Source: Rhodobacterales bacterium (GTDB lineage: Bacteria; Pseudomonadota; Alphaproteobacteria; Rhodobacterales; Rhodobacteraceae). From it: 64,000 nucleotides of DNA. Position numbers and translations under genes: made by a program. Within the stretch, counting starts at the first letter, position 1. Each line of letters begins with the position of its first letter. A model generated the notes under the pieces. That model was given only the letters and a program-made list of their open reading frames with translations, did not search any database and was not told the DNA's origin. Of the stretch, positions 1 through 64,000 are shown piece after piece. The stretch covers positions 1 to 64,000 of the forward strand of contig PDRW01000037.1 in assembly GCA_002746935.1 (NCBI GenBank), written 5' to 3'.

Positions 1-1
1 C

Positions 2-1996
2 TGGACCGGCAAACAGGCCAGCCCCTATGTGCCCTTCGTCAACATCGCCCCGGTGGTCGCGGGCACCAACGGCATCTCGCCGATCTTCCTCACCACCGTC
101 GGCGTCACCGGCGGCATCGGCCTCGACCTGAAGAACTGGGTCCGCAAGCTCGATGCCGATGGCAATCCGGTGCTGGATGAAAACGGCGATGCGGTGCTGG
201 AACAGGCCTATTCGGTCGAGACCGGCAAGGTGCTGACGATCAACACCAGGGAAAAGAAGCTCTACGATTCCGACGGCACCGAGCTGGCCGACGTTTCCTC
301 GGCCTTCACCCCGCAGAAGGTGGAATTCATGAAGGCCGGCGGCTCCTATGCCGTGGTCTTCGGCAAGAAGCTGCAAACGCTGGCCTCGGAAATCCTCGGC
401 ATCGAGCTGAAGTCCGCCTTCGCGCCGTCAAAGGAGATCCACCACGAGGGACAGGGCCTCACCGCGGTGGAGAAGATCTTCAACCGCAACGCGGTGGGCG
501 TGAAATCCGACAAGCCGCTGCATGCGGGCTCGGACGTGCGGGTCAAGGTCAACATCGTCGGCTCGCAGGACACCACCGGCCTCATGACCATGCAGGAGCT
601 TGAGGCGATGGCGGCCACGGTGGTCTCGCCCTCGGTTGACGGCGCCTATCAGTCGGGCTGCCACACCGCGTCGGTCTGGGATGCGAAGGCCCAGGCCAAC
701 ACGCCCAAGCTCATGAAATTCATGAATGATTTCGGGCTCATCACCGGCCGCGACCCGAAGGGTGTCTACCACCCGATGACCGACGTCATCCACAAGGTGC
801 TCAATGACATCACCGTGGATGACTGGGACATCATCATCGGCGGCGACAGCCACACCCGGATGTCGAAAGGCGTGGCCTTCGGGGCCGACTCGGGCACCGT
901 GGCGCTGGCGCTTGCCACCGGCGAAGCCACCATGCCGATCCCGGACTCGGTCAAGGTTACCTTCAAGGGTCAGATGGTCGACTGGATGGACTTCCGCGAC
1001 GTGGTCCACGCCACCCAGAAGCAGATGCTGGAACAGCACGGCGAAAACGTCTTCCAGGGCCGGGTGATCGAGGTGCATATCGGCACGCTGATGGCCGACC
1101 AGGCCTTCACCTTCACCGACTGGACCGCCGAGATGAAGGCGAAGGCGTCGGTCTGCATCTCCAATGACGAGACCCTGATCGCCTCGCTTGAACTCGCCAA
1201 GAGCCGCATCCAGATCATGATCGACAAGGGCATGGACAATGACGCCGGCGTGCTCGCCGGGCTGATCGCCAAGGCCGACAGGCGGATTGCCCAGATCGCG
1301 TCGGGCGACAAGCCCGCCCTGCGCCCGGATGCCAACGCGAAGTATTATGCCGAAGTGGAGGTCGATCTCGACGAGATCGTCGAGCCGATGATCGCCGACC
1401 CGGATGTGAACAACGAAGACGTCTCCAAGCGCTACACCCACGACACGATCCGCCCGATCTCGTATTACAATGCGGAAAAGAAGGTCGATCTCGGCTTTGT
1501 CGGCTCCTGCATGGTGCACAAGGGCGACATGAAGATCGTCGCCCAGATGCTGAAGAACCTCGAGGCCGAAAAGGGCAGGGTGGAGTTCAAGGCGCCGCTG
1601 GTGGTGACCGCCCCGACCTACAACATCATCGACGAGATGAAGGAAGAGGGCGATTGGGAGGTGCTGGAGCGCTATTCGGGCTTCGAATTCAACGACGATG
1701 CCCCGAAGACCAAGGCGCGCACCCATTACGACAACATCCTCTATCTGGAACGCCCGGGCTGCAACCTCTGCATGGGCAACCAGGAAAAGGCCGAGAAGGG
1801 CGACACCGTGCTCGCCACCTCGACCCGGCTGTTCCAGGGCCGTGTGGTGGCCGATCTGCCCGAGAAGAAGGGTGAAAGCCTGCTCGCCTCGACCCCGGTG
1901 GTGGTGCTCTCGGCGATCCTCGGCCGCACCCCGACGCTGGAGGAATACAAGGCCGCGGTGAAGGGCATCGACGGTGCATTTCTAGAGGAACTCTGA
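2..1996 (+). CDS. acnB: Aconitate hydratase B (AcnB), 5'-truncated by window edge
   Basis: TCA-cycle enzyme that interconverts citrate and isocitrate; AcnB enzymes can also act on 2-methylisocitrate. The frame is open from base 2 with no start in the window, so about 660 C-terminal residues are visible of a family length near 900-930. The [4Fe-4S] ligands are visible: a Cys in GSCMVHKG (codon at 1508) and the CxxC pair in PGCNLCMGNQ (codons at 1760 and 1769). The substrate-binding segment GGDSHTRMSKGVAFGADSG is also present. These features place it in the AcnB rather than the AcnA family. A strong hairpin lies about 400 bases downstream. It is a housekeeping gene with no evident link to the EPS locus that follows. 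Confidence 0.96.
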   Translation, partial: WTGKQASPYVPFVNIAPVVAGTNGISPIFLTTVGVTGGIGLDLKNWVRKLDADGNPVLDENGDAVLEQAYSVETGKVLTINTREKKLYDSDGTELADVSSAFTPQKVEFMKAGGSYAVVFGKKLQTLASEILGIELKSAFAPSKEIHHEGQGLTAVEKIFNRNAVGVKSDKPLHAGSDVRVKVNIVGSQDTTGLMTMQELEAMAATVVSPSVDGAYQSGCHTASVWDAKAQANTPKLMKFMNDFGLITGRDPKGVYHPMTDVIHKVLNDITVDDWDIIIGGDSHTRMSKGVAFGADSGTVALALATGEATMPIPDSVKVTFKGQMVDWMDFRDVVHATQKQMLEQHGENVFQGRVIEVHIGTLMADQAFTFTDWTAEMKAKASVCISNDETLIASLELAKSRIQIMIDKGMDNDAGVLAGLIAKADRRIAQIASGDKPALRPDANAKYYAEVEVDLDEIVEPMIADPDVNNEDVSKRYTHDTIRPISYYNAEKKVDLGFVGSCMVHKGDMKIVAQMLKNLEAEKGRVEFKAPLVVTAPTYNIIDEMKEEGDWEVLERYSGFEFNDDAPKTKARTHYDNILYLERPGCNLCMGNQEKAEKGDTVLATSTRLFQGRVVADLPEKKGESLLASTPVVVLSAILGRTPTLEEYKAAVKGIDGAFLEEL

Positions 1997-2475
1997 ACGC
2001 CTCAGGCTGATTTCTGCCAGCCTTCCACCGGGGCATAAGGTGGGCATTGGAATGAAACAGCAGCGTTTCTTCGTTTGAGCACTATCGAAAGAAGAAGCGG
2101 ACAAGGCGGGAGGTTTTCTGGCCCGGACGGACCGGGTTGTGCCCCGGCTGCGCATTCCGGGCGCGGCTGGACGCTCTGTTTGCCCCGCATTTTGGGTTGC
2201 AAATCGCCGGTCGGGCAATGCATGGCCCCCGGCCTGGCCGACCGGCGCGCTCAGACGGCATGCCCCGCACATGCGGGGTGCGCCACGCTCCCGCGCGTCT
2301 TGCCGGCGGCCGCCGTGGCCCAACCCGTTCGTTCCACCGCGCCAGCCGGGACCGTCGCAGGAGGTCCGGTCCGGGAGGGCCTTGTCCGGGATGGGAAAGG
2401 GGCGCTCGCGGGCGCCCCTTTCGTTTGGTCTTGCGGGTAATGGCTCGCGGGCCTTGAGGCCGGAGCGAGATGCGG
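1997..2475. other. Intergenic region between convergent acnB and BCCT gene
   Basis: About 480 bases with no convincing gene; small ORFs here run in all frames and show no recognisable motif. It contains two inverted repeats. One is a compact stem of CCCCGCA and TGCGGGG at 2263-2278. The other is the terminator-like hairpin at 2396-2421 listed separately. Confidence 0.6.
2396..2421. terminator. Bidirectional terminator-like hairpin
   Basis: Perfect 10-bp stem, AAAGGGGCGC pairing with GCGCCCCTTT, around a 6-base loop, followed on the plus strand by TCGTTT. The A/T ends of the stem would supply a short U run in either direction. It sits between the 3' ends of convergent acnB and the BCCT gene, so it probably ends both transcripts. 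It lies close to the BCCT stop codon. Confidence 0.75.
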
Positions 2476-4071
2476 TCACTTGCGTGCGCGCATTTCCTTC
2501 CGCTCCTTGACCACGCCGAGCAGGATCGACAGGCACATCAGCATCAGCACGATGGCGAAGGGGAAGCCGGTGGCGATCGCCGCCGCCTGCAATGCGCCGA
2601 GGCCGCCGCCGAGCAGCAGCGCCACCGCGATCGCGCCTTCCATGGTGCACCAGAACACCCGCTGCGGGGTCGGCGCGTCGGTCTTGCCGCCCGCGGTGAT
2701 GGTGTCGATCACCAGCGAGCCCGAATCCGACGAGGTCACGAAGAACACCACCACGAGGATGATGCCGACGAAGGACAGCAGCCCGGTCAGCGGGAAGGCC
2801 TCGAACATCTTGAACATCTTCAGTTCCAGCGCCGTGTCCTGAAGCGCCTGCCCGTTGCCCGACATCACCTGATCCAGCGCCGCGCCACCGAAGACGCTCA
2901 TCCAGATCGCGCCGACGATGGTCGGCACGATCAGCACATAGAACACGAATTCGCGGATTGTCCGGCCGCGCGAGATCCGCGCGATGAACATGCCGACGAA
3001 GGGCGACCAGCTGATCCACCACGCCCAGTAGAAGGTCGTCCAGCCTTGCAGGAAGTTGGTATCCTCGCGGCCGAATGCGCCGGAAAGACCGGGCAGGTCC
3101 TTCACATAGACCCAGAGGTTGTCGAAAAACCCGGTGAGGATCGCCAGCGTCGGGCCGACCACGATCACCAGCACCAAAAGCAGTGCGGCGAGGATCATGT
3201 TGGCTTCGGAGAGCCGCTTCACCCCCTTGTCGAGCCCGGCCACCACCGAGATCGTCGCGAATGCGGTGATGCAGAGGATCAGCAGCACCTTCATGCCGTC
3301 GCTGATCGGCACGCCGAACAGGTAGTTGAGCCCCGCCAGCGCCTGGCTGGCGCCGAGGCCGAGCGAGGTGGCGAGCCCGAAGATGGTGGCAAAGACCGCG
3401 AGCACGTCGATCACATGGCCGATGAACCCCCAGGTGGCCTCGCCGAACAGCGGGTAGAACACCGAGCGCATGGTCAGCGGCAGGCCGCGGTTGTAGCTGA
3501 AGAAGGCGAGCGCCAGCGCGACCACCGCATAGACCGCCCAGGGGTGCAGGCCCCAGTGAAACACGGTGGCCGCCATGGCGAGGTCGCGCGCGGCGGCGGG
3601 GTCATCGGCCGCGGCCCCCAGCGGTGCCCAGTCGGTACGCACGCCCTCCTCGAGCGTGGTGCCGCCGATCGCGGCCCCGTAATGCGAGATCGGTTCCGCC
3701 ACGCCCCAGAACACGAGGCCAATGCCCATGCCTGCGGCGAACAGCATCGCAAACCACCCCATGTAGCCGTAATCGGGCTTCGCGTCCGGCCCGCCGAGGC
3801 GGATCGACCCGTAGGGGGTGACGATCAGAAACAGCGAGAACAGCACGAAGATGTTGCCCGCCAGCATGAACACCCAGTCGAACCGGCTGGTGAGCGCGGG
3901 CCGGAGCCAGCCGAAGAAGCTTTCGGCCTGATCCTGGAAGGCCAGAGTGAAAAACACGAAAGCGATGATGGTGAGGCCGGAGATGGCGAACACCGGGTTG
4001 TGAATATCGAAACCGAAGATGGTGACGTTGTCCTGGCCAACGTCATAGTCGGAATCGCGGGGTCTCTTCAT
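2476..4071 (-). CDS. BCCT-family betaine/carnitine/choline-type transporter
   Basis: Secondary transporter of the inner membrane for quaternary-ammonium or similar zwitterionic compounds, used in osmoprotection or as nutrient uptake. The 531-residue protein has about 12 hydrophobic segments. Family signatures are the glycine-rich stretch GMGIGLVFWGVAEP near residue 115 and the aromatic stretch WTTFYWAWWISWSPFVGMF followed by ARISRGRTIREF. The C-terminal tail is short and basic (VVKERKEMRARK), without the long regulatory extension of BetP. The ATG start is well supported by AAGGAGG a few bases upstream. The aminotransferase gene lies upstream on the same strand, 192 bases away, with a terminator or operator-like palindrome between them. 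The substrate cannot be assigned from sequence alone. Confidence 0.93.
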   Translation of the reverse strand: MKRPRDSDYDVGQDNVTIFGFDIHNPVFAISGLTIIAFVFFTLAFQDQAESFFGWLRPALTSRFDWVFMLAGNIFVLFSLFLIVTPYGSIRLGGPDAKPDYGYMGWFAMLFAAGMGIGLVFWGVAEPISHYGAAIGGTTLEEGVRTDWAPLGAAADDPAAARDLAMAATVFHWGLHPWAVYAVVALALAFFSYNRGLPLTMRSVFYPLFGEATWGFIGHVIDVLAVFATIFGLATSLGLGASQALAGLNYLFGVPISDGMKVLLILCITAFATISVVAGLDKGVKRLSEANMILAALLLVLVIVVGPTLAILTGFFDNLWVYVKDLPGLSGAFGREDTNFLQGWTTFYWAWWISWSPFVGMFIARISRGRTIREFVFYVLIVPTIVGAIWMSVFGGAALDQVMSGNGQALQDTALELKMFKMFEAFPLTGLLSFVGIILVVVFFVTSSDSGSLVIDTITAGGKTDAPTPQRVFWCTMEGAIAVALLLGGGLGALQAAAIATGFPFAIVLMLMCLSILLGVVKERKEMRARK

Positions 4072-4151
4072 CGGACATCCTCCTTGTTGTTGTCCGATCC
4101 TGCGATGTAATCCCGGCTGAAGACAGGTTTTTTTGCCGGTTTTGCAACAAA

Positions 4152-4171
4152 AACAGACGTTTTTGTCTGTT
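4152..4171. terminator. Perfect AACAGAC-N6-GTCTGTT palindrome (terminator or operator)
   Basis: Two perfect 7-base arms around a GTTTTT spacer. Read on the minus strand, the second arm runs into TTTTTGTT, which fits a weak intrinsic terminator for the aminotransferase gene that ends at 4264. It also lies about 80 bases upstream of the BCCT start codon, where a dimeric repressor could bind. The flanking DNA is rich in CTGTTTTG-like words. The sequence does not decide between the two roles. Confidence 0.45.
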
Positions 4172-4231
4172 TCTCTCCGTTTTGCCCTGTTTTGTTCTGT
4201 TTTGTTTTGGCCCGGCGGCCGGTTTTGCCCC

Positions 4232-4271
4232 GCTCAGACCCCCTCAGGCCGGCTCAGACCCCCTCAGGCCG
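4232..4271. repeat. 20-bp tandem duplication at the aminotransferase stop codon
   Basis: The unit GCTCAGACCCCCTCAGGCCG occurs twice back to back (4232-4251 and 4252-4271). The second copy contains the stop codon of the aminotransferase gene at 4264-4266, so the last residues of that protein lie within the repeat. It is probably a recent slippage duplication. Confidence 0.8.
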
Positions 4272-5706
4272 CCCCCGCCGCCCCGGCGCGGGATCCGGCC
4301 TGTTGCCCTGCGCACCCGCCCGCCACCCATTCGGCCGCGTTTTCGGCCACGTCGCAGACCGCGTCGAGGATGGTCCCGACGGTGGCATCGTCCATCGCGT
4401 AATGCAGCGACAGCCGTACCCAGCCGGGCTTGTGGCTGTCGTCGCCATGCAGGATCTCCTCGCGCAAGACGCAGCTTTCGCCCTGCGAGATATGCAGCAG
4501 CCGGTGGCCGTAGGGTCCGGCGCAGACACAGCCGCCCCGGGCCTGAACCCCGTGCAGATCGGAGAGCATCCGGGTGATCTCCTGATGATGCAGGTAGCCC
4601 CCGGCGCCGTCCCTGATCAGGAAGGAGAAGATCGGCAGCCGGACATGGGCTTCGGTGCCGAGCAGCTCGAGGCCGGGCACACCGGAGAGCGCCTCCAGCG
4701 CGCGGGCGTTCAGGGCCTTTTCGCGGGCCTCGATGGCCGCCACCCCGACGCTGTGTTTCACCGAGAAGGCGAGGGCGGCGCGGATATCGCCGAGGATGTT
4801 CGGCGTGCCCGCCTCTTCGCGTTCATGCAGCGAGCCCACATAATCGTGCTCCCAGGGCGAGACGAAGGCCACCGTGCCGCCGCCCGGCGCCGTGGGCCGG
4901 TGCTGCCGCGCCACCGCGCGTTTCATCGCCAGCACCCCCGAGGCCCCGGGGCCGCCGAGGAACTTGTGCGGCGAGACGAAGATCGCGTCGGGCGCGGGGG
5001 CGCCGGCGGGGTTGAGATCCATCGCGAGGTAGGGCGCCCCGGCGGCGTAGTCCCAGAACGACAGCGCGCCGTGGCGTTTGAGCACGGCGGTCACCGCGGC
5101 GACATCGGTGCAGATGCCGGTGACATTGGAGGCCGCCGAGAACGAGCCGATCACCAGCGGGTTGCCCGCATGGCGGCGCAGGGTGGCGTCGAGCGCGTCG
5201 AGGTCGATGCCGGTGCGGTTGTCGGGGCCGATCTCCACCACCTTGGCCACGCTTTCGCGCCAGGGCAGGATGTTGGAATGGTGCTCATAAGGCCCGATCA
5301 GCACCACCGGGCGCGGGCCCTCCACCGGCTGATGCAGCCCCAGCAGTCCGACCAGCTTGTTGACCGCCCCGGTGACGCCGGCGCCGGCGAAAATGATCTC
5401 GTCTTCCGGCCCGGCGTTCAGACACTGGCCGATGAAACCCCGCGCCGCCTCGCGGATGCGGGTGGTCTTGCGGCCGCAGAAGGAGTCTTCGGTGTGGCTG
5501 TTGGCGTAAAACGGCAGGATCTCGCTCTGCATGAAGCGCTCGACCTGTTCCAGCGCACGCCCCGAGGCGGTGTAATCGGCATAGACGAGCCTGCGGGGGC
5601 CGAAGGGGCCGTCGATGGCAATCCCCTCGCCGATGACACCCGCGCGCAGGCTTTCGATGGCCTGAGCGCCGCGGGCGCCGTCGAGAATGTCGCCTAACTC
5701 TGTCAT
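4264..5706 (-). CDS. Class V aminotransferase / cysteine-desulfurase-like PLP enzyme
   Basis: PLP-dependent fold-type I enzyme of the class V (NifS/CsdA-like) group, 480 residues. The PLP Lys is K248 in FVSPHKFLGGPG. The His stretch EHHSN (about residues 141-145) and FYANSHTEDSF (about 66-76) are typical of this subgroup. The ATG is preceded by GGGGAG at suitable spacing. No sulfur-mobilising partner genes lie nearby, so a role in Fe-S assembly is not indicated; amino-acid or amine metabolism is equally possible. A Lrp-type regulator is divergently transcribed 107 bases away and is the likely regulator, a common pairing for amino-acid catabolic genes. The substrate is unknown. Confidence 0.88.
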   Translation of the reverse strand: MTELGDILDGARGAQAIESLRAGVIGEGIAIDGPFGPRRLVYADYTASGRALEQVERFMQSEILPFYANSHTEDSFCGRKTTRIREAARGFIGQCLNAGPEDEIIFAGAGVTGAVNKLVGLLGLHQPVEGPRPVVLIGPYEHHSNILPWRESVAKVVEIGPDNRTGIDLDALDATLRRHAGNPLVIGSFSAASNVTGICTDVAAVTAVLKRHGALSFWDYAAGAPYLAMDLNPAGAPAPDAIFVSPHKFLGGPGASGVLAMKRAVARQHRPTAPGGGTVAFVSPWEHDYVGSLHEREEAGTPNILGDIRAALAFSVKHSVGVAAIEAREKALNARALEALSGVPGLELLGTEAHVRLPIFSFLIRDGAGGYLHHQEITRMLSDLHGVQARGGCVCAGPYGHRLLHISQGESCVLREEILHGDDSHKPGWVRLSLHYAMDDATVGTILDAVCDVAENAAEWVAGGCAGQQAGSRAGAAGAA

Positions 5707-5813
5707 GATCCGGTCTCCCCACAGCTTTTGTTTCGGGTATCATAGCCCGCGCCACCCGGATCAGCCTTTGCAAATGACTGGCTTTGAGCGGCGTCTTGTG
5801 GTCAAATGACCCG

Positions 5814-6284
5814 ATGCAAGGCAAGAACCTCGATCATTTCGACCTCGCGCTTCTGCGCGCCCTGCAACAGGATTCGTCGCTGTCGCAACGCGATCTCGCC
5901 GAGCGGATCGGGCTGTCGCAAAACGCCTGCTGGCGGCGGCTTTCGGCGCTCAGGGCGGAGGGTTTCGTGGTCGGCCAGCGCGCCCGGCTCGACCGCGAGA
6001 AACTCGGGCTGAAGCTGATCGTCTTCGTGATGCTGCGCACGCGCTACCATTCGACCGACTGGTTGCAGCGGTTTCGCCGCCATGTGTCGACGATCGAGGA
6101 AATTGTCGATTTCTACCGGATCGGCGGCGATTACGACTATCTGCTGAAAGTCGTGGTGCAGGATATCGCGGGCTATGACGCGGTCTATCAGCGGCTGATC
6201 GACAAGGTCGAACTGGCCTCGGTGACGGCCTATTTCGCGATGGAAACCATCCTTGAGGACCGGCCGCTGCCGGTGGGGCGCTAG
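5814..6284 (+). CDS. Lrp/AsnC-family transcriptional regulator
   Basis: Small feast/famine-type regulator with an N-terminal helix-turn-helix (LSQRDLAERIGLSQNACWRRL, about residues 20-40) and a C-terminal RAM/ACT-like domain for amino-acid effector binding and oligomerisation (GGDYDYLLKVVVQDIAGYD). The ATG at 5814 gives 156 residues, the usual family length. An in-frame TTG at 5784 would add ten residues, but neither start has a clear Shine-Dalgarno sequence. It is divergent from the class V aminotransferase gene and probably controls that gene and itself from the shared 107-base region. The effector is unknown. Confidence 0.92.
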   Translation: MQGKNLDHFDLALLRALQQDSSLSQRDLAERIGLSQNACWRRLSALRAEGFVVGQRARLDREKLGLKLIVFVMLRTRYHSTDWLQRFRRHVSTIEEIVDFYRIGGDYDYLLKVVVQDIAGYDAVYQRLIDKVELASVTAYFAMETILEDRPLPVGR

Positions 6285-6364
6285 GGTGGGGCACGACGAC
6301 AGGGCGTTTCCGGGTTTCGGGATTTGGGCGATTGAGTCTTCGCGAAACCCGACCACAATATCTT

Positions 6365-6387
6365 GCGGTCCATTGTCGCCGGACCGC
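6365..6387. terminator. GCGGTCC-N9-GGACCGC inverted repeat after the Lrp gene
   Basis: Seven-base perfect arms about 80 bases beyond the regulator's stop codon. There is no T run, so termination is only a possibility. The rest of 6285-6554 shows nothing recognisable apart from the probable promoter region of the acyltransferase gene. Confidence 0.3.
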
Positions 6388-6554
6388 GAACAGCCCGTTG
6401 AGGGCACCGGCCCGGTCCAATTCGCCCTTTATTCGAATCGCCTGCGCGCCTACCGCTCTGGGATCAGGTGGGGGAACACCGTGTGCACTGAAAACCGTCA
6501 GACACCTGGCCCGGCCGGTTCGTTTCGTATTGCAACCAGCAGGCGGTCAGATCG

Positions 6555-8531
6555 TTGAAATATCGTCCGGAGATTGACGGGCTTCGCACCGTCGCCGTTA
6601 TTCCTGTGATCCTGTATCACGCAGGCGCCGCCGCGTTTTCCGGCGGCTTTGTCGGCGTTGACGTGTTCTTCGTGATTTCGGGCTACCTGATCACCACCAT
6701 CCTGATCGGCGAACTCGAACAGGGCAGGTTCTCGATCATCAATTTCTACGAAAGACGCGCGCGGCGGATTCTGCCGGCGCTGTTCTTCGTGATGCTCTGC
6801 ACGCTGCCTTTCGCATGGGTCTGGATGCTGCCGGGCCAGCTCAAGGACTATGCCCAGAGTCTGATCGCGGTCAGCCTGTTCGGCTCCAACTTCCTGTTCT
6901 GGAAGACATCGGGCTATTTCGCCGCCGCGGCGGAGGAGAAACCCTTCCTGCACACCTGGAGCCTCGCGGTCGAAGAGCAATATTATGTGCTCTTTCCGGT
7001 GTTTCTGTTCCTCGCCTGGCGCTTCGGGCGCAACCGGGTGTTCTGGATGATCGCGGTTTTCGCCGCGATCTCGCTTCTGGTCAGCGAATGGGGCTGGCGC
7101 AATGAGCCGAAGGCGAATTTCTTCCTGTTCCCGACCCGGGCCTGGGAGCTCTTCGCGGGCTCGATCGCGGCCTTCGTGATCAAGTCGCACGGCATCCGCA
7201 GCAACAACCTGCTCTCCGCGGCGGGGCTGCTGGCGATCCTGTTTTCGATCTTTGTCTACACCGAGGAAACGCCGTTTCCGAGCGTCTATGCGCTGCTGCC
7301 GGTGGGCGGCTCGGTGCTGATCGTGCTCTATGCCACGCGCGACACGCTCGCCGGGCGGCTGCTCAGCACAAGGCCCTTTGTGGGCATCGGGCTGATCAGC
7401 TATTCGGCGTATCTCTGGCACCAGCCGCTGTTTGCCTTCGCGCGCATCCGCTCGACCGAGGCGCCGGGCCTGCCCCTGATGCTGCTGCTCTCGGTGGTGG
7501 CGCTGGGCCTTGCGGGCCTCAGCTGGCGCTATGTCGAACGGCCCTTCCGGCTTAAGGACGTCACCAGCCGCCGGCTGATCTTTTCGGGTGCGCTCACCGG
7601 CATCGTCGCCTTTGCCGCGCTGGGCTGGCTCGGCAATGCCAAGAGCGCGGAATTCGAGCAATACTGGCTCGCCCGGCAGCCGGAAAACGTTCGTGCTACC
7701 TATACGGTTCTGGCCCGCGCCAATCCGGAGCTGTCCAACTGGGGGGCCGACGAGTTTGGCAACCAGAACCTCGGCGATTGCCGCTTCAACGCCCGCAATC
7801 CCACCGGCGAGGTGCAGGCGACCCTGAAGGCCTGTGCCGAGACCTACGGGCCCGGGGTGCTGGTGCTGGGCGACAGCCACGCGATGGACCTTTACGGCAC
7901 CGTCGCCTCGCGCTTTGCGGATCATCCGTTCATCGTCGGCATCACCCAGGGCGGCTGCCGGGTGTTCGACCGCGATCCCGACTGCCACTATGACGACACC
8001 GCCCGCTTCGTGGCCGAAAACCCGGGTGTCTTCGGCAAGGTGATCTTCGAACAGGCGGGGGTGTTCCTGTTGCGGGAAGACAACGGCACCAGGGGCACAC
8101 GCGAGATGTTTTCCCGGCTCAGGCTCGACCAGCCGGTGGAGCATATCGAGCCGGACCCGGAGCGGATCGGCATCGCGGTCGATTATGTGCGCAGGCTCAG
8201 CCAGCATGTGCCGGTGCAATGGTTCCTGCCGCGGGTGGAGCCGCATATTGCCAGCAATTACGTGCTGCGTAACGGCTGCGAAGGCAGCTATTTCTTCCGC
8301 GAAAACCAGGTCGAGCTGTTCGATACGCTGGAGCGGGTGATCGCGGCGGAGCTTGACGCGGTGGGGTCGGACAGGCTGACCTGGGTGTCGCAAAACGCGC
8401 TGTTCGGCTTCGATCTGGCGCAGGATTTCATGAGTTGCGACGAAATCTTCTGGAGCGACGGCGACCATTTCTCCGAGACCGGGGAGGTGCGCTTCGGAGC
8501 GCGGCTGCCGGAGGACTTCGTGAGGTTTTGA
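6555..8531 (+). CDS. Acyltransferase-3 / SGNH fusion (OafA-like O-acyltransferase)
   Basis: Inner-membrane O-acyltransferase that probably acetylates or acylates surface polysaccharide. Residues 1-360 form the acyltransferase-3 domain: EIDGLRTVAVIPVILYHAGA with the conserved His, RRARRILPALFF, and about ten hydrophobic helices. The C-terminal half is a periplasmic SGNH domain with S441 in LVLGDSHAMD and the D637-H638 pair in SDGDHFSETG, so the catalytic residues are present. The TTG at 6555 starts exactly at the conserved KYRPEIDGLR, which supports it. It is the first gene of a plus-strand group with the NRPS-like gene (about 140 bases downstream) and the propeller protein, at the edge of the EPS locus. 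The acyl donor and acceptor are unknown. Confidence 0.92.
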   Translation: MKYRPEIDGLRTVAVIPVILYHAGAAAFSGGFVGVDVFFVISGYLITTILIGELEQGRFSIINFYERRARRILPALFFVMLCTLPFAWVWMLPGQLKDYAQSLIAVSLFGSNFLFWKTSGYFAAAAEEKPFLHTWSLAVEEQYYVLFPVFLFLAWRFGRNRVFWMIAVFAAISLLVSEWGWRNEPKANFFLFPTRAWELFAGSIAAFVIKSHGIRSNNLLSAAGLLAILFSIFVYTEETPFPSVYALLPVGGSVLIVLYATRDTLAGRLLSTRPFVGIGLISYSAYLWHQPLFAFARIRSTEAPGLPLMLLLSVVALGLAGLSWRYVERPFRLKDVTSRRLIFSGALTGIVAFAALGWLGNAKSAEFEQYWLARQPENVRATYTVLARANPELSNWGADEFGNQNLGDCRFNARNPTGEVQATLKACAETYGPGVLVLGDSHAMDLYGTVASRFADHPFIVGITQGGCRVFDRDPDCHYDDTARFVAENPGVFGKVIFEQAGVFLLREDNGTRGTREMFSRLRLDQPVEHIEPDPERIGIAVDYVRRLSQHVPVQWFLPRVEPHIASNYVLRNGCEGSYFFRENQVELFDTLERVIAAELDAVGSDRLTWVSQNALFGFDLAQDFMSCDEIFWSDGDHFSETGEVRFGARLPEDFVRF

Positions 8532-8672
8532 AAAATGCAAATACCCTGTGACTGTCCGCACTTCGGCCATGTTCGGCCACAGTTCGCGGGTATTGTTCAC
8601 GGACGCGAAGCATTCGGACACCGGCGCGCCGCCGCCGCCGGGTCTTGTCCGGATGAGATGGGAGGGAAACCC

Positions 8673-11234
8673 TTGCGCAGCATTGCCTCGCGCCTTGCCG
8701 GGATTGCCGAAACCGGCGGCGACACTCTGGCCGTTGCCGGTCTGACCGGGCGGGTGAGCTACCGCGTCTTCGAGGACTGGACCAACGATCTTGCCAACCG
8801 GATCAACGCCGCGGCGGGGATGGAGCCCCGGGTTTGTCTGGTGGTGGCCGGGTTCGACGTGCAGGCGATCGTCGGCATGTTTGCCACGCTGAAGACGCCG
8901 CACATATTTCTCGCGGTGGACGGGCAGAGCCTGCCCGCCAATATCGCCGGGATCGCCGCCAGTACCGGTGCCGGCGTGGTGGTGCATGACGCGGCCGCGG
9001 CGGAGGCGGTGCGCACCGCCGGGCTGGATCTGCCTCTGGTGCCGGTCGGGCCGGCGCCGGAGGGCCCGGTGCAGGTGCCGCCGGTGCAGGACGACCCCAC
9101 CCGCGTCGCGCTCTACAAGCGCACCTCCGGCTCCACCGGGGGGGCGAAAACGGCGGCGCATACGGCCGCGGGAATTCTCGACGATGCCACGCAAGGCGCG
9201 CGCATCCTCGAACTGTCGCCCGAGGCGCGGCTCGCGGTGGTCTCCACTTTCGACGCCGCGCTCACCTCGGCGGCGACGCTCAGGGTGATCCTCGCCGGGG
9301 GGGCGCTGCTGCCGGTGGATCTGCGCTTCGAATCGCCGAAACACGCGGTCGAACGGCTGATCGGCGAGGGGCTCACCCATATCTACAACACCCCCACCGC
9401 GTTGCGCCTGCTCTGCGAAGGCCTGCCCGAAGGCGCGGTGTTCCCCGATCTGCGGAGCGTTCTGCTCGGCGGCGAGAAGACCACCACGGCGGATGTGCGT
9501 CTGCTCACCCGGGTAACGCCGCCGGGCGCGCATCTGCGCTCGACCTTCGCTTCGACCGAGACCCAGCTTGTGGCCCATACCAGCGTCAGCCTTGAGGACG
9601 ACGTGGCCCATGAGGGGGTGCGCGAGCTGAAGATCGCCGAAGGGGTGAGGGTCGACATCCTCGATGATGACGGCGCCCCGAAACCCGTGGGCGAAACCGG
9701 CCATGTGCGGGTGACCTCGCAGATGATCACCCTCGGCTATCAGGGCGATGTCGACCCGGCCACCGCGGCGAAGGTGACCCACAACGCCGACGGCACCCGC
9801 TCCTACATGACCGACGACATGGGCTATCTCACCCCCGAAGGCGCGCTGGTGCTCATCGGACGGGCCGGGCGAGAGGTGAAGATCCGCGGCCGCCGGGTCG
9901 ATCTCGGGGCGCTGGAAGGCTGGCTCACCCGGCAGGACGACATTGCCGAGGCGGCGGTGGTGGTGCAGCCGCTCGGGGCCGATGGCGGTCCGCGGCTCGC
10001 GGCTTTCATCAAGCCCGACCGGGGGTTTGAAAGCCCCTCCGCCCTGCGCAAACGGATGCAGGCGGAGCTGATCGCCTCGATGCAGCCCGCGGCCATCGTC
10101 GTGGTCGAGGACCTGCCCCGCACCCCGAACCAGAAGATCAACCGCCGCGCGCTTGAAAGCGATCTGTCCCATCTCGAGGCCGACAGCGGCGAGACGCTGG
10201 AGGCGGAAGGGCTTCTGGGCGAGCTTGCAGAGATCTGGGCCGGTGTGCTGAAACGCGCGGTGACCGGGCCGGAGAAGGATTTCTTCGATCTCGGCGGCGA
10301 CAGCATCGCCGCCACCGTTGCCGCGGTGCAGATGGAAGAACGGCTCGGCCTCCCGGTCGATACCGGTTTCGTCTACCGCTATCCGATGCTCGCCGAACAG
10401 GTCGCGGCGCTTGAGGAAATGCGCGACAGTGCCGCCACCGGCCCGGGTGACAGGCTGCTGGTGCCGCTGACCATTCCGGGGCTGGACGGCACCCCCGAAA
10501 GCGGCACGTTGCAGAAGGTTTTCCTGATCTCCGGCGCCGGGGGCCATGTCTTTCCTTTCGCGCCGGTGGCACAGGAATTGCGCAGGGATTGGGAAGTGAT
10601 CGGGGTGTTGCACCCGGTCGTGCTCGACAGCGAGCCGGAACTGGCGTCGGTCGAAGACTATGCCGCCCGCATGGAACGCGCGATCCGCGCCAGCCAGCCG
10701 CAGGGCCCGTATTTCCTCATCGGCTATTCCTTCGGCGCCGCCGTGGCGCATGAGATTGGCCGGCGGATGGCCGAGCAGGGCGAGGCGGTGGGGGTGGTGA
10801 GCGTCGACTTGCAGATGCTCAGCCTCGCGCCATGGATGTACAAGCTCTGGTTCTACCGCGAAAAACTGCGCGGCCTGTTTGCACGCGAGAAGGACCGGCC
10901 GGCCGAACGCGGGTTCCTCGATGACCCGGAGCTCGATCCGGTCGAGCGGGGCAAGCTCTCGATGTCGATCCGCAGGATGGCGCGGCTCCTCAACAGCTAT
11001 CGTCCGGGGCCGAGCGGGGCACCGACCATCGTGGTGGTGGCCGAGACCCAGGACGAGCCCTATCAGGCCGAAGACCTCGGCTGGGGCAGGGTCGCGCGGC
11101 TGCTGCGGGTTGTCAGAACGCCCGGCAACCATCTTGATCTGTTCAAGGATGGCAACATGAAGGGCTTTGCCCGGCTGATGGACGATTGTCTCAACCGGCT
11201 CGCCCGGGAAAACCGGGTGGACCGGCCTGGATAG
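8673..11234 (+). CDS. Stand-alone NRPS-like protein: adenylation-carrier-thioesterase
   Basis: Predicted to activate a carboxylic or amino acid as an adenylate, load it on its own carrier and release it hydrolytically or onto an acceptor. Domains: adenylation about 1-490 with TSGSTG at 151, STET, VKIRGRR and the A10 Lys K488 (PNQKINR); carrier with S544 in FFDLGGDSIAA; type I thioesterase about 590-850 with S686 in GYSFGA and H820. All catalytic residues look intact, unlike the assembly-line genes at 38-50 kb. There is no condensation domain. The TTG at 8673 has GGGAGGG six bases upstream; an ATG at 8658 is the alternative. In this setting it may supply an aminoacyl or acyl decoration for the EPS (inference). 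Its carrier needs a working phosphopantetheinyl transferase, which the local one may not be. Confidence 0.9.
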   Translation: MRSIASRLAGIAETGGDTLAVAGLTGRVSYRVFEDWTNDLANRINAAAGMEPRVCLVVAGFDVQAIVGMFATLKTPHIFLAVDGQSLPANIAGIAASTGAGVVVHDAAAAEAVRTAGLDLPLVPVGPAPEGPVQVPPVQDDPTRVALYKRTSGSTGGAKTAAHTAAGILDDATQGARILELSPEARLAVVSTFDAALTSAATLRVILAGGALLPVDLRFESPKHAVERLIGEGLTHIYNTPTALRLLCEGLPEGAVFPDLRSVLLGGEKTTTADVRLLTRVTPPGAHLRSTFASTETQLVAHTSVSLEDDVAHEGVRELKIAEGVRVDILDDDGAPKPVGETGHVRVTSQMITLGYQGDVDPATAAKVTHNADGTRSYMTDDMGYLTPEGALVLIGRAGREVKIRGRRVDLGALEGWLTRQDDIAEAAVVVQPLGADGGPRLAAFIKPDRGFESPSALRKRMQAELIASMQPAAIVVVEDLPRTPNQKINRRALESDLSHLEADSGETLEAEGLLGELAEIWAGVLKRAVTGPEKDFFDLGGDSIAATVAAVQMEERLGLPVDTGFVYRYPMLAEQVAALEEMRDSAATGPGDRLLVPLTIPGLDGTPESGTLQKVFLISGAGGHVFPFAPVAQELRRDWEVIGVLHPVVLDSEPELASVEDYAARMERAIRASQPQGPYFLIGYSFGAAVAHEIGRRMAEQGEAVGVVSVDLQMLSLAPWMYKLWFYREKLRGLFAREKDRPAERGFLDDPELDPVERGKLSMSIRRMARLLNSYRPGPSGAPTIVVVAETQDEPYQAEDLGWGRVARLLRVVRTPGNHLDLFKDGNMKGFARLMDDCLNRLARENRVDRPG

Positions 11235-11426
11235 GGCGCGGGCGGCCGGAATGTTGCCCGGAATGTTAGCCGGCGTGTTGGCCGGGGGGCTTCGCCAGGG
11301 GGCGTTTCAGGATGTCACCCGATTGCCGCCCTTGTCCTGCCGCCCTGGCGGGGCGTAATCCGGGCGGACAACAATAACGATAGGTGCCCGGCCGCGTGTG
11401 CAGAGCCGGAGAGCCGGGAGAGTGTC

Positions 11427-13010
11427 ATGACCATTGGAATCGGCGTCATCCTGCGCCAGCATGCAGAACAGGCGGAATTGGGGCCCGGAGAGCGGCGGCT
11501 GCTGCATGCCATCGCAGAAGACCCGCGCTTGAACCTGCTGCTGGTGAGCCAAGCGCCTGCGGCCAGTGACACGCCTTCCGGGGCGGTGGCCCGGGCGCTG
11601 GCGCTGGAGGCGCGCGCCTTCCCGGCGCCTGACCGTGCCGAAAGTGCGTCTCCCGAGATCGTGCCGCTGCCCGCCGCGCTGCCGGAGGGCTGCGATGTGG
11701 TGGTGGATTTCAGCCATTCGGAGGCCGCCTTGCGGCTCGGTACCGCGGCCCCTGAGGGTCTGTGGCGGCTGTCGTGCTACGCCCCCGGGGCGGGCCATGG
11801 CGAAGCGCGCGACCGCGCAGCGGTGACCCGGGTGACGCTCACCCGGACACGCGCCGGCGGCGAGACCGAGACGCTTGACGTGGCGCGCTACGACACCAAG
11901 TTTCTTGCCACCCGCAACGCCACGCTGGCGCGGGAGAAATCCGTCCAGCTGGTCACCCGGGCGCTGGCCCGGCTGGCGCATACCGGCGCGGCTTCGGGTG
12001 AGGCCCGGAGCGAAAACGGCGGTGAAACCGGCGGCGAAAACGGGAGCGAAACGGGGGGCGAAGCTGCGGAGGCCGTGCCCGTGCGCCGCTTCACGGCGGG
12101 CGATCTGCCGGGCTACGGGTTTCGCAGTTTCCGCGAGCTTTTCACCCGCGCGCTGCATGCGGCCGGGGAACGGGTCGGCTTCCGGCCGGGGATGTTCGAG
12201 CTGCGTCTCGGCCATGGCGACGGGCTCAGCTTCGACCCGGCCGTCACCGTTCCGCTGACCCCGCCGAAGGGCAGCTACTGGGCCGATCCGTTCCTGTTCG
12301 AACACGCCGGCACGCTTTATCTGTTCTACGAGGTCTATGACTACAAGACCCGGCGCGGCCACCTTGGTGTCGGGCGGGTCGAGGGCGACCGGCTGGTGCC
12401 GCTGGGCGATGTGCTGAAACGGCCCTACCATCTGTCTTACCCCTTCGTTTTCTCCTGGAAGGGCGAGATCTGGATGCTCCCCGAGACCTGCGGCGCCAGC
12501 CAGCTTGAGCTCTGGCGCGCCACCGATTTTCCGTTCGGCTGGGAGCTGGAGACGACCGCGCTCGAAGGGGTCGTGGCGGCGGATTCGGTGTTGCACGAGC
12601 AGGCGGGGCAATGGTGGCTGTTCACCAATATCTGCCGCGACAGTGCCGGCGACCACGGCGCCGAGCTGCATCTGTTCCGCGTCGACAGCCCGATGATGAA
12701 CAGGCTCGAGCCGCATCCGCTGAACCCGGTGGTGATCGACACCACCACCGCGCGCGGCGGCGGCCGGGTGTTTGCCCGGGACGGCAAGCTCTACCGCAGC
12801 AGTCAGGACAATTCGCACGGGCTTTACGGCTTCGGGCTGAACCTGATGCAGATCACCCGGCTCGACATGGAGGGCTATGCTGAGGAACGGGTGCGCCATG
12901 TGACCGGCGATTTCGCGCCCGGGCTCATGGGCTGCCACCATATGGACGCGGCCGCGGGGCGGTTCGTGATCGACGTGCGCCGGCGCACGCTCGGGGCGCC
13001 GAAAGGGTAA
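11427..13010 (+). CDS. Formyltransferase-like N-domain plus GINT1-type/GH43-like beta-propeller protein
   Basis: 527 residues. The C-terminal part (about 255-520) resembles the five-bladed propeller at the N terminus of GINT1-type glycosyltransferases, related to GH43: GSYWADPFLFEH, LYLFYEVYDYKTRRGHLGV, YHLSYPFVF, WMLPETC and GCHHMDAA. The N-terminal part (about 1-190) follows formyltransferase-like sequences that precede this propeller in other bacteria (GLWRLSCYAPG; RYDTKFLATRNATLAREKS), but the expected His-containing catalytic loop is not visible, so it is probably not a formyltransferase now. Between them lies a low-complexity Gly/Glu/Asn-rich linker (about 190-215). ATG start with GAGAGTGTC upstream. 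It is the last gene of the plus-strand group and converges on the flippase gene. Probable sugar-binding or modifying role in EPS synthesis; reaction unknown. Confidence 0.72.
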   Translation: MTIGIGVILRQHAEQAELGPGERRLLHAIAEDPRLNLLLVSQAPAASDTPSGAVARALALEARAFPAPDRAESASPEIVPLPAALPEGCDVVVDFSHSEAALRLGTAAPEGLWRLSCYAPGAGHGEARDRAAVTRVTLTRTRAGGETETLDVARYDTKFLATRNATLAREKSVQLVTRALARLAHTGAASGEARSENGGETGGENGSETGGEAAEAVPVRRFTAGDLPGYGFRSFRELFTRALHAAGERVGFRPGMFELRLGHGDGLSFDPAVTVPLTPPKGSYWADPFLFEHAGTLYLFYEVYDYKTRRGHLGVGRVEGDRLVPLGDVLKRPYHLSYPFVFSWKGEIWMLPETCGASQLELWRATDFPFGWELETTALEGVVAADSVLHEQAGQWWLFTNICRDSAGDHGAELHLFRVDSPMMNRLEPHPLNPVVIDTTTARGGGRVFARDGKLYRSSQDNSHGLYGFGLNLMQITRLDMEGYAEERVRHVTGDFAPGLMGCHHMDAAAGRFVIDVRRRTLGAPKG

Positions 13011-13065
13011 ACAAAGGATAGACGCCGGGCGTGCGGGGGGCAGGGCGCCCCTCTGTTCCGGCCCC

Positions 13066-14481
13066 TCAGGGCGTCGGCAGCACCAGCGTGCGGCGCCTGA
13101 CGAACACCGCCATCACCACCGCCCAGGTCAGGCTGACCGCCGCAAGCTGGGCCACGAGCGCCCAGAGCCCGCCGAGCCCGGCCACCGCCGGGGCGCTCAG
13201 GAGGATCGCGGCGGCGATGGCCGCGGTGATCCCCAGCCCCGGGGCGAAGGCGCTGACCGCGTCGGCAAGGGTGAGGTGCAGCACCCGCACCATCACGTAA
13301 AGCCCGACCACCGAGGCCAGCACCGAGCTTGCGAGATGCGCCCAGGCGGCGGGTTCGGCGCCGTAGCGGGCGAAGATCAGCAACAGAAGCAGCAGGCTTG
13401 CCGAGCCGAAGGCGCGGATCCAGAACAGGGTGCGGCCGCGGTTGGTGGTGATCAGCACCGGTTCGAGCAGGGCGTCGAGAAACAGGATGGCGCGCGAGAC
13501 GGTGAGGATCACCACCACCCCGGCGGCGGGCAGCCAGGTCTCGTCGAGCACATGCTCCACCAGCGGTTCGGCGAGCATCGCCACGGTGGCGCTGAGCGGC
13601 CAGAGGATCGCCGCCGCGACCCCCATGTTCTCCCGCCAGGCCTTGCGCATCGCCTCATGGCCGGCGTCTTCCTTCTCGATCCGGGTGAAGCGCGACCAGG
13701 TGATGATGCCGAGCGGTTGCAGCACCAGATCGGAGGCGGTGATCGAGATCCGCGCACCGCCGCGATAGGCGCCGACCATGGCGGAATTGGCGAAGGCGCC
13801 GAGGATGATGTCGGTGCCATACATCTGGAAATTGTGAATGAGCGAGGTGCCCCAGAGCGGCAGGGCGGTCTTCGAGGCGTCACGGGCGGCGATCCGGCGC
13901 AGCCTCAGCCGTGGTGCCCGCCGCACCAGCCCGCCGGTGAGGAAGAAGCCGACCACCACCGAGACATAGCGCGGCACCACCAGCGCCGAGAGGCCGTAGC
14001 CGCTTTGCAGCATCACGATGGTGGCGGCGAGCGCCGCGCCTTCCTGCGCCAGCACATAGAGGCTGGCCGCGCGCACCCGCCGGTCGCGCACCAGTTGCGC
14101 CTCCCACCATGCGGCCGGGGTGATCAGGAAGGGGATCGGGGCCATGGCGATCAGGGTGGTGCCCTGGACGCTGCCGAACCCCCCGGAGATCAGCCCGATC
14201 GCGGCAATCACCAGCGCGCTCACCAGGCCGACCCCGGCGTTGAGCCAGAAGATCGTGTCACGGTCGCGGCCGAAGGCCTTGCTGCGCAGCAGCGCCTGGT
14301 AGAAGCCGGTGAACACCAGCGTGTTGCCGATCACCACCCAGGCCCAGGCCAGGGTATAGGTGCCGAAGACGTCGAGCCCGAGATAGCGCGAGGCGACCAC
14401 CACGGCGACGAAGGAAATCACCTGCCCGAATATCCGCGAGGCGACGCCGACGACATAGGGTTCTGTCAGGCTTTTCAGCAT
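13066..14481 (-). CDS. Wzx-type polysaccharide flippase (MOP superfamily)
   Basis: Inner-membrane translocase predicted to flip undecaprenyl-linked oligosaccharide repeat units. The 471-residue protein has about 12-14 hydrophobic helices. The N-terminal pattern VVGVASRIFGQVISFVAVVV followed by ASRYLGLDVFG is typical of polysaccharide-biosynthesis MOP exporters. It is the last gene of a minus-strand run: Wzy-like polymerase, Wzc-type kinase, GT4, then this gene, with 142 bases between the GT4 stop and its ATG. Lipid II or teichoic-acid flippases of the same fold are less likely in this setting. Confidence 0.85.
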   Translation of the reverse strand: MLKSLTEPYVVGVASRIFGQVISFVAVVVASRYLGLDVFGTYTLAWAWVVIGNTLVFTGFYQALLRSKAFGRDRDTIFWLNAGVGLVSALVIAAIGLISGGFGSVQGTTLIAMAPIPFLITPAAWWEAQLVRDRRVRAASLYVLAQEGAALAATIVMLQSGYGLSALVVPRYVSVVVGFFLTGGLVRRAPRLRLRRIAARDASKTALPLWGTSLIHNFQMYGTDIILGAFANSAMVGAYRGGARISITASDLVLQPLGIITWSRFTRIEKEDAGHEAMRKAWRENMGVAAAILWPLSATVAMLAEPLVEHVLDETWLPAAGVVVILTVSRAILFLDALLEPVLITTNRGRTLFWIRAFGSASLLLLLLIFARYGAEPAAWAHLASSVLASVVGLYVMVRVLHLTLADAVSAFAPGLGITAAIAAAILLSAPAVAGLGGLWALVAQLAAVSLTWAVVMAVFVRRRTLVLPTP

Positions 14482-14623
14482 CGGATCCTTCCCCGGGGTT
14501 TGCTGCGCTCTGGCGCGGCGGCGATGCCAGTCGGTTATGGGCCGATCCTGGCGATTTCAAGCAATGGTGGTGACGCTTTGGGGTCCGGTGCGCGGCGGGT
14601 CAGGGGCGGCGGCCCGCCCGGGC

Positions 14624-15793
14624 TCAGCCGGCCGTGGGGGCGAAACCGTAACGCGCCAGAACCGCGCTCATGCCGGCCCGGAAGGCCGCCTCGTTGAAGC
14701 CTTCGGCATGGGCGGTGAGCCGGGCGGGGTCGAGCCGGTTGAGCCCCTCGGCCTCGAAAGTCTCCACCGCCTCCACCATCGCCGCCACCGATTGCTCATG
14801 GAACAACAGCCCGGTCTCACGGTCGATCACCGTATCCAGCGCGCCGCCGCGCCCATAGGCGATCACCGGCACCCCGGAGGCCATCGCCTCCACCGGCACG
14901 ATGCCGAAATCCTCCTCGCCCGGGAAGATCAGCGCCTTCGCCCGCGCCAGCTCGCGTTTCATCTCCGCAAACGGCAGCTTGCCGAGGAAGGTCACGTTGC
15001 CCTTGGCGCCGGCGGCGAGTTTCTTCGCCGCCTTGTCCGGGCCACCGATGATGTGAAACGGTTTGCCGAGCCGGTTGAAGGCCTCGATCGCGAGGTCGGG
15101 CCGCTTGTAGGGCGCAAGCTCTCCGAGCCAGAGGTAGTAATCGCCGCGCTCCTCCGGCGCGACGGGGGCGAAATCCTCGACGAAGACCGGCGGGTGCACC
15201 ACTTCCGCGTCACGGCGCCAGTATTTCTCGACCCGCGCCGCCACATGAGCGGAATTGGCGACGAAAGCATCGACCCGCGCGGCGGAGGTCACGTCCCAGC
15301 CGCGCAGACGATGCGCGAGGCGGGGCAGCATCGCCTTTGTCAGCAGCCCGGCGGAACCGCGGTAGACATGGTATTGATCCCACAGATAGCGCATCGGCGA
15401 GTGGCAATAGCAGATATGGGGGGCGTCGGGCGGGGCAATCACCCCCTTGGCGGGGCCGGATTCGCTCGACAGCACCAGATCGTAGCCGGTGAGGTCGAGC
15501 TCCTCGAGGGCGCGCGGCATCAGCGGCAGGTATTTCTGATAAAGCTTCGTGGCCATGGGCAGCCGCCCCACCGAGGTGGTGATGACCCGTCTGGAACGGA
15601 TCAGATCGCTCACCGCCGAGGGGTCATAGGCATGGGTGAAAATGTCGGCCTGCGGAAACATCCGCAGCAGCGCTTCCAGCACCTTTTCGCCGCCGCGCAT
15701 CCCCACCAGCCAGTAGTGGATGATGGCGACCCGGGGGGCGTGGGGCCGGGGCGGAGGAGAAGGATGGGATTGGGCCCGCGCCACAGTGTTCAT
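14624..15793 (-). CDS. Glycosyltransferase family 4
   Basis: GT-B fold retaining glycosyltransferase, 389 residues, expected to add a sugar to the EPS repeat unit at the cytoplasmic membrane. Signs are the N-terminal IHYWLVGMRGGEKVLEALL, with the glycine-rich loop preceding the acceptor domain, the mid-region YYLWLGELAPYKRPDLAIEA, and the EX7E-type donor site in EEDFGIVPVEAMASGVPVIA. The subgroup resembles WbaZ-type mannosyl- or fucosyltransferases. The ATG at 15793 is 16 bases after the Wzc-type gene stop and has AGAGGA upstream. Longer in-frame starts would overlap that gene and have the wrong composition. Donor and acceptor are unknown. Confidence 0.88.
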   Translation of the reverse strand: MNTVARAQSHPSPPPRPHAPRVAIIHYWLVGMRGGEKVLEALLRMFPQADIFTHAYDPSAVSDLIRSRRVITTSVGRLPMATKLYQKYLPLMPRALEELDLTGYDLVLSSESGPAKGVIAPPDAPHICYCHSPMRYLWDQYHVYRGSAGLLTKAMLPRLAHRLRGWDVTSAARVDAFVANSAHVAARVEKYWRRDAEVVHPPVFVEDFAPVAPEERGDYYLWLGELAPYKRPDLAIEAFNRLGKPFHIIGGPDKAAKKLAAGAKGNVTFLGKLPFAEMKRELARAKALIFPGEEDFGIVPVEAMASGVPVIAYGRGGALDTVIDRETGLLFHEQSVAAMVEAVETFEAEGLNRLDPARLTAHAEGFNEAAFRAGMSAVLARYGFAPTAG

Positions 15794-15809
15794 CGGGTTC
15801 GGTCCTCTT

Positions 15810-17936
15810 TCATCTGGCATAGGCGGCATAAGAGCCGGCATGGGCGGTGTCGGCATGCCTGGGGTCGGTGTTGCTGAGCACGATGCCGGCCACGCCGACC
15901 CGCATGGCGGCGAGCGCCTCCAGCCCTTCGGTGACCACCCGGCGCGGGGTCTGTTCGGCGCGCACCACATAGACGATGCTGTCGGCCACCCGCGCCAGCA
16001 CCAGCCCGTCGGCCACTTCGAGCAGCGGCGGGCTGTCGATGATGACCACATCGTAAACCGCTTTCAGCTCGTCCATCATCGGCTTCAGCCAGTCGGTGCT
16101 GAGTTCGTCCGCCGCCTCGACCGAATGGCGGGCGGTGGGCAGCACGTTGATGCCCAGCACCGGGTCGGTGAGGATCGCCTCGTCGAGGGTGCAGCGCTCC
16201 AGCACGAAATCGGCAAGGTCGTGCTTCGGTGTCCAGCCGAAATCCTTCACCAGGGTGGAGGCGCGCAGATCGGCATCGACCACCACCACCTCCTTGCCCG
16301 AGAGCACCGCCATTTCGGCCAGCGCCATGGCCACGGTGGACTTGCCCTCGCCGGGGCGCGAGGAAGCCACCAGAATCACCTGCCGGTCATAGCCGCCCCG
16401 GCGCATCAGCACCTGGGTCTTCAGCTGGCGCATCCGCTCGCCGAACACGGTGTTGGAGGTGACGGCGAGGCGGGTGACGAGCCGGCGCGGGTCGCGGTTG
16501 CGCATTTTCGGCAGGCTGGTGAGCACCCGGGTGCCGGTTGCCGCCTCGACCTCGCGGCGGGTGCGGAAGGTGGCGCGGGTCATCTCCATGAACACGGCGG
16601 CGACGATTGCAAGGGTCAGGCCCAGAAGCGCGCCGAAAGCGCCGAGCAGCTTCGGCCGGGGCGCGCTGGGCGCTTCCGGCACCGGGGCGCGGTCGATCAC
16701 CCGGGCCTCGGGCAGCTGCATCTTGTCCTGCCCGGTGGCGGAGCTGAGACGCGCGAGCAGGGTTTCGTAATATTGCCGGGCGGCGGCGGCCTCAAGCTCG
16801 CGCTGGCGCAGTTCCACCGTGTTGCCGGAGATGCCCGCCAGCTGGTCTTCCAGCGCGGCCACCGAGGCTTCGAGCGAGGTGACATGCGATTGCGCCACGG
16901 CGACATCGTTGGCGCGCAACTCGATCACCCGGCGGGCTTCGGCTTCAAGCTGGGCATCGAGCGCGGCGAGTTCGTCGCGGAGCTTGACCCGCTGCGGGTG
17001 GCTGGCACCGTAGCTGCGGGCCCATTCGTCGTCCTTGCGCTGGGCGGCGAGGCGTTCGGCGAGCAGGGTTTCGAGCAGCGGCGAGGTCACGGCCCGCGCC
17101 AGCCCCCTGGCGCCTTCGGCATCGAGCACCGCGGCAAGCTGGTCATAGGTCGCCTGGGTGGCGGCCAGCCCGGCCCGGGCGACCGCCAGTTCGCTGGTGA
17201 GATTGGCAAGCTGCTGGTTGGCGTTCTCATAGGACGCGCCTTCGTTGGCGAGGCTGGCGGTGCGGGCGCTGGACAGCGCCAGTTCGCTCTTCTGCACCTC
17301 CTGCTGTGCTTCGCTCACAAGCTCCTGGATCCAGGCCGTCGCCTGACGCACGCTTTCGCGGCGGGCGTCGAGCTCCTGGGCGATGTAGGTGTCGGCGATC
17401 CCGTTGGCGACGGCGGCCACCAGCTCCGCATCGCCGCCGTCAAAGCGGATCATCACCACGAAGCTTTCCGCCTCGCGCTGGACGCGCAGATCGTCGCGCA
17501 TCCGGTCGATCAGCGAGGCTACCCGGTTCTCGCGCGCCTCGCCCGAGCGGGGCCGGTCGAAATAGAGCGTTTCGAGCCGGTCGAGCCCGATCTGGCCAAT
17601 GAGGTTGCCCAGCAGCGTGTTCGAGCGCATCACCGACATTTCCGAAAAGATTTCGGGCTCTGTCACCTCGACCGACGACACCACCGCGTCGGTCTGGCTC
17701 ACCTGCACGTTGCGCGGCGCGAGGATGACCTTGGCCTGCGCGGAATAGACCGGCGCCATCAGGCTGGCGGCAAAATAGAAGGGCACCCCGAAGCTGATCA
17801 TCAGCAGCACCATCAGGCGCCTGCGCGACAACACCGCGCGCAGAAGACCGCGCACGTCGACGCGATCGGCGTCGACCGCCTGGGCAGGCGCGTTCATGTG
17901 GGCTGGCATCGGGACAAGATCATCCATGCTGGACAC
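15810..17936 (-). CDS. Wzc/ExoP-type polysaccharide co-polymerase with BY-kinase domain
   Basis: Inner-membrane protein that couples chain-length control and export to tyrosine autophosphorylation. Two hydrophobic segments (about residues 45-70 and 445-470) flank a long periplasmic coiled-coil region. The cytoplasmic C-terminal kinase has Walker A SSRPGEGKST (K532), Walker A' VVVDADLR, Walker B VVIIDSPPLLEVAD, and a short C-terminal Tyr pair (SYAAYAR). All nucleotide-binding residues are intact, unlike the BY-kinase-like gene at 54.4 kb. GTG 17936 is chosen because AGGAG lies five bases upstream; an ATG at 17927 is possible. It is co-directional with the upstream Wzy-like gene and the downstream GT4 and flippase genes. 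Confidence 0.93.
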   Translation of the reverse strand: MSSMDDLVPMPAHMNAPAQAVDADRVDVRGLLRAVLSRRRLMVLLMISFGVPFYFAASLMAPVYSAQAKVILAPRNVQVSQTDAVVSSVEVTEPEIFSEMSVMRSNTLLGNLIGQIGLDRLETLYFDRPRSGEARENRVASLIDRMRDDLRVQREAESFVVMIRFDGGDAELVAAVANGIADTYIAQELDARRESVRQATAWIQELVSEAQQEVQKSELALSSARTASLANEGASYENANQQLANLTSELAVARAGLAATQATYDQLAAVLDAEGARGLARAVTSPLLETLLAERLAAQRKDDEWARSYGASHPQRVKLRDELAALDAQLEAEARRVIELRANDVAVAQSHVTSLEASVAALEDQLAGISGNTVELRQRELEAAAARQYYETLLARLSSATGQDKMQLPEARVIDRAPVPEAPSAPRPKLLGAFGALLGLTLAIVAAVFMEMTRATFRTRREVEAATGTRVLTSLPKMRNRDPRRLVTRLAVTSNTVFGERMRQLKTQVLMRRGGYDRQVILVASSRPGEGKSTVAMALAEMAVLSGKEVVVVDADLRASTLVKDFGWTPKHDLADFVLERCTLDEAILTDPVLGINVLPTARHSVEAADELSTDWLKPMMDELKAVYDVVIIDSPPLLEVADGLVLARVADSIVYVVRAEQTPRRVVTEGLEALAAMRVGVAGIVLSNTDPRHADTAHAGSYAAYAR

Positions 17937-18308
17937 TCAGTCTCCTCTGTGGCCCGCGAGGCGCTCGCGGGCTCAGGTTTCAAGGTGCGCCTGGGTCGGG
18001 CGGTGAAAACGGGACGGACGGCCACCGACGGGGGCCGCGGGCCTTGCCGCGCCGCAGTCTGACCCGCCGATCCGGCTGAACAAGGGCGGGCTCATGCACT
18101 TTATCCGGCCTTCTGCAAGATACCCCACCTTGCCCGCGGCACTCCGGTTGCCTGTTTCCACACCCAAACTCATACCCGTTTCCCGCCCCAAAGGGGCCGG
18201 TTTCGGACCTGCTGTCAATCATTTATGACAGGCCGTGCCAATCCCGGGCGATCCGGGAAACAATGCCGCATGGCCCGATTCTACTGGCTTTCCGGTGGCA
18301 ACATTGTG
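17937..18308. promoter_or_regulatory. Leader region upstream of the Wzc-type gene
   Basis: About 370 bases with no supported gene, between the Wzy-like stop and the Wzc-type start. It holds a GC hairpin (TCCCGG/CCGGGA, 18242-18258), possibly ending the Wzy-like transcript, an inverted repeat GTGTCA-N6-TGACAC (18306-18323) overlapping the Wzy-like stop codon, and the palindrome at 18212-18231 listed separately. Confidence 0.45.
18212..18231. promoter_or_regulatory. CTGTCA-N8-TGACAG palindrome
   Basis: Perfect 6-base arms with an AT-rich spacer, in otherwise GC-rich DNA about 280 bases upstream of the Wzc-type start. On the minus strand it begins CTGTCATAAAT, which matches one half of a PhoB box, but no second half follows at an 11-base step. 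A TTGACA word within it could serve as a -35 element. Probable regulator site; the protein is unknown. Confidence 0.4.
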
Positions 18309-19733
18309 TCAGGATCGTGACACCCCCGGGCGTGGCCGGTGGGCGAGCGATTCCATCACGCCCGCGCGCGACAGCCCGGTGGCGGCGCCTGCGAGCGCGA
18401 AGACGAACAGTCCGAGATCGGGGGTGGAATGGGTCAGCACCGCCGAAGACAGCATCGCCAGCACTCCCGCCTTGGCGCCGCGGATACTGGCGGCGCGTTC
18501 GCTGCTTGCGCGGCCCGCCTCGCCCGCAGGCGCCAGCAGGAAGGCGGTCAGAAAGGCGATGAAGAGCAAGGTGCCGGGCAGGCCGATGGAGCCCAGGCAG
18601 GAGATCACCCAGTTCGAGGCCCGCACCGAGCCCAGGCCTGCGCCGAGCCACCAGGTGTCGGTGAAATTGGTGAGTGCCTGGGTGTTCCAGCTCATCCGCT
18701 CGACGCCGGAATCGCTCTCCATCTTGTCGAACAGGATGTCGTCGAAAAAGGCGGTGACGGGTTCGGCCATCTGGTAGCCGGCGGTCACGCCAGCCGCCGC
18801 GACCCACAGCAGAAGCGCTCCCGTCACCGCAACCGCCACCGACCGGCGCTCCGCCTCCGGGCGCAGGAAGCGGAAGAAGTTGAACAGCGCGAAGCCGAAG
18901 AGGAAGACGATCAGCGCCAGATAGGCCGAAGACGAGGTCGAGCGCAGCACCGCCACGCTGGCCATGGCGAGCATCCAGGGCGCGGCGCGGGAGCGGGGGC
19001 GGATCAGCCAGTATTGCAGCCAGAAGCCGAACAGGCCGAGCGAGAAGAAGCCGAAGCTCGACGCCTCCGGGAAGCCGCCGATCATCCGCTTGAAACCGGC
19101 CATCGTGTCGGTCACGCGGATGGTGTAGTTGGCGGTGCGGATGAAGTCGAGCAGCTGATCGGCACCGGCGGCGAAGGTGATCACGTCGATCCAGCCCATG
19201 GCGAAATGCACCGAGGTGGCAACGATCATCGCCACCACCAGCGAGCGCGCTTGCGGGGTGCGGCGGAAGGCGGTGGCGAAGCCGATGAAGGTGAGATAGC
19301 CCAGTATCAGCCGGAACAGCTGGGTGATGTTGCCCGACGATGGCCCGAGGGGGCTCTTCACGATCAGGGCGTGGCTTTCGTCGCGGGCGATGGAAAACAC
19401 CTCCGTGAGCCCGGCGAAGACCCGCGGCGCGAAGATCGCCGAAAAGGCCGAAACCAGGATCACCAGCGTCAGGAAGAACCCGGGCTGCCAGGGCCGCATC
19501 GTGCCGAACATGCTGGAGCCGGCCCCCGGGGTCAGCAGGATCAGCACCACCATGGCAAGGGCGGCGAGGTCGGCGGTGATGATCGAGGCGCCGCCAAGCG
19601 CGGGCAGGTTGAAGGCTGCCGCCGCGCCGAAGGGCAGGAGCGCGAAGAACACCCAGGCGCCCCGGCGCGGGCCGAGGGCCAGAAGCAGCAGGATCGCGGC
19701 AATCGCGATCGGGGTGGAGGCGACGAATTGCAA
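18309..19733 (-). CDS. Wzy/O-antigen-ligase-like membrane protein (polysaccharide polymerase)
   Basis: 474-residue polytopic inner-membrane protein with about 10-12 hydrophobic helices and one larger periplasmic loop (about residues 290-370) between late helices. The loop and flanks carry GFPEASSFGFFSLG and WWLGAGLGSVRASNW, resembling the conserved Wzy/WaaL loop with its GxGxGS motif. It probably polymerises repeat units of the EPS, since the same strand carries Wzc, GT4 and Wzx genes. The start is TTG 19733 with AAAGGG a few bases upstream; no alternative start fits as well. It is divergent from the secreted glycosidase gene across 131 bases, which probably hold both promoters. Confidence 0.8.
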   Translation of the reverse strand: MQFVASTPIAIAAILLLLALGPRRGAWVFFALLPFGAAAAFNLPALGGASIITADLAALAMVVLILLTPGAGSSMFGTMRPWQPGFFLTLVILVSAFSAIFAPRVFAGLTEVFSIARDESHALIVKSPLGPSSGNITQLFRLILGYLTFIGFATAFRRTPQARSLVVAMIVATSVHFAMGWIDVITFAAGADQLLDFIRTANYTIRVTDTMAGFKRMIGGFPEASSFGFFSLGLFGFWLQYWLIRPRSRAAPWMLAMASVAVLRSTSSSAYLALIVFLFGFALFNFFRFLRPEAERRSVAVAVTGALLLWVAAAGVTAGYQMAEPVTAFFDDILFDKMESDSGVERMSWNTQALTNFTDTWWLGAGLGSVRASNWVISCLGSIGLPGTLLFIAFLTAFLLAPAGEAGRASSERAASIRGAKAGVLAMLSSAVLTHSTPDLGLFVFALAGAATGLSRAGVMESLAHRPRPGVSRS

Positions 19734-19864
19734 GAGGCGGCCCTTTTCGGTTTGGCCCCTACCTGCCGCAATCCGGTCCGGCTGTGAAGCCCGCCCGTGA
19801 CGTCCGGCTTGCGGAGGGCGCGGGGTTCGGGCAGGTTTGGGGCTGTTTGCTGCGGGGAGGTGAC

Positions 19865-21556
19865 ATGCGGGGTTTTCGGGGTTTCGGGCTCTTGCTGGCG
19901 GCGCTGCTGGGCATGGGCGCCATGAGCACCGGCGCGCGGGGGCAGGCGGTGGCGCCGGAGCTTCAGGCGGCGTCGAATTTCGGCCAGACCTGGGATGCGG
20001 CGGTGTTCGAGGCGGCGCGCGCGGCGGGGATCACGGCGCTGCGCGACGAGCTTCACTGGGATTTCGCCGAGCGCGACGGGGAACTGGTCTTCGATCACGA
20101 AATCCTGACCTACCCGGAGAAAATGGCCGCCGCCGGGATGCGCCTCACGCTGATCGCGCTGGGCGAGCATCCCGATCATGACGGCGGCGCGACGCCCTAC
20201 ACGCCCGAAGCGGTGGCGGCATTCGCGGATTTCTTCGCCGGGGTTGCGGCGCGTTATCCGGCGGTGGTGGCGGTGGAAATCGGCAACGAGATGAACAGCG
20301 AGAGCTTTACCGAAGGGCCCGCGCGCGAGGCCGGTATCAATGGCCGGGCGGGCTATTATGCGACGATCCTCGCGGCCACCGCCCGCGCGGTGCGCGCCGC
20401 GCGCCCGGATGTGCGGCTGATCGGCGGCGCGGCGCATTCGATCCCGCTGGCATGGTTTTCGGCGCTCTCGGCGGCGGGGGCGGCGACTGAGATGGAGGCT
20501 GTGGCCTTTCACCCCTACACCACCCCGCCCGAACAGCTGCGCCGCCAGGTGGCGCTGCTGCGCGAGGTGCCGGGGTTCGAAGCGCTGCCGCTGGAGCTGA
20601 CCGAGATCGGCACGAAAGAGCCGGGCGCGGCTCCGGCGCTGCTCGCCAAAAGCTGGTGCCAGGCGGCGCTGGCGGGGGCCACGACGCTGGCCTGGTATCC
20701 GCTGTCGCCCCGGGGCGACGGCTACGTGCCGCTGCTCGCGGAGGATGGCAGGCTCACCGATGTGGGCCGCAGCTGGCAAATGCTCAAACAATTCGAGGGC
20801 CTCCGCGTGACCGACGCGGCGCCGGACCCGTTCACCTATGGCTGCCGCTTCGGCGACCGGGCGTTGCTTCTTTGGGGCGCAGACCGCGGCGTGACGGTGG
20901 CGGAGGGGCTCACGGTGCGCGACCTTGCCGGGCGGGTGGTGAAGGCCCCCCGGCTCAGCCGTGACACACCGTTGCTGATCACCTCCGAGGGCCTGCCCCC
21001 GCGCCTTGGCGAGACGGTGCATCTCGGGGCGCAACAGGTGGTGGCCGACAGTTTCGACCAGTTCGCCTATCCGGGCCGGAGCGCGGGCGGGTTTGCGCGT
21101 TTCGTGCGGGTCAGCGGGGAGGCCAGTGGGGAGATCGGCGGGCAGGAGGTGCCCTTCATCCTCGCCCCCGGCCAGCAGGAAGACGGCGTGCCCTGGACGC
21201 CCTACCTCACCACCGCACGCGACGGCTGGCTCAGGATGGACGCAGGCTTTGCCCAGCCCTCGGTCTGGGATGGCGCCCCGGCGGAGATCGTCCACGCCTT
21301 CACCGCGCCGGAGGCGATGGCGGTGAGCGTCGAGGCGGAGGTTGCGCCGGGGCCGGAGAGCGCCGCCGGGGTGGCGCTCACGGTCCGGGCGGGCGACAGG
21401 CTTCTGGTGGAAACGGTCGTGCAGGGCCCCGGGCGGCTGACCCTGCCGCCGGTGATGCTCGCGGCGGGCGAGGTGCTGGAGATCGTGCTGGGGCCGGGGG
21501 CTTCGGGGGAGGGAAGCGCGGAGGGCTACCGCTTCACCTTGCGCCGCGCCGGGTAG
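19865..21556 (+). CDS. Secreted GH39/PslG-like endoglycosidase
   Basis: Predicted exported glycoside hydrolase that could trim or release EPS chains, as PslG does in Pseudomonas. The 563-residue product starts at ATG 19865 with GGGGAGG upstream. A signal peptide is visible (RGFRGFGLLLAALLGMGAM, with a likely cleavage near ARGQA). The clan-A barrel shows acid/base E142 in VEIGNEMNS and nucleophile candidate E247 in LTEIGTKE, plus FHPYTTPPEQ. The C-terminal third (about 340-563) is beta-rich and probably an accessory domain. It sits between the Wzy-like gene and a GT4 gene, consistent with a tailoring role. Substrate unknown. Confidence 0.82.
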   Translation: MRGFRGFGLLLAALLGMGAMSTGARGQAVAPELQAASNFGQTWDAAVFEAARAAGITALRDELHWDFAERDGELVFDHEILTYPEKMAAAGMRLTLIALGEHPDHDGGATPYTPEAVAAFADFFAGVAARYPAVVAVEIGNEMNSESFTEGPAREAGINGRAGYYATILAATARAVRAARPDVRLIGGAAHSIPLAWFSALSAAGAATEMEAVAFHPYTTPPEQLRRQVALLREVPGFEALPLELTEIGTKEPGAAPALLAKSWCQAALAGATTLAWYPLSPRGDGYVPLLAEDGRLTDVGRSWQMLKQFEGLRVTDAAPDPFTYGCRFGDRALLLWGADRGVTVAEGLTVRDLAGRVVKAPRLSRDTPLLITSEGLPPRLGETVHLGAQQVVADSFDQFAYPGRSAGGFARFVRVSGEASGEIGGQEVPFILAPGQQEDGVPWTPYLTTARDGWLRMDAGFAQPSVWDGAPAEIVHAFTAPEAMAVSVEAEVAPGPESAAGVALTVRAGDRLLVETVVQGPGRLTLPPVMLAAGEVLEIVLGPGASGEGSAEGYRFTLRRAG

Positions 21557-21682
21557 ACCGGCGGGCGGGCAGGCCGGGTGTGGCAACACCCTGTTGCCGG
21601 ATTTGCTCTGGTTTCGGTCGCGGTTTTGGGCGATTTCTCAGCCGGTTCAATCCGTAACGCGTGCCAGGGGCGGGATCTGCCG

Positions 21683-22927
21683 ATGACCAAACACCGTATC
21701 GTCGTCATCAACGACGATTCCGTCGCCCGGGGCGGCACCGCGGTTCTGGCGGTGATGTCGGCCAAGGCACTTGCGGCGCGCGGGCATGAGGTGATCTGGC
21801 TGTGCGGTGACGTGGGCGACAACCCCGACCTTGCCGCCCACGGGATCGAGGTGGTCGCGCTCGGCTCGCGGCCGCTGCTCGATCTTCCGGCGAAACGCGC
21901 GCTGATCGAAGGGCTCCACAACCGCGCCGCGCGCGACATGGTGGCCGGTTTCATCGCCGCGCGTGACACGCCGGACACGGTTTACCATGTGCACAGCTGG
22001 GCGCAGATCTTCTCGCCGGCGATCTTTTCGGGCCTTGCCCGGGTGTCGCGGCGGGTGCTGCTGCATGCCCATGACAGCTTTCTCGCCTGCCCGAACGGCG
22101 TCTATATGGACTACCGCAAGAACCTCGCCTGCGCCCGGGTGCCGAATTCCTTCGACTGCATCACCACCCATTGCGACAAGCGCAGCTATGCGCAGAAGCT
22201 CTGGCGGGTGGCGCGGGAAGCGCGGGTGCATTGGGGCCTCGGCGACCTCGGGGAATGGGGCGGGATCGTCGCGATCCATCCGGCGATGGTGCCGAAGCTC
22301 ACCCGCGCGGGCTACCGCGAAGACAAGGTGTTTACCCTCCGCAACCCGGTGGTGCCCTTCAGCCGCGAACGGATCCGGGCGGAGGAGAACCGGGCGCTGC
22401 TCTATCTCGGGCGGATCGAGGAGGACAAGGGCGCGGGCGCGCTGGCCGAGGCGGCGGCACGGGCGGAAGTGCCGCTGATCATGCTCGGCGAAGGGCCGAT
22501 GAAGGCGGAACTCGCGGCGCGCTTCCCCGGGGCGGAGATGGTCGGCTGGGTCGACAAGGCGGGGATCGGCGCCCATGCGGCCCGCGCCCGGGCACTGGTG
22601 ATGCCGTCGCGCCACCCCGAACCCTTTGCGCTGGTCATCGCCGAGGCGGTGGCGAGCGGCCTGCCGGTGCTGGCGGCGGATACGGCCGCGGTGGCGGGCG
22701 AGGTGGAGGCGGGCGGGCTCGGCTATGCCTTTGACGTGTTCGACCCGGCCAGCTTCGACCGCGCCATCGCCCGGATCATGGCGCTGACCCCCGAGGAGGT
22801 GAAAGCGATGAGCGAGCGCGGGTTTTCCGGCGAAGCGGCGCTGGGGAACACCCCCGAAGGCTGGATCGACGGTCTGGAGGCGCAATATGCGCGGGTGTTG
22901 CGGGAAGTCGAGGACGCCGGGGCCTGA
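21683..22927 (+). CDS. Glycosyltransferase family 4
   Basis: GT-B fold glycosyltransferase of 414 residues. The N-terminal domain has NDDSVARGGTAVLAVMSAKAL, a glycine-rich acceptor-side loop. The C-terminal donor domain has LLYLGRIEEDKGAGAL, IMLGEGPMKAEL and the EX7E-type stretch in HPEPFALVIAEAVASGLPVLA. The ATG at 21683 has a weak GGCGGGA upstream; the longer frame start adds residues of non-coding character. It follows the PslG-like gene by about 125 bases on the same strand and ends just before the 46-bp repeat cluster. Donor and acceptor are unknown. Confidence 0.88.
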   Translation: MTKHRIVVINDDSVARGGTAVLAVMSAKALAARGHEVIWLCGDVGDNPDLAAHGIEVVALGSRPLLDLPAKRALIEGLHNRAARDMVAGFIAARDTPDTVYHVHSWAQIFSPAIFSGLARVSRRVLLHAHDSFLACPNGVYMDYRKNLACARVPNSFDCITTHCDKRSYAQKLWRVAREARVHWGLGDLGEWGGIVAIHPAMVPKLTRAGYREDKVFTLRNPVVPFSRERIRAEENRALLYLGRIEEDKGAGALAEAAARAEVPLIMLGEGPMKAELAARFPGAEMVGWVDKAGIGAHAARARALVMPSRHPEPFALVIAEAVASGLPVLAADTAAVAGEVEAGGLGYAFDVFDPASFDRAIARIMALTPEEVKAMSERGFSGEAALGNTPEGWIDGLEAQYARVLREVEDAGA

Positions 22928-22955
22928 GGAAGCCGGATAGCGCAGAGGCGGGAAT

Positions 22956-23090
22956 CCCGGGGGCTCTGCCCCCCGCACCCCAAAGGGGTGCCATAAGTAC
23001 ACCCGGGGGCGCTGCCCCCCGCACCCCAAAGGGGTGCCATGAGTACCCCCGGGGGCGCTGCCCCCGGACCCCCGAGGTATTTCTGGAACA
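22956..23090. repeat. 46-bp tandem repeat cluster of a dispersed GC-rich intergenic element
   Basis: Two full 46-base copies (22956-23001 and 23002-23047) and a third diverged copy (23048 onward). Each copy begins CCCGGGGGC and contains the hairpin CACCCC-AAA-GGGGTG. The third copy ends CCCCCGAGGTATTTCTGGAA. Related pieces lie near 26.5, 36.95 and 51.56 kb, so this is a REP-like family. It sits between convergent GT4 and GT2 genes and may end both transcripts. Confidence 0.85.
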
Positions 23091-23173
23091 AAGAAGAGGG
23101 GGGCGGTGTAGGGTTACCGCAGCCTGCGTTTGCAGCTTGAGGCCGGCAGCCTGAAGCGCCGGGCCCCCGGGGC

Positions 23174-24175
23174 TCAGAGATCCAGAATGCGTTGTGGCGA
23201 AATCCGGCCGCGGATCAGGTCCACCATCGCGATCAGATTGCCTTTCAGCCGGCCGCGAAAATCGGTGTAGGGCTTCGGCACGAAGGAATGCGCGAGGTTG
23301 GACAGGGTGTTGCGGGAGGTCATCTCCAGCACATGGGTCAGCGTCATCGAGCCCTTGCGCAGCAGATAGACCGGGTTGGCGATCTGCGAATAGCCCAGCC
23401 GCACCCCCGGCGTCCGCCCGGTCTTGGTGCCGAGATGCACGCCGCGCATGGCGCCGGATTTCACCAGCTTGCCGTAACGCGCGATGCGGCGTGAGAAATC
23501 CACGTCTTCGAGCCAGGAATAAAGCGGCAGGTCTTCGTCGAACCACAGCTCATAGGCGGCCACCACCGACACCCGGAAGGCGAAATTGCAGCCATAGCCG
23601 GAATAGGCGGGGCGGATGTCCGTGGACAGCCTGGCGCTGTTGCGCTCCGCCAGCAGCTTGCGGCCCTCATCGTGGTTGTAGCCCGGCCCCCGGATGCCGT
23701 CGGCCAGCACCGTACCGGTGGCCAGCACCACCTTGGGGTCGTCCTGAAACACCTCGACGGTCTTTTGCAGATAATCCGGCGCCATCAGGAAATCGTCGTC
23801 GAGCATCAGCACGATGTCGTCCGGGGTGCATTCCTCGAACACCCGGTTGCGCTGGGCGGTGGCGCCCTTGCGGCCCATCACCACACGCACCGGGAAGGGC
23901 AGGGCGGTGATGTCGAGATCGCCGATGTCTTCGGGGAAGGCGAGGCTGAGGATCAGAAGGTCGGGCAACCGTTCCTGGAGCGCGATCGCGCGCACGGTGT
24001 CGGGCAGGATCGTCGCCCGCCCGGTCGAGGGGATCGCCACCACCAGCCGGAACCCGCCCGTGGGCTCGGGCCCCCCCAGTTTGATCGGCCCCGCGGGGCC
24101 GAGGTTGACACGGTTCCGGTCCGGAAGGTCACTTGCGCGGCCGGTCCAGACCGGGCTCCTTTCATCATGGCTCAT
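23174..24175 (-). CDS. Glycosyltransferase family 2
   Basis: GT-A fold inverting glycosyltransferase of 333 residues. It has the N-terminal strand RLVVAIPSTGR, a nucleotide-sugar/metal motif in IVLMLDDDFLMAPDYL, and a second acidic site in YSWLEDVDFSRRIARYG that fits the catalytic ED pattern. There is no membrane anchor. The ATG follows the priming sugar transferase stop by 33 bases on the same strand, so the two are probably co-transcribed and this enzyme may add an early sugar of the repeat unit (inference). Confidence 0.87.
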   Translation of the reverse strand: MSHDERSPVWTGRASDLPDRNRVNLGPAGPIKLGGPEPTGGFRLVVAIPSTGRATILPDTVRAIALQERLPDLLILSLAFPEDIGDLDITALPFPVRVVMGRKGATAQRNRVFEECTPDDIVLMLDDDFLMAPDYLQKTVEVFQDDPKVVLATGTVLADGIRGPGYNHDEGRKLLAERNSARLSTDIRPAYSGYGCNFAFRVSVVAAYELWFDEDLPLYSWLEDVDFSRRIARYGKLVKSGAMRGVHLGTKTGRTPGVRLGYSQIANPVYLLRKGSMTLTHVLEMTSRNTLSNLAHSFVPKPYTDFRGRLKGNLIAMVDLIRGRISPQRILDL

Positions 24176-24208
24176 GCTGTTGTTCCCACTCGGCCCTGAG
24201 ACAGGCGC

Positions 24209-24898
24209 CTAGCTCGCACCCTTTTGTGTCAGAACAACGGCAAAAGTCTTGAAAACGATCCGGAAATCCCCGAGCAGCGTGGCATGGCGCACATAATCCA
24301 CATCAAGCGCGACCCGGTGGTCATAGCTCGTGAGGTTGCGCCCGCCGACCTGCCAGGCGCCGGTGATCCCGGGGCGCACCGCGCAGTAATCGGCAAAGAA
24401 CACACCGTAGCGCTCAGCCTCCTCCTGGATGATCGGGCGCGGGCCGACGATCGACATGTCGCCCTTCAGCACGTTCCAGAACTGCGGCAACTCGTCGAGC
24501 GAGGTCTTGCGCAGGAACCGGCCCACGGGATGGATCCGCGGGTCGTCGGCAAGCTTCTGGTCGCGTTCCCATTCGGCGCGGGCTTCGGGATCGCGCTCCA
24601 GCAGATCGGCCAGCACCTCGGCGCTGTCGATCCGCATCGAACGGAACTTGATGCAGTCGAACATCCTGCCGTTCTGGCCGATGCGCTTTTGTCTGTAAAA
24701 CACCGGCCCCGGATCGCCGATCCGTGTGGCGAGCGCGATGGCGAGCATGACCGGCGCAAGCGTGAACAGGGCGAGGGCCGCAAACAGCTTGTCGAACACA
24801 AGTTTGCCCGCCGCGATCCCGCGGCCCCTGCTGTGCCGGACCGGAAGGCCTACAGATATGACTTCCCCGCCCGGGAGCGGTCCCGCTTCAAACGTCAT
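24209..24898 (-). CDS. Priming sugar transferase (ExoY/WbaP catalytic type)
   Basis: Transfers a hexose-1-phosphate from a nucleotide sugar to undecaprenyl phosphate to begin an EPS repeat unit. The 229-residue product has one hydrophobic segment (KLFAALALFTLAPVMLAIAL) followed by the catalytic domain: FYRQKRIGQNGRMFDCIKFRSM, RKTSLDELPQFWNVLKGDMS, IVGPRPIIQEE and RPGITGAWQVGGRN. ATG 24898 is chosen over a start 13 codons upstream because GGGGGAACCGAG precedes it. It is one of two priming enzymes in the window; the other is at 55.3 kb. The upstream region carries an 11-base-phased direct repeat. Confidence 0.93.
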   Translation of the reverse strand: MTFEAGPLPGGEVISVGLPVRHSRGRGIAAGKLVFDKLFAALALFTLAPVMLAIALATRIGDPGPVFYRQKRIGQNGRMFDCIKFRSMRIDSAEVLADLLERDPEARAEWERDQKLADDPRIHPVGRFLRKTSLDELPQFWNVLKGDMSIVGPRPIIQEEAERYGVFFADYCAVRPGITGAWQVGGRNLTSYDHRVALDVDYVRHATLLGDFRIVFKTFAVVLTQKGAS

Positions 24899-25621
24899 CT
24901 CGGTTCCCCCATAACAACACCACACAGGACCGTTCATAGCCCAGGTTTCGCCGGATGTCTGCCATACCTGCGCCCAAATTCTGCCGGATTCCCGGAAACG
25001 CTCTGTTTACAGGTTGTTTTCCTTGGCAATTCCGGGCGTCGAAGGTTTGAATGTTGATGCCGGGCAGGCAATTTACCACATGGTCAAAGCCGCCCCACAC
25101 AGGATTGTGACCCCTTTGTGACCGTTTCCCGGCTTGCCGCATGTGATTCGGGCAGGCGTTCGGGCGGGCGGATGTGTTTCCGGCGGCGCTTGCGGGGCAA
25201 CCTGCGGCGGCATGACGCGGTCTGCGCCGCCTGAAACGGCAGATCCGCCGCGACACCGCCGCGCCATGGCACCCGGCGTTTCGAAGCGAAACCGGTGCCC
25301 GGCCCGGGGTGATTCTGGCGAGGCCGGGCCGTGGCGCAGGGCAATCGGGTGTCGGGCCTGCGTTTGTTTTGCGCAGGGAACCAATCCTCGCACGCCTGTT
25401 TCCCGCCTCCCCGGTTCCGGTCTCCGCCGTGCCCCCGCCGTTACCCTGTCCGCGCACTGTCCGCGCCCGGGTCGCGCCCGGGCTCTTCGCCCTTTGGGCG
25501 CCCAACGCCTTGCGCTGCCATAATAAAATCCGCCCATATCCACGACTTGGCCCGATTTCCCGGGTTCTCTGGGCGGCAGGTGCCCGCAAGGCGGGGCAAC
25601 GGGCGGGAAAGTTGACGGCGT
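24899..25621. promoter_or_regulatory. Divergent intergenic region, sugar transferase versus OCD-like gene
   Basis: About 720 bases. ORFs on both strands show no recognisable protein motif. The part next to the sugar transferase (24900-25125) is comparatively AT-rich and probably holds its promoter and the phased repeat at 25105-25123. The rest (25130-25500) is GC-rich and featureless to me. An AT-rich patch CCATAATAAAATCC near 25517-25531 could belong to the promoter of the OCD-like gene. Confidence 0.4.
25105..25123 (-). promoter_or_regulatory. Pho-box-like 11-base-phased direct repeat
   Basis: TTGTGACC occurs twice exactly 11 bases apart; on the minus strand this reads GGTCACAA repeated, with GTCACAAA as in the right-hand part of a PhoB half site. 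PhoB boxes are direct repeats with this 11-base step. The first bases differ from the CTGTCA consensus, so this is a tentative call. It lies about 210 bases upstream of the priming sugar transferase start. A similar element precedes the PKS-like gene. Confidence 0.35.
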
Positions 25622-26491
25622 ATGGTGCAAGACAGTCGGATCGTGACGGAAGCCGAACTCCGGCAGATCGTCCGGCTCGACCTCGGGCTTGTCGATCTGA
25701 TCGAAGCGTCCCTGGCCGCCGATGCCCTGGGTGACACCCGCCAGCCGGCCGGGCGGCCCATGCCCTTCGCGCAGCCGCAGGGCACGGGCGGGGCGGTGTT
25801 TTCCGACAGTGGTTTTCTCGCCGAACTGCGCGCCGCCGCCACCGGCGCGGTCGCCGCGCGCCATCTCGCGCCGGAAGAGGTGACCACCGCCGGGGTGATC
25901 GGGGCAGGCGGTCAGGCCGGCGCGCAGATCCGCGCCGCCCACCTGGTGCGGCCGTTTGAACGCGTGCTGGTCTACGGCCGCAACCCGCAGGAGGCTGCCG
26001 CCTGCGCCGCCGATCTGGTGTCGGGCCTCGGGCCGCTTGGCGTCGAGGTGGAAATCACCACCAACCCGGAAATGCTGGTAAGGCGCTCGCAACTTGTGGT
26101 CACCGCGACCCCGGCCCAAAGTCCGGTTCTGAAAGCCGGCTGGATGCACAGGGAACTGCACATCACCGCCGCCGGTGCCGGCCAGCCCTGCCGGAACGAG
26201 ATCGACCCGGCCTGCCTCGCCCGCGCCGATCTCTATGTCTGCGACCGGGTCGCGCAATGCGCCGACGCCGGCGAACTGCGTGCCGCCCGGGCTGCCGGGC
26301 TGTTCGCCGCCGCCCCGCCCGAGCTTGGCCAGATCGTCTCCGGCGCCCGCCCGGGCCGCCGTTCGCCCGCGGAGATCACGCTTTGCGAGCTGAGCGGAAC
26401 CGGGGTGCAGGACTCCGGGGCGCAGGACAAGGCCGTCATCGCTCATGTCACGCGCCTGCTCGCGGAGGCCGGCATGACCGGTCGCGGCTGA
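25622..26491 (+). CDS. Ornithine cyclodeaminase/mu-crystallin-family protein, internally shortened
   Basis: 289-residue member of the OCD/mu-crystallin/EutC family of NAD(P)-dependent enzymes. The Rossmann motif GVIGAGGQAGAQIRAAHLV (about 91-109) and the C-terminal EITLCELSGTGVQD are clear. The substrate-binding half is about 35-40 residues shorter than usual: the family segment with the conserved catalytic Lys is absent between PMPFAQPQ and GAVFSDSG. The conserved Asp in GxDxPGKxEL is also missing (here GAGQPCRNEID); the Arg in AELRAAATG is kept. It is probably not a functional deaminase. No frameshift or stop is present. The start ATG has GGCGGG upstream. Neighbours give no clue to function. 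Confidence 0.78.
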   Translation: MVQDSRIVTEAELRQIVRLDLGLVDLIEASLAADALGDTRQPAGRPMPFAQPQGTGGAVFSDSGFLAELRAAATGAVAARHLAPEEVTTAGVIGAGGQAGAQIRAAHLVRPFERVLVYGRNPQEAAACAADLVSGLGPLGVEVEITTNPEMLVRRSQLVVTATPAQSPVLKAGWMHRELHITAAGAGQPCRNEIDPACLARADLYVCDRVAQCADAGELRAARAAGLFAAAPPELGQIVSGARPGRRSPAEITLCELSGTGVQDSGAQDKAVIAHVTRLLAEAGMTGRG

Positions 26492-26821
26492 CCGCCCGGA
26501 TTTCGCGCGCTCCTTTTTCCTGGGGCAAATACCCCACTACCCCACGGGGGTCCGGGGGTGTGAAACCCCCGGCCCGGCGTTGGAAGGCTTCAGACCGCCG
26601 GACCGCATGAAACCCGAAACAATTCCGGCCCCGCAACAGAGGCGTCGTCCTCCGCCCCCCCGTCCTGCGCCGGGCTGCCCGGAACAAGCGGTTGCTCCCG
26701 GCGATTCCGGGCGATAGATATACGCGAAGGGGGCTGCCAACATGCGGCGCACGGTCCGGGTATGTTGCGGGCGTACGGCGTTGCAGCGCGCGTAATCAGG
26801 GTATCTGTGTGGGGTCCGGTC
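26492..26821. repeat. Intergenic region with a REP-like element upstream of tamA
   Basis: 330 bases without a gene. Bases 26511-26575 are an inverted copy of the dispersed GC-rich element: reading the minus strand gives a GGGGGTTTCACACCCCC hairpin, then GGACCCCCG, GGTATTT and a CCAGGAAAAAGGAG tail. The remaining 200 bases before tamA presumably hold its promoter, but I see no clear -35/-10 pair. Confidence 0.65.
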
Positions 26822-28651
26822 ATGTCCAATGCAAAACGTTTCTCCCGGTTTGCCGGTCTCGCACTGGCGCTCGCCGCGTTTCCGGTTCCGGCGCAGGAGC
26901 TGAGTTTCACCGTCCAGGGTGGCGGCGACGACGGGGCAGGCGAGGCGCTCACAGGAGCGCTCGAAAACGCTTCGCTGCTTCATGCGGCGCAGGCGGAGCG
27001 CGGTGAGGGCGAGGCGGGCGACCCGCGCGACGTGCTGGCCGCGGCGCGCGCCGATTATGCCCGGATGGTGAATGCGCTTTACGCCGAGGGCTATTATGGC
27101 GGTGTGGTGCGCATCCTTGTCGATGGCCGCGAGGCCGCGTCGATGTCGCCTTTCGCGGCGCCTGCGCATATCGGCAAGGTCGAGGTTTCGGTCGACCCCG
27201 GCCCGCGTTTCCGCTTCGGCCGGGTTTCGGTCGCCCCGCTCGCCCCGGGCACCACGCTGCCCTCCGCCTTCCGCAGCGGCGAGGTGGCGGCCAGCGCCAC
27301 GGTGCGTGCAGCGGTCAAGGCGGCGGTGTCCGACTGGCGCGATGCCGGCCACGCGAAGGCGGCGCTGGCCTCGCAGCGGGTCACGGCCAATCACCCCGCC
27401 CAGACCCTTGACGCCGACATCCGTCTCGCCCCCGGGCCGCGGGTGATTCTGGGCGATCTGGTCCAGACCACGCCTTCGGCGGTGCGCGCCGAGCGGGTGC
27501 AGCGGATCGCGGGTCTGCCCACCGGCGAGGTCTACGCGCCGGCCAAGGTCGAGGCCGCCGCCAACCGGCTGCGGCGCACCGGCGCCTTCTCGTCCGTCGC
27601 CATCACCGAGGCAGAGGCGCTGGGCCCCGATGGCACGATGGATATTGCCGTGGCGCTCGCCGACCAGAAGCCGCGCCGCTTCGGCGTCGGCGCGGAGCTT
27701 GCCTCTTTCGAAGGGCTGACGCTTTCGGGCTACTGGATGCACCGCAACCTCTTTGGCGGCGCCGAGCGCTTCCGGTTCGATGCCGAGCTTTCCGGGCTCG
27801 ACGCCGAGCTTGACGGGCTCGACGCCGAGGCCACCGCCCGGCTCGACATCCCCGCCGCCTTCGGCACCGACAACAACGCTTTCGTTCTGCTCGAAGGCGG
27901 CTATATCAAGGATCCGGGCTATACGATATACGGCGGCGGCGGCGGTGCCGGGGTTCACCGTATCTTCGCGCCGGGCCTCGAGGGCGAGGCGGCGTTTGCC
28001 TATCACTATGTCCATGCCGAAGACGCTTTCGGCGAGCGCGATTTCTCCTTCCTGTCGCTGCCGGCGAGCCTCACATGGGACAAGCGCGACAATCCGCTCG
28101 ATGCGACCTCCGGTTTTTATGTGAAGGCCGAGGCGGAGCCGTTCTACGAATTCGAGGGTGAAACCTTTGGCGCCCGCGGCTGGCTCGACGCGCGCAGCTA
28201 TCTGGGCTTCAACGATGGCGATCTGGTGCTCGCGGGCCGGGTTCAGGCGGGCTATGTGGCGGCGCCTTCGGCGGCGGATGTGCCTTCGGACTTCCTGTTC
28301 TATTCCGGCGGCGGCGGCACCGTGCGCGGCTTTCCCTATCAGTCGATGGGGGTCGAGCTCGGCAATGGCGACATCGTCGGCGGCATGGCCTTCCTCGGCG
28401 GCTCGGCGGAAGTGCGCTACAAGGTGACCGACGCCATCGGCGTGGTCGGCTTTGCCGATGCCGCGCAGGTGGGGGCGGAAAGCTTCCTTGACGGGTCCGA
28501 CTGGCAGGTGGGCGCCGGCGTCGGCCTGCGCTACGACACCGGCATGGGGCCGATCCGGCTCGACGTGGCGGTGCCGGTCTCGGGGCCGGGCGCCTCGCTC
28601 GACTCCTACGAGGATGTGCAGCTCTATCTCGGAATCGGGCAGGCGTTTTGA
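26822..28651 (+). CDS. tamA: TamA, Omp85-family outer-membrane translocation/assembly subunit
   Basis: Outer-membrane partner of TamB in the translocation and assembly module, which supports insertion of some outer-membrane proteins and lipid homeostasis. The 609-residue product starts at ATG 26822 and has a signal peptide (FAGLALALAAFPVPAQE). It has N-terminal POTRA-type repeats (about 40-280, e.g. LYAEGYYGGVVRILVDG and RRTGAFSSVAI) and a C-terminal Omp85 barrel (about 290-609) with the diagnostic VRGF loop in GGGGTVRGFPYQS and a terminal Phe (LGIGQAF). A short Ala/Gly/Glu-rich insert follows the signal. Its stop overlaps the start region of tamB, so the two are one operon. Confidence 0.93.
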   Translation: MSNAKRFSRFAGLALALAAFPVPAQELSFTVQGGGDDGAGEALTGALENASLLHAAQAERGEGEAGDPRDVLAAARADYARMVNALYAEGYYGGVVRILVDGREAASMSPFAAPAHIGKVEVSVDPGPRFRFGRVSVAPLAPGTTLPSAFRSGEVAASATVRAAVKAAVSDWRDAGHAKAALASQRVTANHPAQTLDADIRLAPGPRVILGDLVQTTPSAVRAERVQRIAGLPTGEVYAPAKVEAAANRLRRTGAFSSVAITEAEALGPDGTMDIAVALADQKPRRFGVGAELASFEGLTLSGYWMHRNLFGGAERFRFDAELSGLDAELDGLDAEATARLDIPAAFGTDNNAFVLLEGGYIKDPGYTIYGGGGGAGVHRIFAPGLEGEAAFAYHYVHAEDAFGERDFSFLSLPASLTWDKRDNPLDATSGFYVKAEAEPFYEFEGETFGARGWLDARSYLGFNDGDLVLAGRVQAGYVAAPSAADVPSDFLFYSGGGGTVRGFPYQSMGVELGNGDIVGGMAFLGGSAEVRYKVTDAIGVVGFADAAQVGAESFLDGSDWQVGAGVGLRYDTGMGPIRLDVAVPVSGPGASLDSYEDVQLYLGIGQAF

Positions 28652-28653
28652 CC

Positions 28654-31600
28654 ATGCGCCGCCGTTACGCCCCGCTTCTCGCCGCCTGTCTCGCGGTCGC
28701 CCCGGCCTTTGCCGAAGAGGAGGTCGACGACAAGACCTTCCTCGAAAACCTGTTGCAGGACAAGCTTTCGGCTGCCGGCCGCAGGGTGGAGGTGACCGGC
28801 TTCGCGGGGGCGCTGTCGTCGCAGGCGACGATGCAGCGGCTGACGATCTCCGACGACGAGGGCGTCTGGCTGTCGATCGAAGGTGCGCAGCTCGACTGGA
28901 CCCGCTCGGCGCTGCTGGTCGGACGGCTCGACGTGCAGTCGCTCTCGGCCAAACGGATCGAGATCGTCCGCGCACCGGTCGCGGTGAGCGACGGGCCGGA
29001 GCCCGCGGCGAGCGCGTTTTCGCTGCCGGAACTGCCGGTGTCGATCAGCATCGGCAAGATTTCCGCCGAAACCCTGGTGCTCGGCGAGCCCCTGCTCGGG
29101 GTCGGCGCGAGCTTCCGGCTCGAAGGTGGCGGCCAGTTGGAGGACGGCGCGGGCGATGCCCGGATCGCGCTGCAACGGATCGACGGCGAGCAGGGCAACT
29201 TCGCCATTGCCGCCGGCTATTCCAACGAAACCCGGGTTCTGAAGCTCGATCTCGACCTTGACGAAGGCGCGGGCGGGATCGTCTCGCGGCTCACCGGGTT
29301 GCCCGGCGGCGCGCCGCTGTCGTTCGAACTGAAAGGCACCGGGCCGGTGGACGACTATGCCGCCGAACTCACGCTGGCCACCAACGGGTCCGAACGCATC
29401 GGCGGCCGGGTGACGCTCCTGCGCAAGAGCCCCGATGCGCCGCTCGACTTCACCGCAAAGCTCGAAGGCGACCCGACGGCGCTGCTCGCCGAGGAGTACC
29501 GCGCGTTTTTCGGCAAGGATGTGCGGCTTGCGGTGGCCGGGCGGCAGGATACGGCGGGGATGCTCGACCTTGCGACGCTCGACATTGGCGCGGAGGCGCT
29601 CACCCTCTCCGGCTCGGCGCTGATCGGTCCCGGCGGCTGGCCCGAACGGGTGGCGCTTGCGGGCAAGGTTGCCGCCCCCGGCGGCGGTGCGGTGCTTCTG
29701 CCTCTGGGGGGCGATCCGACCTCGGTCGAGGGGATCGCGCTCAGCTTCAGTCATGACGCCGCGCAGGGCGAGGACTGGCGCGCCGAAGTCACGCTCGACA
29801 AGCTCTCGCGCCCGGATCTGAAGCTCGAAACCGCCCGCCTCATCGGCCGTGGCCAGATTTCCGCTGACGAAAACGGCGTGCCGGTTTTCGGTGGCCATGT
29901 GGATGTCACCGCGCTGGGGCTCAGCGGCGCCCCCGACAGCCCCGCCGCCGCCATCGGCCCGGACCTGACGGGCAGTTTCGACCTTGTGCGCACCAGCGGC
30001 GAGACCCTCCGCTTCGAAAACCTCGCCCTCGACGGCGGCGATTTCGGCCTCACCGGCGACGTGACCCTCGACACACTGGTCGATCAGCTCGAACTCGCCG
30101 TCTCGGGCAAGGTCGTGCTCGAAACGCAGAACCTCGCCCGGTTCGCGCCGGCTGCGGGACAGGATCTTTCCGGCGCCGCGCGGCTCGCCATCGCCGGCGA
30201 AGCGGCGCTGCCCGGCGGGCCGTTCGACGTGGAAATCACCGGTGCCACCCGCGACATCGGCATCGGCAACGAACAGTTCGACCGGCTGTTCGCGGGCGAA
30301 AGCCAGCTGGCGCTTGCCGCGGCCCGGGGTGCCGAAGGCACGGAGATAAAGCGGCTGGAGCTTCTTGCGCCGGGCGCGGGCCTTTCCGGCACCGGCTGGC
30401 TCGCGGCCACAGGCAGCCAGCTTGCCCTGCGCTTCGACATGTCCGACGTCGCGCTGCTGGACGACCGGCTGAGCGGCCCGGTGGCGCTGGAGACCCGCGC
30501 GCTGCAAGAGGGCACCGCCTGGAACATCGCGCTCGACGCCACCGGCCCCGGCGGTGCGCTGGTGGATTTCGACGGGCGCGCCGAGACCGGCCCGCGCGGG
30601 CTCGAACAGATCACCACCGTCAGGGGCAACCTTGGTGCCGGCATCGAGCGCCTTGCCGCCTTTGCCGGTGTGGCGGGGATGAAGCTCACGGGCGCCGCCC
30701 GGCTCGATACCGCCGCGTCCTATGACCTCGGCAGCGGGGCCTTCAGCCTTGAGGGCAGCGGCGCCACCCGCGACATCGGCATCGGCAACGCGCAATTCGA
30801 CCGGCTGTTTGCCGGCGAGAGCCGGCTTGCCTTCGCCGCCGCCCGCAATGATGAGGGCACCAGGATCGACCGGCTGACCCTCGCCGCGCCCGGCGCGAGC
30901 CTCTCCGGCACCGGCTGGCTCGCGGCCACCGGCAGCCAGCTTGCGCTGCGTGTCGACATGCCCGACGCCGAGCTGCTGGACGACGGGCTGAGCGGCCCCG
31001 TGGCGCTGGAGGCCCGCGCCCTGCAACAGGAGAGCCCCGCCTGGGATCTCACGCTCGACGCCACCGGCCCCGGCGGCACGGTGGTGGATTTCGACGGGCG
31101 CGCCGAAACCGGTCCGGACGGGCCGGAACAGATCACCGCCGTCAGCGGCAAGCTCGGCGCGAGCGCCGAGCGCCTTGCCGCCTTTGCCGGTGTGGCCGGG
31201 GTGAAGCTCACGGGCGCCGCCCGGCTCGATACCGCCGCGTCCTATGACCTCGGCAGCGGGGCCTTCAGCCTTGAAGGCAGCGGCACCACGCAGGGGCTTG
31301 GCCTCGGTCTTGGCAATGCCGACCGGCTGTTCGGCGGTGCCTCGCAGACGGGCTTTGCGCTGCGGCGCGACGGCGCGGGCACGCTGTTCGTCGACCGCTT
31401 CACCCTCAGGACGCCGGAACTCGACATCGCCGCCAACGGCTCCACTCCGCAGGGCCAGCCACGGGTCGACCTGACCGCGCGGCTGCGAGATCTCGGCGTC
31501 TTCGTGCCGCAGCTTCCCGGCGCCTTCACCGCGAAGGGCACGGCAGCGCTTGGCGACGCGGGCTGGCGGCTCGACATCTCGGGCGACGGCCCCGGCGGGA

Positions 31601-32934
31601 CGGCGCACCGCATCTCCGGCACGCTGGCTGCCGATGCCGCGACGGCCGATCTCATGCTTCGGGGCCGCGCACCGTTTGCTTTTGCCAACGATTTCATCGC
31701 GCCCAGGGCGCTGTCGGGCATGGCGCAATACGATCTCGCGCTTTCGGGGCCGTTCGCCCTTGGCTCGCTCTCCGGCACGATCCGCAGCGATGGCGCGCGC
31801 ATGGCGCTGCCGGCGGTGGGGATCTCGCTTTCGCCGATGACGGCGCGGGTGACCCTCGGTGGCAACCAGGCCAGTCTCGAGCTGAGCGCCGGCGTCTCCT
31901 CCGGCGGGCGGATCACCCTGCGCGGACCGGTCTCGCTCAACCCGCCCCATGGCAGCAATCTGTCGATCGCGCTCATCTCGGTGGGCTTGCGCGACGCCAG
32001 CCTCTATGACCTCACCGTTGACGGCAATCTTGCGGTGACCGGCCCGCTCACCGGAGGGGCGAGCATCACCGGCGGGCTGCGGCTCGGCAAGGTCGAGCTG
32101 CGCATTCCCGAGACCGGTTTCGGCGTCGACGGTTCGCTTGACGGCCTGCGCCATGTGGGCAGCCCGCGCGACGTGCGCGCGACCCAGGCGCGCGCCGGGC
32201 TGACCGGCAAAAGCGGGGGCGGGGGCGGTAGCGGTACGGCCTATGGGCTCGGCATCACCATCGACGCGCCAACATCGGTGTTCATCCGCGGCCGCGGGCT
32301 CGATGCGGAACTCGGCGGCCGCATCACCCTGGGCGGCACCACGGCCAACATGGTCACCACCGGGGGCGTGCAGCTCATCCGCGGCCGGCTCGACATTCTC
32401 GGCAACCGGCTCGACCTCACGGAGGGGTCGGTGTCGTTGCGCGGCGGTCTCGACCCGGCGCTGAAGCTGTTGGCGGTCACGCAGGTGGAGGACGTGATCA
32501 TCCGGATTTCGATCGAAGGGTCAGCTTCCGACCCGAGCGTGAAATTCACCTCCTCGCCGGACCTGCCGGAAGACGAGATCCTCGCGCGCCTGGTCTTTGG
32601 CCGCGGCCTCGACCAGATTTCCGCCTTCCAGGCGCTGAAACTCGCCTCCGCCGTGGCAACGCTGTCGGGCCAGGGCGGTTCGGGGACCATCGGGCGGCTG
32701 CGCGAGGATTTCGGGCTCGACGATCTCGACGTCACCACCGACGAGAGCGGCGAGCTCGAAATGCGGGCGGGCACCCGTATTTCGGACAGTATCTACACCG
32801 ACGTCACCGTCGGCGCGGACGGGCAGGCGGAGGTCAATCTCAATCTCACCCTCACCCCCGACATCACCGCGCGCGGCAGCGTGAATTCGGATGGCGAGAC
32901 CGGGATCGGGGTGTATTTCGAGAAGGACTACTGA
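28654..32934 (+). CDS. tamB: TamB, inner-membrane-anchored translocation/assembly subunit
   Basis: Large periplasm-spanning partner of TamA, probably a lipid-conducting AsmA-like beta-groove. 1426 residues, with an N-terminal signal/anchor ([19 protein letters not shown]), long beta-rich repeats, and the conserved C-terminal TamB domain (about 1190-1426): [44 protein letters not shown] and [11 protein letters not shown] 28654 lies two bases after the tamA stop; an overlapping TTG at 28648 is possible. Near residues 530-875 the gene has two almost identical 173-residue tandem repeats and the start of a third, listed separately. The tamAB pair interrupts the EPS locus but is a housekeeping system. 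Confidence 0.93.
30241..31330 (+). repeat. 173-residue tandem duplication inside tamB
   Basis: The segment beginning [10 protein letters not shown] at 30241 recurs at 30760 (519-base step), and a diverged third copy starts at 31282 ([12 protein letters not shown]). Within the copies, stretches such as [35 protein letters not shown] and [19 protein letters not shown] are almost unchanged, also at DNA level. The period is a whole number of codons, so unequal crossover would change protein length without breaking the frame. Confidence 0.9.
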
Positions 32935-33461
32935 AGCCGGGAGCCGGGGCGGATGTAGGGTATCAATTTGTTTCCATTGTAAATCAATGCCTTGTCTGGT
33001 TGGCAGGCGAGGTCGGGGGCGGTATGGCGCCTTGGTGCCCGGTACCCTTCACAGGCGTAAAACCCCGCTCGGTGATGCCTTTTCCGGGGGTTGGGGGCGT
33101 TTGCGGGGCGCGCGTGAGGCTTGGAAACCCGCCTTTGGGCAGGGAATTGGCGCCCATGTCTCAACACCGTGTTTTCTTTGGAAGTCAGAGGGGTATCCCG
33201 TCCGTCCCGTTCGTGCCCGGCGCCTTTCCCGGCATTGGCCATACCTGCGGCCCAGGTGCGTGGCGGGCCCGTGGCTCAGGTGTTTGGCGGGCCTTCGGTC
33301 CGACACATCCAGCCCCGTGCCCCTGATTTCGCTGGAAGAAACAGTCTTTTTCCGCTACCCGCCCCAAAAGCCGGCGCGCCCTGCCATGACGCGGCAGCGA
33401 TTTGGGCGTAACAAAAGGCCGCCGGGCAGATTTGAACCGGTGGGGCTGTGGAGGTTTTCGG
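32935..33461. promoter_or_regulatory. Intergenic region between tamB and rmlC
   Basis: About 530 bases without a supported gene; ORFs on both strands lack motifs. An AT-rich segment at 32965-32995 contains ATTGTAAATCAATGCCTTG, which resembles CTTGTAATTCAGCGCCTTG in the PKS-like promoter region at 38.14 kb. This may be a shared promoter or regulator site. The 40 bases before rmlC include CGTAACAAAAGG. I see no terminator after tamB. Confidence 0.35.
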
Positions 33462-34022
33462 ATGAAGGTCGAAGAATTGTCGCTGGACGGGGTGAAGCTG
33501 CTCACCCCCACCCGGTTTGGCGATGCGCGGGGGTATTTCGCGGAAACCTGGAGCCGCCGCCGCTTCGCGGACGCGGGGATCGACGCCGATTTCGTGCAGG
33601 ACAACGAAAGCCTTTCCGCCACCCCCGGCACGGTGCGGGGGCTGCATTTTCAGGCGCCGCCGTCGGCCCAGGCGAAGCTCGTGCGGGTGATCTCCGGTGC
33701 GATCCGCGACGTGGTGGTGGACGTGCGCCGGGGCTCGCCCGGTTTCGGCCGCTGGGTGGCGGTGGAGCTCTCTGCCGAGGCGGGCAACCAGCTTTTCGTG
33801 CCGCGCGGTTTTCTGCACGGCTTCGTCACCCTCACCCCCGATACGCTGGTGCAATACAAGGTCGATGCCTATTACGACGCTGCGGCCGATGGCGCCGTCG
33901 CCTGGAACGACCCCGACCTTGCCATCGACTGGGGCATCGCGCCGGAGGCCGCCACGATCTCGGCCAAGGATGCCGCCGCTCCCGCCTTCAGGGACTGGAC
34001 ATCGCCCTTCAACCGGGAGTAA
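33462..34022 (+). CDS. rmlC: dTDP-4-dehydrorhamnose 3,5-epimerase
   Basis: Third enzyme of dTDP-L-rhamnose synthesis, a cytoplasmic cupin dimer. 186 residues, the normal length. Signature parts are [34 protein letters not shown] with the catalytic His, and [16 protein letters not shown] 33462 is preceded by GGAGG about seven bases upstream. It is followed five bases later by rmlB and then rmlD in a tight operon. rmlA is not here but at 56.7 kb. Confidence 0.95.
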
Positions 34023-34027
34023 CCGAC

Positions 34028-35065
34028 ATGAAAATTCTCGTCACCGGCGGCGCCGGTTTCATCGGCTCCGCCGTCGTGCGCCAGGCCATCGCCCGCGGCG
34101 ACGCGGTGGTGAACCTTGACGCGCTGACCTATGCGGGCAGCCTCACCAATGTTGCCTCCGTCGCCGACAACCCCGCCTATGCCTTCGAGCATGTCGACCT
34201 GCGCGACCGCGCGGCGCTCGACCGGGTGTTTGCCGACCACAAGCCCGACCGGGTGATGCATCTGGCCGCCGAAAGCCATGTCGACCGCTCGATCGACGGC
34301 CCCGCCGATTTCATCGAAACCAACATCACCGGCACCTTCAACCTGCTGGAGGCGGCGCGGGGGTATTGGGAGGGGCAGGGGCGCCCCGAAGGTTTCCGCT
34401 TCCACCATATCTCGACCGATGAGGTGTTTGGCACGCTCGGCGACAGCGGCAAGTTTACCGAGACCACGCCCTATGCCCCCAACTCGCCCTATTCCGCCTC
34501 GAAAGCGGCCTCGGATCACCTCGTCCGCGCCTGGGGCGAGACCTACGGGCTGCCGGTGGTGCTGTCGAATTGCTCCAACAATTACGGCCCCTATCAATTC
34601 CCCGAAAAGCTGATCCCGGTGGTGGTGCTGAACGCCCTCGCGGGCAAGCCGATCCCGGTCTATGGCAAGGGCGAAAACGTGCGCGACTGGCTCCATGTCG
34701 AGGACCACGCCACCGCGCTGCTCACCGTGCTCGACAAGGGCCGGCTCGGCGAGAGCTACAATATCGGCGGCAATGCCGAGGCGAAGAACCTGGATCTTGT
34801 GAAGATGATCTGCGCCATTCTCGACGAAGAACGCCCGGGCGCCGCGCCCCATGAGGCGCTCATCACTTATGTCACCGACCGTCCCGGCCACGATCACCGC
34901 TATGCGATCGACGCGTCGAAAATCGCCGCCGAACTCGGCTGGGTGCCGTCGCTGACCCTCGACGAGGGGTTGCGCCGGACGGTGCGCTGGTATCTCGACA
35001 ACGAGGAGTGGTGGCGCCCGTTGCAGGGCCGCAAGGGTGTCGGCGTGCGGCTGGGGAAGGGCTGA
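34028..35065 (+). CDS. rmlB: dTDP-glucose 4,6-dehydratase
   Basis: Second enzyme of dTDP-L-rhamnose synthesis, an extended short-chain dehydrogenase/reductase. 345 residues. The NAD motif is TGGAGFIG near residue 7, the catalytic region has [10 protein letters not shown] with the Asp-Glu pair, [10 protein letters not shown] with the catalytic Tyr and Lys, and [17 protein letters not shown]. The C terminus is slightly extended ([11 protein letters not shown]). The ATG is five bases after the rmlC stop, and its TGA shares one base with the rmlD ATG. Confidence 0.96.
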
Positions 35066-35949
35066 TGCGGCTTCTGGTTTTCGGCAAGGGCGGGCAGGTC
35101 TCCAAGGCGCTGATGGCGGTGACGCAGGCGGAGGGGATCGCGGCGCGGTTTCTCGGGCAGGACGAGGCCGACCTCACCGACCCCGAAACCTGCGCCCGGA
35201 GGATCGCCGAGGCCGATGTCACCGCGGTGATCAACGCCGCCGCCTATACGGCCGTGGATGCCGCCGAAACCGACCGCGAAGTGGCGCATCTGGTCAATGC
35301 CGCCGCCCCCGGCGCGATGGCGCGGGCGGCGGCGGCAAAAGGCGTGCCCTTCGTGCATATCTCGACCGATTACGTCTTCGACGGCGCGGGCACGCGGGCC
35401 TGGACCGAGGACGACCCCACCGGCCCCTTGGGCTATTACGGCCAGTCGAAGCTCGACGGCGAGCGTGAAGTGCTGGCCGCCGGCGGCCAGGGGGTGATCC
35501 TGCGCACGGCCTGGGTCTATGACGGCGAGGCGAAGAATTTCGTCACCGCCATGCTGGGGCTCGCCGCCGGGCGCGACGTGCTCAAGGTGGTCGACGACCA
35601 GCGCGGCAGCCCGACGCCCGCCCGCGCCGTGGCCGAAGCCTGCCTCGCGGTGGCGCGGGCCTTCGAGGAGGGCCGGGGCACCGCGGGGCTGTTCCACTTC
35701 GCCGGCCAACCGCCGGTGGCCCGCAACGCTTTCGCCGAGGCGATCCTCGCGGCCACGCCGAACCCACCCCGGATCGAACCGGTCTCCTCCGACGCTTTCC
35801 CGACCCCGGCCGAGCGCCCCGCCAATTCGGTGCTCGACTGCACCCGGATCGGCGCGGTCTACGGCATCGCCCAGCCCGACTGGCGCCCGGACGTGGCGGC
35901 GATCGCGGCGGCGTATTCCCCGAAGACCGCCCCGGAGGACAAGGCGTGA
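35065..35949 (+). CDS. rmlD: dTDP-4-dehydrorhamnose reductase
   Basis: Final enzyme of dTDP-L-rhamnose synthesis. 294 residues. NADPH motif LLVFGKGGQVSKAL at the N terminus, INAAAYTAVDAAE, STDYVFDG, and the YYGQSKLDGE stretch with the catalytic Tyr-x3-Lys. Start ATG 35065 overlaps the rmlB stop by one base; an upstream in-frame start at 35008 would overlap rmlB by 58 bases and is less likely. The stop overlaps the GTG of the next glycosyltransferase, which indicates translational coupling of sugar supply with sugar transfer. Confidence 0.96.
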   Translation: MRLLVFGKGGQVSKALMAVTQAEGIAARFLGQDEADLTDPETCARRIAEADVTAVINAAAYTAVDAAETDREVAHLVNAAAPGAMARAAAAKGVPFVHISTDYVFDGAGTRAWTEDDPTGPLGYYGQSKLDGEREVLAAGGQGVILRTAWVYDGEAKNFVTAMLGLAAGRDVLKVVDDQRGSPTPARAVAEACLAVARAFEEGRGTAGLFHFAGQPPVARNAFAEAILAATPNPPRIEPVSSDAFPTPAERPANSVLDCTRIGAVYGIAQPDWRPDVAAIAAAYSPKTAPEDKA

Positions 35950-36911
35950 ACAAGATCGCCGCCGTCGTCATCGGCCGCAACGAAGGCGCCCGGCTGATCG
36001 CCTGCCTCGACAGCCTGTCGGGCCAGACCGGCCGGGTGATCTATGTCGACAGCGGCTCGACCGACGGGTCTCCCGAAGCGGCAAAGCGCCTTGGCGCCGA
36101 GGTGGTGCCGCTCGACATGTCGCAGCCCTTTACCGCCGCGCGCGCCCGCAATGCCGGGCTCGACGCGCTAGCGGAAAACCCACCCGCCTACGTCCAGCTT
36201 GTCGATGGCGATTGCGTGCTCGAACCGGGCTGGATCGAGACGGCGCAGGCCTTCCTCGACACCCACCCCGAGGCCGCCATCGCGTGTGGCCGGCGGCGTG
36301 AGATCCACCCGGAAAACTCCGTCTACAACCGGCTCTGCGACGATGAATGGAACACCCCCGTGGGCGAGGCCAAAGCCTGCGGCGGTGACGCGCTCGCCCG
36401 CTACGCGGCGCTGAGGGAGGTGGGGGGCTACAACCCGGAGTTGATCGCCGGCGAAGAGCCCGACCTCTGCCTGCGCCTGCGCAGCCATGGCTGGAAAATC
36501 TGGCGCCTCGACGCCGAGATGACCGCCCATGACGCCGCCATCCTGCGCTTCGGCCAGTGGTGGAAACGCGTGAGCCGCGCCGGCCACGCTTTCGCCGAAG
36601 GCGCCTGGCTCCACGGCAGGCCCCACGGCCATTGGGTCGCTGAAACCCGCCGGGCGCTCGTCTGGGGCCTCGCCCTGCCGCTCGTCACACTGCTCGCGCT
36701 GCTGCTCTTCGGCCCCTGGGGCCTGCTCCCGCTCGCCCTCTACCCGCTGCAAATCGCCCGTCTCGCCCGCGCCCGCGGCCTCACCAAACGCTTTTCCTGG
36801 GAATGGGCTTTCTTCCTCACCCTCGGCAAGATCCCCGAGGCTCTGGGCGTGCTGAAATTCTACAAAGCCCGCCTGACCTCCCGCCGCGCGACGCTCATCG
36901 AATACAAATGA
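35946..36911 (+). CDS. Glycosyltransferase family 2 with C-terminal membrane segments
   Basis: GT-A fold glycosyltransferase of 321 residues. N-terminal VVIGRNEGARL, VDSGSTDGSPEAA, and the metal-binding VQLVDGDCVLEPG; later EEPDLCLRLRSHGWKIW provides the catalytic acidic residues. Two hydrophobic segments (about 235-270) suggest membrane attachment, as in many EPS glycosyltransferases. GTG 35946 overlaps the rmlD stop by four bases, so it belongs to the rml operon and may be a rhamnosyltransferase (inference from context only). Confidence 0.88.
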   Translation: MNKIAAVVIGRNEGARLIACLDSLSGQTGRVIYVDSGSTDGSPEAAKRLGAEVVPLDMSQPFTAARARNAGLDALAENPPAYVQLVDGDCVLEPGWIETAQAFLDTHPEAAIACGRRREIHPENSVYNRLCDDEWNTPVGEAKACGGDALARYAALREVGGYNPELIAGEEPDLCLRLRSHGWKIWRLDAEMTAHDAAILRFGQWWKRVSRAGHAFAEGAWLHGRPHGHWVAETRRALVWGLALPLVTLLALLLFGPWGLLPLALYPLQIARLARARGLTKRFSWEWAFFLTLGKIPEALGVLKFYKARLTSRRATLIEYK

Positions 36912-36939
36912 GCCCGGCGCTTCCTGCGCCTCCCCAAAG

Positions 36940-36978
36940 CCCTCTTTTTCCTGGTTCAAATACTCAGGATCCGGCGCC
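36940..36978. repeat. Short remnant of the dispersed GC-rich intergenic element
   Basis: Minus-strand reading gives GAGTATTTGAACCAGG followed by AAAAAGAGGG, the tail of the element seen at 26.5 kb and 23.05 kb. The long hairpin part is absent. It lies between the convergent ends of the rml operon and the WecG/TagA-type gene. Confidence 0.6.
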
Positions 36979-37011
36979 TGCCACCCGCAAGGGCCTTGCC
37001 TCCGGGCACTG

Positions 37012-37773
37012 TTACCGAAGCGCCTCCCGCCGCTGCCGCCGGGCCTCCCGCATATGCCGGGGCAAAAGCCTGCCCGCGCGCCAATAACGCGGCACCATCC
37101 GGCGCGGCGAGGTCAGCGCGCGCCAGAGCCATTCGACCCTGAGCCGGCGCGCAAGCCGCGGCGCGCGGACCTGATGACCGCCGAAAAAGTCGAGCCCGGC
37201 GCCGATGGAGGCAAAGCCTACCGTGGGTGCAAGCTTGCGGCCGCGCGCGGCGAGTTGTTCCTGTTTCGGCGCGCCGAGGGCGAGGAAACACATGCCCACG
37301 CCCGCTTCGGTGAGCGCCGCGAGGATTTCCGCCGCCGCGTCCCCCTCCGGGTCGAACCCCATCGCCGGCGCATGGGTATAGACCACCTCGAGCCCCGCCA
37401 CCCGGGCTTCGAGCACCCGTTTCGCATCCGCCAGCGACTGGTCGTGGCTGCCGACGAACCCCACCTTCACCCCGGCCTTCGCCGCCCATGTGCAAAGCGG
37501 TTCTACCATGTCGGAGCCCGGCATCAGCTCCACCGGCGCGCCCGAGAGCCGCGTGAGCGTCACGATCGGCCAGCCGTCGGCGACCACGAAATCCTGCGCC
37601 GCATAGGCCGCCACGAAACCGGGGTCGGTCTCCAGCTTGGCGAGGTGGTCGAGGTTGATCGTCGCCAGCGCGAAACCTTCACCCGCCTTCCAGCGCGCCG
37701 TCACGGCCTCGGCGAGGGCGTCGCGGGTGGCAACGTTGACCGCAATCGTCTTGTCGTCGAAATGGAACTTCAC
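37012..37773 (-). CDS. WecG/TagA/CpsF-family glycosyltransferase
   Basis: GT26-family enzyme that transfers an N-acetylhexosaminuronic acid, N-acetylmannosamine or glucose-type residue to a lipid-linked acceptor. 253 residues from GTG 37773, close to the usual 240-250; the longer frame start adds a tail unlike the family. Signatures are INLDHL with the catalytic-region Asp, DFVVADGWPIV, VGFVGSHDQSLADAKRVL and FLALGAPKQEQLAARG. The C terminus is basic and amphipathic (RRLRVEWLWRAL), as needed for membrane association. It is divergent from the PKS-like gene. Confidence 0.9.
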   Translation of the reverse strand: MKFHFDDKTIAVNVATRDALAEAVTARWKAGEGFALATINLDHLAKLETDPGFVAAYAAQDFVVADGWPIVTLTRLSGAPVELMPGSDMVEPLCTWAAKAGVKVGFVGSHDQSLADAKRVLEARVAGLEVVYTHAPAMGFDPEGDAAAEILAALTEAGVGMCFLALGAPKQEQLAARGRKLAPTVGFASIGAGLDFFGGHQVRAPRLARRLRVEWLWRALTSPRRMVPRYWRAGRLLPRHMREARRQRREALR

Positions 37774-38251
37774 GGGATGTGCCGCCTTTCTGAACCCGGG
37801 GGAGCGGCGCGGGGCGTCCGCTCTGTTGCAGACCCTATCCACCGATTGGCGCCGGAATGAAACCGGGATCTGGCGGGTTTGCGGCTGGCGTGGTCAGATC
37901 GTTGCGGTTCTTGCAACAATCCCTAGGGGAAGGCCATGATTGTTTCCGTGCGGCCGGGCTCCTGCCTTTTTGCCTGAAGCCTGGCAAAGGCCCCCGGAAG
38001 GTAGCGCGATTCGGCCAGGCGCGGCGCGTGGCGGGGGCGGCCCGGGACCATTATCCTCGCCCGGGGGGAAATGCCGCGCTGTGGACAGATTGTTTCCGGA
38101 GCAAGAACTGTCCAGTATTTGTCAATTAACTGTTTTGGCTTGTAATTCAGCGCCTTGGCTTCAGTTTTCGGTCTTTTGCCGCGGGCTTCTTACGGCTCGA
38201 TGCGGGTTCTTGCTATGCAATCGGGCATCTCCGGAGAATGGGACCGAGGCT
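37774..38251. promoter_or_regulatory. Divergent control region upstream of the PKS-like operon
   Basis: About 480 bases without a supported gene. It contains an inverted repeat GTTGC-N7-GCAAC (37901-37917) and the AT-rich promoter-like segment at 38108-38146. The region between them is GC-rich and shows nothing I recognise. It should hold promoters for the WecG-type gene and the PKS-like operon. Confidence 0.5.
38108..38146 (+). promoter_or_regulatory. Promoter with Pho-box-like direct repeat
   Basis: TTGTCA at 38119-38124, 16 bases, then TGTAAT at 38141-38146: each hexamer has one mismatch to the sigma-70 consensus. CTGTC at 38108 and TTGTCA at 38119 put TGTC words exactly 11 bases apart, with a TGTT word one further 11-base step on, matching about two thirds of the PhoB box and overlapping the -35 as PhoB-activated promoters do. 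The start codon of the PKS-like gene lies about 105 bases downstream. PhoB control is inference. Confidence 0.45.
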
Positions 38252-41200
38252 TTGACGCAACCCAGACCTGCCAGCACCGCGCCGGGTGGCATTGCCATTG
38301 TCGGCATGGCGGTGACCCTGCCCGGCAGCCCGGGGCCCGATGCTTTCGGGGCGGTTCTGGCCAGCGGTGGCGGGCAGCCGTTCCGGCCCGGGTCCGCCGC
38401 GCCTGGCGCCTCTGGCGGCAACCGCTTGCCGGGGAAGGCCGCAAGTGGTCTTGCCGCCGCCCGGCCGCCCGGGGAAGGCGACGGGGTCGATGCCGGGCTA
38501 TTCGGCCTTTCTCCGGCGGCGGCGGCGCTCGCGCCGCAGCACCGGGTGTTTCTCGAAACCGTCTGGGAGGCGATGGACAACGCGGGCCACCGCGCGGAGG
38601 ATGTCGCGGGGCGGATCGGGGTATTCGCCGGCGCCGGAGCAGACGGTTTCTTCAGGCAGGATCCGCCATTCAGCCCCGCTCCCGACGAGGATCCGGGCCC
38701 GGCCCGGCCGAGCGCACAGGGCGGCGGCGATTTCCTGTCAGCCCGGGTGAGCCGCGTGCTTGGTCTCAGCGGCCCTTCGCTCACCCTCCTGGCCGATTGC
38801 GCCACGGCGCTGGCGGGGGTGCATCTGGCGGCACAAGCGCTCAGGGACGGCGATTGCGACATGGCGCTTGCGGGAGCGGTGTCTGCCGGGCTGCCCGGCG
38901 GGCATGGGCGGGCCGTTGATGAGAGCGAAGGGGGCGGGGCGCCGGGTTTCGCGGCGGGCGTGGTGGTGCTGCGCCGGCTGGAAGATGCGCTCGCACAGGG
39001 CGACCACATCCAAGCCGTGATCAGGGGCAGCGGTCTCGGCACCGACGGGGCCGCGCCCGGTGGGGCCGGTCAGGCGGCGGCGGTGGGCTTGGCGCTCGAT
39101 GCGGCCGGGGTGGCGCTCGGCAGCATCGGCTATGTCGAATGCCACGGCAGCGCCCCTCCGCAGGGTGATCGGGCGGAGGTAACCGGGCTTGCCCGCGCCT
39201 GGCGCGCCCGCGGGGTGGAGGCGCAGGGCTGTGCCATGGGGCCGGTGCAGAGCGGAGCCGGTGCGGCGGCTTCGGCACTGGGGCTCATCAGGGCGGCGCT
39301 GGCGCTTGAGAGCGGCCAGATCCCGGCAGGCCCCGGCCATGAGGCAGCGGAGCCGGAAAGCGGGGATGCCGCCAGCGCGTCCGATGCCAGCCAGGGGGTG
39401 CGGCCCTGGCCCGAAGGCGCGGGGCCGCGTCGTGCCTTGGTCCATGTTCTGGATGCTGACGGCACCACTGCGCAGGTGGTGCTGGAACAGGCCCCGGCGC
39501 AGGCGCAGCCGGAACCGGGGGTGTTTGCGTTCCAGCCGGTCGTGCTCTCGGCCCGGACCGATGCCGCGCTCGACGCGATGTCGGCGCGGCTGGCGGCGCA
39601 TCTTCGGGCCCATCCCGGGCAGCCGCTGGCCGATGTGGCCTTCACCCTGATGGAGGGACGCAAACGCTTCGGCCGGTCCCGGGTGCTGGTGGCCGGAAGC
39701 CATGCCGAAGCCGCGGATCTGCTGGAAGCGGGCGCGGCGGCGGAGGAGAGCTTGCGGGTCTTCACCCAGTCGCGGCTCGCCGCGCCGGAGCTTTGGTTCC
39801 TGTTTCCCGGCGCCCCCGAAGCCGGTCCCGGCACCGGGCGGGCGCTCTACGATACCGAGCCGGTGTTTCACGACCGGTTTGCCCGAGGGCTCGCGGTGCT
39901 GGACGCGGTCTCGGGCGCGGGCGCGGGCACGGGGGCGGGCGCGCTTTTCTGGGCCGATGCGCCCGGCAAGGAGGCGGCGGCCCTTCTGGCGCGGCCGTCG
40001 CTGCGGGTGCCGCTGGGGGTCATTCTGGGCGTGGCGCTGGGAGATCTGGCGATGTCCTGGGGGCTTGCGCCTGCGGTGCTGGCCGGTGAGGGTGCGGGCG
40101 AGATCGGCGCGGCCGTGGTGGCCGGGGTGATGGGGTTCGATGACGCGGTGCGCCTTGCGCATCTTCTGGGGCGGCTGGCCGAAGCCGCGCCCGGCGAGCG
40201 CGCCGGAAGGCGCCGGGAGCTGCGCGCCTTTGCCGCCGGCATGGCCCTGTCGCCGCCGCGGATCGCGCTGGTATCGGCACGGACCGGCGCGCGGCTGACG
40301 CCTGTTCAGGCGCAGTGCATGGAGACATGGGTGAGCGTGGGAACCGGTGCGGAGGACAGCGTGGAGGACGGCGCGGAGGACGGTGCGGGGGCCAGCGCAG
40401 AGCCCGATGCGGGGGCCAGCGCGGAGGACGGCGCGGGCGATGACGGCAGCGAGCCCGGTGCGTTGCCCGCTGCCCTTGCCGCCCGGCCGGAGGGCGTGGC
40501 GCTCACCCTCGGCTGGGACAGGGGCCTTGCGGATCGTCTGGCCGCGACCCCGGGGCTGCGGGCCGAACGCCGGCTCGACGCTCTCGGACCCGCGCAGGCA
40601 GAGGTGCCCGGCGATCTTCATTTCACCACCCAGCTGGCGCGTGCCTGGGGGCTCGGGTTCGCGGTGGACTGGGCGCAGTTCCGCGCAGGCGCAAGGCGGC
40701 GCCGGGTACCGCTGCCGGGCTATGTGTTCCAGCGCGGGCGCCGTCCGGCCGGGACCGGGCCGCGGCCGGAGGACCCCGCCCGCGCGCCGGAGCCGGACGA
40801 CCGGGGCGGAGACCGGGCCGACACCCGGGGCGACACTCGGGCCGATACCCGGGGCGACGGCTGGGGCTGGCGCGCGGCCTGGATGCCGAGCTATGCCGCC
40901 TGTGAACAGGATCTGTCGCGCGGTCTCGATGATGTGCCGCGCCAGAGCTGGCTGTTTTTCGAAGACGGCGAGGGCATTGCCCGCGCGGTTTCGGAGCGGC
41001 TCGAAACGGCGGGGCATGAGGTGGTGCGGGTCTTCCCCGGCGGGGGGTTTGCCCGCCTTGACGAGCGCCGCTTCACGCTGATGCCCGAACAGGGCCGCGC
41101 GGGCTATGACGCGTTGTTCGGGGCGCTCGGCGAGGCCGGGCTGTTGCCGGACCGGATCGCGCATTTCTGGGGGGCCACCCGGCAGGCGCGGCCCCGCCCG

Positions 41201-44200
41201 GGGTCGGACGCCTTCAACACCCGTCTGGACGAGGGTTTCTTCAGCCTGACCTGGCTGGCGCAGGCGCTTGGGGCGCTCGGTCTGCCCGGCCCGCGTCCGA
41301 TAACCGCTGTGACCCGCGGCGCGGTCGCGCTCGACGGCGAAGGGCTGGCCTGTCCCGAGACGGCGCCGCTCGTCGCCGCTGCCGGTGTGATCGCGCGGGA
41401 ACTGCCCGGGGTGAGCTGTGCGGTGCTCGATCTGGACCCGCAGGCGCCGGAGCATACCCGCAAGGGCCTGCTGCGCGGGCTTGCGGCCCGGCCCGGCGAC
41501 GAGGCGCTCACTCTCCGCCTGCTGGAAGAACTGCTGGCCGAACCCTCGAACGGGGTGGCGGCGCTGCGCGGTGCGCGGCGCTATCTGCGCCAATGGCGCA
41601 GGCAGCCGCTGCCTGCCGCTGGCTCCGCCGAAACCGATGCCGCAACCGACACCGTCGCCGCGCCGGTCTTCCGCGAGGGGGGCAGTTATCTGATCACCGG
41701 CGGCCTCGGCGGCCCCGGTCTCGACATCGCCAGCGGGCTGGTGGGCGAGGCGCGGGCGCGGGTGGTGCTGGCCGACCGGCTGGCGCTGCCGCCGCGCGCA
41801 AGCTGGGCGGAGGTGCTGCGCCGCAGCCCGCCGGACGACCGCATCGCAAGAGCGATCCGTGGGGTTGAGGCGCTGGAAGCCCAGGGTGGCGAGATCACGA
41901 TCGCCTGTGCCGATGTGACCGACCTCGCGGCGATGCGACAGGTGGTGGACAATATGACCGAAAGCCATGGCCGGATCGACGGTGTGGTCCACGCCGCCGG
42001 GCTGTGTGACGCCACCCCCCTCATGGCGCAGGATGCGCAGACGATCGGGCGGGTGCTCGCCCCCAGGATTGACGGGCTGCGGGTGCTCGACGCGCTGTTG
42101 CCTGACGGGACGACCGGGCTCATGGTGCTGTTCTCCTCCGTGGCCCCGGCGCTCTGCGGGCCGGGCGAGCTGGCCCTGAGCGCCGCCGATGCCTGGCTCG
42201 ACGCCTTTGCCGCCAGCCGCCGGGGCGGCAAGACCCGGGTGGTCTCCATCGGCTGGGGGCCCCGGGCGGAGACCGGCATGTTCGCCCCGGCGCCCGCTCC
42301 GGCGGACCCGGGCCATGCCCCACAGACCCCGGTTGATACCCCGGTTGCGGCCCCGCTGCTGGACAGTGCCGGGTTCGATGCCGATGGAATGCGCAGCTAC
42401 CGCACCCGCTGGGAGGCGGACCGGGCCTGGGTGCTCGACCAGCACCGCGAGGGCGGTGTGGGGCTGATGCCGCTTTCGGGCGTGGCCGAACTGGCGGCAG
42501 AGGCTTTTGTGGCCGAAGGCGGCGCGCTGCCCTTCGAGATCACCGGGCTCACCCTCGACCACCCGTTCCGCGCGCCCCGGGGCCGGGTGGCGCAGTCTTC
42601 CGTCCGGATGCGCCGCAGCGGCGGGGGCTGGCGCTTCGGTCTGCACAGCCCGCCCCGGGGGGCGCAGGCGCGGCTGACCCATGTGCCCCATGCGCAGGGC
42701 AAGATCCGTCACCTCGATGCGCCGCCGCCGGGGCGGGTGCATCTCGAGGCGGTCGCCCTGCGGGCCGATCACGACACCGCCAGGGCGGCCCCGGCGGGGG
42801 GGCATCTTTCTCTGCCGCAGGAGCTTCACCTTTCGCTCGGACCGGCATGGCGGGCCTTGCGCGAATCGGTGCTTGGCACCGGCGAAGGGCTGGCGCGGCT
42901 GGTGCTTCCGCAGGCGGCTGCGGCAACGCTTGCGCCGGGGATGCTGCTGCATCCCGGCCTGTTCGACCTCGCGGCAGGCTGGGCCATGGAGCTTGCGCCG
43001 GATCGGGCCGCCGACACCCCCTGGCTGGCGGCAGGGTGCGATGCCATCCGGGTGTTTCACCCGCTGCCGGGCGACCTGGCCTGCTGGGTGCGTCGCCCCG
43101 AAGGTGCGCCCGCGACCGGCAGCGCCCGGTTCGACATGTCGCTCTGCGATCTCGACGGCCGGGTGCTGGTGGAGGTCGAAGGGCTCGAAATGCGGCCCCT
43201 GATACCGGCGGAGGAAGCCGCAGCCCCCGCTGAGGCCCCTGCGGAGGCTGCCGTGGACGAAGCTGCGGAGGCCGCCGCGCCGCCGCAGGCGCCGTTCAGC
43301 AGACTGGCCGCTATGCCCCCGCTCCGCAGCGCCACCCGGGCCCGGCTGGCCGGGGGCGCCGGTCAGGGCATCCGCCCGGGCGAAAGCTTCGGGGCGCTCA
43401 CCCGGGCGCTGGCGCTGGAGCGGGCCCATGTCTGCCTCACCGCGACCGGTCTCGACGCGCTTGTCGCCGGGGTGGAAGAGGCAGAGCCGCAGGCCCCCGC
43501 GGGCCTACCGGCGCCGGGTGGCGATGCTGCCGCGAAGCGCGCCGCGTTCCGCCATCTGGTGCCGCTCGCCCGCTCCTCCCGGCCGGGGGCGACGCCGGTC
43601 TTTCTGGTCGCAGAGCCCTCCGGCCCGGTGCAGAACCTGCGCCATCTGGCGCTGATCCTTGGCGAGGACAGGCCGGTCCATGGGGTGCAGGCCACCGGTC
43701 GCCCGGGCGGCGGTTGTTACGGCAGCGTCGCCGAGGCCGCCGCCGCCTGCCTTGCCGAAATCCGGCAGGTGCAGCCCGAAGGGCCCTATGTGCTGGGCGG
43801 GTTCTCCGGCGGCGGGATCGTCGCGCTGGAGATCGCCCGGGCGCTGGAGGCCGCGGGCGATGCGGCCGCGCTGGTGCTGCTGCTCGACAGCGCCGCCGGG
43901 CAGGGCCCGGTGCCCGGCCGCCTCGACCGGGCGCGGATCTTGCCCGCCGGTCCCCGCCGCAAGGGGCCGCGCGCTGTGGCCGGGCGGCGGAGTGGCCGCA
44001 AGCAGGCCGCCGCCGAAGGTGCCCGCCATGCCAGCGCGGCCGAAGCGGCCTTCCACGACGCGCTGGCCGCCTGGGAGCCGGTGCCATACCGCGCGGCCAC
44101 CGTGCTGCTGCGCCCGGCCCCCGGCCGGCGCGACGGGCCGGGCGGCGGGCGCTCTGCCACCGTGCAGAAACGTCTTCCGGGCGAAGACAACGGCTGGCGC

Positions 44201-44446
44201 GACTATCTGCCAAAGCTCGAAATTGCCGAAATGCCGGGCGACCACGGCACCATGGTGCTGCCGCCCAATGTCGGCACTGTCGGCGGTTATCTTCGCGCCC
44301 GCATTGACGCGGCGCTTGAACACCCGGACAAGCCCTTTCGGCGGAACGGCCATGCGCAACCGGACGAGCGGCCCGAGGCGCGGCCCGAAGCGCGGCCCGA
44401 AGCGCGGCCTGACGAACAACCGGACGAGCAACCGGGCAAGGAGTGA
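38252..44446 (+). CDS. PKS-like multidomain protein with degenerate KS, AT and KR, intact DH and TE, no carrier
   Basis: 2064 residues, laid out like a type I polyketide synthase. KS about 10-420: active-site C183 and first His H298 (ECHGS) are kept, but the KSNIGH motif reads GPVQSG, so the second His (G335) and the Lys are lost. AT-like about 430-740: GHSxGE is GEGAGE (G614 for Ser), and much of the second half is replaced by an acidic low-complexity stretch. KR-like about 870-1370: cofactor motif TGGLGG at 1149 is kept, but the catalytic Tyr is L1309 and the Lys is Arg. DH about 1385-1650: H1398 in HxxxGxxxxP and D1572 are present. No carrier motif is seen. TE about 1780-2040: S1852 (GFSGG) and H1998 are present. 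TTG 38252 fits the KS start but has a weak ribosome site. The stop overlaps the next GTG. It cannot act as a normal PKS; role unknown. Confidence 0.85.
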   Translation: MTQPRPASTAPGGIAIVGMAVTLPGSPGPDAFGAVLASGGGQPFRPGSAAPGASGGNRLPGKAASGLAAARPPGEGDGVDAGLFGLSPAAAALAPQHRVFLETVWEAMDNAGHRAEDVAGRIGVFAGAGADGFFRQDPPFSPAPDEDPGPARPSAQGGGDFLSARVSRVLGLSGPSLTLLADCATALAGVHLAAQALRDGDCDMALAGAVSAGLPGGHGRAVDESEGGGAPGFAAGVVVLRRLEDALAQGDHIQAVIRGSGLGTDGAAPGGAGQAAAVGLALDAAGVALGSIGYVECHGSAPPQGDRAEVTGLARAWRARGVEAQGCAMGPVQSGAGAAASALGLIRAALALESGQIPAGPGHEAAEPESGDAASASDASQGVRPWPEGAGPRRALVHVLDADGTTAQVVLEQAPAQAQPEPGVFAFQPVVLSARTDAALDAMSARLAAHLRAHPGQPLADVAFTLMEGRKRFGRSRVLVAGSHAEAADLLEAGAAAEESLRVFTQSRLAAPELWFLFPGAPEAGPGTGRALYDTEPVFHDRFARGLAVLDAVSGAGAGTGAGALFWADAPGKEAAALLARPSLRVPLGVILGVALGDLAMSWGLAPAVLAGEGAGEIGAAVVAGVMGFDDAVRLAHLLGRLAEAAPGERAGRRRELRAFAAGMALSPPRIALVSARTGARLTPVQAQCMETWVSVGTGAEDSVEDGAEDGAGASAEPDAGASAEDGAGDDGSEPGALPAALAARPEGVALTLGWDRGLADRLAATPGLRAERRLDALGPAQAEVPGDLHFTTQLARAWGLGFAVDWAQFRAGARRRRVPLPGYVFQRGRRPAGTGPRPEDPARAPEPDDRGGDRADTRGDTRADTRGDGWGWRAAWMPSYAACEQDLSRGLDDVPRQSWLFFEDGEGIARAVSERLETAGHEVVRVFPGGGFARLDERRFTLMPEQGRAGYDALFGALGEAGLLPDRIAHFWGATRQARPRPGSDAFNTRLDEGFFSLTWLAQALGALGLPGPRPITAVTRGAVALDGEGLACPETAPLVAAAGVIARELPGVSCAVLDLDPQAPEHTRKGLLRGLAARPGDEALTLRLLEELLAEPSNGVAALRGARRYLRQWRRQPLPAAGSAETDAATDTVAAPVFREGGSYLITGGLGGPGLDIASGLVGEARARVVLADRLALPPRASWAEVLRRSPPDDRIARAIRGVEALEAQGGEITIACADVTDLAAMRQVVDNMTESHGRIDGVVHAAGLCDATPLMAQDAQTIGRVLAPRIDGLRVLDALLPDGTTGLMVLFSSVAPALCGPGELALSAADAWLDAFAASRRGGKTRVVSIGWGPRAETGMFAPAPAPADPGHAPQTPVDTPVAAPLLDSAGFDADGMRSYRTRWEADRAWVLDQHREGGVGLMPLSGVAELAAEAFVAEGGALPFEITGLTLDHPFRAPRGRVAQSSVRMRRSGGGWRFGLHSPPRGAQARLTHVPHAQGKIRHLDAPPPGRVHLEAVALRADHDTARAAPAGGHLSLPQELHLSLGPAWRALRESVLGTGEGLARLVLPQAAAATLAPGMLLHPGLFDLAAGWAMELAPDRAADTPWLAAGCDAIRVFHPLPGDLACWVRRPEGAPATGSARFDMSLCDLDGRVLVEVEGLEMRPLIPAEEAAAPAEAPAEAAVDEAAEAAAPPQAPFSRLAAMPPLRSATRARLAGGAGQGIRPGESFGALTRALALERAHVCLTATGLDALVAGVEEAEPQAPAGLPAPGGDAAAKRAAFRHLVPLARSSRPGATPVFLVAEPSGPVQNLRHLALILGEDRPVHGVQATGRPGGGCYGSVAEAAAACLAEIRQVQPEGPYVLGGFSGGGIVALEIARALEAAGDAAALVLLLDSAAGQGPVPGRLDRARILPAGPRRKGPRAVAGRRSGRKQAAAEGARHASAAEAAFHDALAAWEPVPYRAATVLLRPAPGRRDGPGGGRSATVQKRLPGEDNGWRDYLPKLEIAEMPGDHGTMVLPPNVGTVGGYLRARIDAALEHPDKPFRRNGHAQPDERPEARPEARPEARPDEQPDEQPGKE

Positions 44447-45453
44447 ATACAGTGAACAACCCTTCGATCCTGACGGTGATCCTGAATTTCCGCACCGCGG
44501 AGCTGGCGGTGAAGGCGGCCCTTGGCGCGGCGCGCGAGATGGAAGGGCTCGATGGCGAGATCGTCATCGTCGACAACGAGTCACAGGACGGTTCCTGGGA
44601 GCAGTTTCAGGCCGTCGCGGCGGAACGGGGCTGGGCCGAAGAAGGCCGCATCCGGGTGCAGCGCACCGGGCACAACGGCGGCTTCGGTTCGGGCAACAAC
44701 CATGCGATCCGCGCGGGCCTCTCCGGCGGGCGCAAGCCGGATTACGTTTACCTGATGAACCCCGACGCGGTGCCCGAGGCGGGCGCGATCCGTGCGCTGG
44801 CCGGCTTCATGGAGGCGCATCCCAGGGCGGGCGCGGCCGGCAGCCTGATCCTGACCCCTGACGGCACCCCCGCCTATGGCGCGTTCCGCTTTCCCTCGAT
44901 CCTGCGCGAATTCGAAGATGCCGCCCGCACCAACGTGCTCTCGCGGCTCCTTGACCGCGGCCGCGAGCCGTCGCCGGTTGCGCTGGAGCGGCGCGAGGTG
45001 GACTGGGTGTCGGGCAGTTCGGTGATGTTCCGCCAGGCCACGCTCGACGCGGTCGGGCTGTTCGATGAGAGCTTCTTTCTCTATTTCGAAGAGACCGATC
45101 TGTGCCTGCGCATCAAGCGCGCCGGCTGGGAGATCTGGTCGGTGCCCGAAAGCAGGGTCACCCATATCGGCGGCGTGGCGACCGGCATGGGCCGCTGGGA
45201 CCGGGTGCCGCAATACTGGTTCGACTCGCGGTTTCACTATTTCCGCAAGAATTACGGTCTGCCCTACACGCTGGCCGTCACCGCCTCGCTGCTGGCGGGC
45301 GAGGTGGTCTGGTCGCTGCGCAAATTGCTGAACCCGAAGGCCGAGCGCTACCGCAACACCAGGCGGTTTGGCCGCGATCTGCTCCGCCACCACCTGGCCG
45401 CGCTGTTTTCCCGTCCGCCGGATCCGCCAGCACCGATCGAACCGCCAAGCTGA
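44443..45453 (+). CDS. Glycosyltransferase family 2, WbbL/rhamnosyltransferase-like
   Basis: 336-residue GT-A enzyme resembling WbbL/RfbF rhamnosyltransferases: ILTVILNFRTAELA, VDNESQDGS, NGGFGSGNNHAIRAGL, VYLMNPDAVPEAGAI, VDWVSGSSVMFRQATLDAVG and the ED site in FFLYFEETDLCLRIKRAGW. Such enzymes use dTDP-L-rhamnose, which rmlABCD in this locus would supply. The C terminus is basic and amphipathic. GTG 44443 forms a GTGA overlap with the PKS-like stop, with GGCAAGGAG upstream, so it is translationally coupled. The NRPS-like gene begins 22 bases after its stop. Its place between the two assembly-line-like genes ties them to EPS synthesis. Confidence 0.9.
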   Translation: MNTVNNPSILTVILNFRTAELAVKAALGAAREMEGLDGEIVIVDNESQDGSWEQFQAVAAERGWAEEGRIRVQRTGHNGGFGSGNNHAIRAGLSGGRKPDYVYLMNPDAVPEAGAIRALAGFMEAHPRAGAAGSLILTPDGTPAYGAFRFPSILREFEDAARTNVLSRLLDRGREPSPVALERREVDWVSGSSVMFRQATLDAVGLFDESFFLYFEETDLCLRIKRAGWEIWSVPESRVTHIGGVATGMGRWDRVPQYWFDSRFHYFRKNYGLPYTLAVTASLLAGEVVWSLRKLLNPKAERYRNTRRFGRDLLRHHLAALFSRPPDPPAPIEPPS

Positions 45454-45475
45454 GCCCGAGCCCGGAGACGTTTCC

Positions 45476-48400
45476 ATGACCCCGATCAGCTTCCTGATCA
45501 CCGGTGACGACGATTTCACCATCGGCTGCGGCGATGCGCTGCGGGCGCGCGGGCATGTCATTGCGGGTGTCGCCAGCCGGAGCGGGGCGGTGCGGGCCTG
45601 GGCCGGGGCGGCGGGGCTTCCGGTGGCCGACAGGATCGGGGCCCTGGAGGCGGGCGGCGAGGCGGAGTGGCTGCTGCTGGCCTCCGGCCCGCCGGTGCCC
45701 CCGGTGCCCGCGGTGCCGCCGGAGGCTGCGCGGGCTGCGGTGCGCCGCGGCACGCTGCGGTTTCACGACGGCCCGCAGCCGGATTGCGGCGCTGCGGCTC
45801 CGCCCGCCGGGGCGCTTCTCGCCGGCGCCACGAGACATGGGGTTGTCTGGCATATCCCGGGCGGGCCGGTGCTGGTGCAGCAATCCGTCGCCATCGGCCC
45901 GGAGGAGACCGCCGCTTCGCTGATCGGAAAATGCCGCGCTGCCGGGCTCGAAAGCTTCGATGCGCTGCTTTGCAAGCTGGCGGCGGGAGATCTGAATGCC
46001 GCCACGCAAGATATTGATTGCCAATATAAAAGCAAACCGGAGATTGTGCCGCAAGCGGCCGGGCGGCTTGACTTCACCTGGCCCGCGCCGGAGCTGGCGC
46101 GCCGGGTGCGGGGGCTGGATTTCGGCGGCCTCTGGAATCCGCTGACCACCGCCAAGGTCAGGGCCGGCGGGCGGCTGTTGCTGGTGAGCGGTGCGCATGT
46201 GGTCGAGACCGTCGCCCCGGTGGCACCGGGCACGGTGCTGCATGTGACACAGGAAAGCCTGACCGTCGCCTCCAGCGACGGCGCGGTGCGGCTTTGCGGG
46301 TTTCGCGACACCAGTGGCCAGCAGGTCGCGCTGTATCCTGCCGCGCTGGAGGGGGCCGAACTGGCCTCGCCCGGCGAGGCGGAGGCAAAGGCCCTGAGCG
46401 CGGAGCGCGCCGCGCTTGCCCGGGACGAGCCCCATTGGCGGGCGCGGCTGGCGCGCTTCCGGCCCGCGCGGCTGGCGCTGGCGGGGCCGGGGCCCGGCGG
46501 GGGGGCAGGCGGTGGGCCGGGCGCGGGCCTTGCCTCCTGGAACGACCGCCAGCTTGCGCTGCCCAAAACCTTTGCTGCCCCGGAGGCTGCCCCGGAACTC
46601 GTCGCCGCGCTCACCGCCTGGGGGTTGCACAGCACCGGCGACTGGCGGGCGGGGCTCGCCTGGTCGACTGCGCCGATGGTAGCGGGGGCAAAGGCCCATC
46701 CGGGCCATGTCAGCCCCTGGGTTCCGCTGGGCTTCGGGCTCGAGGCGCCCGAAGAAGCCACCATCGCGGCGCTCGCCGCCGATCTCGCCCCGGATCTCGC
46801 GGCGGCGGCGCGGGGCAGTTTCGCCCCCGATCTCGTTGCCCGCGACCCGGAGATCACCGCCTTCGGCATGGCGTCGGTCGGTATCAGCGACCGTGCCCCG
46901 GTGGCGGGCACCGCGCTCACCCTCACGCCGGAGGGCGACCGGCTCAGGCTCTGGTACGATGCGCAAAGGCTCGACGAAGCCGCCTTGGACCTGCTCGAAG
47001 CCCGGCTTGCGCTGTTTCTCGACAATCTCGCCGCGAACCCGGCGCTGCCGCTGCGCGCGCTGCTGGCGCTGCCTGCCGCCGAACGCGCCCTGACGCTGGT
47101 GGCGTGGAACGGCCCGCAGCCCGCGGACCCTCCGGTGCCGGTCCACCAGGCGTTCGAGGCGCAGGCGGACCGCGCGCCGGAACGGGTGGCGCTGGTGTCG
47201 GGCGGGCGGCAGATGAGCTATGGCGCGCTCGATGCCCGGGCCAACCGGCTCGCGCACCGGCTGATCGCCGAAGGCGCCCGGCCGGGCGACCGGGTCGGTA
47301 TGTATCTGACCCGCTCCTTCGATCTGGCGGTGGCGGCGCTGGCGGTTCTCAAGGCGGGCGCGGCCTGGCTGCCGCTCGATCCGGCCTGGCCGGCGGGGCG
47401 TCTGCGGCAGCACATCAGCGATGCGGGCGCCGGGCTGGTGGTGACCGACCTCGTGCTTGCCCCGATCCTGCCGCCCTCGGCAGCGGTGCCGGTGATGATC
47501 GGCGGCGGGGCGGATGCGCGCCGTCCCGGGCTGGATGTTGCCGGGGAGGCGGTCGCCTTGGTGACCCGGGCCGCCGATGCGAGCGGTGGCGTGCCGGGGC
47601 CGGTCATGCTCACCCATCGCGCTCTGTCGGCCTTCTGCGCCGGGATCGGCGCGCTGGCTGACCCCGTTGCCACATGCTTCGACGCCACATGCCCCGGCAC
47701 AACATGGGCCTGGCTGGCGGGCCCCGGCTCCTGTGCCTCGGCGCTGGAGATGTTCTGTGCCCTGACCCGTGGGGGCCAGGTGGTGGTTGTCAGTGAAGAC
47801 GCCCGGCTGGCCCTGTCCGGCGCGCAAGGCGCCTCGCTTGCGGACGACCTCACCCGCCACCGGGTCACGGTGCTGCATGGCTCCCCCGCGATGCTGCAAA
47901 GGATCCTCGACGACCCGGGCGCGCGGGCGGCACTTCGGGGGCTGAAACAGATCCTGCTCGGCGGCGAGCCGGTGAGCGCTGCGCTTGCCGGGGAGCTTCG
48001 CCGCTTTACCGATGCCCGGATCGTCCGGCTGTTCCGGCCTTGTGGCAGCGCGCTTTACACCATGGCGCATGTGATCGAAGGCGGCGAAAGCGGCGCGGGG
48101 CCGCTGGGCCGGCCGCTCGCGGGGCAGAGCGTCTATGTGCTCGACAAGGCGATGCAGCCGGTGCCGGTCGGGGTGGCGGGCGATCTCTGGATCGGCGGGC
48201 CGGGGGTGCCGGGGCGCCATGGGGACGACGATGGCCGCATCCGGCGCGATCCATTTGCCGCTGGACCCGGCCACGCCGGCGAACAGGCGCAGATGTTCTG
48301 CACCGGCGAGCGGGTGCGCTGGCGGGCCGACGGGCTGCTCGAACGCCTCGGTCCCCGCCGGCGCCGCCTCACGATCTGCGGCGAGACGCTGGCACCTGGC

Positions 48401-49012
48401 GAGATCGAAGCCCGGATCGCCCGCGCCGGTGGGGGCTCCCGGGCGGCGGTGGCGGTGAAAGGCGAGCGGCCCCGGCTCGTCGCCTGGGTCGAGGCGGTGG
48501 GGGCGGCCGGCCTTGCCACGATCCGCGCCGATCTGGTGGCGCATCTGCCCGCGCCGATGCTGCCTGCGCAAGTCATCGCTCTGGAAGCGCTGCCGCGCGG
48601 TGAAACCGGCGGGATCGACCGCGCCGCGCTGCCGGAGCCCGGCGCGGAGCTGCGCATCGGGGGCCCGGGCGACGCGCCGCTCCCTGCCGCCGGGCTGGAA
48701 GCGGAGATCGCGGCGATCTGGTCCGGGGTGCTCGGGGTCAGCGATATTCGTCGTGCTGACAGTTTCTTCGCGCTGGGTGGCGATTTGTGTGGGGCGGCGG
48801 CGGTGCTTGCGCGGATCCGGGCGCTCGACGGGCTCGCGGGGACCGCGCCGCACGCGCTTTTCCGCTTTCCGCTGCTGGGCGATCTGGCCGGCCATCTGGC
48901 GCAGCAGCGCCTGCCCCCGGCGGATCGGGCGGGTGTCCCGGAGTTCGACCGCCAGGCGATCATGGCGCGCCGCCGCGACATGCGCCGCCGGTCCGAACGG
49001 GTGGCGCCATGA
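45476..49012 (+). CDS. NRPS-like protein: formyltransferase-, condensation-, adenylation- and carrier-like domains, all degenerate
   Basis: 1178 residues. An N-terminal formyltransferase-like domain (about 1-280) keeps H97 (RFHDGP), but the Asn two residues earlier is R95, and the GDI segment with the catalytic Asp is gone (HIPGGPVLVQ). Residues 290-530 resemble only the end of a condensation domain and its linker, with no HHxxxDG. The adenylation-like domain (about 545-1050) aligns well, but A3 reads RAADASGGVPGP with no Lys, YGPTE reads FRPCGSA, the A7 Asp is Glu, and the A10 Lys is G1046. The carrier ends in FFALGGDLCGA: the phosphopantetheine Ser is L1104 (TTG, one base from the Ser codon TCG). 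The frame has no stop. Its ATGA overlap with the next gene shows coupling. No adenylation or loading is expected; role unknown. Confidence 0.84.
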   Translation: MTPISFLITGDDDFTIGCGDALRARGHVIAGVASRSGAVRAWAGAAGLPVADRIGALEAGGEAEWLLLASGPPVPPVPAVPPEAARAAVRRGTLRFHDGPQPDCGAAAPPAGALLAGATRHGVVWHIPGGPVLVQQSVAIGPEETAASLIGKCRAAGLESFDALLCKLAAGDLNAATQDIDCQYKSKPEIVPQAAGRLDFTWPAPELARRVRGLDFGGLWNPLTTAKVRAGGRLLLVSGAHVVETVAPVAPGTVLHVTQESLTVASSDGAVRLCGFRDTSGQQVALYPAALEGAELASPGEAEAKALSAERAALARDEPHWRARLARFRPARLALAGPGPGGGAGGGPGAGLASWNDRQLALPKTFAAPEAAPELVAALTAWGLHSTGDWRAGLAWSTAPMVAGAKAHPGHVSPWVPLGFGLEAPEEATIAALAADLAPDLAAAARGSFAPDLVARDPEITAFGMASVGISDRAPVAGTALTLTPEGDRLRLWYDAQRLDEAALDLLEARLALFLDNLAANPALPLRALLALPAAERALTLVAWNGPQPADPPVPVHQAFEAQADRAPERVALVSGGRQMSYGALDARANRLAHRLIAEGARPGDRVGMYLTRSFDLAVAALAVLKAGAAWLPLDPAWPAGRLRQHISDAGAGLVVTDLVLAPILPPSAAVPVMIGGGADARRPGLDVAGEAVALVTRAADASGGVPGPVMLTHRALSAFCAGIGALADPVATCFDATCPGTTWAWLAGPGSCASALEMFCALTRGGQVVVVSEDARLALSGAQGASLADDLTRHRVTVLHGSPAMLQRILDDPGARAALRGLKQILLGGEPVSAALAGELRRFTDARIVRLFRPCGSALYTMAHVIEGGESGAGPLGRPLAGQSVYVLDKAMQPVPVGVAGDLWIGGPGVPGRHGDDDGRIRRDPFAAGPGHAGEQAQMFCTGERVRWRADGLLERLGPRRRRLTICGETLAPGEIEARIARAGGGSRAAVAVKGERPRLVAWVEAVGAAGLATIRADLVAHLPAPMLPAQVIALEALPRGETGGIDRAALPEPGAELRIGGPGDAPLPAAGLEAEIAAIWSGVLGVSDIRRADSFFALGGDLCGAAAVLARIRALDGLAGTAPHALFRFPLLGDLAGHLAQQRLPPADRAGVPEFDRQAIMARRRDMRRRSERVAP

Positions 49013-49713
49013 TGTCCGGCAGCCCGCATCACCGCGCCGAAGCGGTCTTCGAGGCGCTTGCCGGTGGCCCTTCGGGGCCGGTGGCGGCGGCGGTCACCGA
49101 TCCGCGCATTGCCTACCCCGGGGCCTTTCCGGCCGAGCTTGAAGAGATGCCGCGCGCGGAGGAGCGGCGGCGGCGCGAATATGTCGCGGGCCGGGTCGCC
49201 GCCCATCGGGCGATGGAGAAGCTCGGGCTGTCCGCCCGTCCGGTGCTCACCAACCGCGCGCGTGCCCCCGCCTGGCCACGCGGACTGGTCGGCAGTATCA
49301 GCCACAATGCCTCCACCTGTGTCGCCCTGGTGGCGCGTGCGAGCCAGGTGAGAAGCCTCGGCGTTGATGTCGGGGATGATGCCCCGCTTGCGCCGGAGCT
49401 GACCGGCGCCAGCTGTACGCTCGAAGAACGCGCCTGGCTCGCGACCCGGCCGGACGCAATGCGCGGGCAGTTCGCCAGGCTGATCTTCTGTGCCAAGAAA
49501 GCGGTGTGCAAATGCCAGTATCCGCTCAGCCGCAAGGCGATGGATTTCGCGGCGCTGCTGGTTACGCCCGACACCGATACCGGCCAGTTCGAAGCCACCT
49601 TCCTTGCCGACAGCGGGCCGTTTTGCGCCGGTTCCCGGCTCAACGGCCGCTTCGCCCTTGCGGGCGGGCTGGTCCATGCGGCAGTGGTGTTGCTGCCGGG
49701 CGCGGCACCGTGA
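49009..49713 (+). CDS. Sfp/EntD-type phosphopantetheinyl transferase homologue lacking key Glu residues
   Basis: 234 residues with a clear PPTase layout: RRREYVAGRVAAHRAM (P0-like), WPRGLVGSISHN, LGVDVGDDAPL, and LIFCAKKAVCKCQYPLS. Family members carry DxE for Mg2+ and a KE-x3-K motif. Here D120 is kept, but the second acid is G122, and the Glu of FSAKEAxYK is K164, with Tyr replaced by C167. Both changes remove metal or catalytic ligands, so normal transfer of phosphopantetheine is unlikely. ATG 49009 overlaps the NRPS-like stop by four bases (ATGA); ATG 49012 is possible. The only carrier that looks competent nearby, in the 8.7-kb gene, would need another PPTase. Confidence 0.85.
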   Translation: MMSGSPHHRAEAVFEALAGGPSGPVAAAVTDPRIAYPGAFPAELEEMPRAEERRRREYVAGRVAAHRAMEKLGLSARPVLTNRARAPAWPRGLVGSISHNASTCVALVARASQVRSLGVDVGDDAPLAPELTGASCTLEERAWLATRPDAMRGQFARLIFCAKKAVCKCQYPLSRKAMDFAALLVTPDTDTGQFEATFLADSGPFCAGSRLNGRFALAGGLVHAAVVLLPGAAP

Positions 49714-49815
49714 GCGGACAGGGCAGGCGATAACCAGACATCATCGCCGCCATACGGGCACGGCGCTTGCCGGTGCCGCCGCCGCCCGGCATTCTGGCCA
49801 TCTGGGGGATCTGCC

Positions 49816-51525
49816 ATGAAACATCTGTTCAAAACCGTTTTCGCCGCGCTGCTGTTGGCAGGGCTGCCCGCGCCCGTCCGCGCCGGGAGCGGCGGCGGCG
49901 GTGTCGGCATCAACCTCGCCTCACCGGTCGACTGGTCGACCGCCCAGCCCTTCCTTGACCTCATGAAAACCTCCCGCCCCTGGATCGGCCATGGGGCGGA
50001 CGAATGGGAGGTGATGAACTGGGAGGAGATGGCAGCACAGGGCGTGTTTGACGATCATGGCTGGCCGAAGGTCATCCCCCCGGGCGTCAGCTCTGTCGGT
50101 ACGCTGATGCTGACCGATCTGCCGGAGGATACGGCCGGCGTGGCCGGGCGCTATCTGTTGCGCTGGGAGGGCTCCGGCGAAGTGGAGGTCGGCCTGGGGG
50201 CGCAGAATGTGGATTACGGCGCCCACAGCGCGCGTTTCGACTTCGCCCCCGGCAACGGCCCGGTGCATGTGGTGATCCGCACCACCGACCCGGAGGGCAC
50301 GGGCGACCATGTGCGCAACATGACGCTTGTGCGCGAAGACCGTGTGGCGCTCCATGCCGAAGGCGCGGTGTTCAACCCCGACTGGCTGGCGCTGATCGAC
50401 GGGTTCGAAGTGCTGCGTTTCATGGACTGGATGGAAACCAACGATTCCACCCTTGCCCATTGGGAAGACCGCCCCGAGCCCGGCGATGTGAGCTACCGGC
50501 TCAACGGCGTTCCGGTGGAGATCATGGTCCGCCTCGCCAATGAGCTGGGCGCCGAGCCCTGGTTCACCATGCCCCATCTCGCCGACGACGATTTCGTCCG
50601 CCGTTTTGCCGAAACGGTGCGCGACGGGCTGGACCCGGATCTGCGCGCCTGGGTCGAGTTTTCCAACGAGGTGTGGAACTGGATCTTCGATCAGGCCCAT
50701 TGGGCCGATGCGGTGGCGAAAAGGACCTGGCGGCGCGATCCGCGCTGGATACAGATCTATGCGGGCCGGGCTTCGGAGGTGGCGGATATCTGGGCGGAGG
50801 TCTTCGGCGCCGGGGCCGACGCCCGGCTGATGCGGGTGATCGCCACCCAGACCGGCTGGATGGGGCTGGAACAGGAGATCCTGAACGCCGGAAGATGGGT
50901 GAGCAAGGGCAAGGGGCGCAGCGCACCGGGGCTGCATTTCGACGCCTATGCGGTGACCGGCTATTTTGGCGGCCATCTGGCGCAGGGTGACCGGGTGGGC
51001 CCGCTGCGGGTGTGGATCGCGGAATCTCGGGCCGCCGCGGAAGCGGAGGCCGACCGTCAGGGCCTCACCGGCGCGGCGCGGGCGGATTACATCGAGGCGC
51101 ACAGGTTCGACGCCGCCGTCGCCCGCGCTGCCGCGCATCTCGCCGGGGCCGACGGCCCGGCGAAGGGTGTGCACGACCTGCCCCACCTCGTCGACACCCT
51201 GTTTCCCTACCATGCGAACATCGCCAGGGAATGGGATCTGGAGCTTGTGGCCTATGAGGGTGGCAGCCATGTGGTCGGCGGTGGCGAAGCGCGGGACGAC
51301 GACGCGCTGACCGAATTCCTGGTGCATTTCAACTATTCGCCGGAAATGGCGGAGCTTTACCGGCAGATGTTCGAGGGCTGGAAGGCGGCCGGGGGCGGTG
51401 TATTTGCGGCCTATTCCGATGTGGCCAGGCCCGGCCGCTACGGAAGCTGGGGCCATCTGCGCCACCTTGGCGACAGCAATCCGCGCTGGGATGCGCTGGT
51501 GGCGGCGCGCGACGGGCGGCGGTAG
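49816..51525 (+). CDS. Secreted clan-A glycoside-hydrolase-like protein
   Basis: 569 residues with a signal peptide (KHLFKTVFAALLLAGLPAPV, cleavage near VRAGS). The region after about residue 180 looks like a TIM-barrel hydrolase: VEFSNEVWNWIFDQA has the Asn-Glu pair of clan A (E285 as acid/base), and LVAYEGGSHVVGG gives a nucleophile candidate E481. Residues 100-180 form a beta-rich insert or accessory domain. I do not recognise the family with confidence. It begins about 100 bases after the PPTase-like gene on the same strand and may trim EPS like the PslG-like enzyme at 19.9 kb. A long C run lies shortly after its stop. Confidence 0.65.
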   Translation: MKHLFKTVFAALLLAGLPAPVRAGSGGGGVGINLASPVDWSTAQPFLDLMKTSRPWIGHGADEWEVMNWEEMAAQGVFDDHGWPKVIPPGVSSVGTLMLTDLPEDTAGVAGRYLLRWEGSGEVEVGLGAQNVDYGAHSARFDFAPGNGPVHVVIRTTDPEGTGDHVRNMTLVREDRVALHAEGAVFNPDWLALIDGFEVLRFMDWMETNDSTLAHWEDRPEPGDVSYRLNGVPVEIMVRLANELGAEPWFTMPHLADDDFVRRFAETVRDGLDPDLRAWVEFSNEVWNWIFDQAHWADAVAKRTWRRDPRWIQIYAGRASEVADIWAEVFGAGADARLMRVIATQTGWMGLEQEILNAGRWVSKGKGRSAPGLHFDAYAVTGYFGGHLAQGDRVGPLRVWIAESRAAAEAEADRQGLTGAARADYIEAHRFDAAVARAAAHLAGADGPAKGVHDLPHLVDTLFPYHANIAREWDLELVAYEGGSHVVGGGEARDDDALTEFLVHFNYSPEMAELYRQMFEGWKAAGGGVFAAYSDVARPGRYGSWGHLRHLGDSNPRWDALVAARDGRR

Positions 51526-51552
51526 ACGGACAGGACATTTCTCGCAAACCGG

Positions 51553-51600
51553 AGGCCGGCCGGGGGCGCTGCCCCCCCCCCCCCAACGGGGGCGGGGCCT
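51553..51600. repeat. GC-rich dispersed element with a 13-C run
   Basis: Starts GGCCGGGGGCGCTG like the copies at 23 kb, then runs into 13 consecutive C (51572-51584) and AACGGGGGCGGGG. It lies between the convergent glycosidase and GT4 genes. The C run is prone to slippage and to sequencing error; it is outside any coding region. Confidence 0.65.
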
Positions 51601-51740
51601 TTGGCGAAAGGAGACCGGGGCCTGCGTGTTCTGAAGGGCGGTGTGAGGGCTGGATGTGCCGTGTGAAATCGTGGCGGGGCAGGGGATTGGCCTGCCCGGA
51701 GGCATCGGCCCGGGCGCAGCGCGGGAAGCCCCGTGCGGGG

Positions 51741-52946
51741 TCAGCCGGCCTTGGCGATATGGCCTGCGAGGCGGGCCGCCTGGCCGTCGATCCCGTGGCG
51801 GGCGATGGCGCGGGCGCGGCCCTTGCGGCCCATTTCGGCGCGGGTTTCGGGGGGTGTTGCGGCCAGTCTGAGGATCGCGCCGGCCAGCGCCTCCGGGTCG
51901 CCCGCGGGCACCAGCCAGCCGGTTTCGCCCTCGAGCACCAGTTCGGGGGCGCCGGCGATGATGGTCGAGATCACCGGGCGGGCCATGGCCATGGCTTCCA
52001 TGATCACCATCGGCAGCCCTTCGGCGAAACTCGGCATCACCAGCGCGTCGGCCCGGGCGATCTCGGCGCGCACACCCGCTTCGTCGAGCCAGCCAGTGAG
52101 CCGCACCCGCGCGCCGAGGTTCGCGGCGGCAATCGCGGCTTCGAGATCGCCGCGCAATTCGCCGTCGCCGACCAGCGTGAGCGTGATGTCCGATCCGGCC
52201 TCGCCGAGCGCCGCCAGTGCTTCGATCAGGATCTTCTGGCCTTTCTGCTCGACGAACCGCCCGATGGCGACAAGGCGCAGGCCCGGATGCGGTTCCGGCG
52301 CGGCGGGGTCGGGGAAGACCTCCGGTTCGATCCCGCAATGCACCACCCTGATCTTGTCCCAGGCGTGGAGCGGGGTCCAGCGGCAGAGCTGGGAGCGGCC
52401 GAACTGGCTGACGCCGACCACGAAGGCGGCATGCGCGATCTTGTCGGCAAGCGACAGCGCGGCAGGGGCGTCAAACTCTTCCGGCCCGTGCACGGTGAAA
52501 CTGTAGGCCGGGCCGCCGAGCTCATGGGCGAGCATGGCGACGGCGGCGGCATTGGTGCCGAAATGGGCGTGGATATGGGTCACATCCGCCGCCTCGCAGC
52601 GGGCTTTGACCTCCGCCGCCTCGGCGAGATAGATCAGATGCCTGAAGACCCCGAGCGGCGAGGCGCGGCCCAGCCTGAGCGCCTGTTTCAGCGCCGCAAA
52701 AGCGGGGCCGGGGGTTTTGAGGGCGGCCCGTGCGAGCGCTTTTGCCAGCCCTGCCGCGCCGGTGTCGAGCACATAGGCGGTCTTTCCGGCCTCTTCACGG
52801 TCGCCCCGGTCGGCCAGCGGCAGATCGCTGCGGCGCATGGCGATGCGGTGGATCCGCAGGCCCCGACGTTCGAGCGCGCGGATTTCGCGGCGGATGAAGC
52901 TGTGCGAGGGCTGCGGATAGGTGTTCAGCACATAGGCAATGGTCAC
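51741..52946 (-). CDS. Glycosyltransferase family 4 (colanic-acid/ExoL-like)
   Basis: GT-B glycosyltransferase of 401 residues. N-terminal IAYVLNTYPQPSHSFIRREI with the SHSFIR motif common to EPS GT4 enzymes; VTHIHAHFGTNAA; donor side LRLVAIGRFVEQKGQKIL, LTLVGDGELRGDL and the EX7E-type stretch EGLPMVIMEAMAMARPVI. It is the last gene of the minus-strand run that begins with the second priming sugar transferase, 82 bases after the Wzz-like gene. The gap holds a short duplicated GCCGGGTGGCCCC word. Confidence 0.9.
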   Translation of the reverse strand: MTIAYVLNTYPQPSHSFIRREIRALERRGLRIHRIAMRRSDLPLADRGDREEAGKTAYVLDTGAAGLAKALARAALKTPGPAFAALKQALRLGRASPLGVFRHLIYLAEAAEVKARCEAADVTHIHAHFGTNAAAVAMLAHELGGPAYSFTVHGPEEFDAPAALSLADKIAHAAFVVGVSQFGRSQLCRWTPLHAWDKIRVVHCGIEPEVFPDPAAPEPHPGLRLVAIGRFVEQKGQKILIEALAALGEAGSDITLTLVGDGELRGDLEAAIAAANLGARVRLTGWLDEAGVRAEIARADALVMPSFAEGLPMVIMEAMAMARPVISTIIAGAPELVLEGETGWLVPAGDPEALAGAILRLAATPPETRAEMGRKGRARAIARHGIDGQAARLAGHIAKAG

Positions 52947-53028
52947 GTCGCGCGCTCCAGACAGGGGCAGACAGGGTGAAGCCGCCGGCCGGGTGGCCCC
53001 CGCCGGGTGGCCCCGGGCCCGGGCGGGG

Positions 53029-54300
53029 TTACAGGGTTCCGAGCGGGGGCTGTTTGCTGCGGCGGCGCTCGCGGCGGTGGCCTTCGCCCACGGAGGGGAT
53101 CGTGACCACCGGGGTAATCCCCACGCGCCGGATCATCTGGGCCGGGGTGCGGATCACCGGGTGCAGGAATTCGAGCAGAAGCGCGATACCGCCCCCGAGG
53201 ATCAGCCCGATCACCAGGCCGATGGCAACGGTGGTCTTGCGGCCGCGGCCGGTCGGGTATTCCGGCACCGTTGCCGCCTCGATCACGGTGAGCCGCCCGC
53301 CATGATCCTGGGCTTCCAGCGCATAGGCGGTTTCGGCCTCGCGGCGGTTGGCGGCAACGTGGTTGAGCTCGTCCTGAAGCTGGTTGAGCACCCGGTCGAA
53401 ATCGGCCATGCGGCGTTCGACCACGGGGGCGCGGTCGAGATCGGCCTGAAGCCTGGTCTTTCTGGCGGTCAGCGCTTCGGCCTGGGTGGTGAGGCTGGAC
53501 ACCTCGCTCTCAAGGGTCTCGATCTGCATGGTGGCGCGCAGCCGGGCGATCTCGGAATTGCGCTCGCCCGCCGCGATCTGGTCGATTTCGGTTCTCTTGA
53601 CGAGAATCTGCTGTTCGACCTCCAGCAGCCGCTCATTCAGCGTGCTGATCTCGTCGCGCAACGACTCGATCGAACCGGAGATGGCGAGCGCGTTTTCGTT
53701 GCGGAAGGCTTCGCGTTCGTCTTCGGCGGTGGCGATTTCGCTGATCAGCTTTTCTTCCTGGAGAAGGAAGAAATCAAGCGACTGCCGGGCGCCTTCGAGG
53801 CGCATGCCGGCGTTGAGCTCAAGGGTGCGGGTGGCGAAGACATGGGCGAGGTCGCGGGCGGTTTCCGCATCCGACCAGGTGCCCCAGACCCGCACCACCG
53901 AAATCGTTCCGTCATCGGCAAAGCCCTTGCGGGCCGCGGCGACGGCGTTGAGCGAGACCGCATCGCGCACGGCGGCAACGCGCTCTTCCTCGGACAGCTC
54001 CGGCTTGTCGGCAAACAATCCCATGTTCTCGCTGATTTCCAGGACCGACGTCCGGGTGAACAGCCGTTGCTCGATCTGCTGCAACAGCCGCGCGGAGGCG
54101 ATTTCGCCCACACCCTCGACAGAGCCTTCCGAGACGACGGGACGTTCGATCTGGATGACCTCGAGCGCTTCGAAAACCCGGTCGGTCTTGAGCGCGACGG
54201 CGGCGGATATGAGCAGACCGAGCAGACCGACGCGGGCGATCAGCAGCCAGCGACGGCGAATGAAGTCCAGGATTTCGTCGATCAGGTCCAACGGGGACAT
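53029..54300 (-). CDS. Wzz-type polysaccharide chain-length/co-polymerase protein without kinase domain
   Basis: 423-residue inner-membrane protein with the PCP/Wzz layout: a hydrophobic segment near residues 20-40 (LLIARVGLLGLLISAAVAL), a long periplasmic helical region with strong coiled-coil character (about 190-340, e.g. ESLRDEISTLNERLLEVEQQ), and a second hydrophobic segment (VAIGLVIGLILGGGIALLLE). ATG 54300 is chosen; the longer frame adds 23 unlikely residues. The cytoplasmic tail is short and basic, so the kinase part is supplied in trans by the upstream gene, as in CapA/CapB or CpsC/CpsD pairs. Confidence 0.87.
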   Translation of the reverse strand: MSPLDLIDEILDFIRRRWLLIARVGLLGLLISAAVALKTDRVFEALEVIQIERPVVSEGSVEGVGEIASARLLQQIEQRLFTRTSVLEISENMGLFADKPELSEEERVAAVRDAVSLNAVAAARKGFADDGTISVVRVWGTWSDAETARDLAHVFATRTLELNAGMRLEGARQSLDFFLLQEEKLISEIATAEDEREAFRNENALAISGSIESLRDEISTLNERLLEVEQQILVKRTEIDQIAAGERNSEIARLRATMQIETLESEVSSLTTQAEALTARKTRLQADLDRAPVVERRMADFDRVLNQLQDELNHVAANRREAETAYALEAQDHGGRLTVIEAATVPEYPTGRGRKTTVAIGLVIGLILGGGIALLLEFLHPVIRTPAQMIRRVGITPVVTIPSVGEGHRRERRRSKQPPLGTL

Positions 54301-54436
54301 GGGCAGGCCTTCCGGTGACAAACTGGTTTCGGCAAGAGGGCGGCACACCGCGACGACATTGCGGCGCACCGGTTTCGAATTCGGGGCAAACGCGGGCGTC
54401 TCGCCGTTGGCCTCCCGCGCATGACGCCCCTGGCCG

Positions 54437-55309
54437 TCAGCCGTTTCGACTGCGGTTGAGCACGACTCCCATGAGCTTGGAGCGTTTCTTGATCAGACGC
54501 TCGCATTCCTCGATGTCCCTGGTCTGGGTGCTGGTTGCATCCGCCACCAGCAGCACGCCGTCGACATGCGGCAGGACCGCGCTCAGATCGTCATATTCGA
54601 GGACCGGCGGCAGATCGAGCAGCAGCACGTCGGGCTTGAGCAGATGGATCATCTCATCGACAGCACCGGCGACGAGGCCGCTTTGCAGAAGATCCGAGGC
54701 ATTGGGCCGGGCCGAGCGCGACAGGCCGAGCGCCAGCCCCTCGTTGTAGCGCACCACATGCTGGAAGAACGAGATCTCGCCGGTGAGGAATTCGTCGGTA
54801 TTGCCTTCCGCGGCCACGCCGATCATGTCGGCAATGCCGGGGCTGCGCAGGTTGAGGTCGAGCAGCACCGTCTTGCAGCCCGGTACACGGCTCAGCGCGC
54901 GGGCGAGGTTGACGGCGGTGAAGGTGGTCCCGTTGCCGGACGCCGGGGCGGAGACCGCGACGCGCTTCATGTCCTTCGAGCGGACGCCTTGCAGGAACTG
55001 GGTGCGCAGCTGGTCGAACGCCTGCACGGCCGCTTCGCGCGCTGCCGCCACCTTGCGGCGGCGCCATATGCGGGGCACGTCGGCCTCGGTGCGCCTGGCC
55101 TTGTGCAGCACGCCCCAGACTTCTTCGCGCGAATCCCTGGTCACTCCGGTGAGGGAGCCGGCCGGCACCGCGACGAGGGCCGTGCCGGTGGGACTGGTCT
55201 GATTCTGACTGGTGTTGTCCTGGTCCGACATTGCCGCTTTGTCCGTATGGAAATCGTCCGAATGACGACCGTCCGCATGATAATCGTTGGTATGATAATC
55301 CGGGTTCAT
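54437..55309 (-). CDS. BY-kinase-like ATPase homologue with altered Walker motifs (pseudokinase)
   Basis: 290 residues, related to the CpsD/CapB/Wzc kinase domain. The Walker A site reads SAPASGNGTTF where PGEGKST is expected, so the P-loop Lys is T128. Walker A' is LLDLNLR with N153 in place of the second Asp. Walker B VLLLDLPPVLEYDD (D232) is kept. There is no C-terminal tyrosine cluster; the protein ends LNRSRNG. Autokinase activity is therefore doubtful. The first 25 residues are unusual, with a DYHTNDYHADGRHSDD His/Asp-rich repeat. ATG 55309 has GGTGAG upstream; ATG 55228 would remove this tail. It lies between the priming transferase and Wzz-like genes and probably binds the latter. Confidence 0.82.
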   Translation of the reverse strand: MNPDYHTNDYHADGRHSDDFHTDKAAMSDQDNTSQNQTSPTGTALVAVPAGSLTGVTRDSREEVWGVLHKARRTEADVPRIWRRRKVAAAREAAVQAFDQLRTQFLQGVRSKDMKRVAVSAPASGNGTTFTAVNLARALSRVPGCKTVLLDLNLRSPGIADMIGVAAEGNTDEFLTGEISFFQHVVRYNEGLALGLSRSARPNASDLLQSGLVAGAVDEMIHLLKPDVLLLDLPPVLEYDDLSAVLPHVDGVLLVADATSTQTRDIEECERLIKKRSKLMGVVLNRSRNG

Positions 55310-55349
55310 CTTTCTCACCGCGCGGGGCTGCTGCGTCTGATACCGGAGG

Positions 55350-56195
55350 TCAATATCCGGTCCGGCGGATCATCACAACGACCGTGCGCAGCATGATCGA
55401 CAGATCCTCGCGCAGGGTGACCTGACGGGCGTAGATGCGGTCCATTTCAGTGCGGTAGTCGAAAGCGCGGTCGTTGCGCTCGGAAATCTGCCACAGGCCG
55501 GAGAGGCCCGGACGCATGCCCCAGTAGATCGGGCCCTTGTAGATGGCGACCTGCTCGGGAAGCATCGGCCGCGGTCCGATCAGGCTCATGTCGCCGGTGA
55601 GCACGTTCCACAGCTGCGGCAACTCGTCGAGCGAGGTGATGCGCAGCAGCCGGCCGACGCGGGTGATGCGCGGGTCGTTCTTGAGCTTCTGGGTCTCTTC
55701 CCATTCGCGGGCCAGCTCCGGGTCCGCCGCGAGGATCGCCTTCAGCTTCTTGTCGGCGTTCTTCACCATGCTGCGCAGCTTGAGGATGCTGTAGCGCGAG
55801 CCGTCGGTGCGCATCCGGTCCTGCTGATAGAACGGGTTGCCGCCTTCGATGAACAGCGCCAGCGCGGCCAGCAGCACCACCGGCAGCACGAAGGGCGCGG
55901 CCAGAACGACCAGAAACAGGTCGAGCGCGCGCTTGCCGCGGCGCTGGTACCAGGAGGCACCGCGTTCTTCCGCGGGATGGCGGGCCGTTCCGAGCGGCCG
56001 CCTGGCCGGCCGATTGCCCGATGGCCTGGTTTCCGGACGCGAAAGGGCGCCGGCCTGCGGCAGGGCTTCGATGGCCTGTTTGAGGCGCGGATGGAAGTCC
56101 GCTGCGGCCTCGACCCGCGGGGCGATCACCCGTTTCACCTCGTCGACCGGCAAAATACCGGACTCAACCCCGCCGCTGGTCAGAACTCTGTTCAT
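55350..56195 (-). CDS. Second priming sugar transferase (ExoY type)
   Basis: Polyprenyl-phosphate hexose-1-phosphate transferase of 281 residues that starts a repeat unit. A variable cytoplasmic N terminus (about 1-95) is followed by one hydrophobic segment (ALDLFLVVLAAPFVLPVVLL) and the catalytic domain: FYQQDRMRTDGSRYSILKLRSM, RITSLDELPQLWNVLTGDMS, LIGPRPMLPEQ and RPGLSGLWQISERN. ATG 56195 has GAAGGGG upstream; GTG 56201 is possible. It is the first gene of a minus-strand run with the BY-kinase-like, Wzz-like and GT4 genes. Together with the copy at 24.2 kb it implies two EPS initiation steps or two products. Confidence 0.93.
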   Translation of the reverse strand: MNRVLTSGGVESGILPVDEVKRVIAPRVEAAADFHPRLKQAIEALPQAGALSRPETRPSGNRPARRPLGTARHPAEERGASWYQRRGKRALDLFLVVLAAPFVLPVVLLAALALFIEGGNPFYQQDRMRTDGSRYSILKLRSMVKNADKKLKAILAADPELAREWEETQKLKNDPRITRVGRLLRITSLDELPQLWNVLTGDMSLIGPRPMLPEQVAIYKGPIYWGMRPGLSGLWQISERNDRAFDYRTEMDRIYARQVTLREDLSIMLRTVVVMIRRTGY

Positions 56196-56724
56196 GTCCA
56201 CCCCTTCTCACCCTTCTCACTTGCTCGACCGGCAAACCGCACACCCCCCAGCGGCTCTTGCCAGCCCTTCGAATACATCAGAACCCTTCGCCCCAAGGAC
56301 GTTGTGCGGCCATCTGCCGCCAGTTCCCGAACTCCTGGTGAACCCCCCGGTTCCTGACTCGTTCCTCTAACACAATCGGGGCCAACATGCGCCCCAATCC
56401 TGCCTCATTCACACTACCACCGGTGCAGCCCCGCACCTTGCGCTTTTTTTGCGACATACCGTTTCTCTGCCCGTCACAATCGCGCGAGTCAGGTCTGCCG
56501 CCTGCTACTGTACATATTACACGCGGCTATTGTTTCGACTACGGGGAATTTGAAAAATCGGTCGACCGTCACCGAAAAACATCGTTGGCCCCCAAGACAC
56601 CGGCCCGCTACCCATTTTCTGCCATAATTGTGCAAAAGACCAGGGGTGCGGTGTGGAACGCCCGGGTGATTCGGTGTGCCGGGCCTTTCGCGCCCCTGAA
56701 ACGGAAAGAAACTGGTAATCGGAT
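56196..56724. promoter_or_regulatory. Divergent control region between priming transferase and rmlA
   Basis: About 530 bases with lower GC than the surroundings and no supported gene. It should hold promoters for the minus-strand EPS run and for rmlA. AT-rich patches include CGCTTTTTTTGCGAC near 56445, TACTGTACATATTACACG near 56507 with a TGTACA palindrome, and CATAATTGTGC near 56624. I cannot pick a convincing -35/-10 pair. Confidence 0.45.
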
Positions 56725-57603
56725 ATGATGATACGTAAGGGAATATTGCTCGCCGGCGGGTCGGGAACCCGCCTGTTTCCGGCGACGCGCGGGATCTCGA
56801 AGCAATTGCTGCCGATCTTCGACAAGCCGATGGTCTATTATCCGCTGACCGTGCTGATGCTGGCGGGGATCCGCGAGATTGCCGTCATCACCACCCCGCG
56901 CGACCGCGACCAGTTCGAACGCGTGCTCGGCGACGGAAGCCAGTGGGGGCTCGCCCTCAGCTATATCGAACAGCCCTCGCCGGACGGGCTGGCGCAGGCC
57001 TATCTTCTGGCGGAGGATTTCCTTGCCGGCGCGGCCTCGGCGATGGTGCTGGGCGACAATCTGTTCTTCGGCAATGGCGTCGGTGCGCTGCTCGACGCGG
57101 CGGCGGCGCGCGAGACCGGCGGCACGGTTTTCGGCTACCGGGTGTCGGACCCCGAACGTTACGGCGTGCTCGGTTTCGACGCCGAAGGCCGGGTGACCGA
57201 GATCGTCGAAAAACCGGAGGTGCCGCCCTCCAACTATGCGGTAACAGGGCTCTATTTTCTCGACGGCAGCGCGCCGCAGCGCGCAAGGGCAATCCGGCCC
57301 TCGGCCCGCGGCGAGCTGGAAATCACCGACCTGCTGGCCTCCTATCTCGACGAAGGCGGGCTGATGGTCGAGACCATGCGCCGGGGCTTTGCCTGGCTCG
57401 ACACCGGCACCCACGAAAGCCTGCTCAACGCCGCCCAGTTTGTCGGCGCGCTGCAACAGCGCCAGGGCATCATCATCGCCAGCCCCGAAGAGATCGCCTT
57501 CCGCGCGGGCTGGATCGACGCCGCACAACTGGTGGCGCTGGCCGGGCCGCTGAAGAAGAGCGATTACGGGCATTATCTTTTGTCTCTGCTCGAAGAGGGC
57601 TGA
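56725..57603 (+). CDS. rmlA: Glucose-1-phosphate thymidylyltransferase
   Basis: First enzyme of dTDP-L-rhamnose synthesis, making dTDP-glucose from dTTP and glucose-1-phosphate. 292 residues, the standard length. Signatures are GILLAGGSGTRLFPATRGISKQL, KPMVYYPLTVLMLAGI, PSPDGLAQAYLLAEDF, MVLGDNLFFG, EKPEVPPSNYAVTGLYFLD and WLDTGTHESLLNAA. ATG 56725 or ATG 56728; the ribosome site is weak. It is 21 kb from rmlCBD and on its own promoter, which is unusual for rml genes. Confidence 0.96.
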   Translation: MMIRKGILLAGGSGTRLFPATRGISKQLLPIFDKPMVYYPLTVLMLAGIREIAVITTPRDRDQFERVLGDGSQWGLALSYIEQPSPDGLAQAYLLAEDFLAGAASAMVLGDNLFFGNGVGALLDAAAARETGGTVFGYRVSDPERYGVLGFDAEGRVTEIVEKPEVPPSNYAVTGLYFLDGSAPQRARAIRPSARGELEITDLLASYLDEGGLMVETMRRGFAWLDTGTHESLLNAAQFVGALQQRQGIIIASPEEIAFRAGWIDAAQLVALAGPLKKSDYGHYLLSLLEEG

Positions 57604-57886
57604 GTGCCGGGGTGTCTTCGGGGCTTGCGGCACGCCTGCGGTCGCGCCCGGCCGCGCTTGCACTTTTTCGATGTCTGTATGTTCGGCAGGGTCTCGTCTT
57701 ATTCAGGAATGTTGAAACAGGACTTTTTTGCGGTGTATTTTTTCGACCAAAACGGGAATAATGTCGGAAAATATTCTTTTCCCGACATCGAGCCTTTCGG
57801 ATGCGGGGCGGGATGAGCATTCCTCACGGTGGGGTTTTGGCCGGGTTAAGCTGCTACTGAAACAACCTGAGTATTTTTTGGGAATT

Positions 57887-57903
57887 GTTTCTATATTGGA
57901 AAC
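57887..57903. promoter_or_regulatory. GTTTC-N7-GAAAC palindrome, candidate TRAP operator
   Basis: Five-base perfect arms with a TATATTG spacer, in an AT-rich segment about 300 bases before the DctQ start. IclR- and GntR-type regulators use sites of this size. No such regulator gene is in the window. Confidence 0.35.
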
Positions 57904-57932
57904 GTCGCGCGAATACGTTTCCGCCGCCCGCC

Positions 57933-57997
57933 CGAAACGCCTGCCCGAAACGCCTGCCCGAAACGCCTGCCCGAAACGCCTGCCCGAAACGCCCGCC
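57933..57997. repeat. Five tandem 13-bp repeats
   Basis: The unit CGAAACGCCTGCC is repeated four times exactly (57933, 57946, 57959, 57972) and a fifth time with one change (57985-57997). It lies between the candidate operator and the TRAP genes. Copy number may vary between strains by slippage. There are no spacers, so it is not CRISPR. Confidence 0.9.
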
Positions 57998-58206
57998 CGG
58001 CGCGCCTGCCGTCCCGCGCTCTCCGCTGTCCTGCCGCAGGGCTTGCCCGGGCGAAGGCCCTGCGGGCGCGAGCCGGATGGCCCGGAGGCGGGGCCGCCGG
58101 GGCCTTGGGCCAAATTGCGGCTTGATCCGGGCGGAGCAATTGGCGAAACACGAGGTGCGGGCATCAGAAGGGGGGCGGTGCGGCCAGGGGGCGCGCCGGG
58201 ACAGCA

Positions 58207-58710
58207 ATGAAACGAGCCGCCGACATCCTGTTTCGTCTGACCTCGGGTCTGGCCCTTGCCCTGTTCGGTGTGATGTTCACGGCCCAGCTGGTGATCGTGT
58301 TGATGCGCTATGTGATGGGGGTCGGCTTTCTCGAATTGCAGGACGTGGTGACCTACAGCTTCTCGGCGCTGGTGGTGCTCACCGTGCCGCTGACCGCGGG
58401 CATGGGGCGGCATGTGCGGGTCGACATCCTGCGCGCCGGGTTCTCGCGCCGCACCAACCATCTGATCGACCGCTGGGGCCATGTGCTGTTCACCTTTCCG
58501 GTGTTCGGGCTGATGCTGTGGAACGCCTGGCCGCTGGTCTGCAACTCCTGGGCGATCATGGAAGGCTCGCGCGAGACCGGCGGCCTGCCGGGGCTGTTCC
58601 TCGTCAAGTCCACGATCGTGGTGATGTGCCTGCTGGTGATCGCGCTCGGGGTGATCGACCTCGTTTCGGCCGGTACCGGCCATGCCCCGGGAGACCCTGA
58701 TGAGCATTGA
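58207..58710 (+). CDS. TRAP transporter small permease (DctQ)
   Basis: 167-residue inner-membrane subunit with four predicted helices (e.g. LALALFGVMFTAQLVIVLMR, VTYSFSALVVLTVPLTAGM). Family features are ELQDVVTYSFSALVVL and the GRHVRVDIL stretch. The start ATG is preceded by GGGACAGCA, a weak ribosome site. It overlaps the large permease gene by 11 bases and is first in a QMP-ordered operon. Confidence 0.92.
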   Translation: MKRAADILFRLTSGLALALFGVMFTAQLVIVLMRYVMGVGFLELQDVVTYSFSALVVLTVPLTAGMGRHVRVDILRAGFSRRTNHLIDRWGHVLFTFPVFGLMLWNAWPLVCNSWAIMEGSRETGGLPGLFLVKSTIVVMCLLVIALGVIDLVSAGTGHAPGDPDEH

Positions 58711-60268
58711 ACTGGTCTGGCTGCTGATCATGACCCTGGCGCTGTTCGCCGGGATCCTTTCCGGGCTGCCGGTGATGCTGGCCATTGCCGGCGTGCCGAC
58801 GCTGGTGGCGCTGCTCGCAAGCCTGTTTGGCCATTTCGACCTGATCTATTTCCAGGCGGTGCCGCAGCGGGTCTTCGGGGTGATGGAAAACGCCCTGCTG
58901 ATCGCGGTGCCGCTGTTCGTTCTGGTGGGCGTGCTGCTCGACCGCTCGCGTCAGGCCGAACGGATGCTGACCAACATCAACCGGCTGCTCGGCGGCTCGC
59001 GCTCGGGGCTGGCGATCTCGGTGATCGTGGTGTCGGCGCTGATCGCGGCCTCGACCGGCATCATCGGCGCCACCATCGTGATGCTGGGGACGATCTCGCT
59101 GCCGACGCTGCTCCACGCCGGGATCGACAAGCGCAGCTCCTCGGGGCTGATCTGCGCCTGTGGCACGCTGGGCCAGATCATCCCGCCCTCGATCGTGCTG
59201 ATCCTGCTCGGGGATCAGGTGTCCAACGCCTATGTCGAGGCGCAGCAGGCGGCGGGCAATTTCGCGCCGGAACCGGTGACGGTGGGCGATCTCTTCGCCG
59301 GCGCAATGCTGCCGGGGCTGGTGCTGGTGGCGCTTTATGCGGCATGGATGCTGTTCACCCTGCGCCGGTCGGGTGCCGAAGGGCAGGGGCACGCGCCCGC
59401 GCCCGCCCGCGCCCCCGGGATCACCGCGGTCGAGGTGATGACCGGCATCCTGCCGACGCTGGCGCTGATCGTCTCGGTGCTGGGCTCGATCCTGATGGGG
59501 CTCGCGACCCCCACCGAAGCCGCGGGTGTGGGTGTGGGCGGGGCGATCCTCGTGGCCGCGGCGCAGATCTCGCCCGCCGCGAAACGCCATGCCCTCGCCA
59601 CCGCCGCGCTCGCGGTGGCGCTGCTGGCGGCGGCAGGCACCGGGCTCATCCATGTGGATTTCAGCTCCGGCGCGCTCATGGCAACCCCCGCCACCCTGAT
59701 CACCGGCGGTCTGGTGGCGCTCACCCTTCTGGGCCTCGCAAAGGCCGCCTGGACCCTCGCCCGCGCCCGGGTGCTGATCCCCGCCATCACCGAGACGCTG
59801 ATGGTCTCGGGGATGATCTTCGGCATCGTCATTGCGGCTTCGATCCTGTCCTTGGTGTTCCGCGGCTTCGGCGGCGACGAGATCGTCTCGGAGGTGATGC
59901 ATGCGGTGCCCGGCGGGGCGCTGGGGATGCTGGCGGTGACCATGCTGGTGGTGTTCCTGCTCGGCTTCATTCTCGAATTCGTCGAGATCATCTTCATCGT
60001 GATCCCGATCGTCGGCCCGGTGATCCTGCAAGGCCAGATCGACCCGGTGTGGTTCGCGATCCTGTTCGCGATGAACCTGCAAACCTCCTTCCTCACCCCG
60101 CCCTTCGGCTTTGCGCTGTTCTACTTCCGCTCGGTCGCGCCCGAGGATGTGACCACCGGCGACATCTACCGCTCGATCGTGCCCTTCGTGGCGATCCAGC
60201 TCATTGCCATCGGGCTGCTCGCCCTGTTCCCGCCGCTTGCAACCTGGCTGCCGGGCGTGCTGTTCTGA
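58700..60268 (+). CDS. TRAP transporter large permease (DctM)
   Basis: Main transport subunit, 522 residues with about 13-15 hydrophobic helices. It is longer than the usual 420-440 because of an extra hydrophobic insert (about residues 285-370). Family signatures include ASTGIIGATIVMLGTISLP, SSSGLICACGTLGQIIPPS, LMGLATPTEAAGVGVGGAI and LLGFILEFVEIIFIVIPI. ATG 58700 lies inside the end of the DctQ gene with GGGAGA upstream. This long DctM form often serves carboxylic- or keto-acid uptake systems. Confidence 0.93.
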   Translation: MSIELVWLLIMTLALFAGILSGLPVMLAIAGVPTLVALLASLFGHFDLIYFQAVPQRVFGVMENALLIAVPLFVLVGVLLDRSRQAERMLTNINRLLGGSRSGLAISVIVVSALIAASTGIIGATIVMLGTISLPTLLHAGIDKRSSSGLICACGTLGQIIPPSIVLILLGDQVSNAYVEAQQAAGNFAPEPVTVGDLFAGAMLPGLVLVALYAAWMLFTLRRSGAEGQGHAPAPARAPGITAVEVMTGILPTLALIVSVLGSILMGLATPTEAAGVGVGGAILVAAAQISPAAKRHALATAALAVALLAAAGTGLIHVDFSSGALMATPATLITGGLVALTLLGLAKAAWTLARARVLIPAITETLMVSGMIFGIVIAASILSLVFRGFGGDEIVSEVMHAVPGGALGMLAVTMLVVFLLGFILEFVEIIFIVIPIVGPVILQGQIDPVWFAILFAMNLQTSFLTPPFGFALFYFRSVAPEDVTTGDIYRSIVPFVAIQLIAIGLLALFPPLATWLPGVLF

Positions 60269-60291
60269 CAAGACCCAACCTGGAGGACCAA

Positions 60292-61356
60292 ATGAAACGT
60301 CGTGATTTCCTGAAAAGCGGGGCGCTCGCGGCGCCTGCCGCCGCGCTGGCCGCGCCCGCCCTGGCGCAGGGCAAGTTCGAATGGAAGATGCCCACCTCCT
60401 TCCCGGCGAAGGCGCCGGGGGTCGGTACCAATGCCACCAGCTTCGCCGCCCGCGTGGGCGAGATGTCCGACGGCCAGCTGACGCTCAAGGTGTTCTCCGG
60501 TGGCGAGCTTGTGCCGCCCTTCGGGGTCGAGGATGCGGTGGAGCAGGGCACCGCCGAGATCGGCCACTCGACGCCCTATTATGCCGCTTCCAAGAACAGC
60601 GCGTTGCATTTCTTCTCCGCCGTGCCCTTCGGCCTCACCGCGATCGAAACCGCGGGCTGGCTGCGCTACGGCGGCGGTCAGGAGCTGTGGGACGAGCTTT
60701 ATGCGGCGCGCGGGCTGAAGCCGTTCTACTCGGGCAATTCGACGGTGCAGTCGGCGGGCTGGTTCAGGAAGCCGGTCGACAGCCTCGACGACCTCGCGGG
60801 GCTCAACATGCGCATCGCCGGGCTCGGCGGCGAGAGCCTGCGCAAGCTCGGCGTCAACGCCGTGCTGCTGCCGCCGACCGAGATCTTCCCCGCCTTCCAG
60901 TCGGGCGCGATCGACGCCGCCGAATGGGTCGGCCCGATGCTCGACCAGGCCTTCGGGCTGCAAAAGGTGGCGGATTACTGCTATCTGCCGGCCTTCCACG
61001 AGCCTTCCGCCACCATGGAAGTGGTGGTCAATGCCGACGCCTGGGCCGAGCTGCCGGCGCATCTGCAGGCGGTGATCCGCAATGCCGCCGACGCGGCGCT
61101 CACCGAGAGCCTCGCCCAGTTCGACTGGTTCAACACGCAAGCCTTCGTTCAGCTCAAGGACCAGGGTGTCGACTTCCGCGTCTTCCCCGACGAGGTGGTG
61201 GCGGCGCTGAAGGTGGCGGTGGCCGAAGTGCTCGACGAAAACGCCGCCGCCAACCCCGATTTCGCCCGGGTGAAGGAAAGCTACGACGCGGCGCTCGAGT
61301 TGTCGCGGAACTATGGGCTGGCGATGAAGATGCCGATGTTTGGCCAGCGCGCCTGA
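60292..61356 (+). CDS. TRAP transporter solute-binding protein (DctP), TakP-like
   Basis: Periplasmic receptor, 354 residues, delivering substrate to DctQM. The N terminus carries a Tat-type motif KRRDFLKSGALAAPAAALAA with a cleavage near ALAQG. LAGLNMRIAGLGGESL contains the conserved substrate Arg, and IDAAEWVGPMLDQAFGLQKV is close to TakP-type 2-oxoacid receptors of Rhodobacter. ATG 60292 has TGGAGGACC upstream. It follows DctM by 23 bases and is the last gene of the operon. An alpha-keto or hydroxy acid is the likeliest substrate (inference from family). Confidence 0.9.
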   Translation: MKRRDFLKSGALAAPAAALAAPALAQGKFEWKMPTSFPAKAPGVGTNATSFAARVGEMSDGQLTLKVFSGGELVPPFGVEDAVEQGTAEIGHSTPYYAASKNSALHFFSAVPFGLTAIETAGWLRYGGGQELWDELYAARGLKPFYSGNSTVQSAGWFRKPVDSLDDLAGLNMRIAGLGGESLRKLGVNAVLLPPTEIFPAFQSGAIDAAEWVGPMLDQAFGLQKVADYCYLPAFHEPSATMEVVVNADAWAELPAHLQAVIRNAADAALTESLAQFDWFNTQAFVQLKDQGVDFRVFPDEVVAALKVAVAEVLDENAAANPDFARVKESYDAALELSRNYGLAMKMPMFGQRA

Positions 61357-61391
61357 GGGCTGCCGGGCAGGGGCCGTTCAGATGCCAAAAA

Positions 61392-61418
61392 GCGCAGGAC
61401 CGGCCCCCGGTCTTGCGC
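61392..61418 (+). terminator. Strong hairpin after dctP (first of a pair)
   Basis: GCGCAGGACCGG pairs with CCGGTCTTGCGC over a 3-base loop with one G-T pair, 35 bases after the dctP stop. No T run follows, so it may act as a transcript-stabilising or Rho-blocking structure rather than a simple terminator. A near copy follows 59 bases on. Confidence 0.55.
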
Positions 61419-61450
61419 GAGCTGGCTGGTTTGCTGCCGCATGTCGCACA

Positions 61451-61477
61451 GCGCAAAACCGGCGCCCGGTCTTGCGC
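61451..61477 (+). repeat. Second hairpin copy
   Basis: GCGCAAAACCGG and CCGGTCTTGCGC with a 3-base loop and one mismatch. The right arm is identical to that of the hairpin at 61392-61418. Together they form a paired REP-like unit. Confidence 0.7.
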
Positions 61478-61500
61478 GGCATGCCCGGGATGTCCACACG

Positions 61501-61524
61501 CGCCCCGGCCCTGCGGCCGGGGCG
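61501..61524. repeat. Perfect 10-bp GC palindrome with 4-base loop
   Basis: CGCCCCGGCC-CTGC-GGCCGGGGCG. It forms a very stable stem and lies 24 bases after the twin hairpins. Function unknown; perhaps part of the same repeat complex. Confidence 0.7.
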
Positions 61525-61889
61525 CTTCCCCGCCCGCCGCAGGCGCTCTTCCGGGGCGCGAAGCGCGCGGAAGCAAGGCCGGGGGAAGGGCACCGAGCGC
61601 CCAGGGCGGCAAAACCCGCCTGTCCGCGCCATGAGGTTCGTGGTCGCGGGGCTGTTGGTCCCGGGGCTATGGCAGGTCCGGCGGGCCTCGGTCCGGCAAT
61701 GCCCGGAGAGGATGCAAGGCCCCTGGTTTTCAGTATCCTGCGGCATCCATGGCGGCCAGACCCCGCCCCCGGAACCCTGTATCCCGGCACATCCCCCCCC
61801 GCTGGCATATGAAAAATCCCATACCCACCTTGCGCTGAAACCGTTTTCAGAGTTTGATCCGCGCCACGGGGGCTGCCGGGATTCCCGGG

Positions 61890-61914
61890 TGTGCCACAGC
61901 CGGGCTGTGGCACA
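61890..61914. promoter_or_regulatory. Perfect 11-bp palindrome upstream of the peptide-binding protein gene
   Basis: TGTGCCACAGC-CGG-GCTGTGGCACA, about 80 bases before the start codon. It could be an operator, a leader hairpin or an attenuator. There is no T run directly after it, so termination is less likely. Confidence 0.55.
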
Positions 61915-61995
61915 GGCGCGTGGAACACGGGGCCGCACACGCGGTGGGCGGTATGGGCTGGCGGCCTCTCCGAGACACATCCAAAGGGAGTTCAC

Positions 61996-63585
61996 ATGTC
62001 ATTTCGCAAATTTCTGACCGCGACGGCATTCGCTGGCGTCATGGCCACGGCCGCATCGGCGCAAACCCTCGTCTATTGCTCCGAGGGCAGCCCCGAGGGC
62101 TTCGATCCGGCGCTTTACGCCTCTGGCACCACCTTCGACGCCTCCTCGCACCCGATCTACAACCGTCTGGTCGAATTCAAGGTCGGCACCACCGAGGTGA
62201 TCCCGGCCCTTGCCGAAACCTGGGAAGCCTCCGAGGACGGGCTGGAATACACCTTCCACCTGCGCAAGGGCGTGAAGTTCCACAGCACCGACTATTTCAC
62301 CCCGACCCGCGAGTTCAACGCCGATGACGTGATCTTCAGCTACATGCGTCAGAAGGACCAGGACGACCCGTGGTACAACGCCGAAGGCGGCACCTGGGAA
62401 TATTTCGACTACATGGGCATGCCCGATCTCATCAAGGAGATCGTCAAGGTCGACGATCACACCGTGAAATTCGTGCTGAACCGGCCCGAAGCCCCGTTCC
62501 TGTCCAACATGGCGATGGACTTCGCTTCGGTGATGTCGAAGGAATATGCCGATCAGCTGATGGCCGCGGGCACGCCCGAGAACCTCAACCAGCAGCCCGT
62601 CGGCACCGGCCCGTTCCAGTTCGTCGCCTATCAGAAGGATGCGGTGATCCGCTACGTGAAGAATCCCGAGTACTGGAAAGAGGGTCTGCCGAAGGTCGAC
62701 AATCTGGTGTTCGCCATCACCACCGACAATTCGGTGCGCTACCAGAAGCTTGCCGCCGGTGAATGCCATGTGATGCCCTACCCGAACCCGGCCGACATCG
62801 CCGCGATGAAGGAAGACCCGAACATCAACGTGATGGAGCAGGAGGGGCTGAACGTCGGCTACATGGCTTACAACACCCAGATGCCGCCGTTCGATGATCC
62901 GAAGGTCCGCAAGGCGCTCAACATGGCGATCGACAAGGATGCGATCCTCGACGTGGTGTTCCAGGGCACCGGCCATGCCGCCAAGACCCCGCTGCCGCCG
63001 ACCATGTGGGGCTATAACGATGCCCTGGCCGACGACGTTTACGACCCGGAAGCCGCGAAGGCGATGCTCGCCGAAGCCGGTGTGGAGGGGCTCAAGATGA
63101 AGATCTGGGCGATGCCGGTGCAGCGCCCCTACAACCCGAACGCGCGGCGCATGGCCGAGCTCATCCAGGCCGATTTCGCCAAGATCGGCGTCGAGGTCGA
63201 GGTGGTGTCCTTCGAATGGGGCGAGTATCTGTCGCGCTCCAAGGAGGTCGATCGTGACGGCGCGGTGCTGCTCGGCTGGACCGGCGACAACGGCGATCCG
63301 GACAACTTCCTGTCGCTGCTCGGCTGCGATGGCGTCGGCGATGCGAACCGCGCCCAATGGTGCCACGAGCCCTTCCAGACGCTGCTCGAAAAGGGCAAGA
63401 CCATCAGCGATCCGGCCGAACGCACGGCGATCTATGAAGAGATGCAGGAGATCGTGAAGGAGCAGGCGCCCTGGGCGACCATCGCGCATTCGGTGGTGTT
63501 CATGCCGATGCTGCCGAAGGTCGAAGGCTATGTGATGCACCCGCTGGGCGGCCACATCTTCACCGAAGTCAGCCTGGCCGAATAG
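61996..63585 (+). CDS. Dipeptide/oligopeptide-type ABC transporter solute-binding protein (family 5)
   Basis: Periplasmic receptor of a peptide-type ABC importer, 529 residues. Signal peptide SFRKFLTATAFAGVMATAAS, cleavage near ASAQT. Family signatures are LVYCSEGSPEGFDPALY, PALAETWEASEDGLEYTFHLR, QPVGTGPFQFVAYQKD, VRKALNMAIDKDAIL and VLLGWTGDNGDPDNFLSLL, close to DppA, which binds dipeptides (homologues bind haem or glutathione). The ATG has AAAGGGAG five bases upstream, a strong site. The permease gene follows after 125 bases containing a stem-loop that may favour high expression of this first gene. Confidence 0.94.
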   Translation: MSFRKFLTATAFAGVMATAASAQTLVYCSEGSPEGFDPALYASGTTFDASSHPIYNRLVEFKVGTTEVIPALAETWEASEDGLEYTFHLRKGVKFHSTDYFTPTREFNADDVIFSYMRQKDQDDPWYNAEGGTWEYFDYMGMPDLIKEIVKVDDHTVKFVLNRPEAPFLSNMAMDFASVMSKEYADQLMAAGTPENLNQQPVGTGPFQFVAYQKDAVIRYVKNPEYWKEGLPKVDNLVFAITTDNSVRYQKLAAGECHVMPYPNPADIAAMKEDPNINVMEQEGLNVGYMAYNTQMPPFDDPKVRKALNMAIDKDAILDVVFQGTGHAAKTPLPPTMWGYNDALADDVYDPEAAKAMLAEAGVEGLKMKIWAMPVQRPYNPNARRMAELIQADFAKIGVEVEVVSFEWGEYLSRSKEVDRDGAVLLGWTGDNGDPDNFLSLLGCDGVGDANRAQWCHEPFQTLLEKGKTISDPAERTAIYEEMQEIVKEQAPWATIAHSVVFMPMLPKVEGYVMHPLGGHIFTEVSLAE

Positions 63586-63602
63586 GCCTGACCCGAACGA
63601 CA

Positions 63603-63632
63603 GGCGCGGGGGGCCTTTCTTTCCCCCGTGCC
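63603..63632 (+). terminator. Stem-loop between binding-protein and permease genes
   Basis: GGCGCGGGGG pairs with CCCCCGTGCC (one G-U pair) over a 10-base loop, 18 bases after the binding-protein stop. Such intercistronic hairpins protect the upstream message or partly terminate, giving more binding protein than permease. Confidence 0.6.
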
Positions 63633-63709
63633 GCATGCCAAAGGCGGGCGGGGCGCGCGCGCGGGCGAAGGCCCGGGCGTCCCGCCTGTCCCCAGCCATG
63701 TGAGGGCAT

Positions 63710-64000
63710 ATGCTCCGCTTTTTCCTGTCCCGCCTGCTTACCTTCATTCCGACCTTCATCGGCGTCACCCTGATCTCCTTCACCTTCATCCGCGTGCTGC
63801 CCGGCGATCCGATCCTGGTCATGGCCGGGGAACGCGGCATGTCGGAGGAACGCTACGCCGAGCTTCAGGCCCAGTTCGGCTTCGACCAGCCGATCCTGGT
63901 GCAATACTGGGACTATCTCATGGGGGTGTTCCGGGGCGATCTCGGCCAGAGTTTCGTGACCAAGAAACCGGTGTTCGACGAGTTTTTCGCGCTGTTCCCG
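63710..64000 (+). CDS. DppB/OppB-type ABC transporter permease, cut by window end
   Basis: First 97 residues of a permease. The N terminus LRFFLSRLLTFIPTFIGVTL with a first hydrophobic helix, then FIRVLPGDPILVMAGERG and FGFDQPILVQYWDYLMGVFR, is the standard DppB/OppB/NikB start. The ATG is preceded by GAGGG. It should be followed outside the window by a DppC-type permease and ATPases. Confidence 0.93.
   Translation, partial: MLRFFLSRLLTFIPTFIGVTLISFTFIRVLPGDPILVMAGERGMSEERYAELQAQFGFDQPILVQYWDYLMGVFRGDLGQSFVTKKPVFDEFFALFP

Follow-up and report, generated by a model that had tools for sequence, protein, structure and literature searches.

In the 64,000-nucleotide stretch of Rhodobacterales DNA analysed here (the window), the state of an operon encoding a type I PKS, a GT2 glycosyltransferase, an NRPS and a PPTase is best read as the outcome of a repeated loss of chemistry, with the frame and part of the fold still under selection. 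The operon is widespread in Rhodobacteraceae, often beside EPS genes, and the window copy (G000) sits inside a surface-sugar gene cluster. Its four frames, all on the + strand, open throughout and free of N, encode a degenerate type I PKS of 2064 aa (38252..44446), a conserved GT2 glycosyltransferase (44443..45453), a degenerate NRPS of 1178 aa (45476..49012) and a pseudo-PPTase (49009..49713). The unbroken frames and the operon coupling reported by a first-pass annotation of the same DNA, namely a GTGA overlap between PKS and GT2 (44443-44446), a 22-base gap from GT2 to NRPS and an ATGA overlap between NRPS and PPTase (49009-49012), were confirmed together with their coordinates. The copy shares the family arrangement of four tightly joined genes in one order on one strand: PKS-GT2-NRPS-PPTase occurs on the same strand in 86 of 105 loci fetched from Rhodobacteraceae, and the three junctions lie within -20 to 30 bases in 85/91, 89/94 and 87/93 operons, counting only those with the junction in question between -60 and 300. 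The source assembly is a draft genome, 84% complete, in 94 contigs. Elsewhere in the window, at 8535-11234, lies an intact A-T-TE protein.

Pfam detects KS, KR, DH, TE, AMP-binding, formyltransferase-C and PPTase domains above cut-off in the window operon, with AT and the NRPS carrier falling below it. Compared with the family PKS layout, KS-AT-psiKR-KR-DH-ACP-TE, the window protein (coordinates on the + strand throughout) has lost the AT Ser and His, the KR Tyr and Asn, the second KS His and the whole ACP. Its KS remnant (38291..39328) keeps 94 of 180 aligned family-invariant residues, with the Cys (38789-38812) and first His (39137-39160) present and the region of the second His (39239-39268) lost. 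In the AT remnant (39794..40264) the GHSMGE motif reads GEGAGE (40085-40102), and an in-frame deletion near 40169-40216 has removed the stretch with the active-site His; an expansion of 12/24-bp repeats, also in frame, follows at 40346..40459. The psiKR region (40859..41680) is better kept than KS and AT, at 29 of 35 invariants. In the KR remnant (41681..42268), Tyr has become Leu and Asn has become Asp (42158-42193), and the KR Ser is still present. DH (42353..43213) retains its catalytic His (42437-42457) and Asp (42950-42973), and TE (43640..44341) its Ser (43796-43816), Asp (43877-43894) and His (44231-44254); between them, ACP is deleted in frame (43493..43537). A repeat tail (44360..44431) lies near the end of the protein, and the AAE at the family C-terminus is absent. 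Of the catalytic PKS set, DH and TE are thus complete, KS is partly so, AT and KR are not, and ACP is missing. The intact DH and TE of the first-pass annotation are borne out, and its view that KS, AT and KR had lost required residues with no carrier left holds for AT, the KR Tyr and Asn, the second KS His and ACP, but not for the KS Cys, the first KS His and the KR Ser.

The NRPS, with family layout FT-halfC-A(LLM inserted)-T-basic tail, has lost the FT Asn and Asp, residues of A3, A5, A7, A8 and A10, and the T Ser, and lacks the LLM insertion. The FT catalytic region (45755..45877) retains its His; the A3 motif (47564..47602) is lost; A5, A7 and A10 (48032-48052, 48299-48322 and 48596-48622, within 48032..48622) are altered; and the carrier motif GGHSL reads GGDLC (48770..48793), without the phosphopantetheine Ser. 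A fully disabled FT, C, A and T had been proposed; this stands for A, T and the FT Asn and Asp, but the C domain shows no strain-specific loss: since HHxxxD[GAS] is absent from the first 560 residues in 98 of the 99 NRPS rows longer than 1100 aa, its half size is ancestral. Two domains carried by family members had been overlooked, an ACP in the PKS and a luciferase-like monooxygenase of TIGR04020 type that sits within the A domain; both have been cut out in frame in the window copy, the latter at the junction 47804..47851. The conserved basic C-terminal tail M-x-[RK]-R-R-x-M-R (48962..48985) is kept, in contrast to the lost AAE of the PKS. In the PPTase, alignment upheld the reported loss of both Glu: DxE has become DxG (49360-49380; Glu in 86/90 reference rows) and KE has become KK (49489-49512; Glu in 90/90). 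The window protein therefore lacks the Sfp-type DxE and KE residues, present in the family's modal form in 95 of 100 rows, and keeps 13 of 15 family invariants, the two changes being the Glu of KE and one Phe to Tyr. With no carrier Ser, no AT, FT or A site left and neither Glu in the PPTase, the assembly line can presumably no longer make a polyketide or peptide product.

A PPTase match was found in 102 family genomes, of which the window genome, 16 others and 80 more were taken, leaving out G170, G207, G237, G264 and G414. After short rows were dropped by length, the catalytic-residue alignment of 98 PKS proteins held 95 rows, including the second half of G143; the family-invariant reference comprised 88 PKS, 92 NRPS, 90 PPTase and 89 GT2 rows, with 12 rows outside it (G000, G003, G005C8, G143, its second half, G015, G028, G034, G160, G212, G323 and G153). 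Catalytic residues are kept in 89/95 PKS, 93/103 NRPS and 95/100 PPTase rows. Two of the six deviating PKS rows are truncated or split ORFs (G005C8 and G015, the latter with broken frames); the other four are the window copy, G003 and the two halves of G143. G003, from the same genus as the window strain, is also catalytically dead, without the TE Ser and His and the DH His, and its NRPS has lost A, LLM and T, yet keeps the C-terminal tail. The third dead copy, G143, belongs to another genus and has one stop, inside the PKS, despite which its DH-ACP-TE half persists; its A domain keeps 117 of 118 invariants. No single catalytic activity is intact in all three dead copies. The NRPS tail, encoded by varied synonymous codons across the family, is present in each. 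GT2 is likewise retained, with 54 of 56 invariants and an omega of 0.067 in the window and 53-54 invariants across the three dead copies; it is present in 3 of 7 genomes examined from the window genus. The sister copy G005C8, from a close relative, keeps its FT, A, T, ACP, TE and PPTase sites, the comparison covering readable sites only, as its locus (UBA9292) has a scaffold gap and its PKS is cut by a contig end; this speaks against the lineage-wide slow decay considered earlier. The same relative's genome, G005, has a second copy with intact residues (C167). A further search for members of the dead clade gave four loci, including the copies of G005 and G003. That an intact second copy elsewhere in the genome explains the decay gained no support: TIGR04020 was not found in the genome of G143 or in the incomplete ones of the window strain (84%) and G003 (74%), though in these two such a copy may still exist.

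Selection on the frame is evident from the stops and indels. Neutral simulation predicts 11.3 stops in the window copy, where none is seen (Poisson 1e-5), 5.4 in G003, which has none, and 13.6 in G143, which has one. The window PKS and NRPS carry about 40 and 20 indel events, all in frame, against medians of 6 and 7 (maxima 39 and 28) in intact rows. A search for frameshifts in these two genes found none; matches in the other plus-strand frames were weak (E 9.5e-5 at best) and lay away from the corresponding position. Stops and frameshifts matching the divergence, as in an ordinary pseudogene, are thus missing. Codon models fitted to single segments reached dS saturation (up to 33) in KS, the KS-AT linker, AT, DH, halfC and A_N; nine segments were refitted with shared dS, with KS, AT, psiKR and KR outside the fit because of the truncated G005C8 PKS. 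Window-branch omega was 0.20 for FT, 0.22 and 0.19 for A, 0.17 for T, 0.13 for DH and 0.19 for TE, and omega = 1 was opposed in these segments by 2dlnL of 119 to 249, values that are optimistic because the fit ended after six rounds with lnL still climbing at 0.4 per round and the tests used fixed branch lengths. Fitted segment by segment, the data leave omega = 1 standing for T (2dlnL 2.0) and for PPTase (0.9); for the second half of A, where omega is 0.37, they speak against it weakly, at 2dlnL 6.1. In FT, A and TE the window branch has a dN/dS two- to threefold the background value (2.4 times in TE), and in DH it equals that value. The absence of stops, the in-frame indels and omega of about 0.2 together sustain the earlier proposal that frames are kept by selection although catalysis-defining residues are gone, a pattern that recurs in G003 and G143. 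Recent pseudogenisation had been expected to combine intact close relatives with dN/dS near 1; G005C8 supplies the former at its readable sites, but with dN/dS at about 0.2 the latter does not hold.

At the level of residues, selection is strongly relaxed, as follows from a GC1/GC2 drift of 4.6 to 7.3 sd in the window PKS and NRPS (the composition reference excluding only G000, G003, G143 and G005C8) and from a tandem-repeat density in the PKS of 57 per kb, the highest of the PKS set (median 3.2). Constraint is nevertheless uneven: invariant retention within the window PKS varies more than in all 200 neutral runs, with KS worst (z -4.2) and linker, psiKR and TE best (z +2.0 to +2.4), and a bias of like direction recurs in the N-terminal PKS part of G143. 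Hydrophobic columns exceed neutral retention in the window (z 2.1-2.8), in G003 (1.8-3.1) and, for G143, in the NRPS and the N-terminal PKS part (3.0-3.9), but not in the C-terminal PKS part of G143 (0.7-1.3) or in the window TE, where they lie below neutral (0.72 versus 0.84). The window NRPS shows no unevenness between domains (0.765 of 200 neutral runs were as uneven), as expected if only its frame mattered. The idea that active sites had been preferentially hit in this strain fails: setting aside the second KS His and the ACP Ser, which fall at deleted places, 9 of 20 aligned catalytic residues are kept against a neutral expectation of 11.7 +- 2.1. This excludes targeted loss as the main signal in the window; it was seen only in G143 (1/12, 0.007).

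Taken together, these data lead us to favour, tentatively and with somewhat less than even confidence, a reductively evolved copy of an orphan Rhodobacteraceae PKS-GT2-NRPS-PPTase operon in which the dead PKS and NRPS would still be expressed and, together with the remaining DH/TE half, form a protein platform that supports the conserved GT2 in EPS assembly. Selection would still hold full-length translation of both large proteins for this non-biosynthetic role, with translational coupling of the operon helping to hold the frames. The better retention of the KS-AT linker, psiKR and TE than of KS and AT would reflect preservation of non-catalytic and C-terminal PKS parts, and the basic NRPS tail may be one platform contact. 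That a full PKS-NRPS assembly line was remodelled twice or more, perhaps on three occasions, into a protein platform without catalysis that serves a single EPS glycosyltransferase, keeping docking tails and linkers while KS/AT, LLM and even A/T were switched off or excised in frame, is a wider proposal that we regard as doubtful.

A possible, though rather less than probable, alternative is that the PKS and NRPS have no role as proteins and their frames survive only for termination-reinitiation of GT2 and PPTase; an upstream stop or frameshift would then be polar on GT2, because GT2 is translated by termination-reinitiation at the tight junctions. Junctions tight throughout the family, the even decay of the NRPS, the composition drift and the in-frame repeats all agree with such a relic. 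It does not account for the uneven constraint in the window PKS and N-terminal G143 part, the hydrophobic columns above neutral in three copies, an NRPS tail retained under varied synonymous codons, the nearly complete G143 A domain or a DH-ACP-TE half that outlasted a stop, and the PPTase that such coupling would serve lacks both Glu in the window. Ordinary pseudogenisation at an early stage, in which selection ended recently and stops have yet to arrive, appears unlikely: one close relative keeps readable sites, an omega of about 0.2 could average a long constrained and a short neutral phase, window catalytic residues were lost no faster than neutral matching predicts, and G143 and G015 carry a stop and broken frames, but a neutral phase that fits the invariant loss should have left about 11 stops and many frameshifts, none of which is seen, and G003 and G143 are similarly short of stops. 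It is quite improbable that the copy remains a reduced but active enzyme, its DH-TE half acting in trans on acyl-CoA or another carrier, for which the intact A-T-TE protein is a candidate source, with the rest as baggage; the intact DH dyad and TE triad, the background DH omega and the above-average retention of TE and psiKR fit this, but TE evolves at 2.4 times background with hydrophobic columns below neutral, and G003 lacks the TE Ser, TE His and DH His. An assembly or binning artefact, conceivable for a draft 84% complete in 94 contigs, is extremely improbable, as the window has no N and intact frames, both genes flanking the operon also flank that of G003 (the downstream one also that of G005C8), and the many in-frame changes are not of the kind errors would make.

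Assembly-line synthases are costly, and natural-product annotation takes an open megasynthase frame to mean a product. The dead copies offer a testable instance of frame and partial fold outlasting chemistry, in separate lineages and next to a single conserved glycosyltransferase, from which it could be learned whether megasynthases ever take on structural roles; they also point to a kind of cluster call that would wrongly predict a product. The C-terminal tails found across the family on NRPS and PKS give a concrete handle on how the proteins may meet partners, and similar losses in two relatives hint that two such large enzymes can persist after their chemistry is lost.

Among the closest known systems is an orphan hybrid NRPS-like/T1PKS cluster of Rhodobacteraceae, exemplified by Roseibaca domitiana (BMJDCPAI_00765, BMJDCPAI_00767), with an NRPS gene of 4,527 nt and a T1PKS gene of 6,333 nt about 1 kb apart; this hybrid was reported as the most frequent novel cluster, in 18 of 37 species (PMC10584327). 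The spacer has the size of GT2, and layout and size suggest that the two families are the same. The passages of that paper on the cluster deal with predicted clusters and make no mention of dead copies, and its text contains neither 'glycosyl' nor 'exopolysaccharide' (PMC10584327); our literature searches turned up no account of dead copies or of a part in EPS. As in the TIGR04020 NRPSs of MupA/Atu3671 type, the luciferase-like monooxygenase lies inside the A domain in the intact family member G011, and plasmid relatives carry such an annotation; the window NRPS differs in lacking it. Pseudoenzymes in general retain enzyme folds without catalytic residues (PMC10211241, PMC5106787). The window copy resembles them in having lost catalytic residues while part of the fold seems to be kept. 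The cases known to us are single proteins, whereas in the window the change runs through an entire operon of multidomain synthases. The cluster is of a known orphan type, on which the dead, frame-intact copy would, judged from its sequence, be a new variation.

As the first-pass annotation had described, the window carries PKS (38252-44446, +), GT2 (44443-45453, +), NRPS (45476-49012, +) and PPTase (49009-49713, +) genes in close succession: PKS and GT2 overlap by GTGA, 22 bases separate GT2 from NRPS, and NRPS and PPTase overlap by ATGA. Pfam matches place this operon, which comes from a draft genome that is 84% complete, among EPS-type neighbours (nucleotide-sugar enzymes, GT2, WecG, GT4, a polysaccharide flippase and a priming sugar transferase), together with a GNVR/AAA_31 protein that we read as Wzc-like; it is this gene neighbourhood that suggests a link between the intact operon and EPS. 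The operon is adjoined by a conserved 569-residue protein (49816-51525, +), which lacks a Pfam or NCBIfam match at 0.001 and lies in the stretch of 39 of 86 complete operons. Further off in this region (8535-11234, +), an A-T-TE protein combines AMP-binding, PP-binding and thioesterase domains with the carrier motif GGDSI; a 71% relative, in a match interrupted by one TGA, exists in G005, the genome that carries the sister of the window copy, and none was found at 1e-60 in the 10 other genomes of the same search.

A search with the N-terminal half of the NRPS recovers full-length relatives across many genera of the Rhodobacteraceae, with the gene order PKS, GT2, NRPS, PPTase recovered by tblastn, and a PPTase profile matches 102 of 394 family genomes (E <= 1e-30). 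Among 105 surveyed loci (L061-L064 left out), 86 carry the four genes in one order, on one strand and within 16 kb, and 50 of these also have WecG, a second GT2 or the neighbour gene (49816-51525) in the available stretch; in the remaining 19 some piece goes unrecognised or the span is above 16 kb, and several of them are cut by contig ends. The intact PKS is laid out as KS-AT-psiKR-KR-DH-ACP-TE and the intact NRPS as FT-halfC-A-T, with a luciferase-like monooxygenase (LLM; TIGR04020) inserted in A, psiKR and halfC being names coined in this analysis. Because the half C domain is without HHxxxDG in 98 of 99 NRPS rows, this state is ancestral, and the condensation domain was not disabled in this strain as had been proposed. 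G005 also carries, besides its EPS-locus copy, a second PKS-GT2-NRPS set with intact residues (L037, contig C167), in whose stretch no PPTase was found. The locus of G153 (L148, 8667-16544, −) has an unusually long PKS frame (7.9 kb; GC3 0.95), with reduced conservation of psiKR and LLM and intact catalytic residues.

The residues scored as catalytic are those defined by textbook motifs. Their family mode is matched in 89 of 95 PKS, 93 of 103 NRPS and 95 of 100 PPTase rows; truncated or split ORFs account for deviant rows in G015, G028, G034, G160, G212, G323 and the PKS of G005C8 (the sister copy, on contig C8), and four PPTases (G056, G231, G232 and G349) have DxA or DxD in place of DxE alongside PKS and NRPS rows that match the family. 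The FT His of the G005C8 NRPS is changed in the large alignment, its motif being intact in a smaller one. At the G015 locus (L044, 6473-18514) the same operon has its PKS in three and its NRPS in two open frames, either by ordinary frameshift decay or by sequencing error.

Judged by their sequences, three copies appear catalytically dead: G000 (the window copy), G003 of the same genus and G143 of another genus. Aligned family invariants are kept in the window PKS at 94/180 (KS), 15/17 (KS-AT linker), 50/86 (AT), 29/35 (psiKR), 30/39 (KR), 21/27 (DH) and 52/67 (TE), and in its NRPS at 24/37 (FT), 3/4 (halfC), 29/50 and 35/65 (A) and 11/21 (T). Unlike these proteins, GT2 and PPTase keep 54/56 and 13/15; the PPTase has Lys and Gly at sites that are Glu in 90/90 and 86/90 reference rows, and its second lost invariant is a Phe to Tyr change. 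In-frame losses have removed A, LLM and T entirely, and KS and KR for the most part, from G003. In G143 (L142, 2494-13512, −) the residues of KS, AT, FT and T are gone, LLM is absent and an in-frame stop in KR splits the PKS, the downstream DH-ACP-TE half keeping its TE triad; with invariants kept at 117/118 in A, 26/27 in ACP, 59/69 in TE and 15/15 in PPTase, this copy is perhaps a reduced A+ACP+TE loading system from whose NRPS the LLM was cut out.

In a GT2+PPTase tree of 90 rows, G000 pairs with G005C8 (SH-aLRT 99), G003 lies outside that pair (100), and G143 is far off, beside the intact copy of G375 (98). Since G005C8 keeps the residues of FT, A, T, ACP, TE and PPTase, this tree makes their losses in G000 separate from those in G003. 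The claim is confined to these domains, as the contig of G005C8 ends within its PKS and leaves KS, AT and KR out of the comparison. G005C8 is itself mildly relaxed (TE 62/69, ACP 23/27 and DH 18/22 invariants kept) and likely lacks LLM, at whose expected site there is a scaffold gap of 36 N.

The reading frames of the dead copies were kept beyond random decay, as first suggested: neutral simulations set to reproduce the observed loss of invariants predict 11.3, 13.6 and 5.4 in-frame stops in G000, G143 and G003, versus 0, 1 and 0 seen. Indel events number ~40 in the G000 PKS and ~20 in its NRPS, compared with intact-row medians of 6 (PKS) and 7 (NRPS) and maxima of 39 and 28. All keep the frame, and if one third of neutral indels did so, the probability of 47 excess in-frame events would be ~1e-23, although the counts depend on the alignment. 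Other-frame plus-strand matches of ten intact relatives to G000 are weak and located elsewhere. Of the 17 tandem-repeat rows in the window PKS and NRPS, 16 have periods that are multiples of three; in repeat density the NRPS (35.9 per kb) does not top its set.

The strongest rival holds that translational coupling alone explains the kept frames, and the even decay of G000 NRPS domains fits such a frame-only model (as uneven in 0.765 of 200 neutral runs). Against it, retention among G000 PKS domains, in the N-terminal PKS part of G143 and in the G143 NRPS is more uneven than in all 200 neutral runs: both PKS cases retain linker and psiKR and have lost AT and KS, and the NRPS keeps A and loses FT and T. 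Values for the G003 PKS, G003 NRPS and C-terminal PKS part of G143 are 0.015, 0.54 and 0.08. Hydrophobic columns, too, exceed the frame-only null in G000 (z 2.1-2.8), G143 (3.0-3.9; C-terminal PKS part 0.7-1.3) and G003 (1.8-3.1) from four starting sequences; the null models start from named relatives, with equilibrium GC of 0.84-0.85 or 0.70 (also 0.75 for the hydrophobic test). The idea that active sites were hit preferentially in the window copy was not upheld, 9/20 catalytic residues being kept (0.147); losses are likewise no faster than the null in G003 (3/10 kept; 0.213) and the C-terminal part of G143 (4/5; 0.76), and are faster in the rest of G143 (1/12; 0.007).

When nine segments are fitted with a common dS, the G000 branch has an omega of 0.067 for GT2, 0.086 for PPTase, 0.20 for FT, 0.11 for halfC, 0.22 and 0.19 for A, 0.17 for T, 0.13 for DH and 0.19 for TE (background 0.07-0.21; G005C8 0.07-0.23). 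From FT to TE the values lie below 1 (0.11-0.22) under shared dS; in one-by-one fits omega = 1 is not rejected for T and PPTase, and the second half of A reaches 0.37. Because dS on this branch is 1.45, constraint may have been followed by a late neutral phase. The first and second codon positions of G000 show GC drift of 6.2 and 7.3 sd in the PKS and 4.7 and 4.6 sd in the NRPS, with no such drift in GT2 and PPTase; the corresponding drift is 2.5 to 4.3 sd in G003 and 2.4 to 3.2 sd in the intact G153.

In 91 of 103 NRPS rows the C-terminal 45 residues contain a basic motif, M-[SA]-[RK]-R-R-[AE]-M-R (0 of ~3168 body windows), and a looser pattern, 13-19 residues from the end, occurs in 96 rows with varied synonymous codons; AAE ends 87 of 98 PKS proteins, the codons again differing and each of the three stops occurring. 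These MxRRRxMR and AAE tails are conserved at the protein level behind variable linkers throughout the family (for example L039 and L040). The NRPS tail (48962-48985 in the window) is kept in all three dead copies, and as the neutral chance of keeping its six key residues is ~0.06-0.12 for G000, 0.21 for G003 and 0.04 for G143, the three copies together give moderate evidence. At the PKS end, G003 has AAE, G143 AAQ and G000 GKE.

In summary, the dead copies, sampled from three genomes of which two are incomplete drafts, combine loss of catalysis-defining residues with selected frames, constrained PKS parts and NRPS tail, and a conserved GT2. We propose that their PKS and NRPS proteins are still made, would no longer yield the ancestral product and may serve GT2 as a platform in EPS assembly; translational coupling would add to the frame constraint. 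Beyond the operon PPTase, ACPS-family matches number two in G000 (one of them close to further NRPS/PKS matches on contig 94) and one each in G003, G005 and G143; only in G000, then, might a putative second Sfp-type enzyme render the operon PPTase dispensable, three of these four genomes being incomplete.

NRPS relatives annotated with a MupA/Atu3671 monooxygenase are plasmid-borne in Parasedimentitalea marina (NZ_CP033222.1) and Ruegeria conchae (NZ_CP081104.1), so the operon may be mobile. Finally, a hybrid NRPS-like/T1PKS orphan cluster has been reported in Roseibaca and relatives (PMC10584327), and its size and spacing match those of this operon family.
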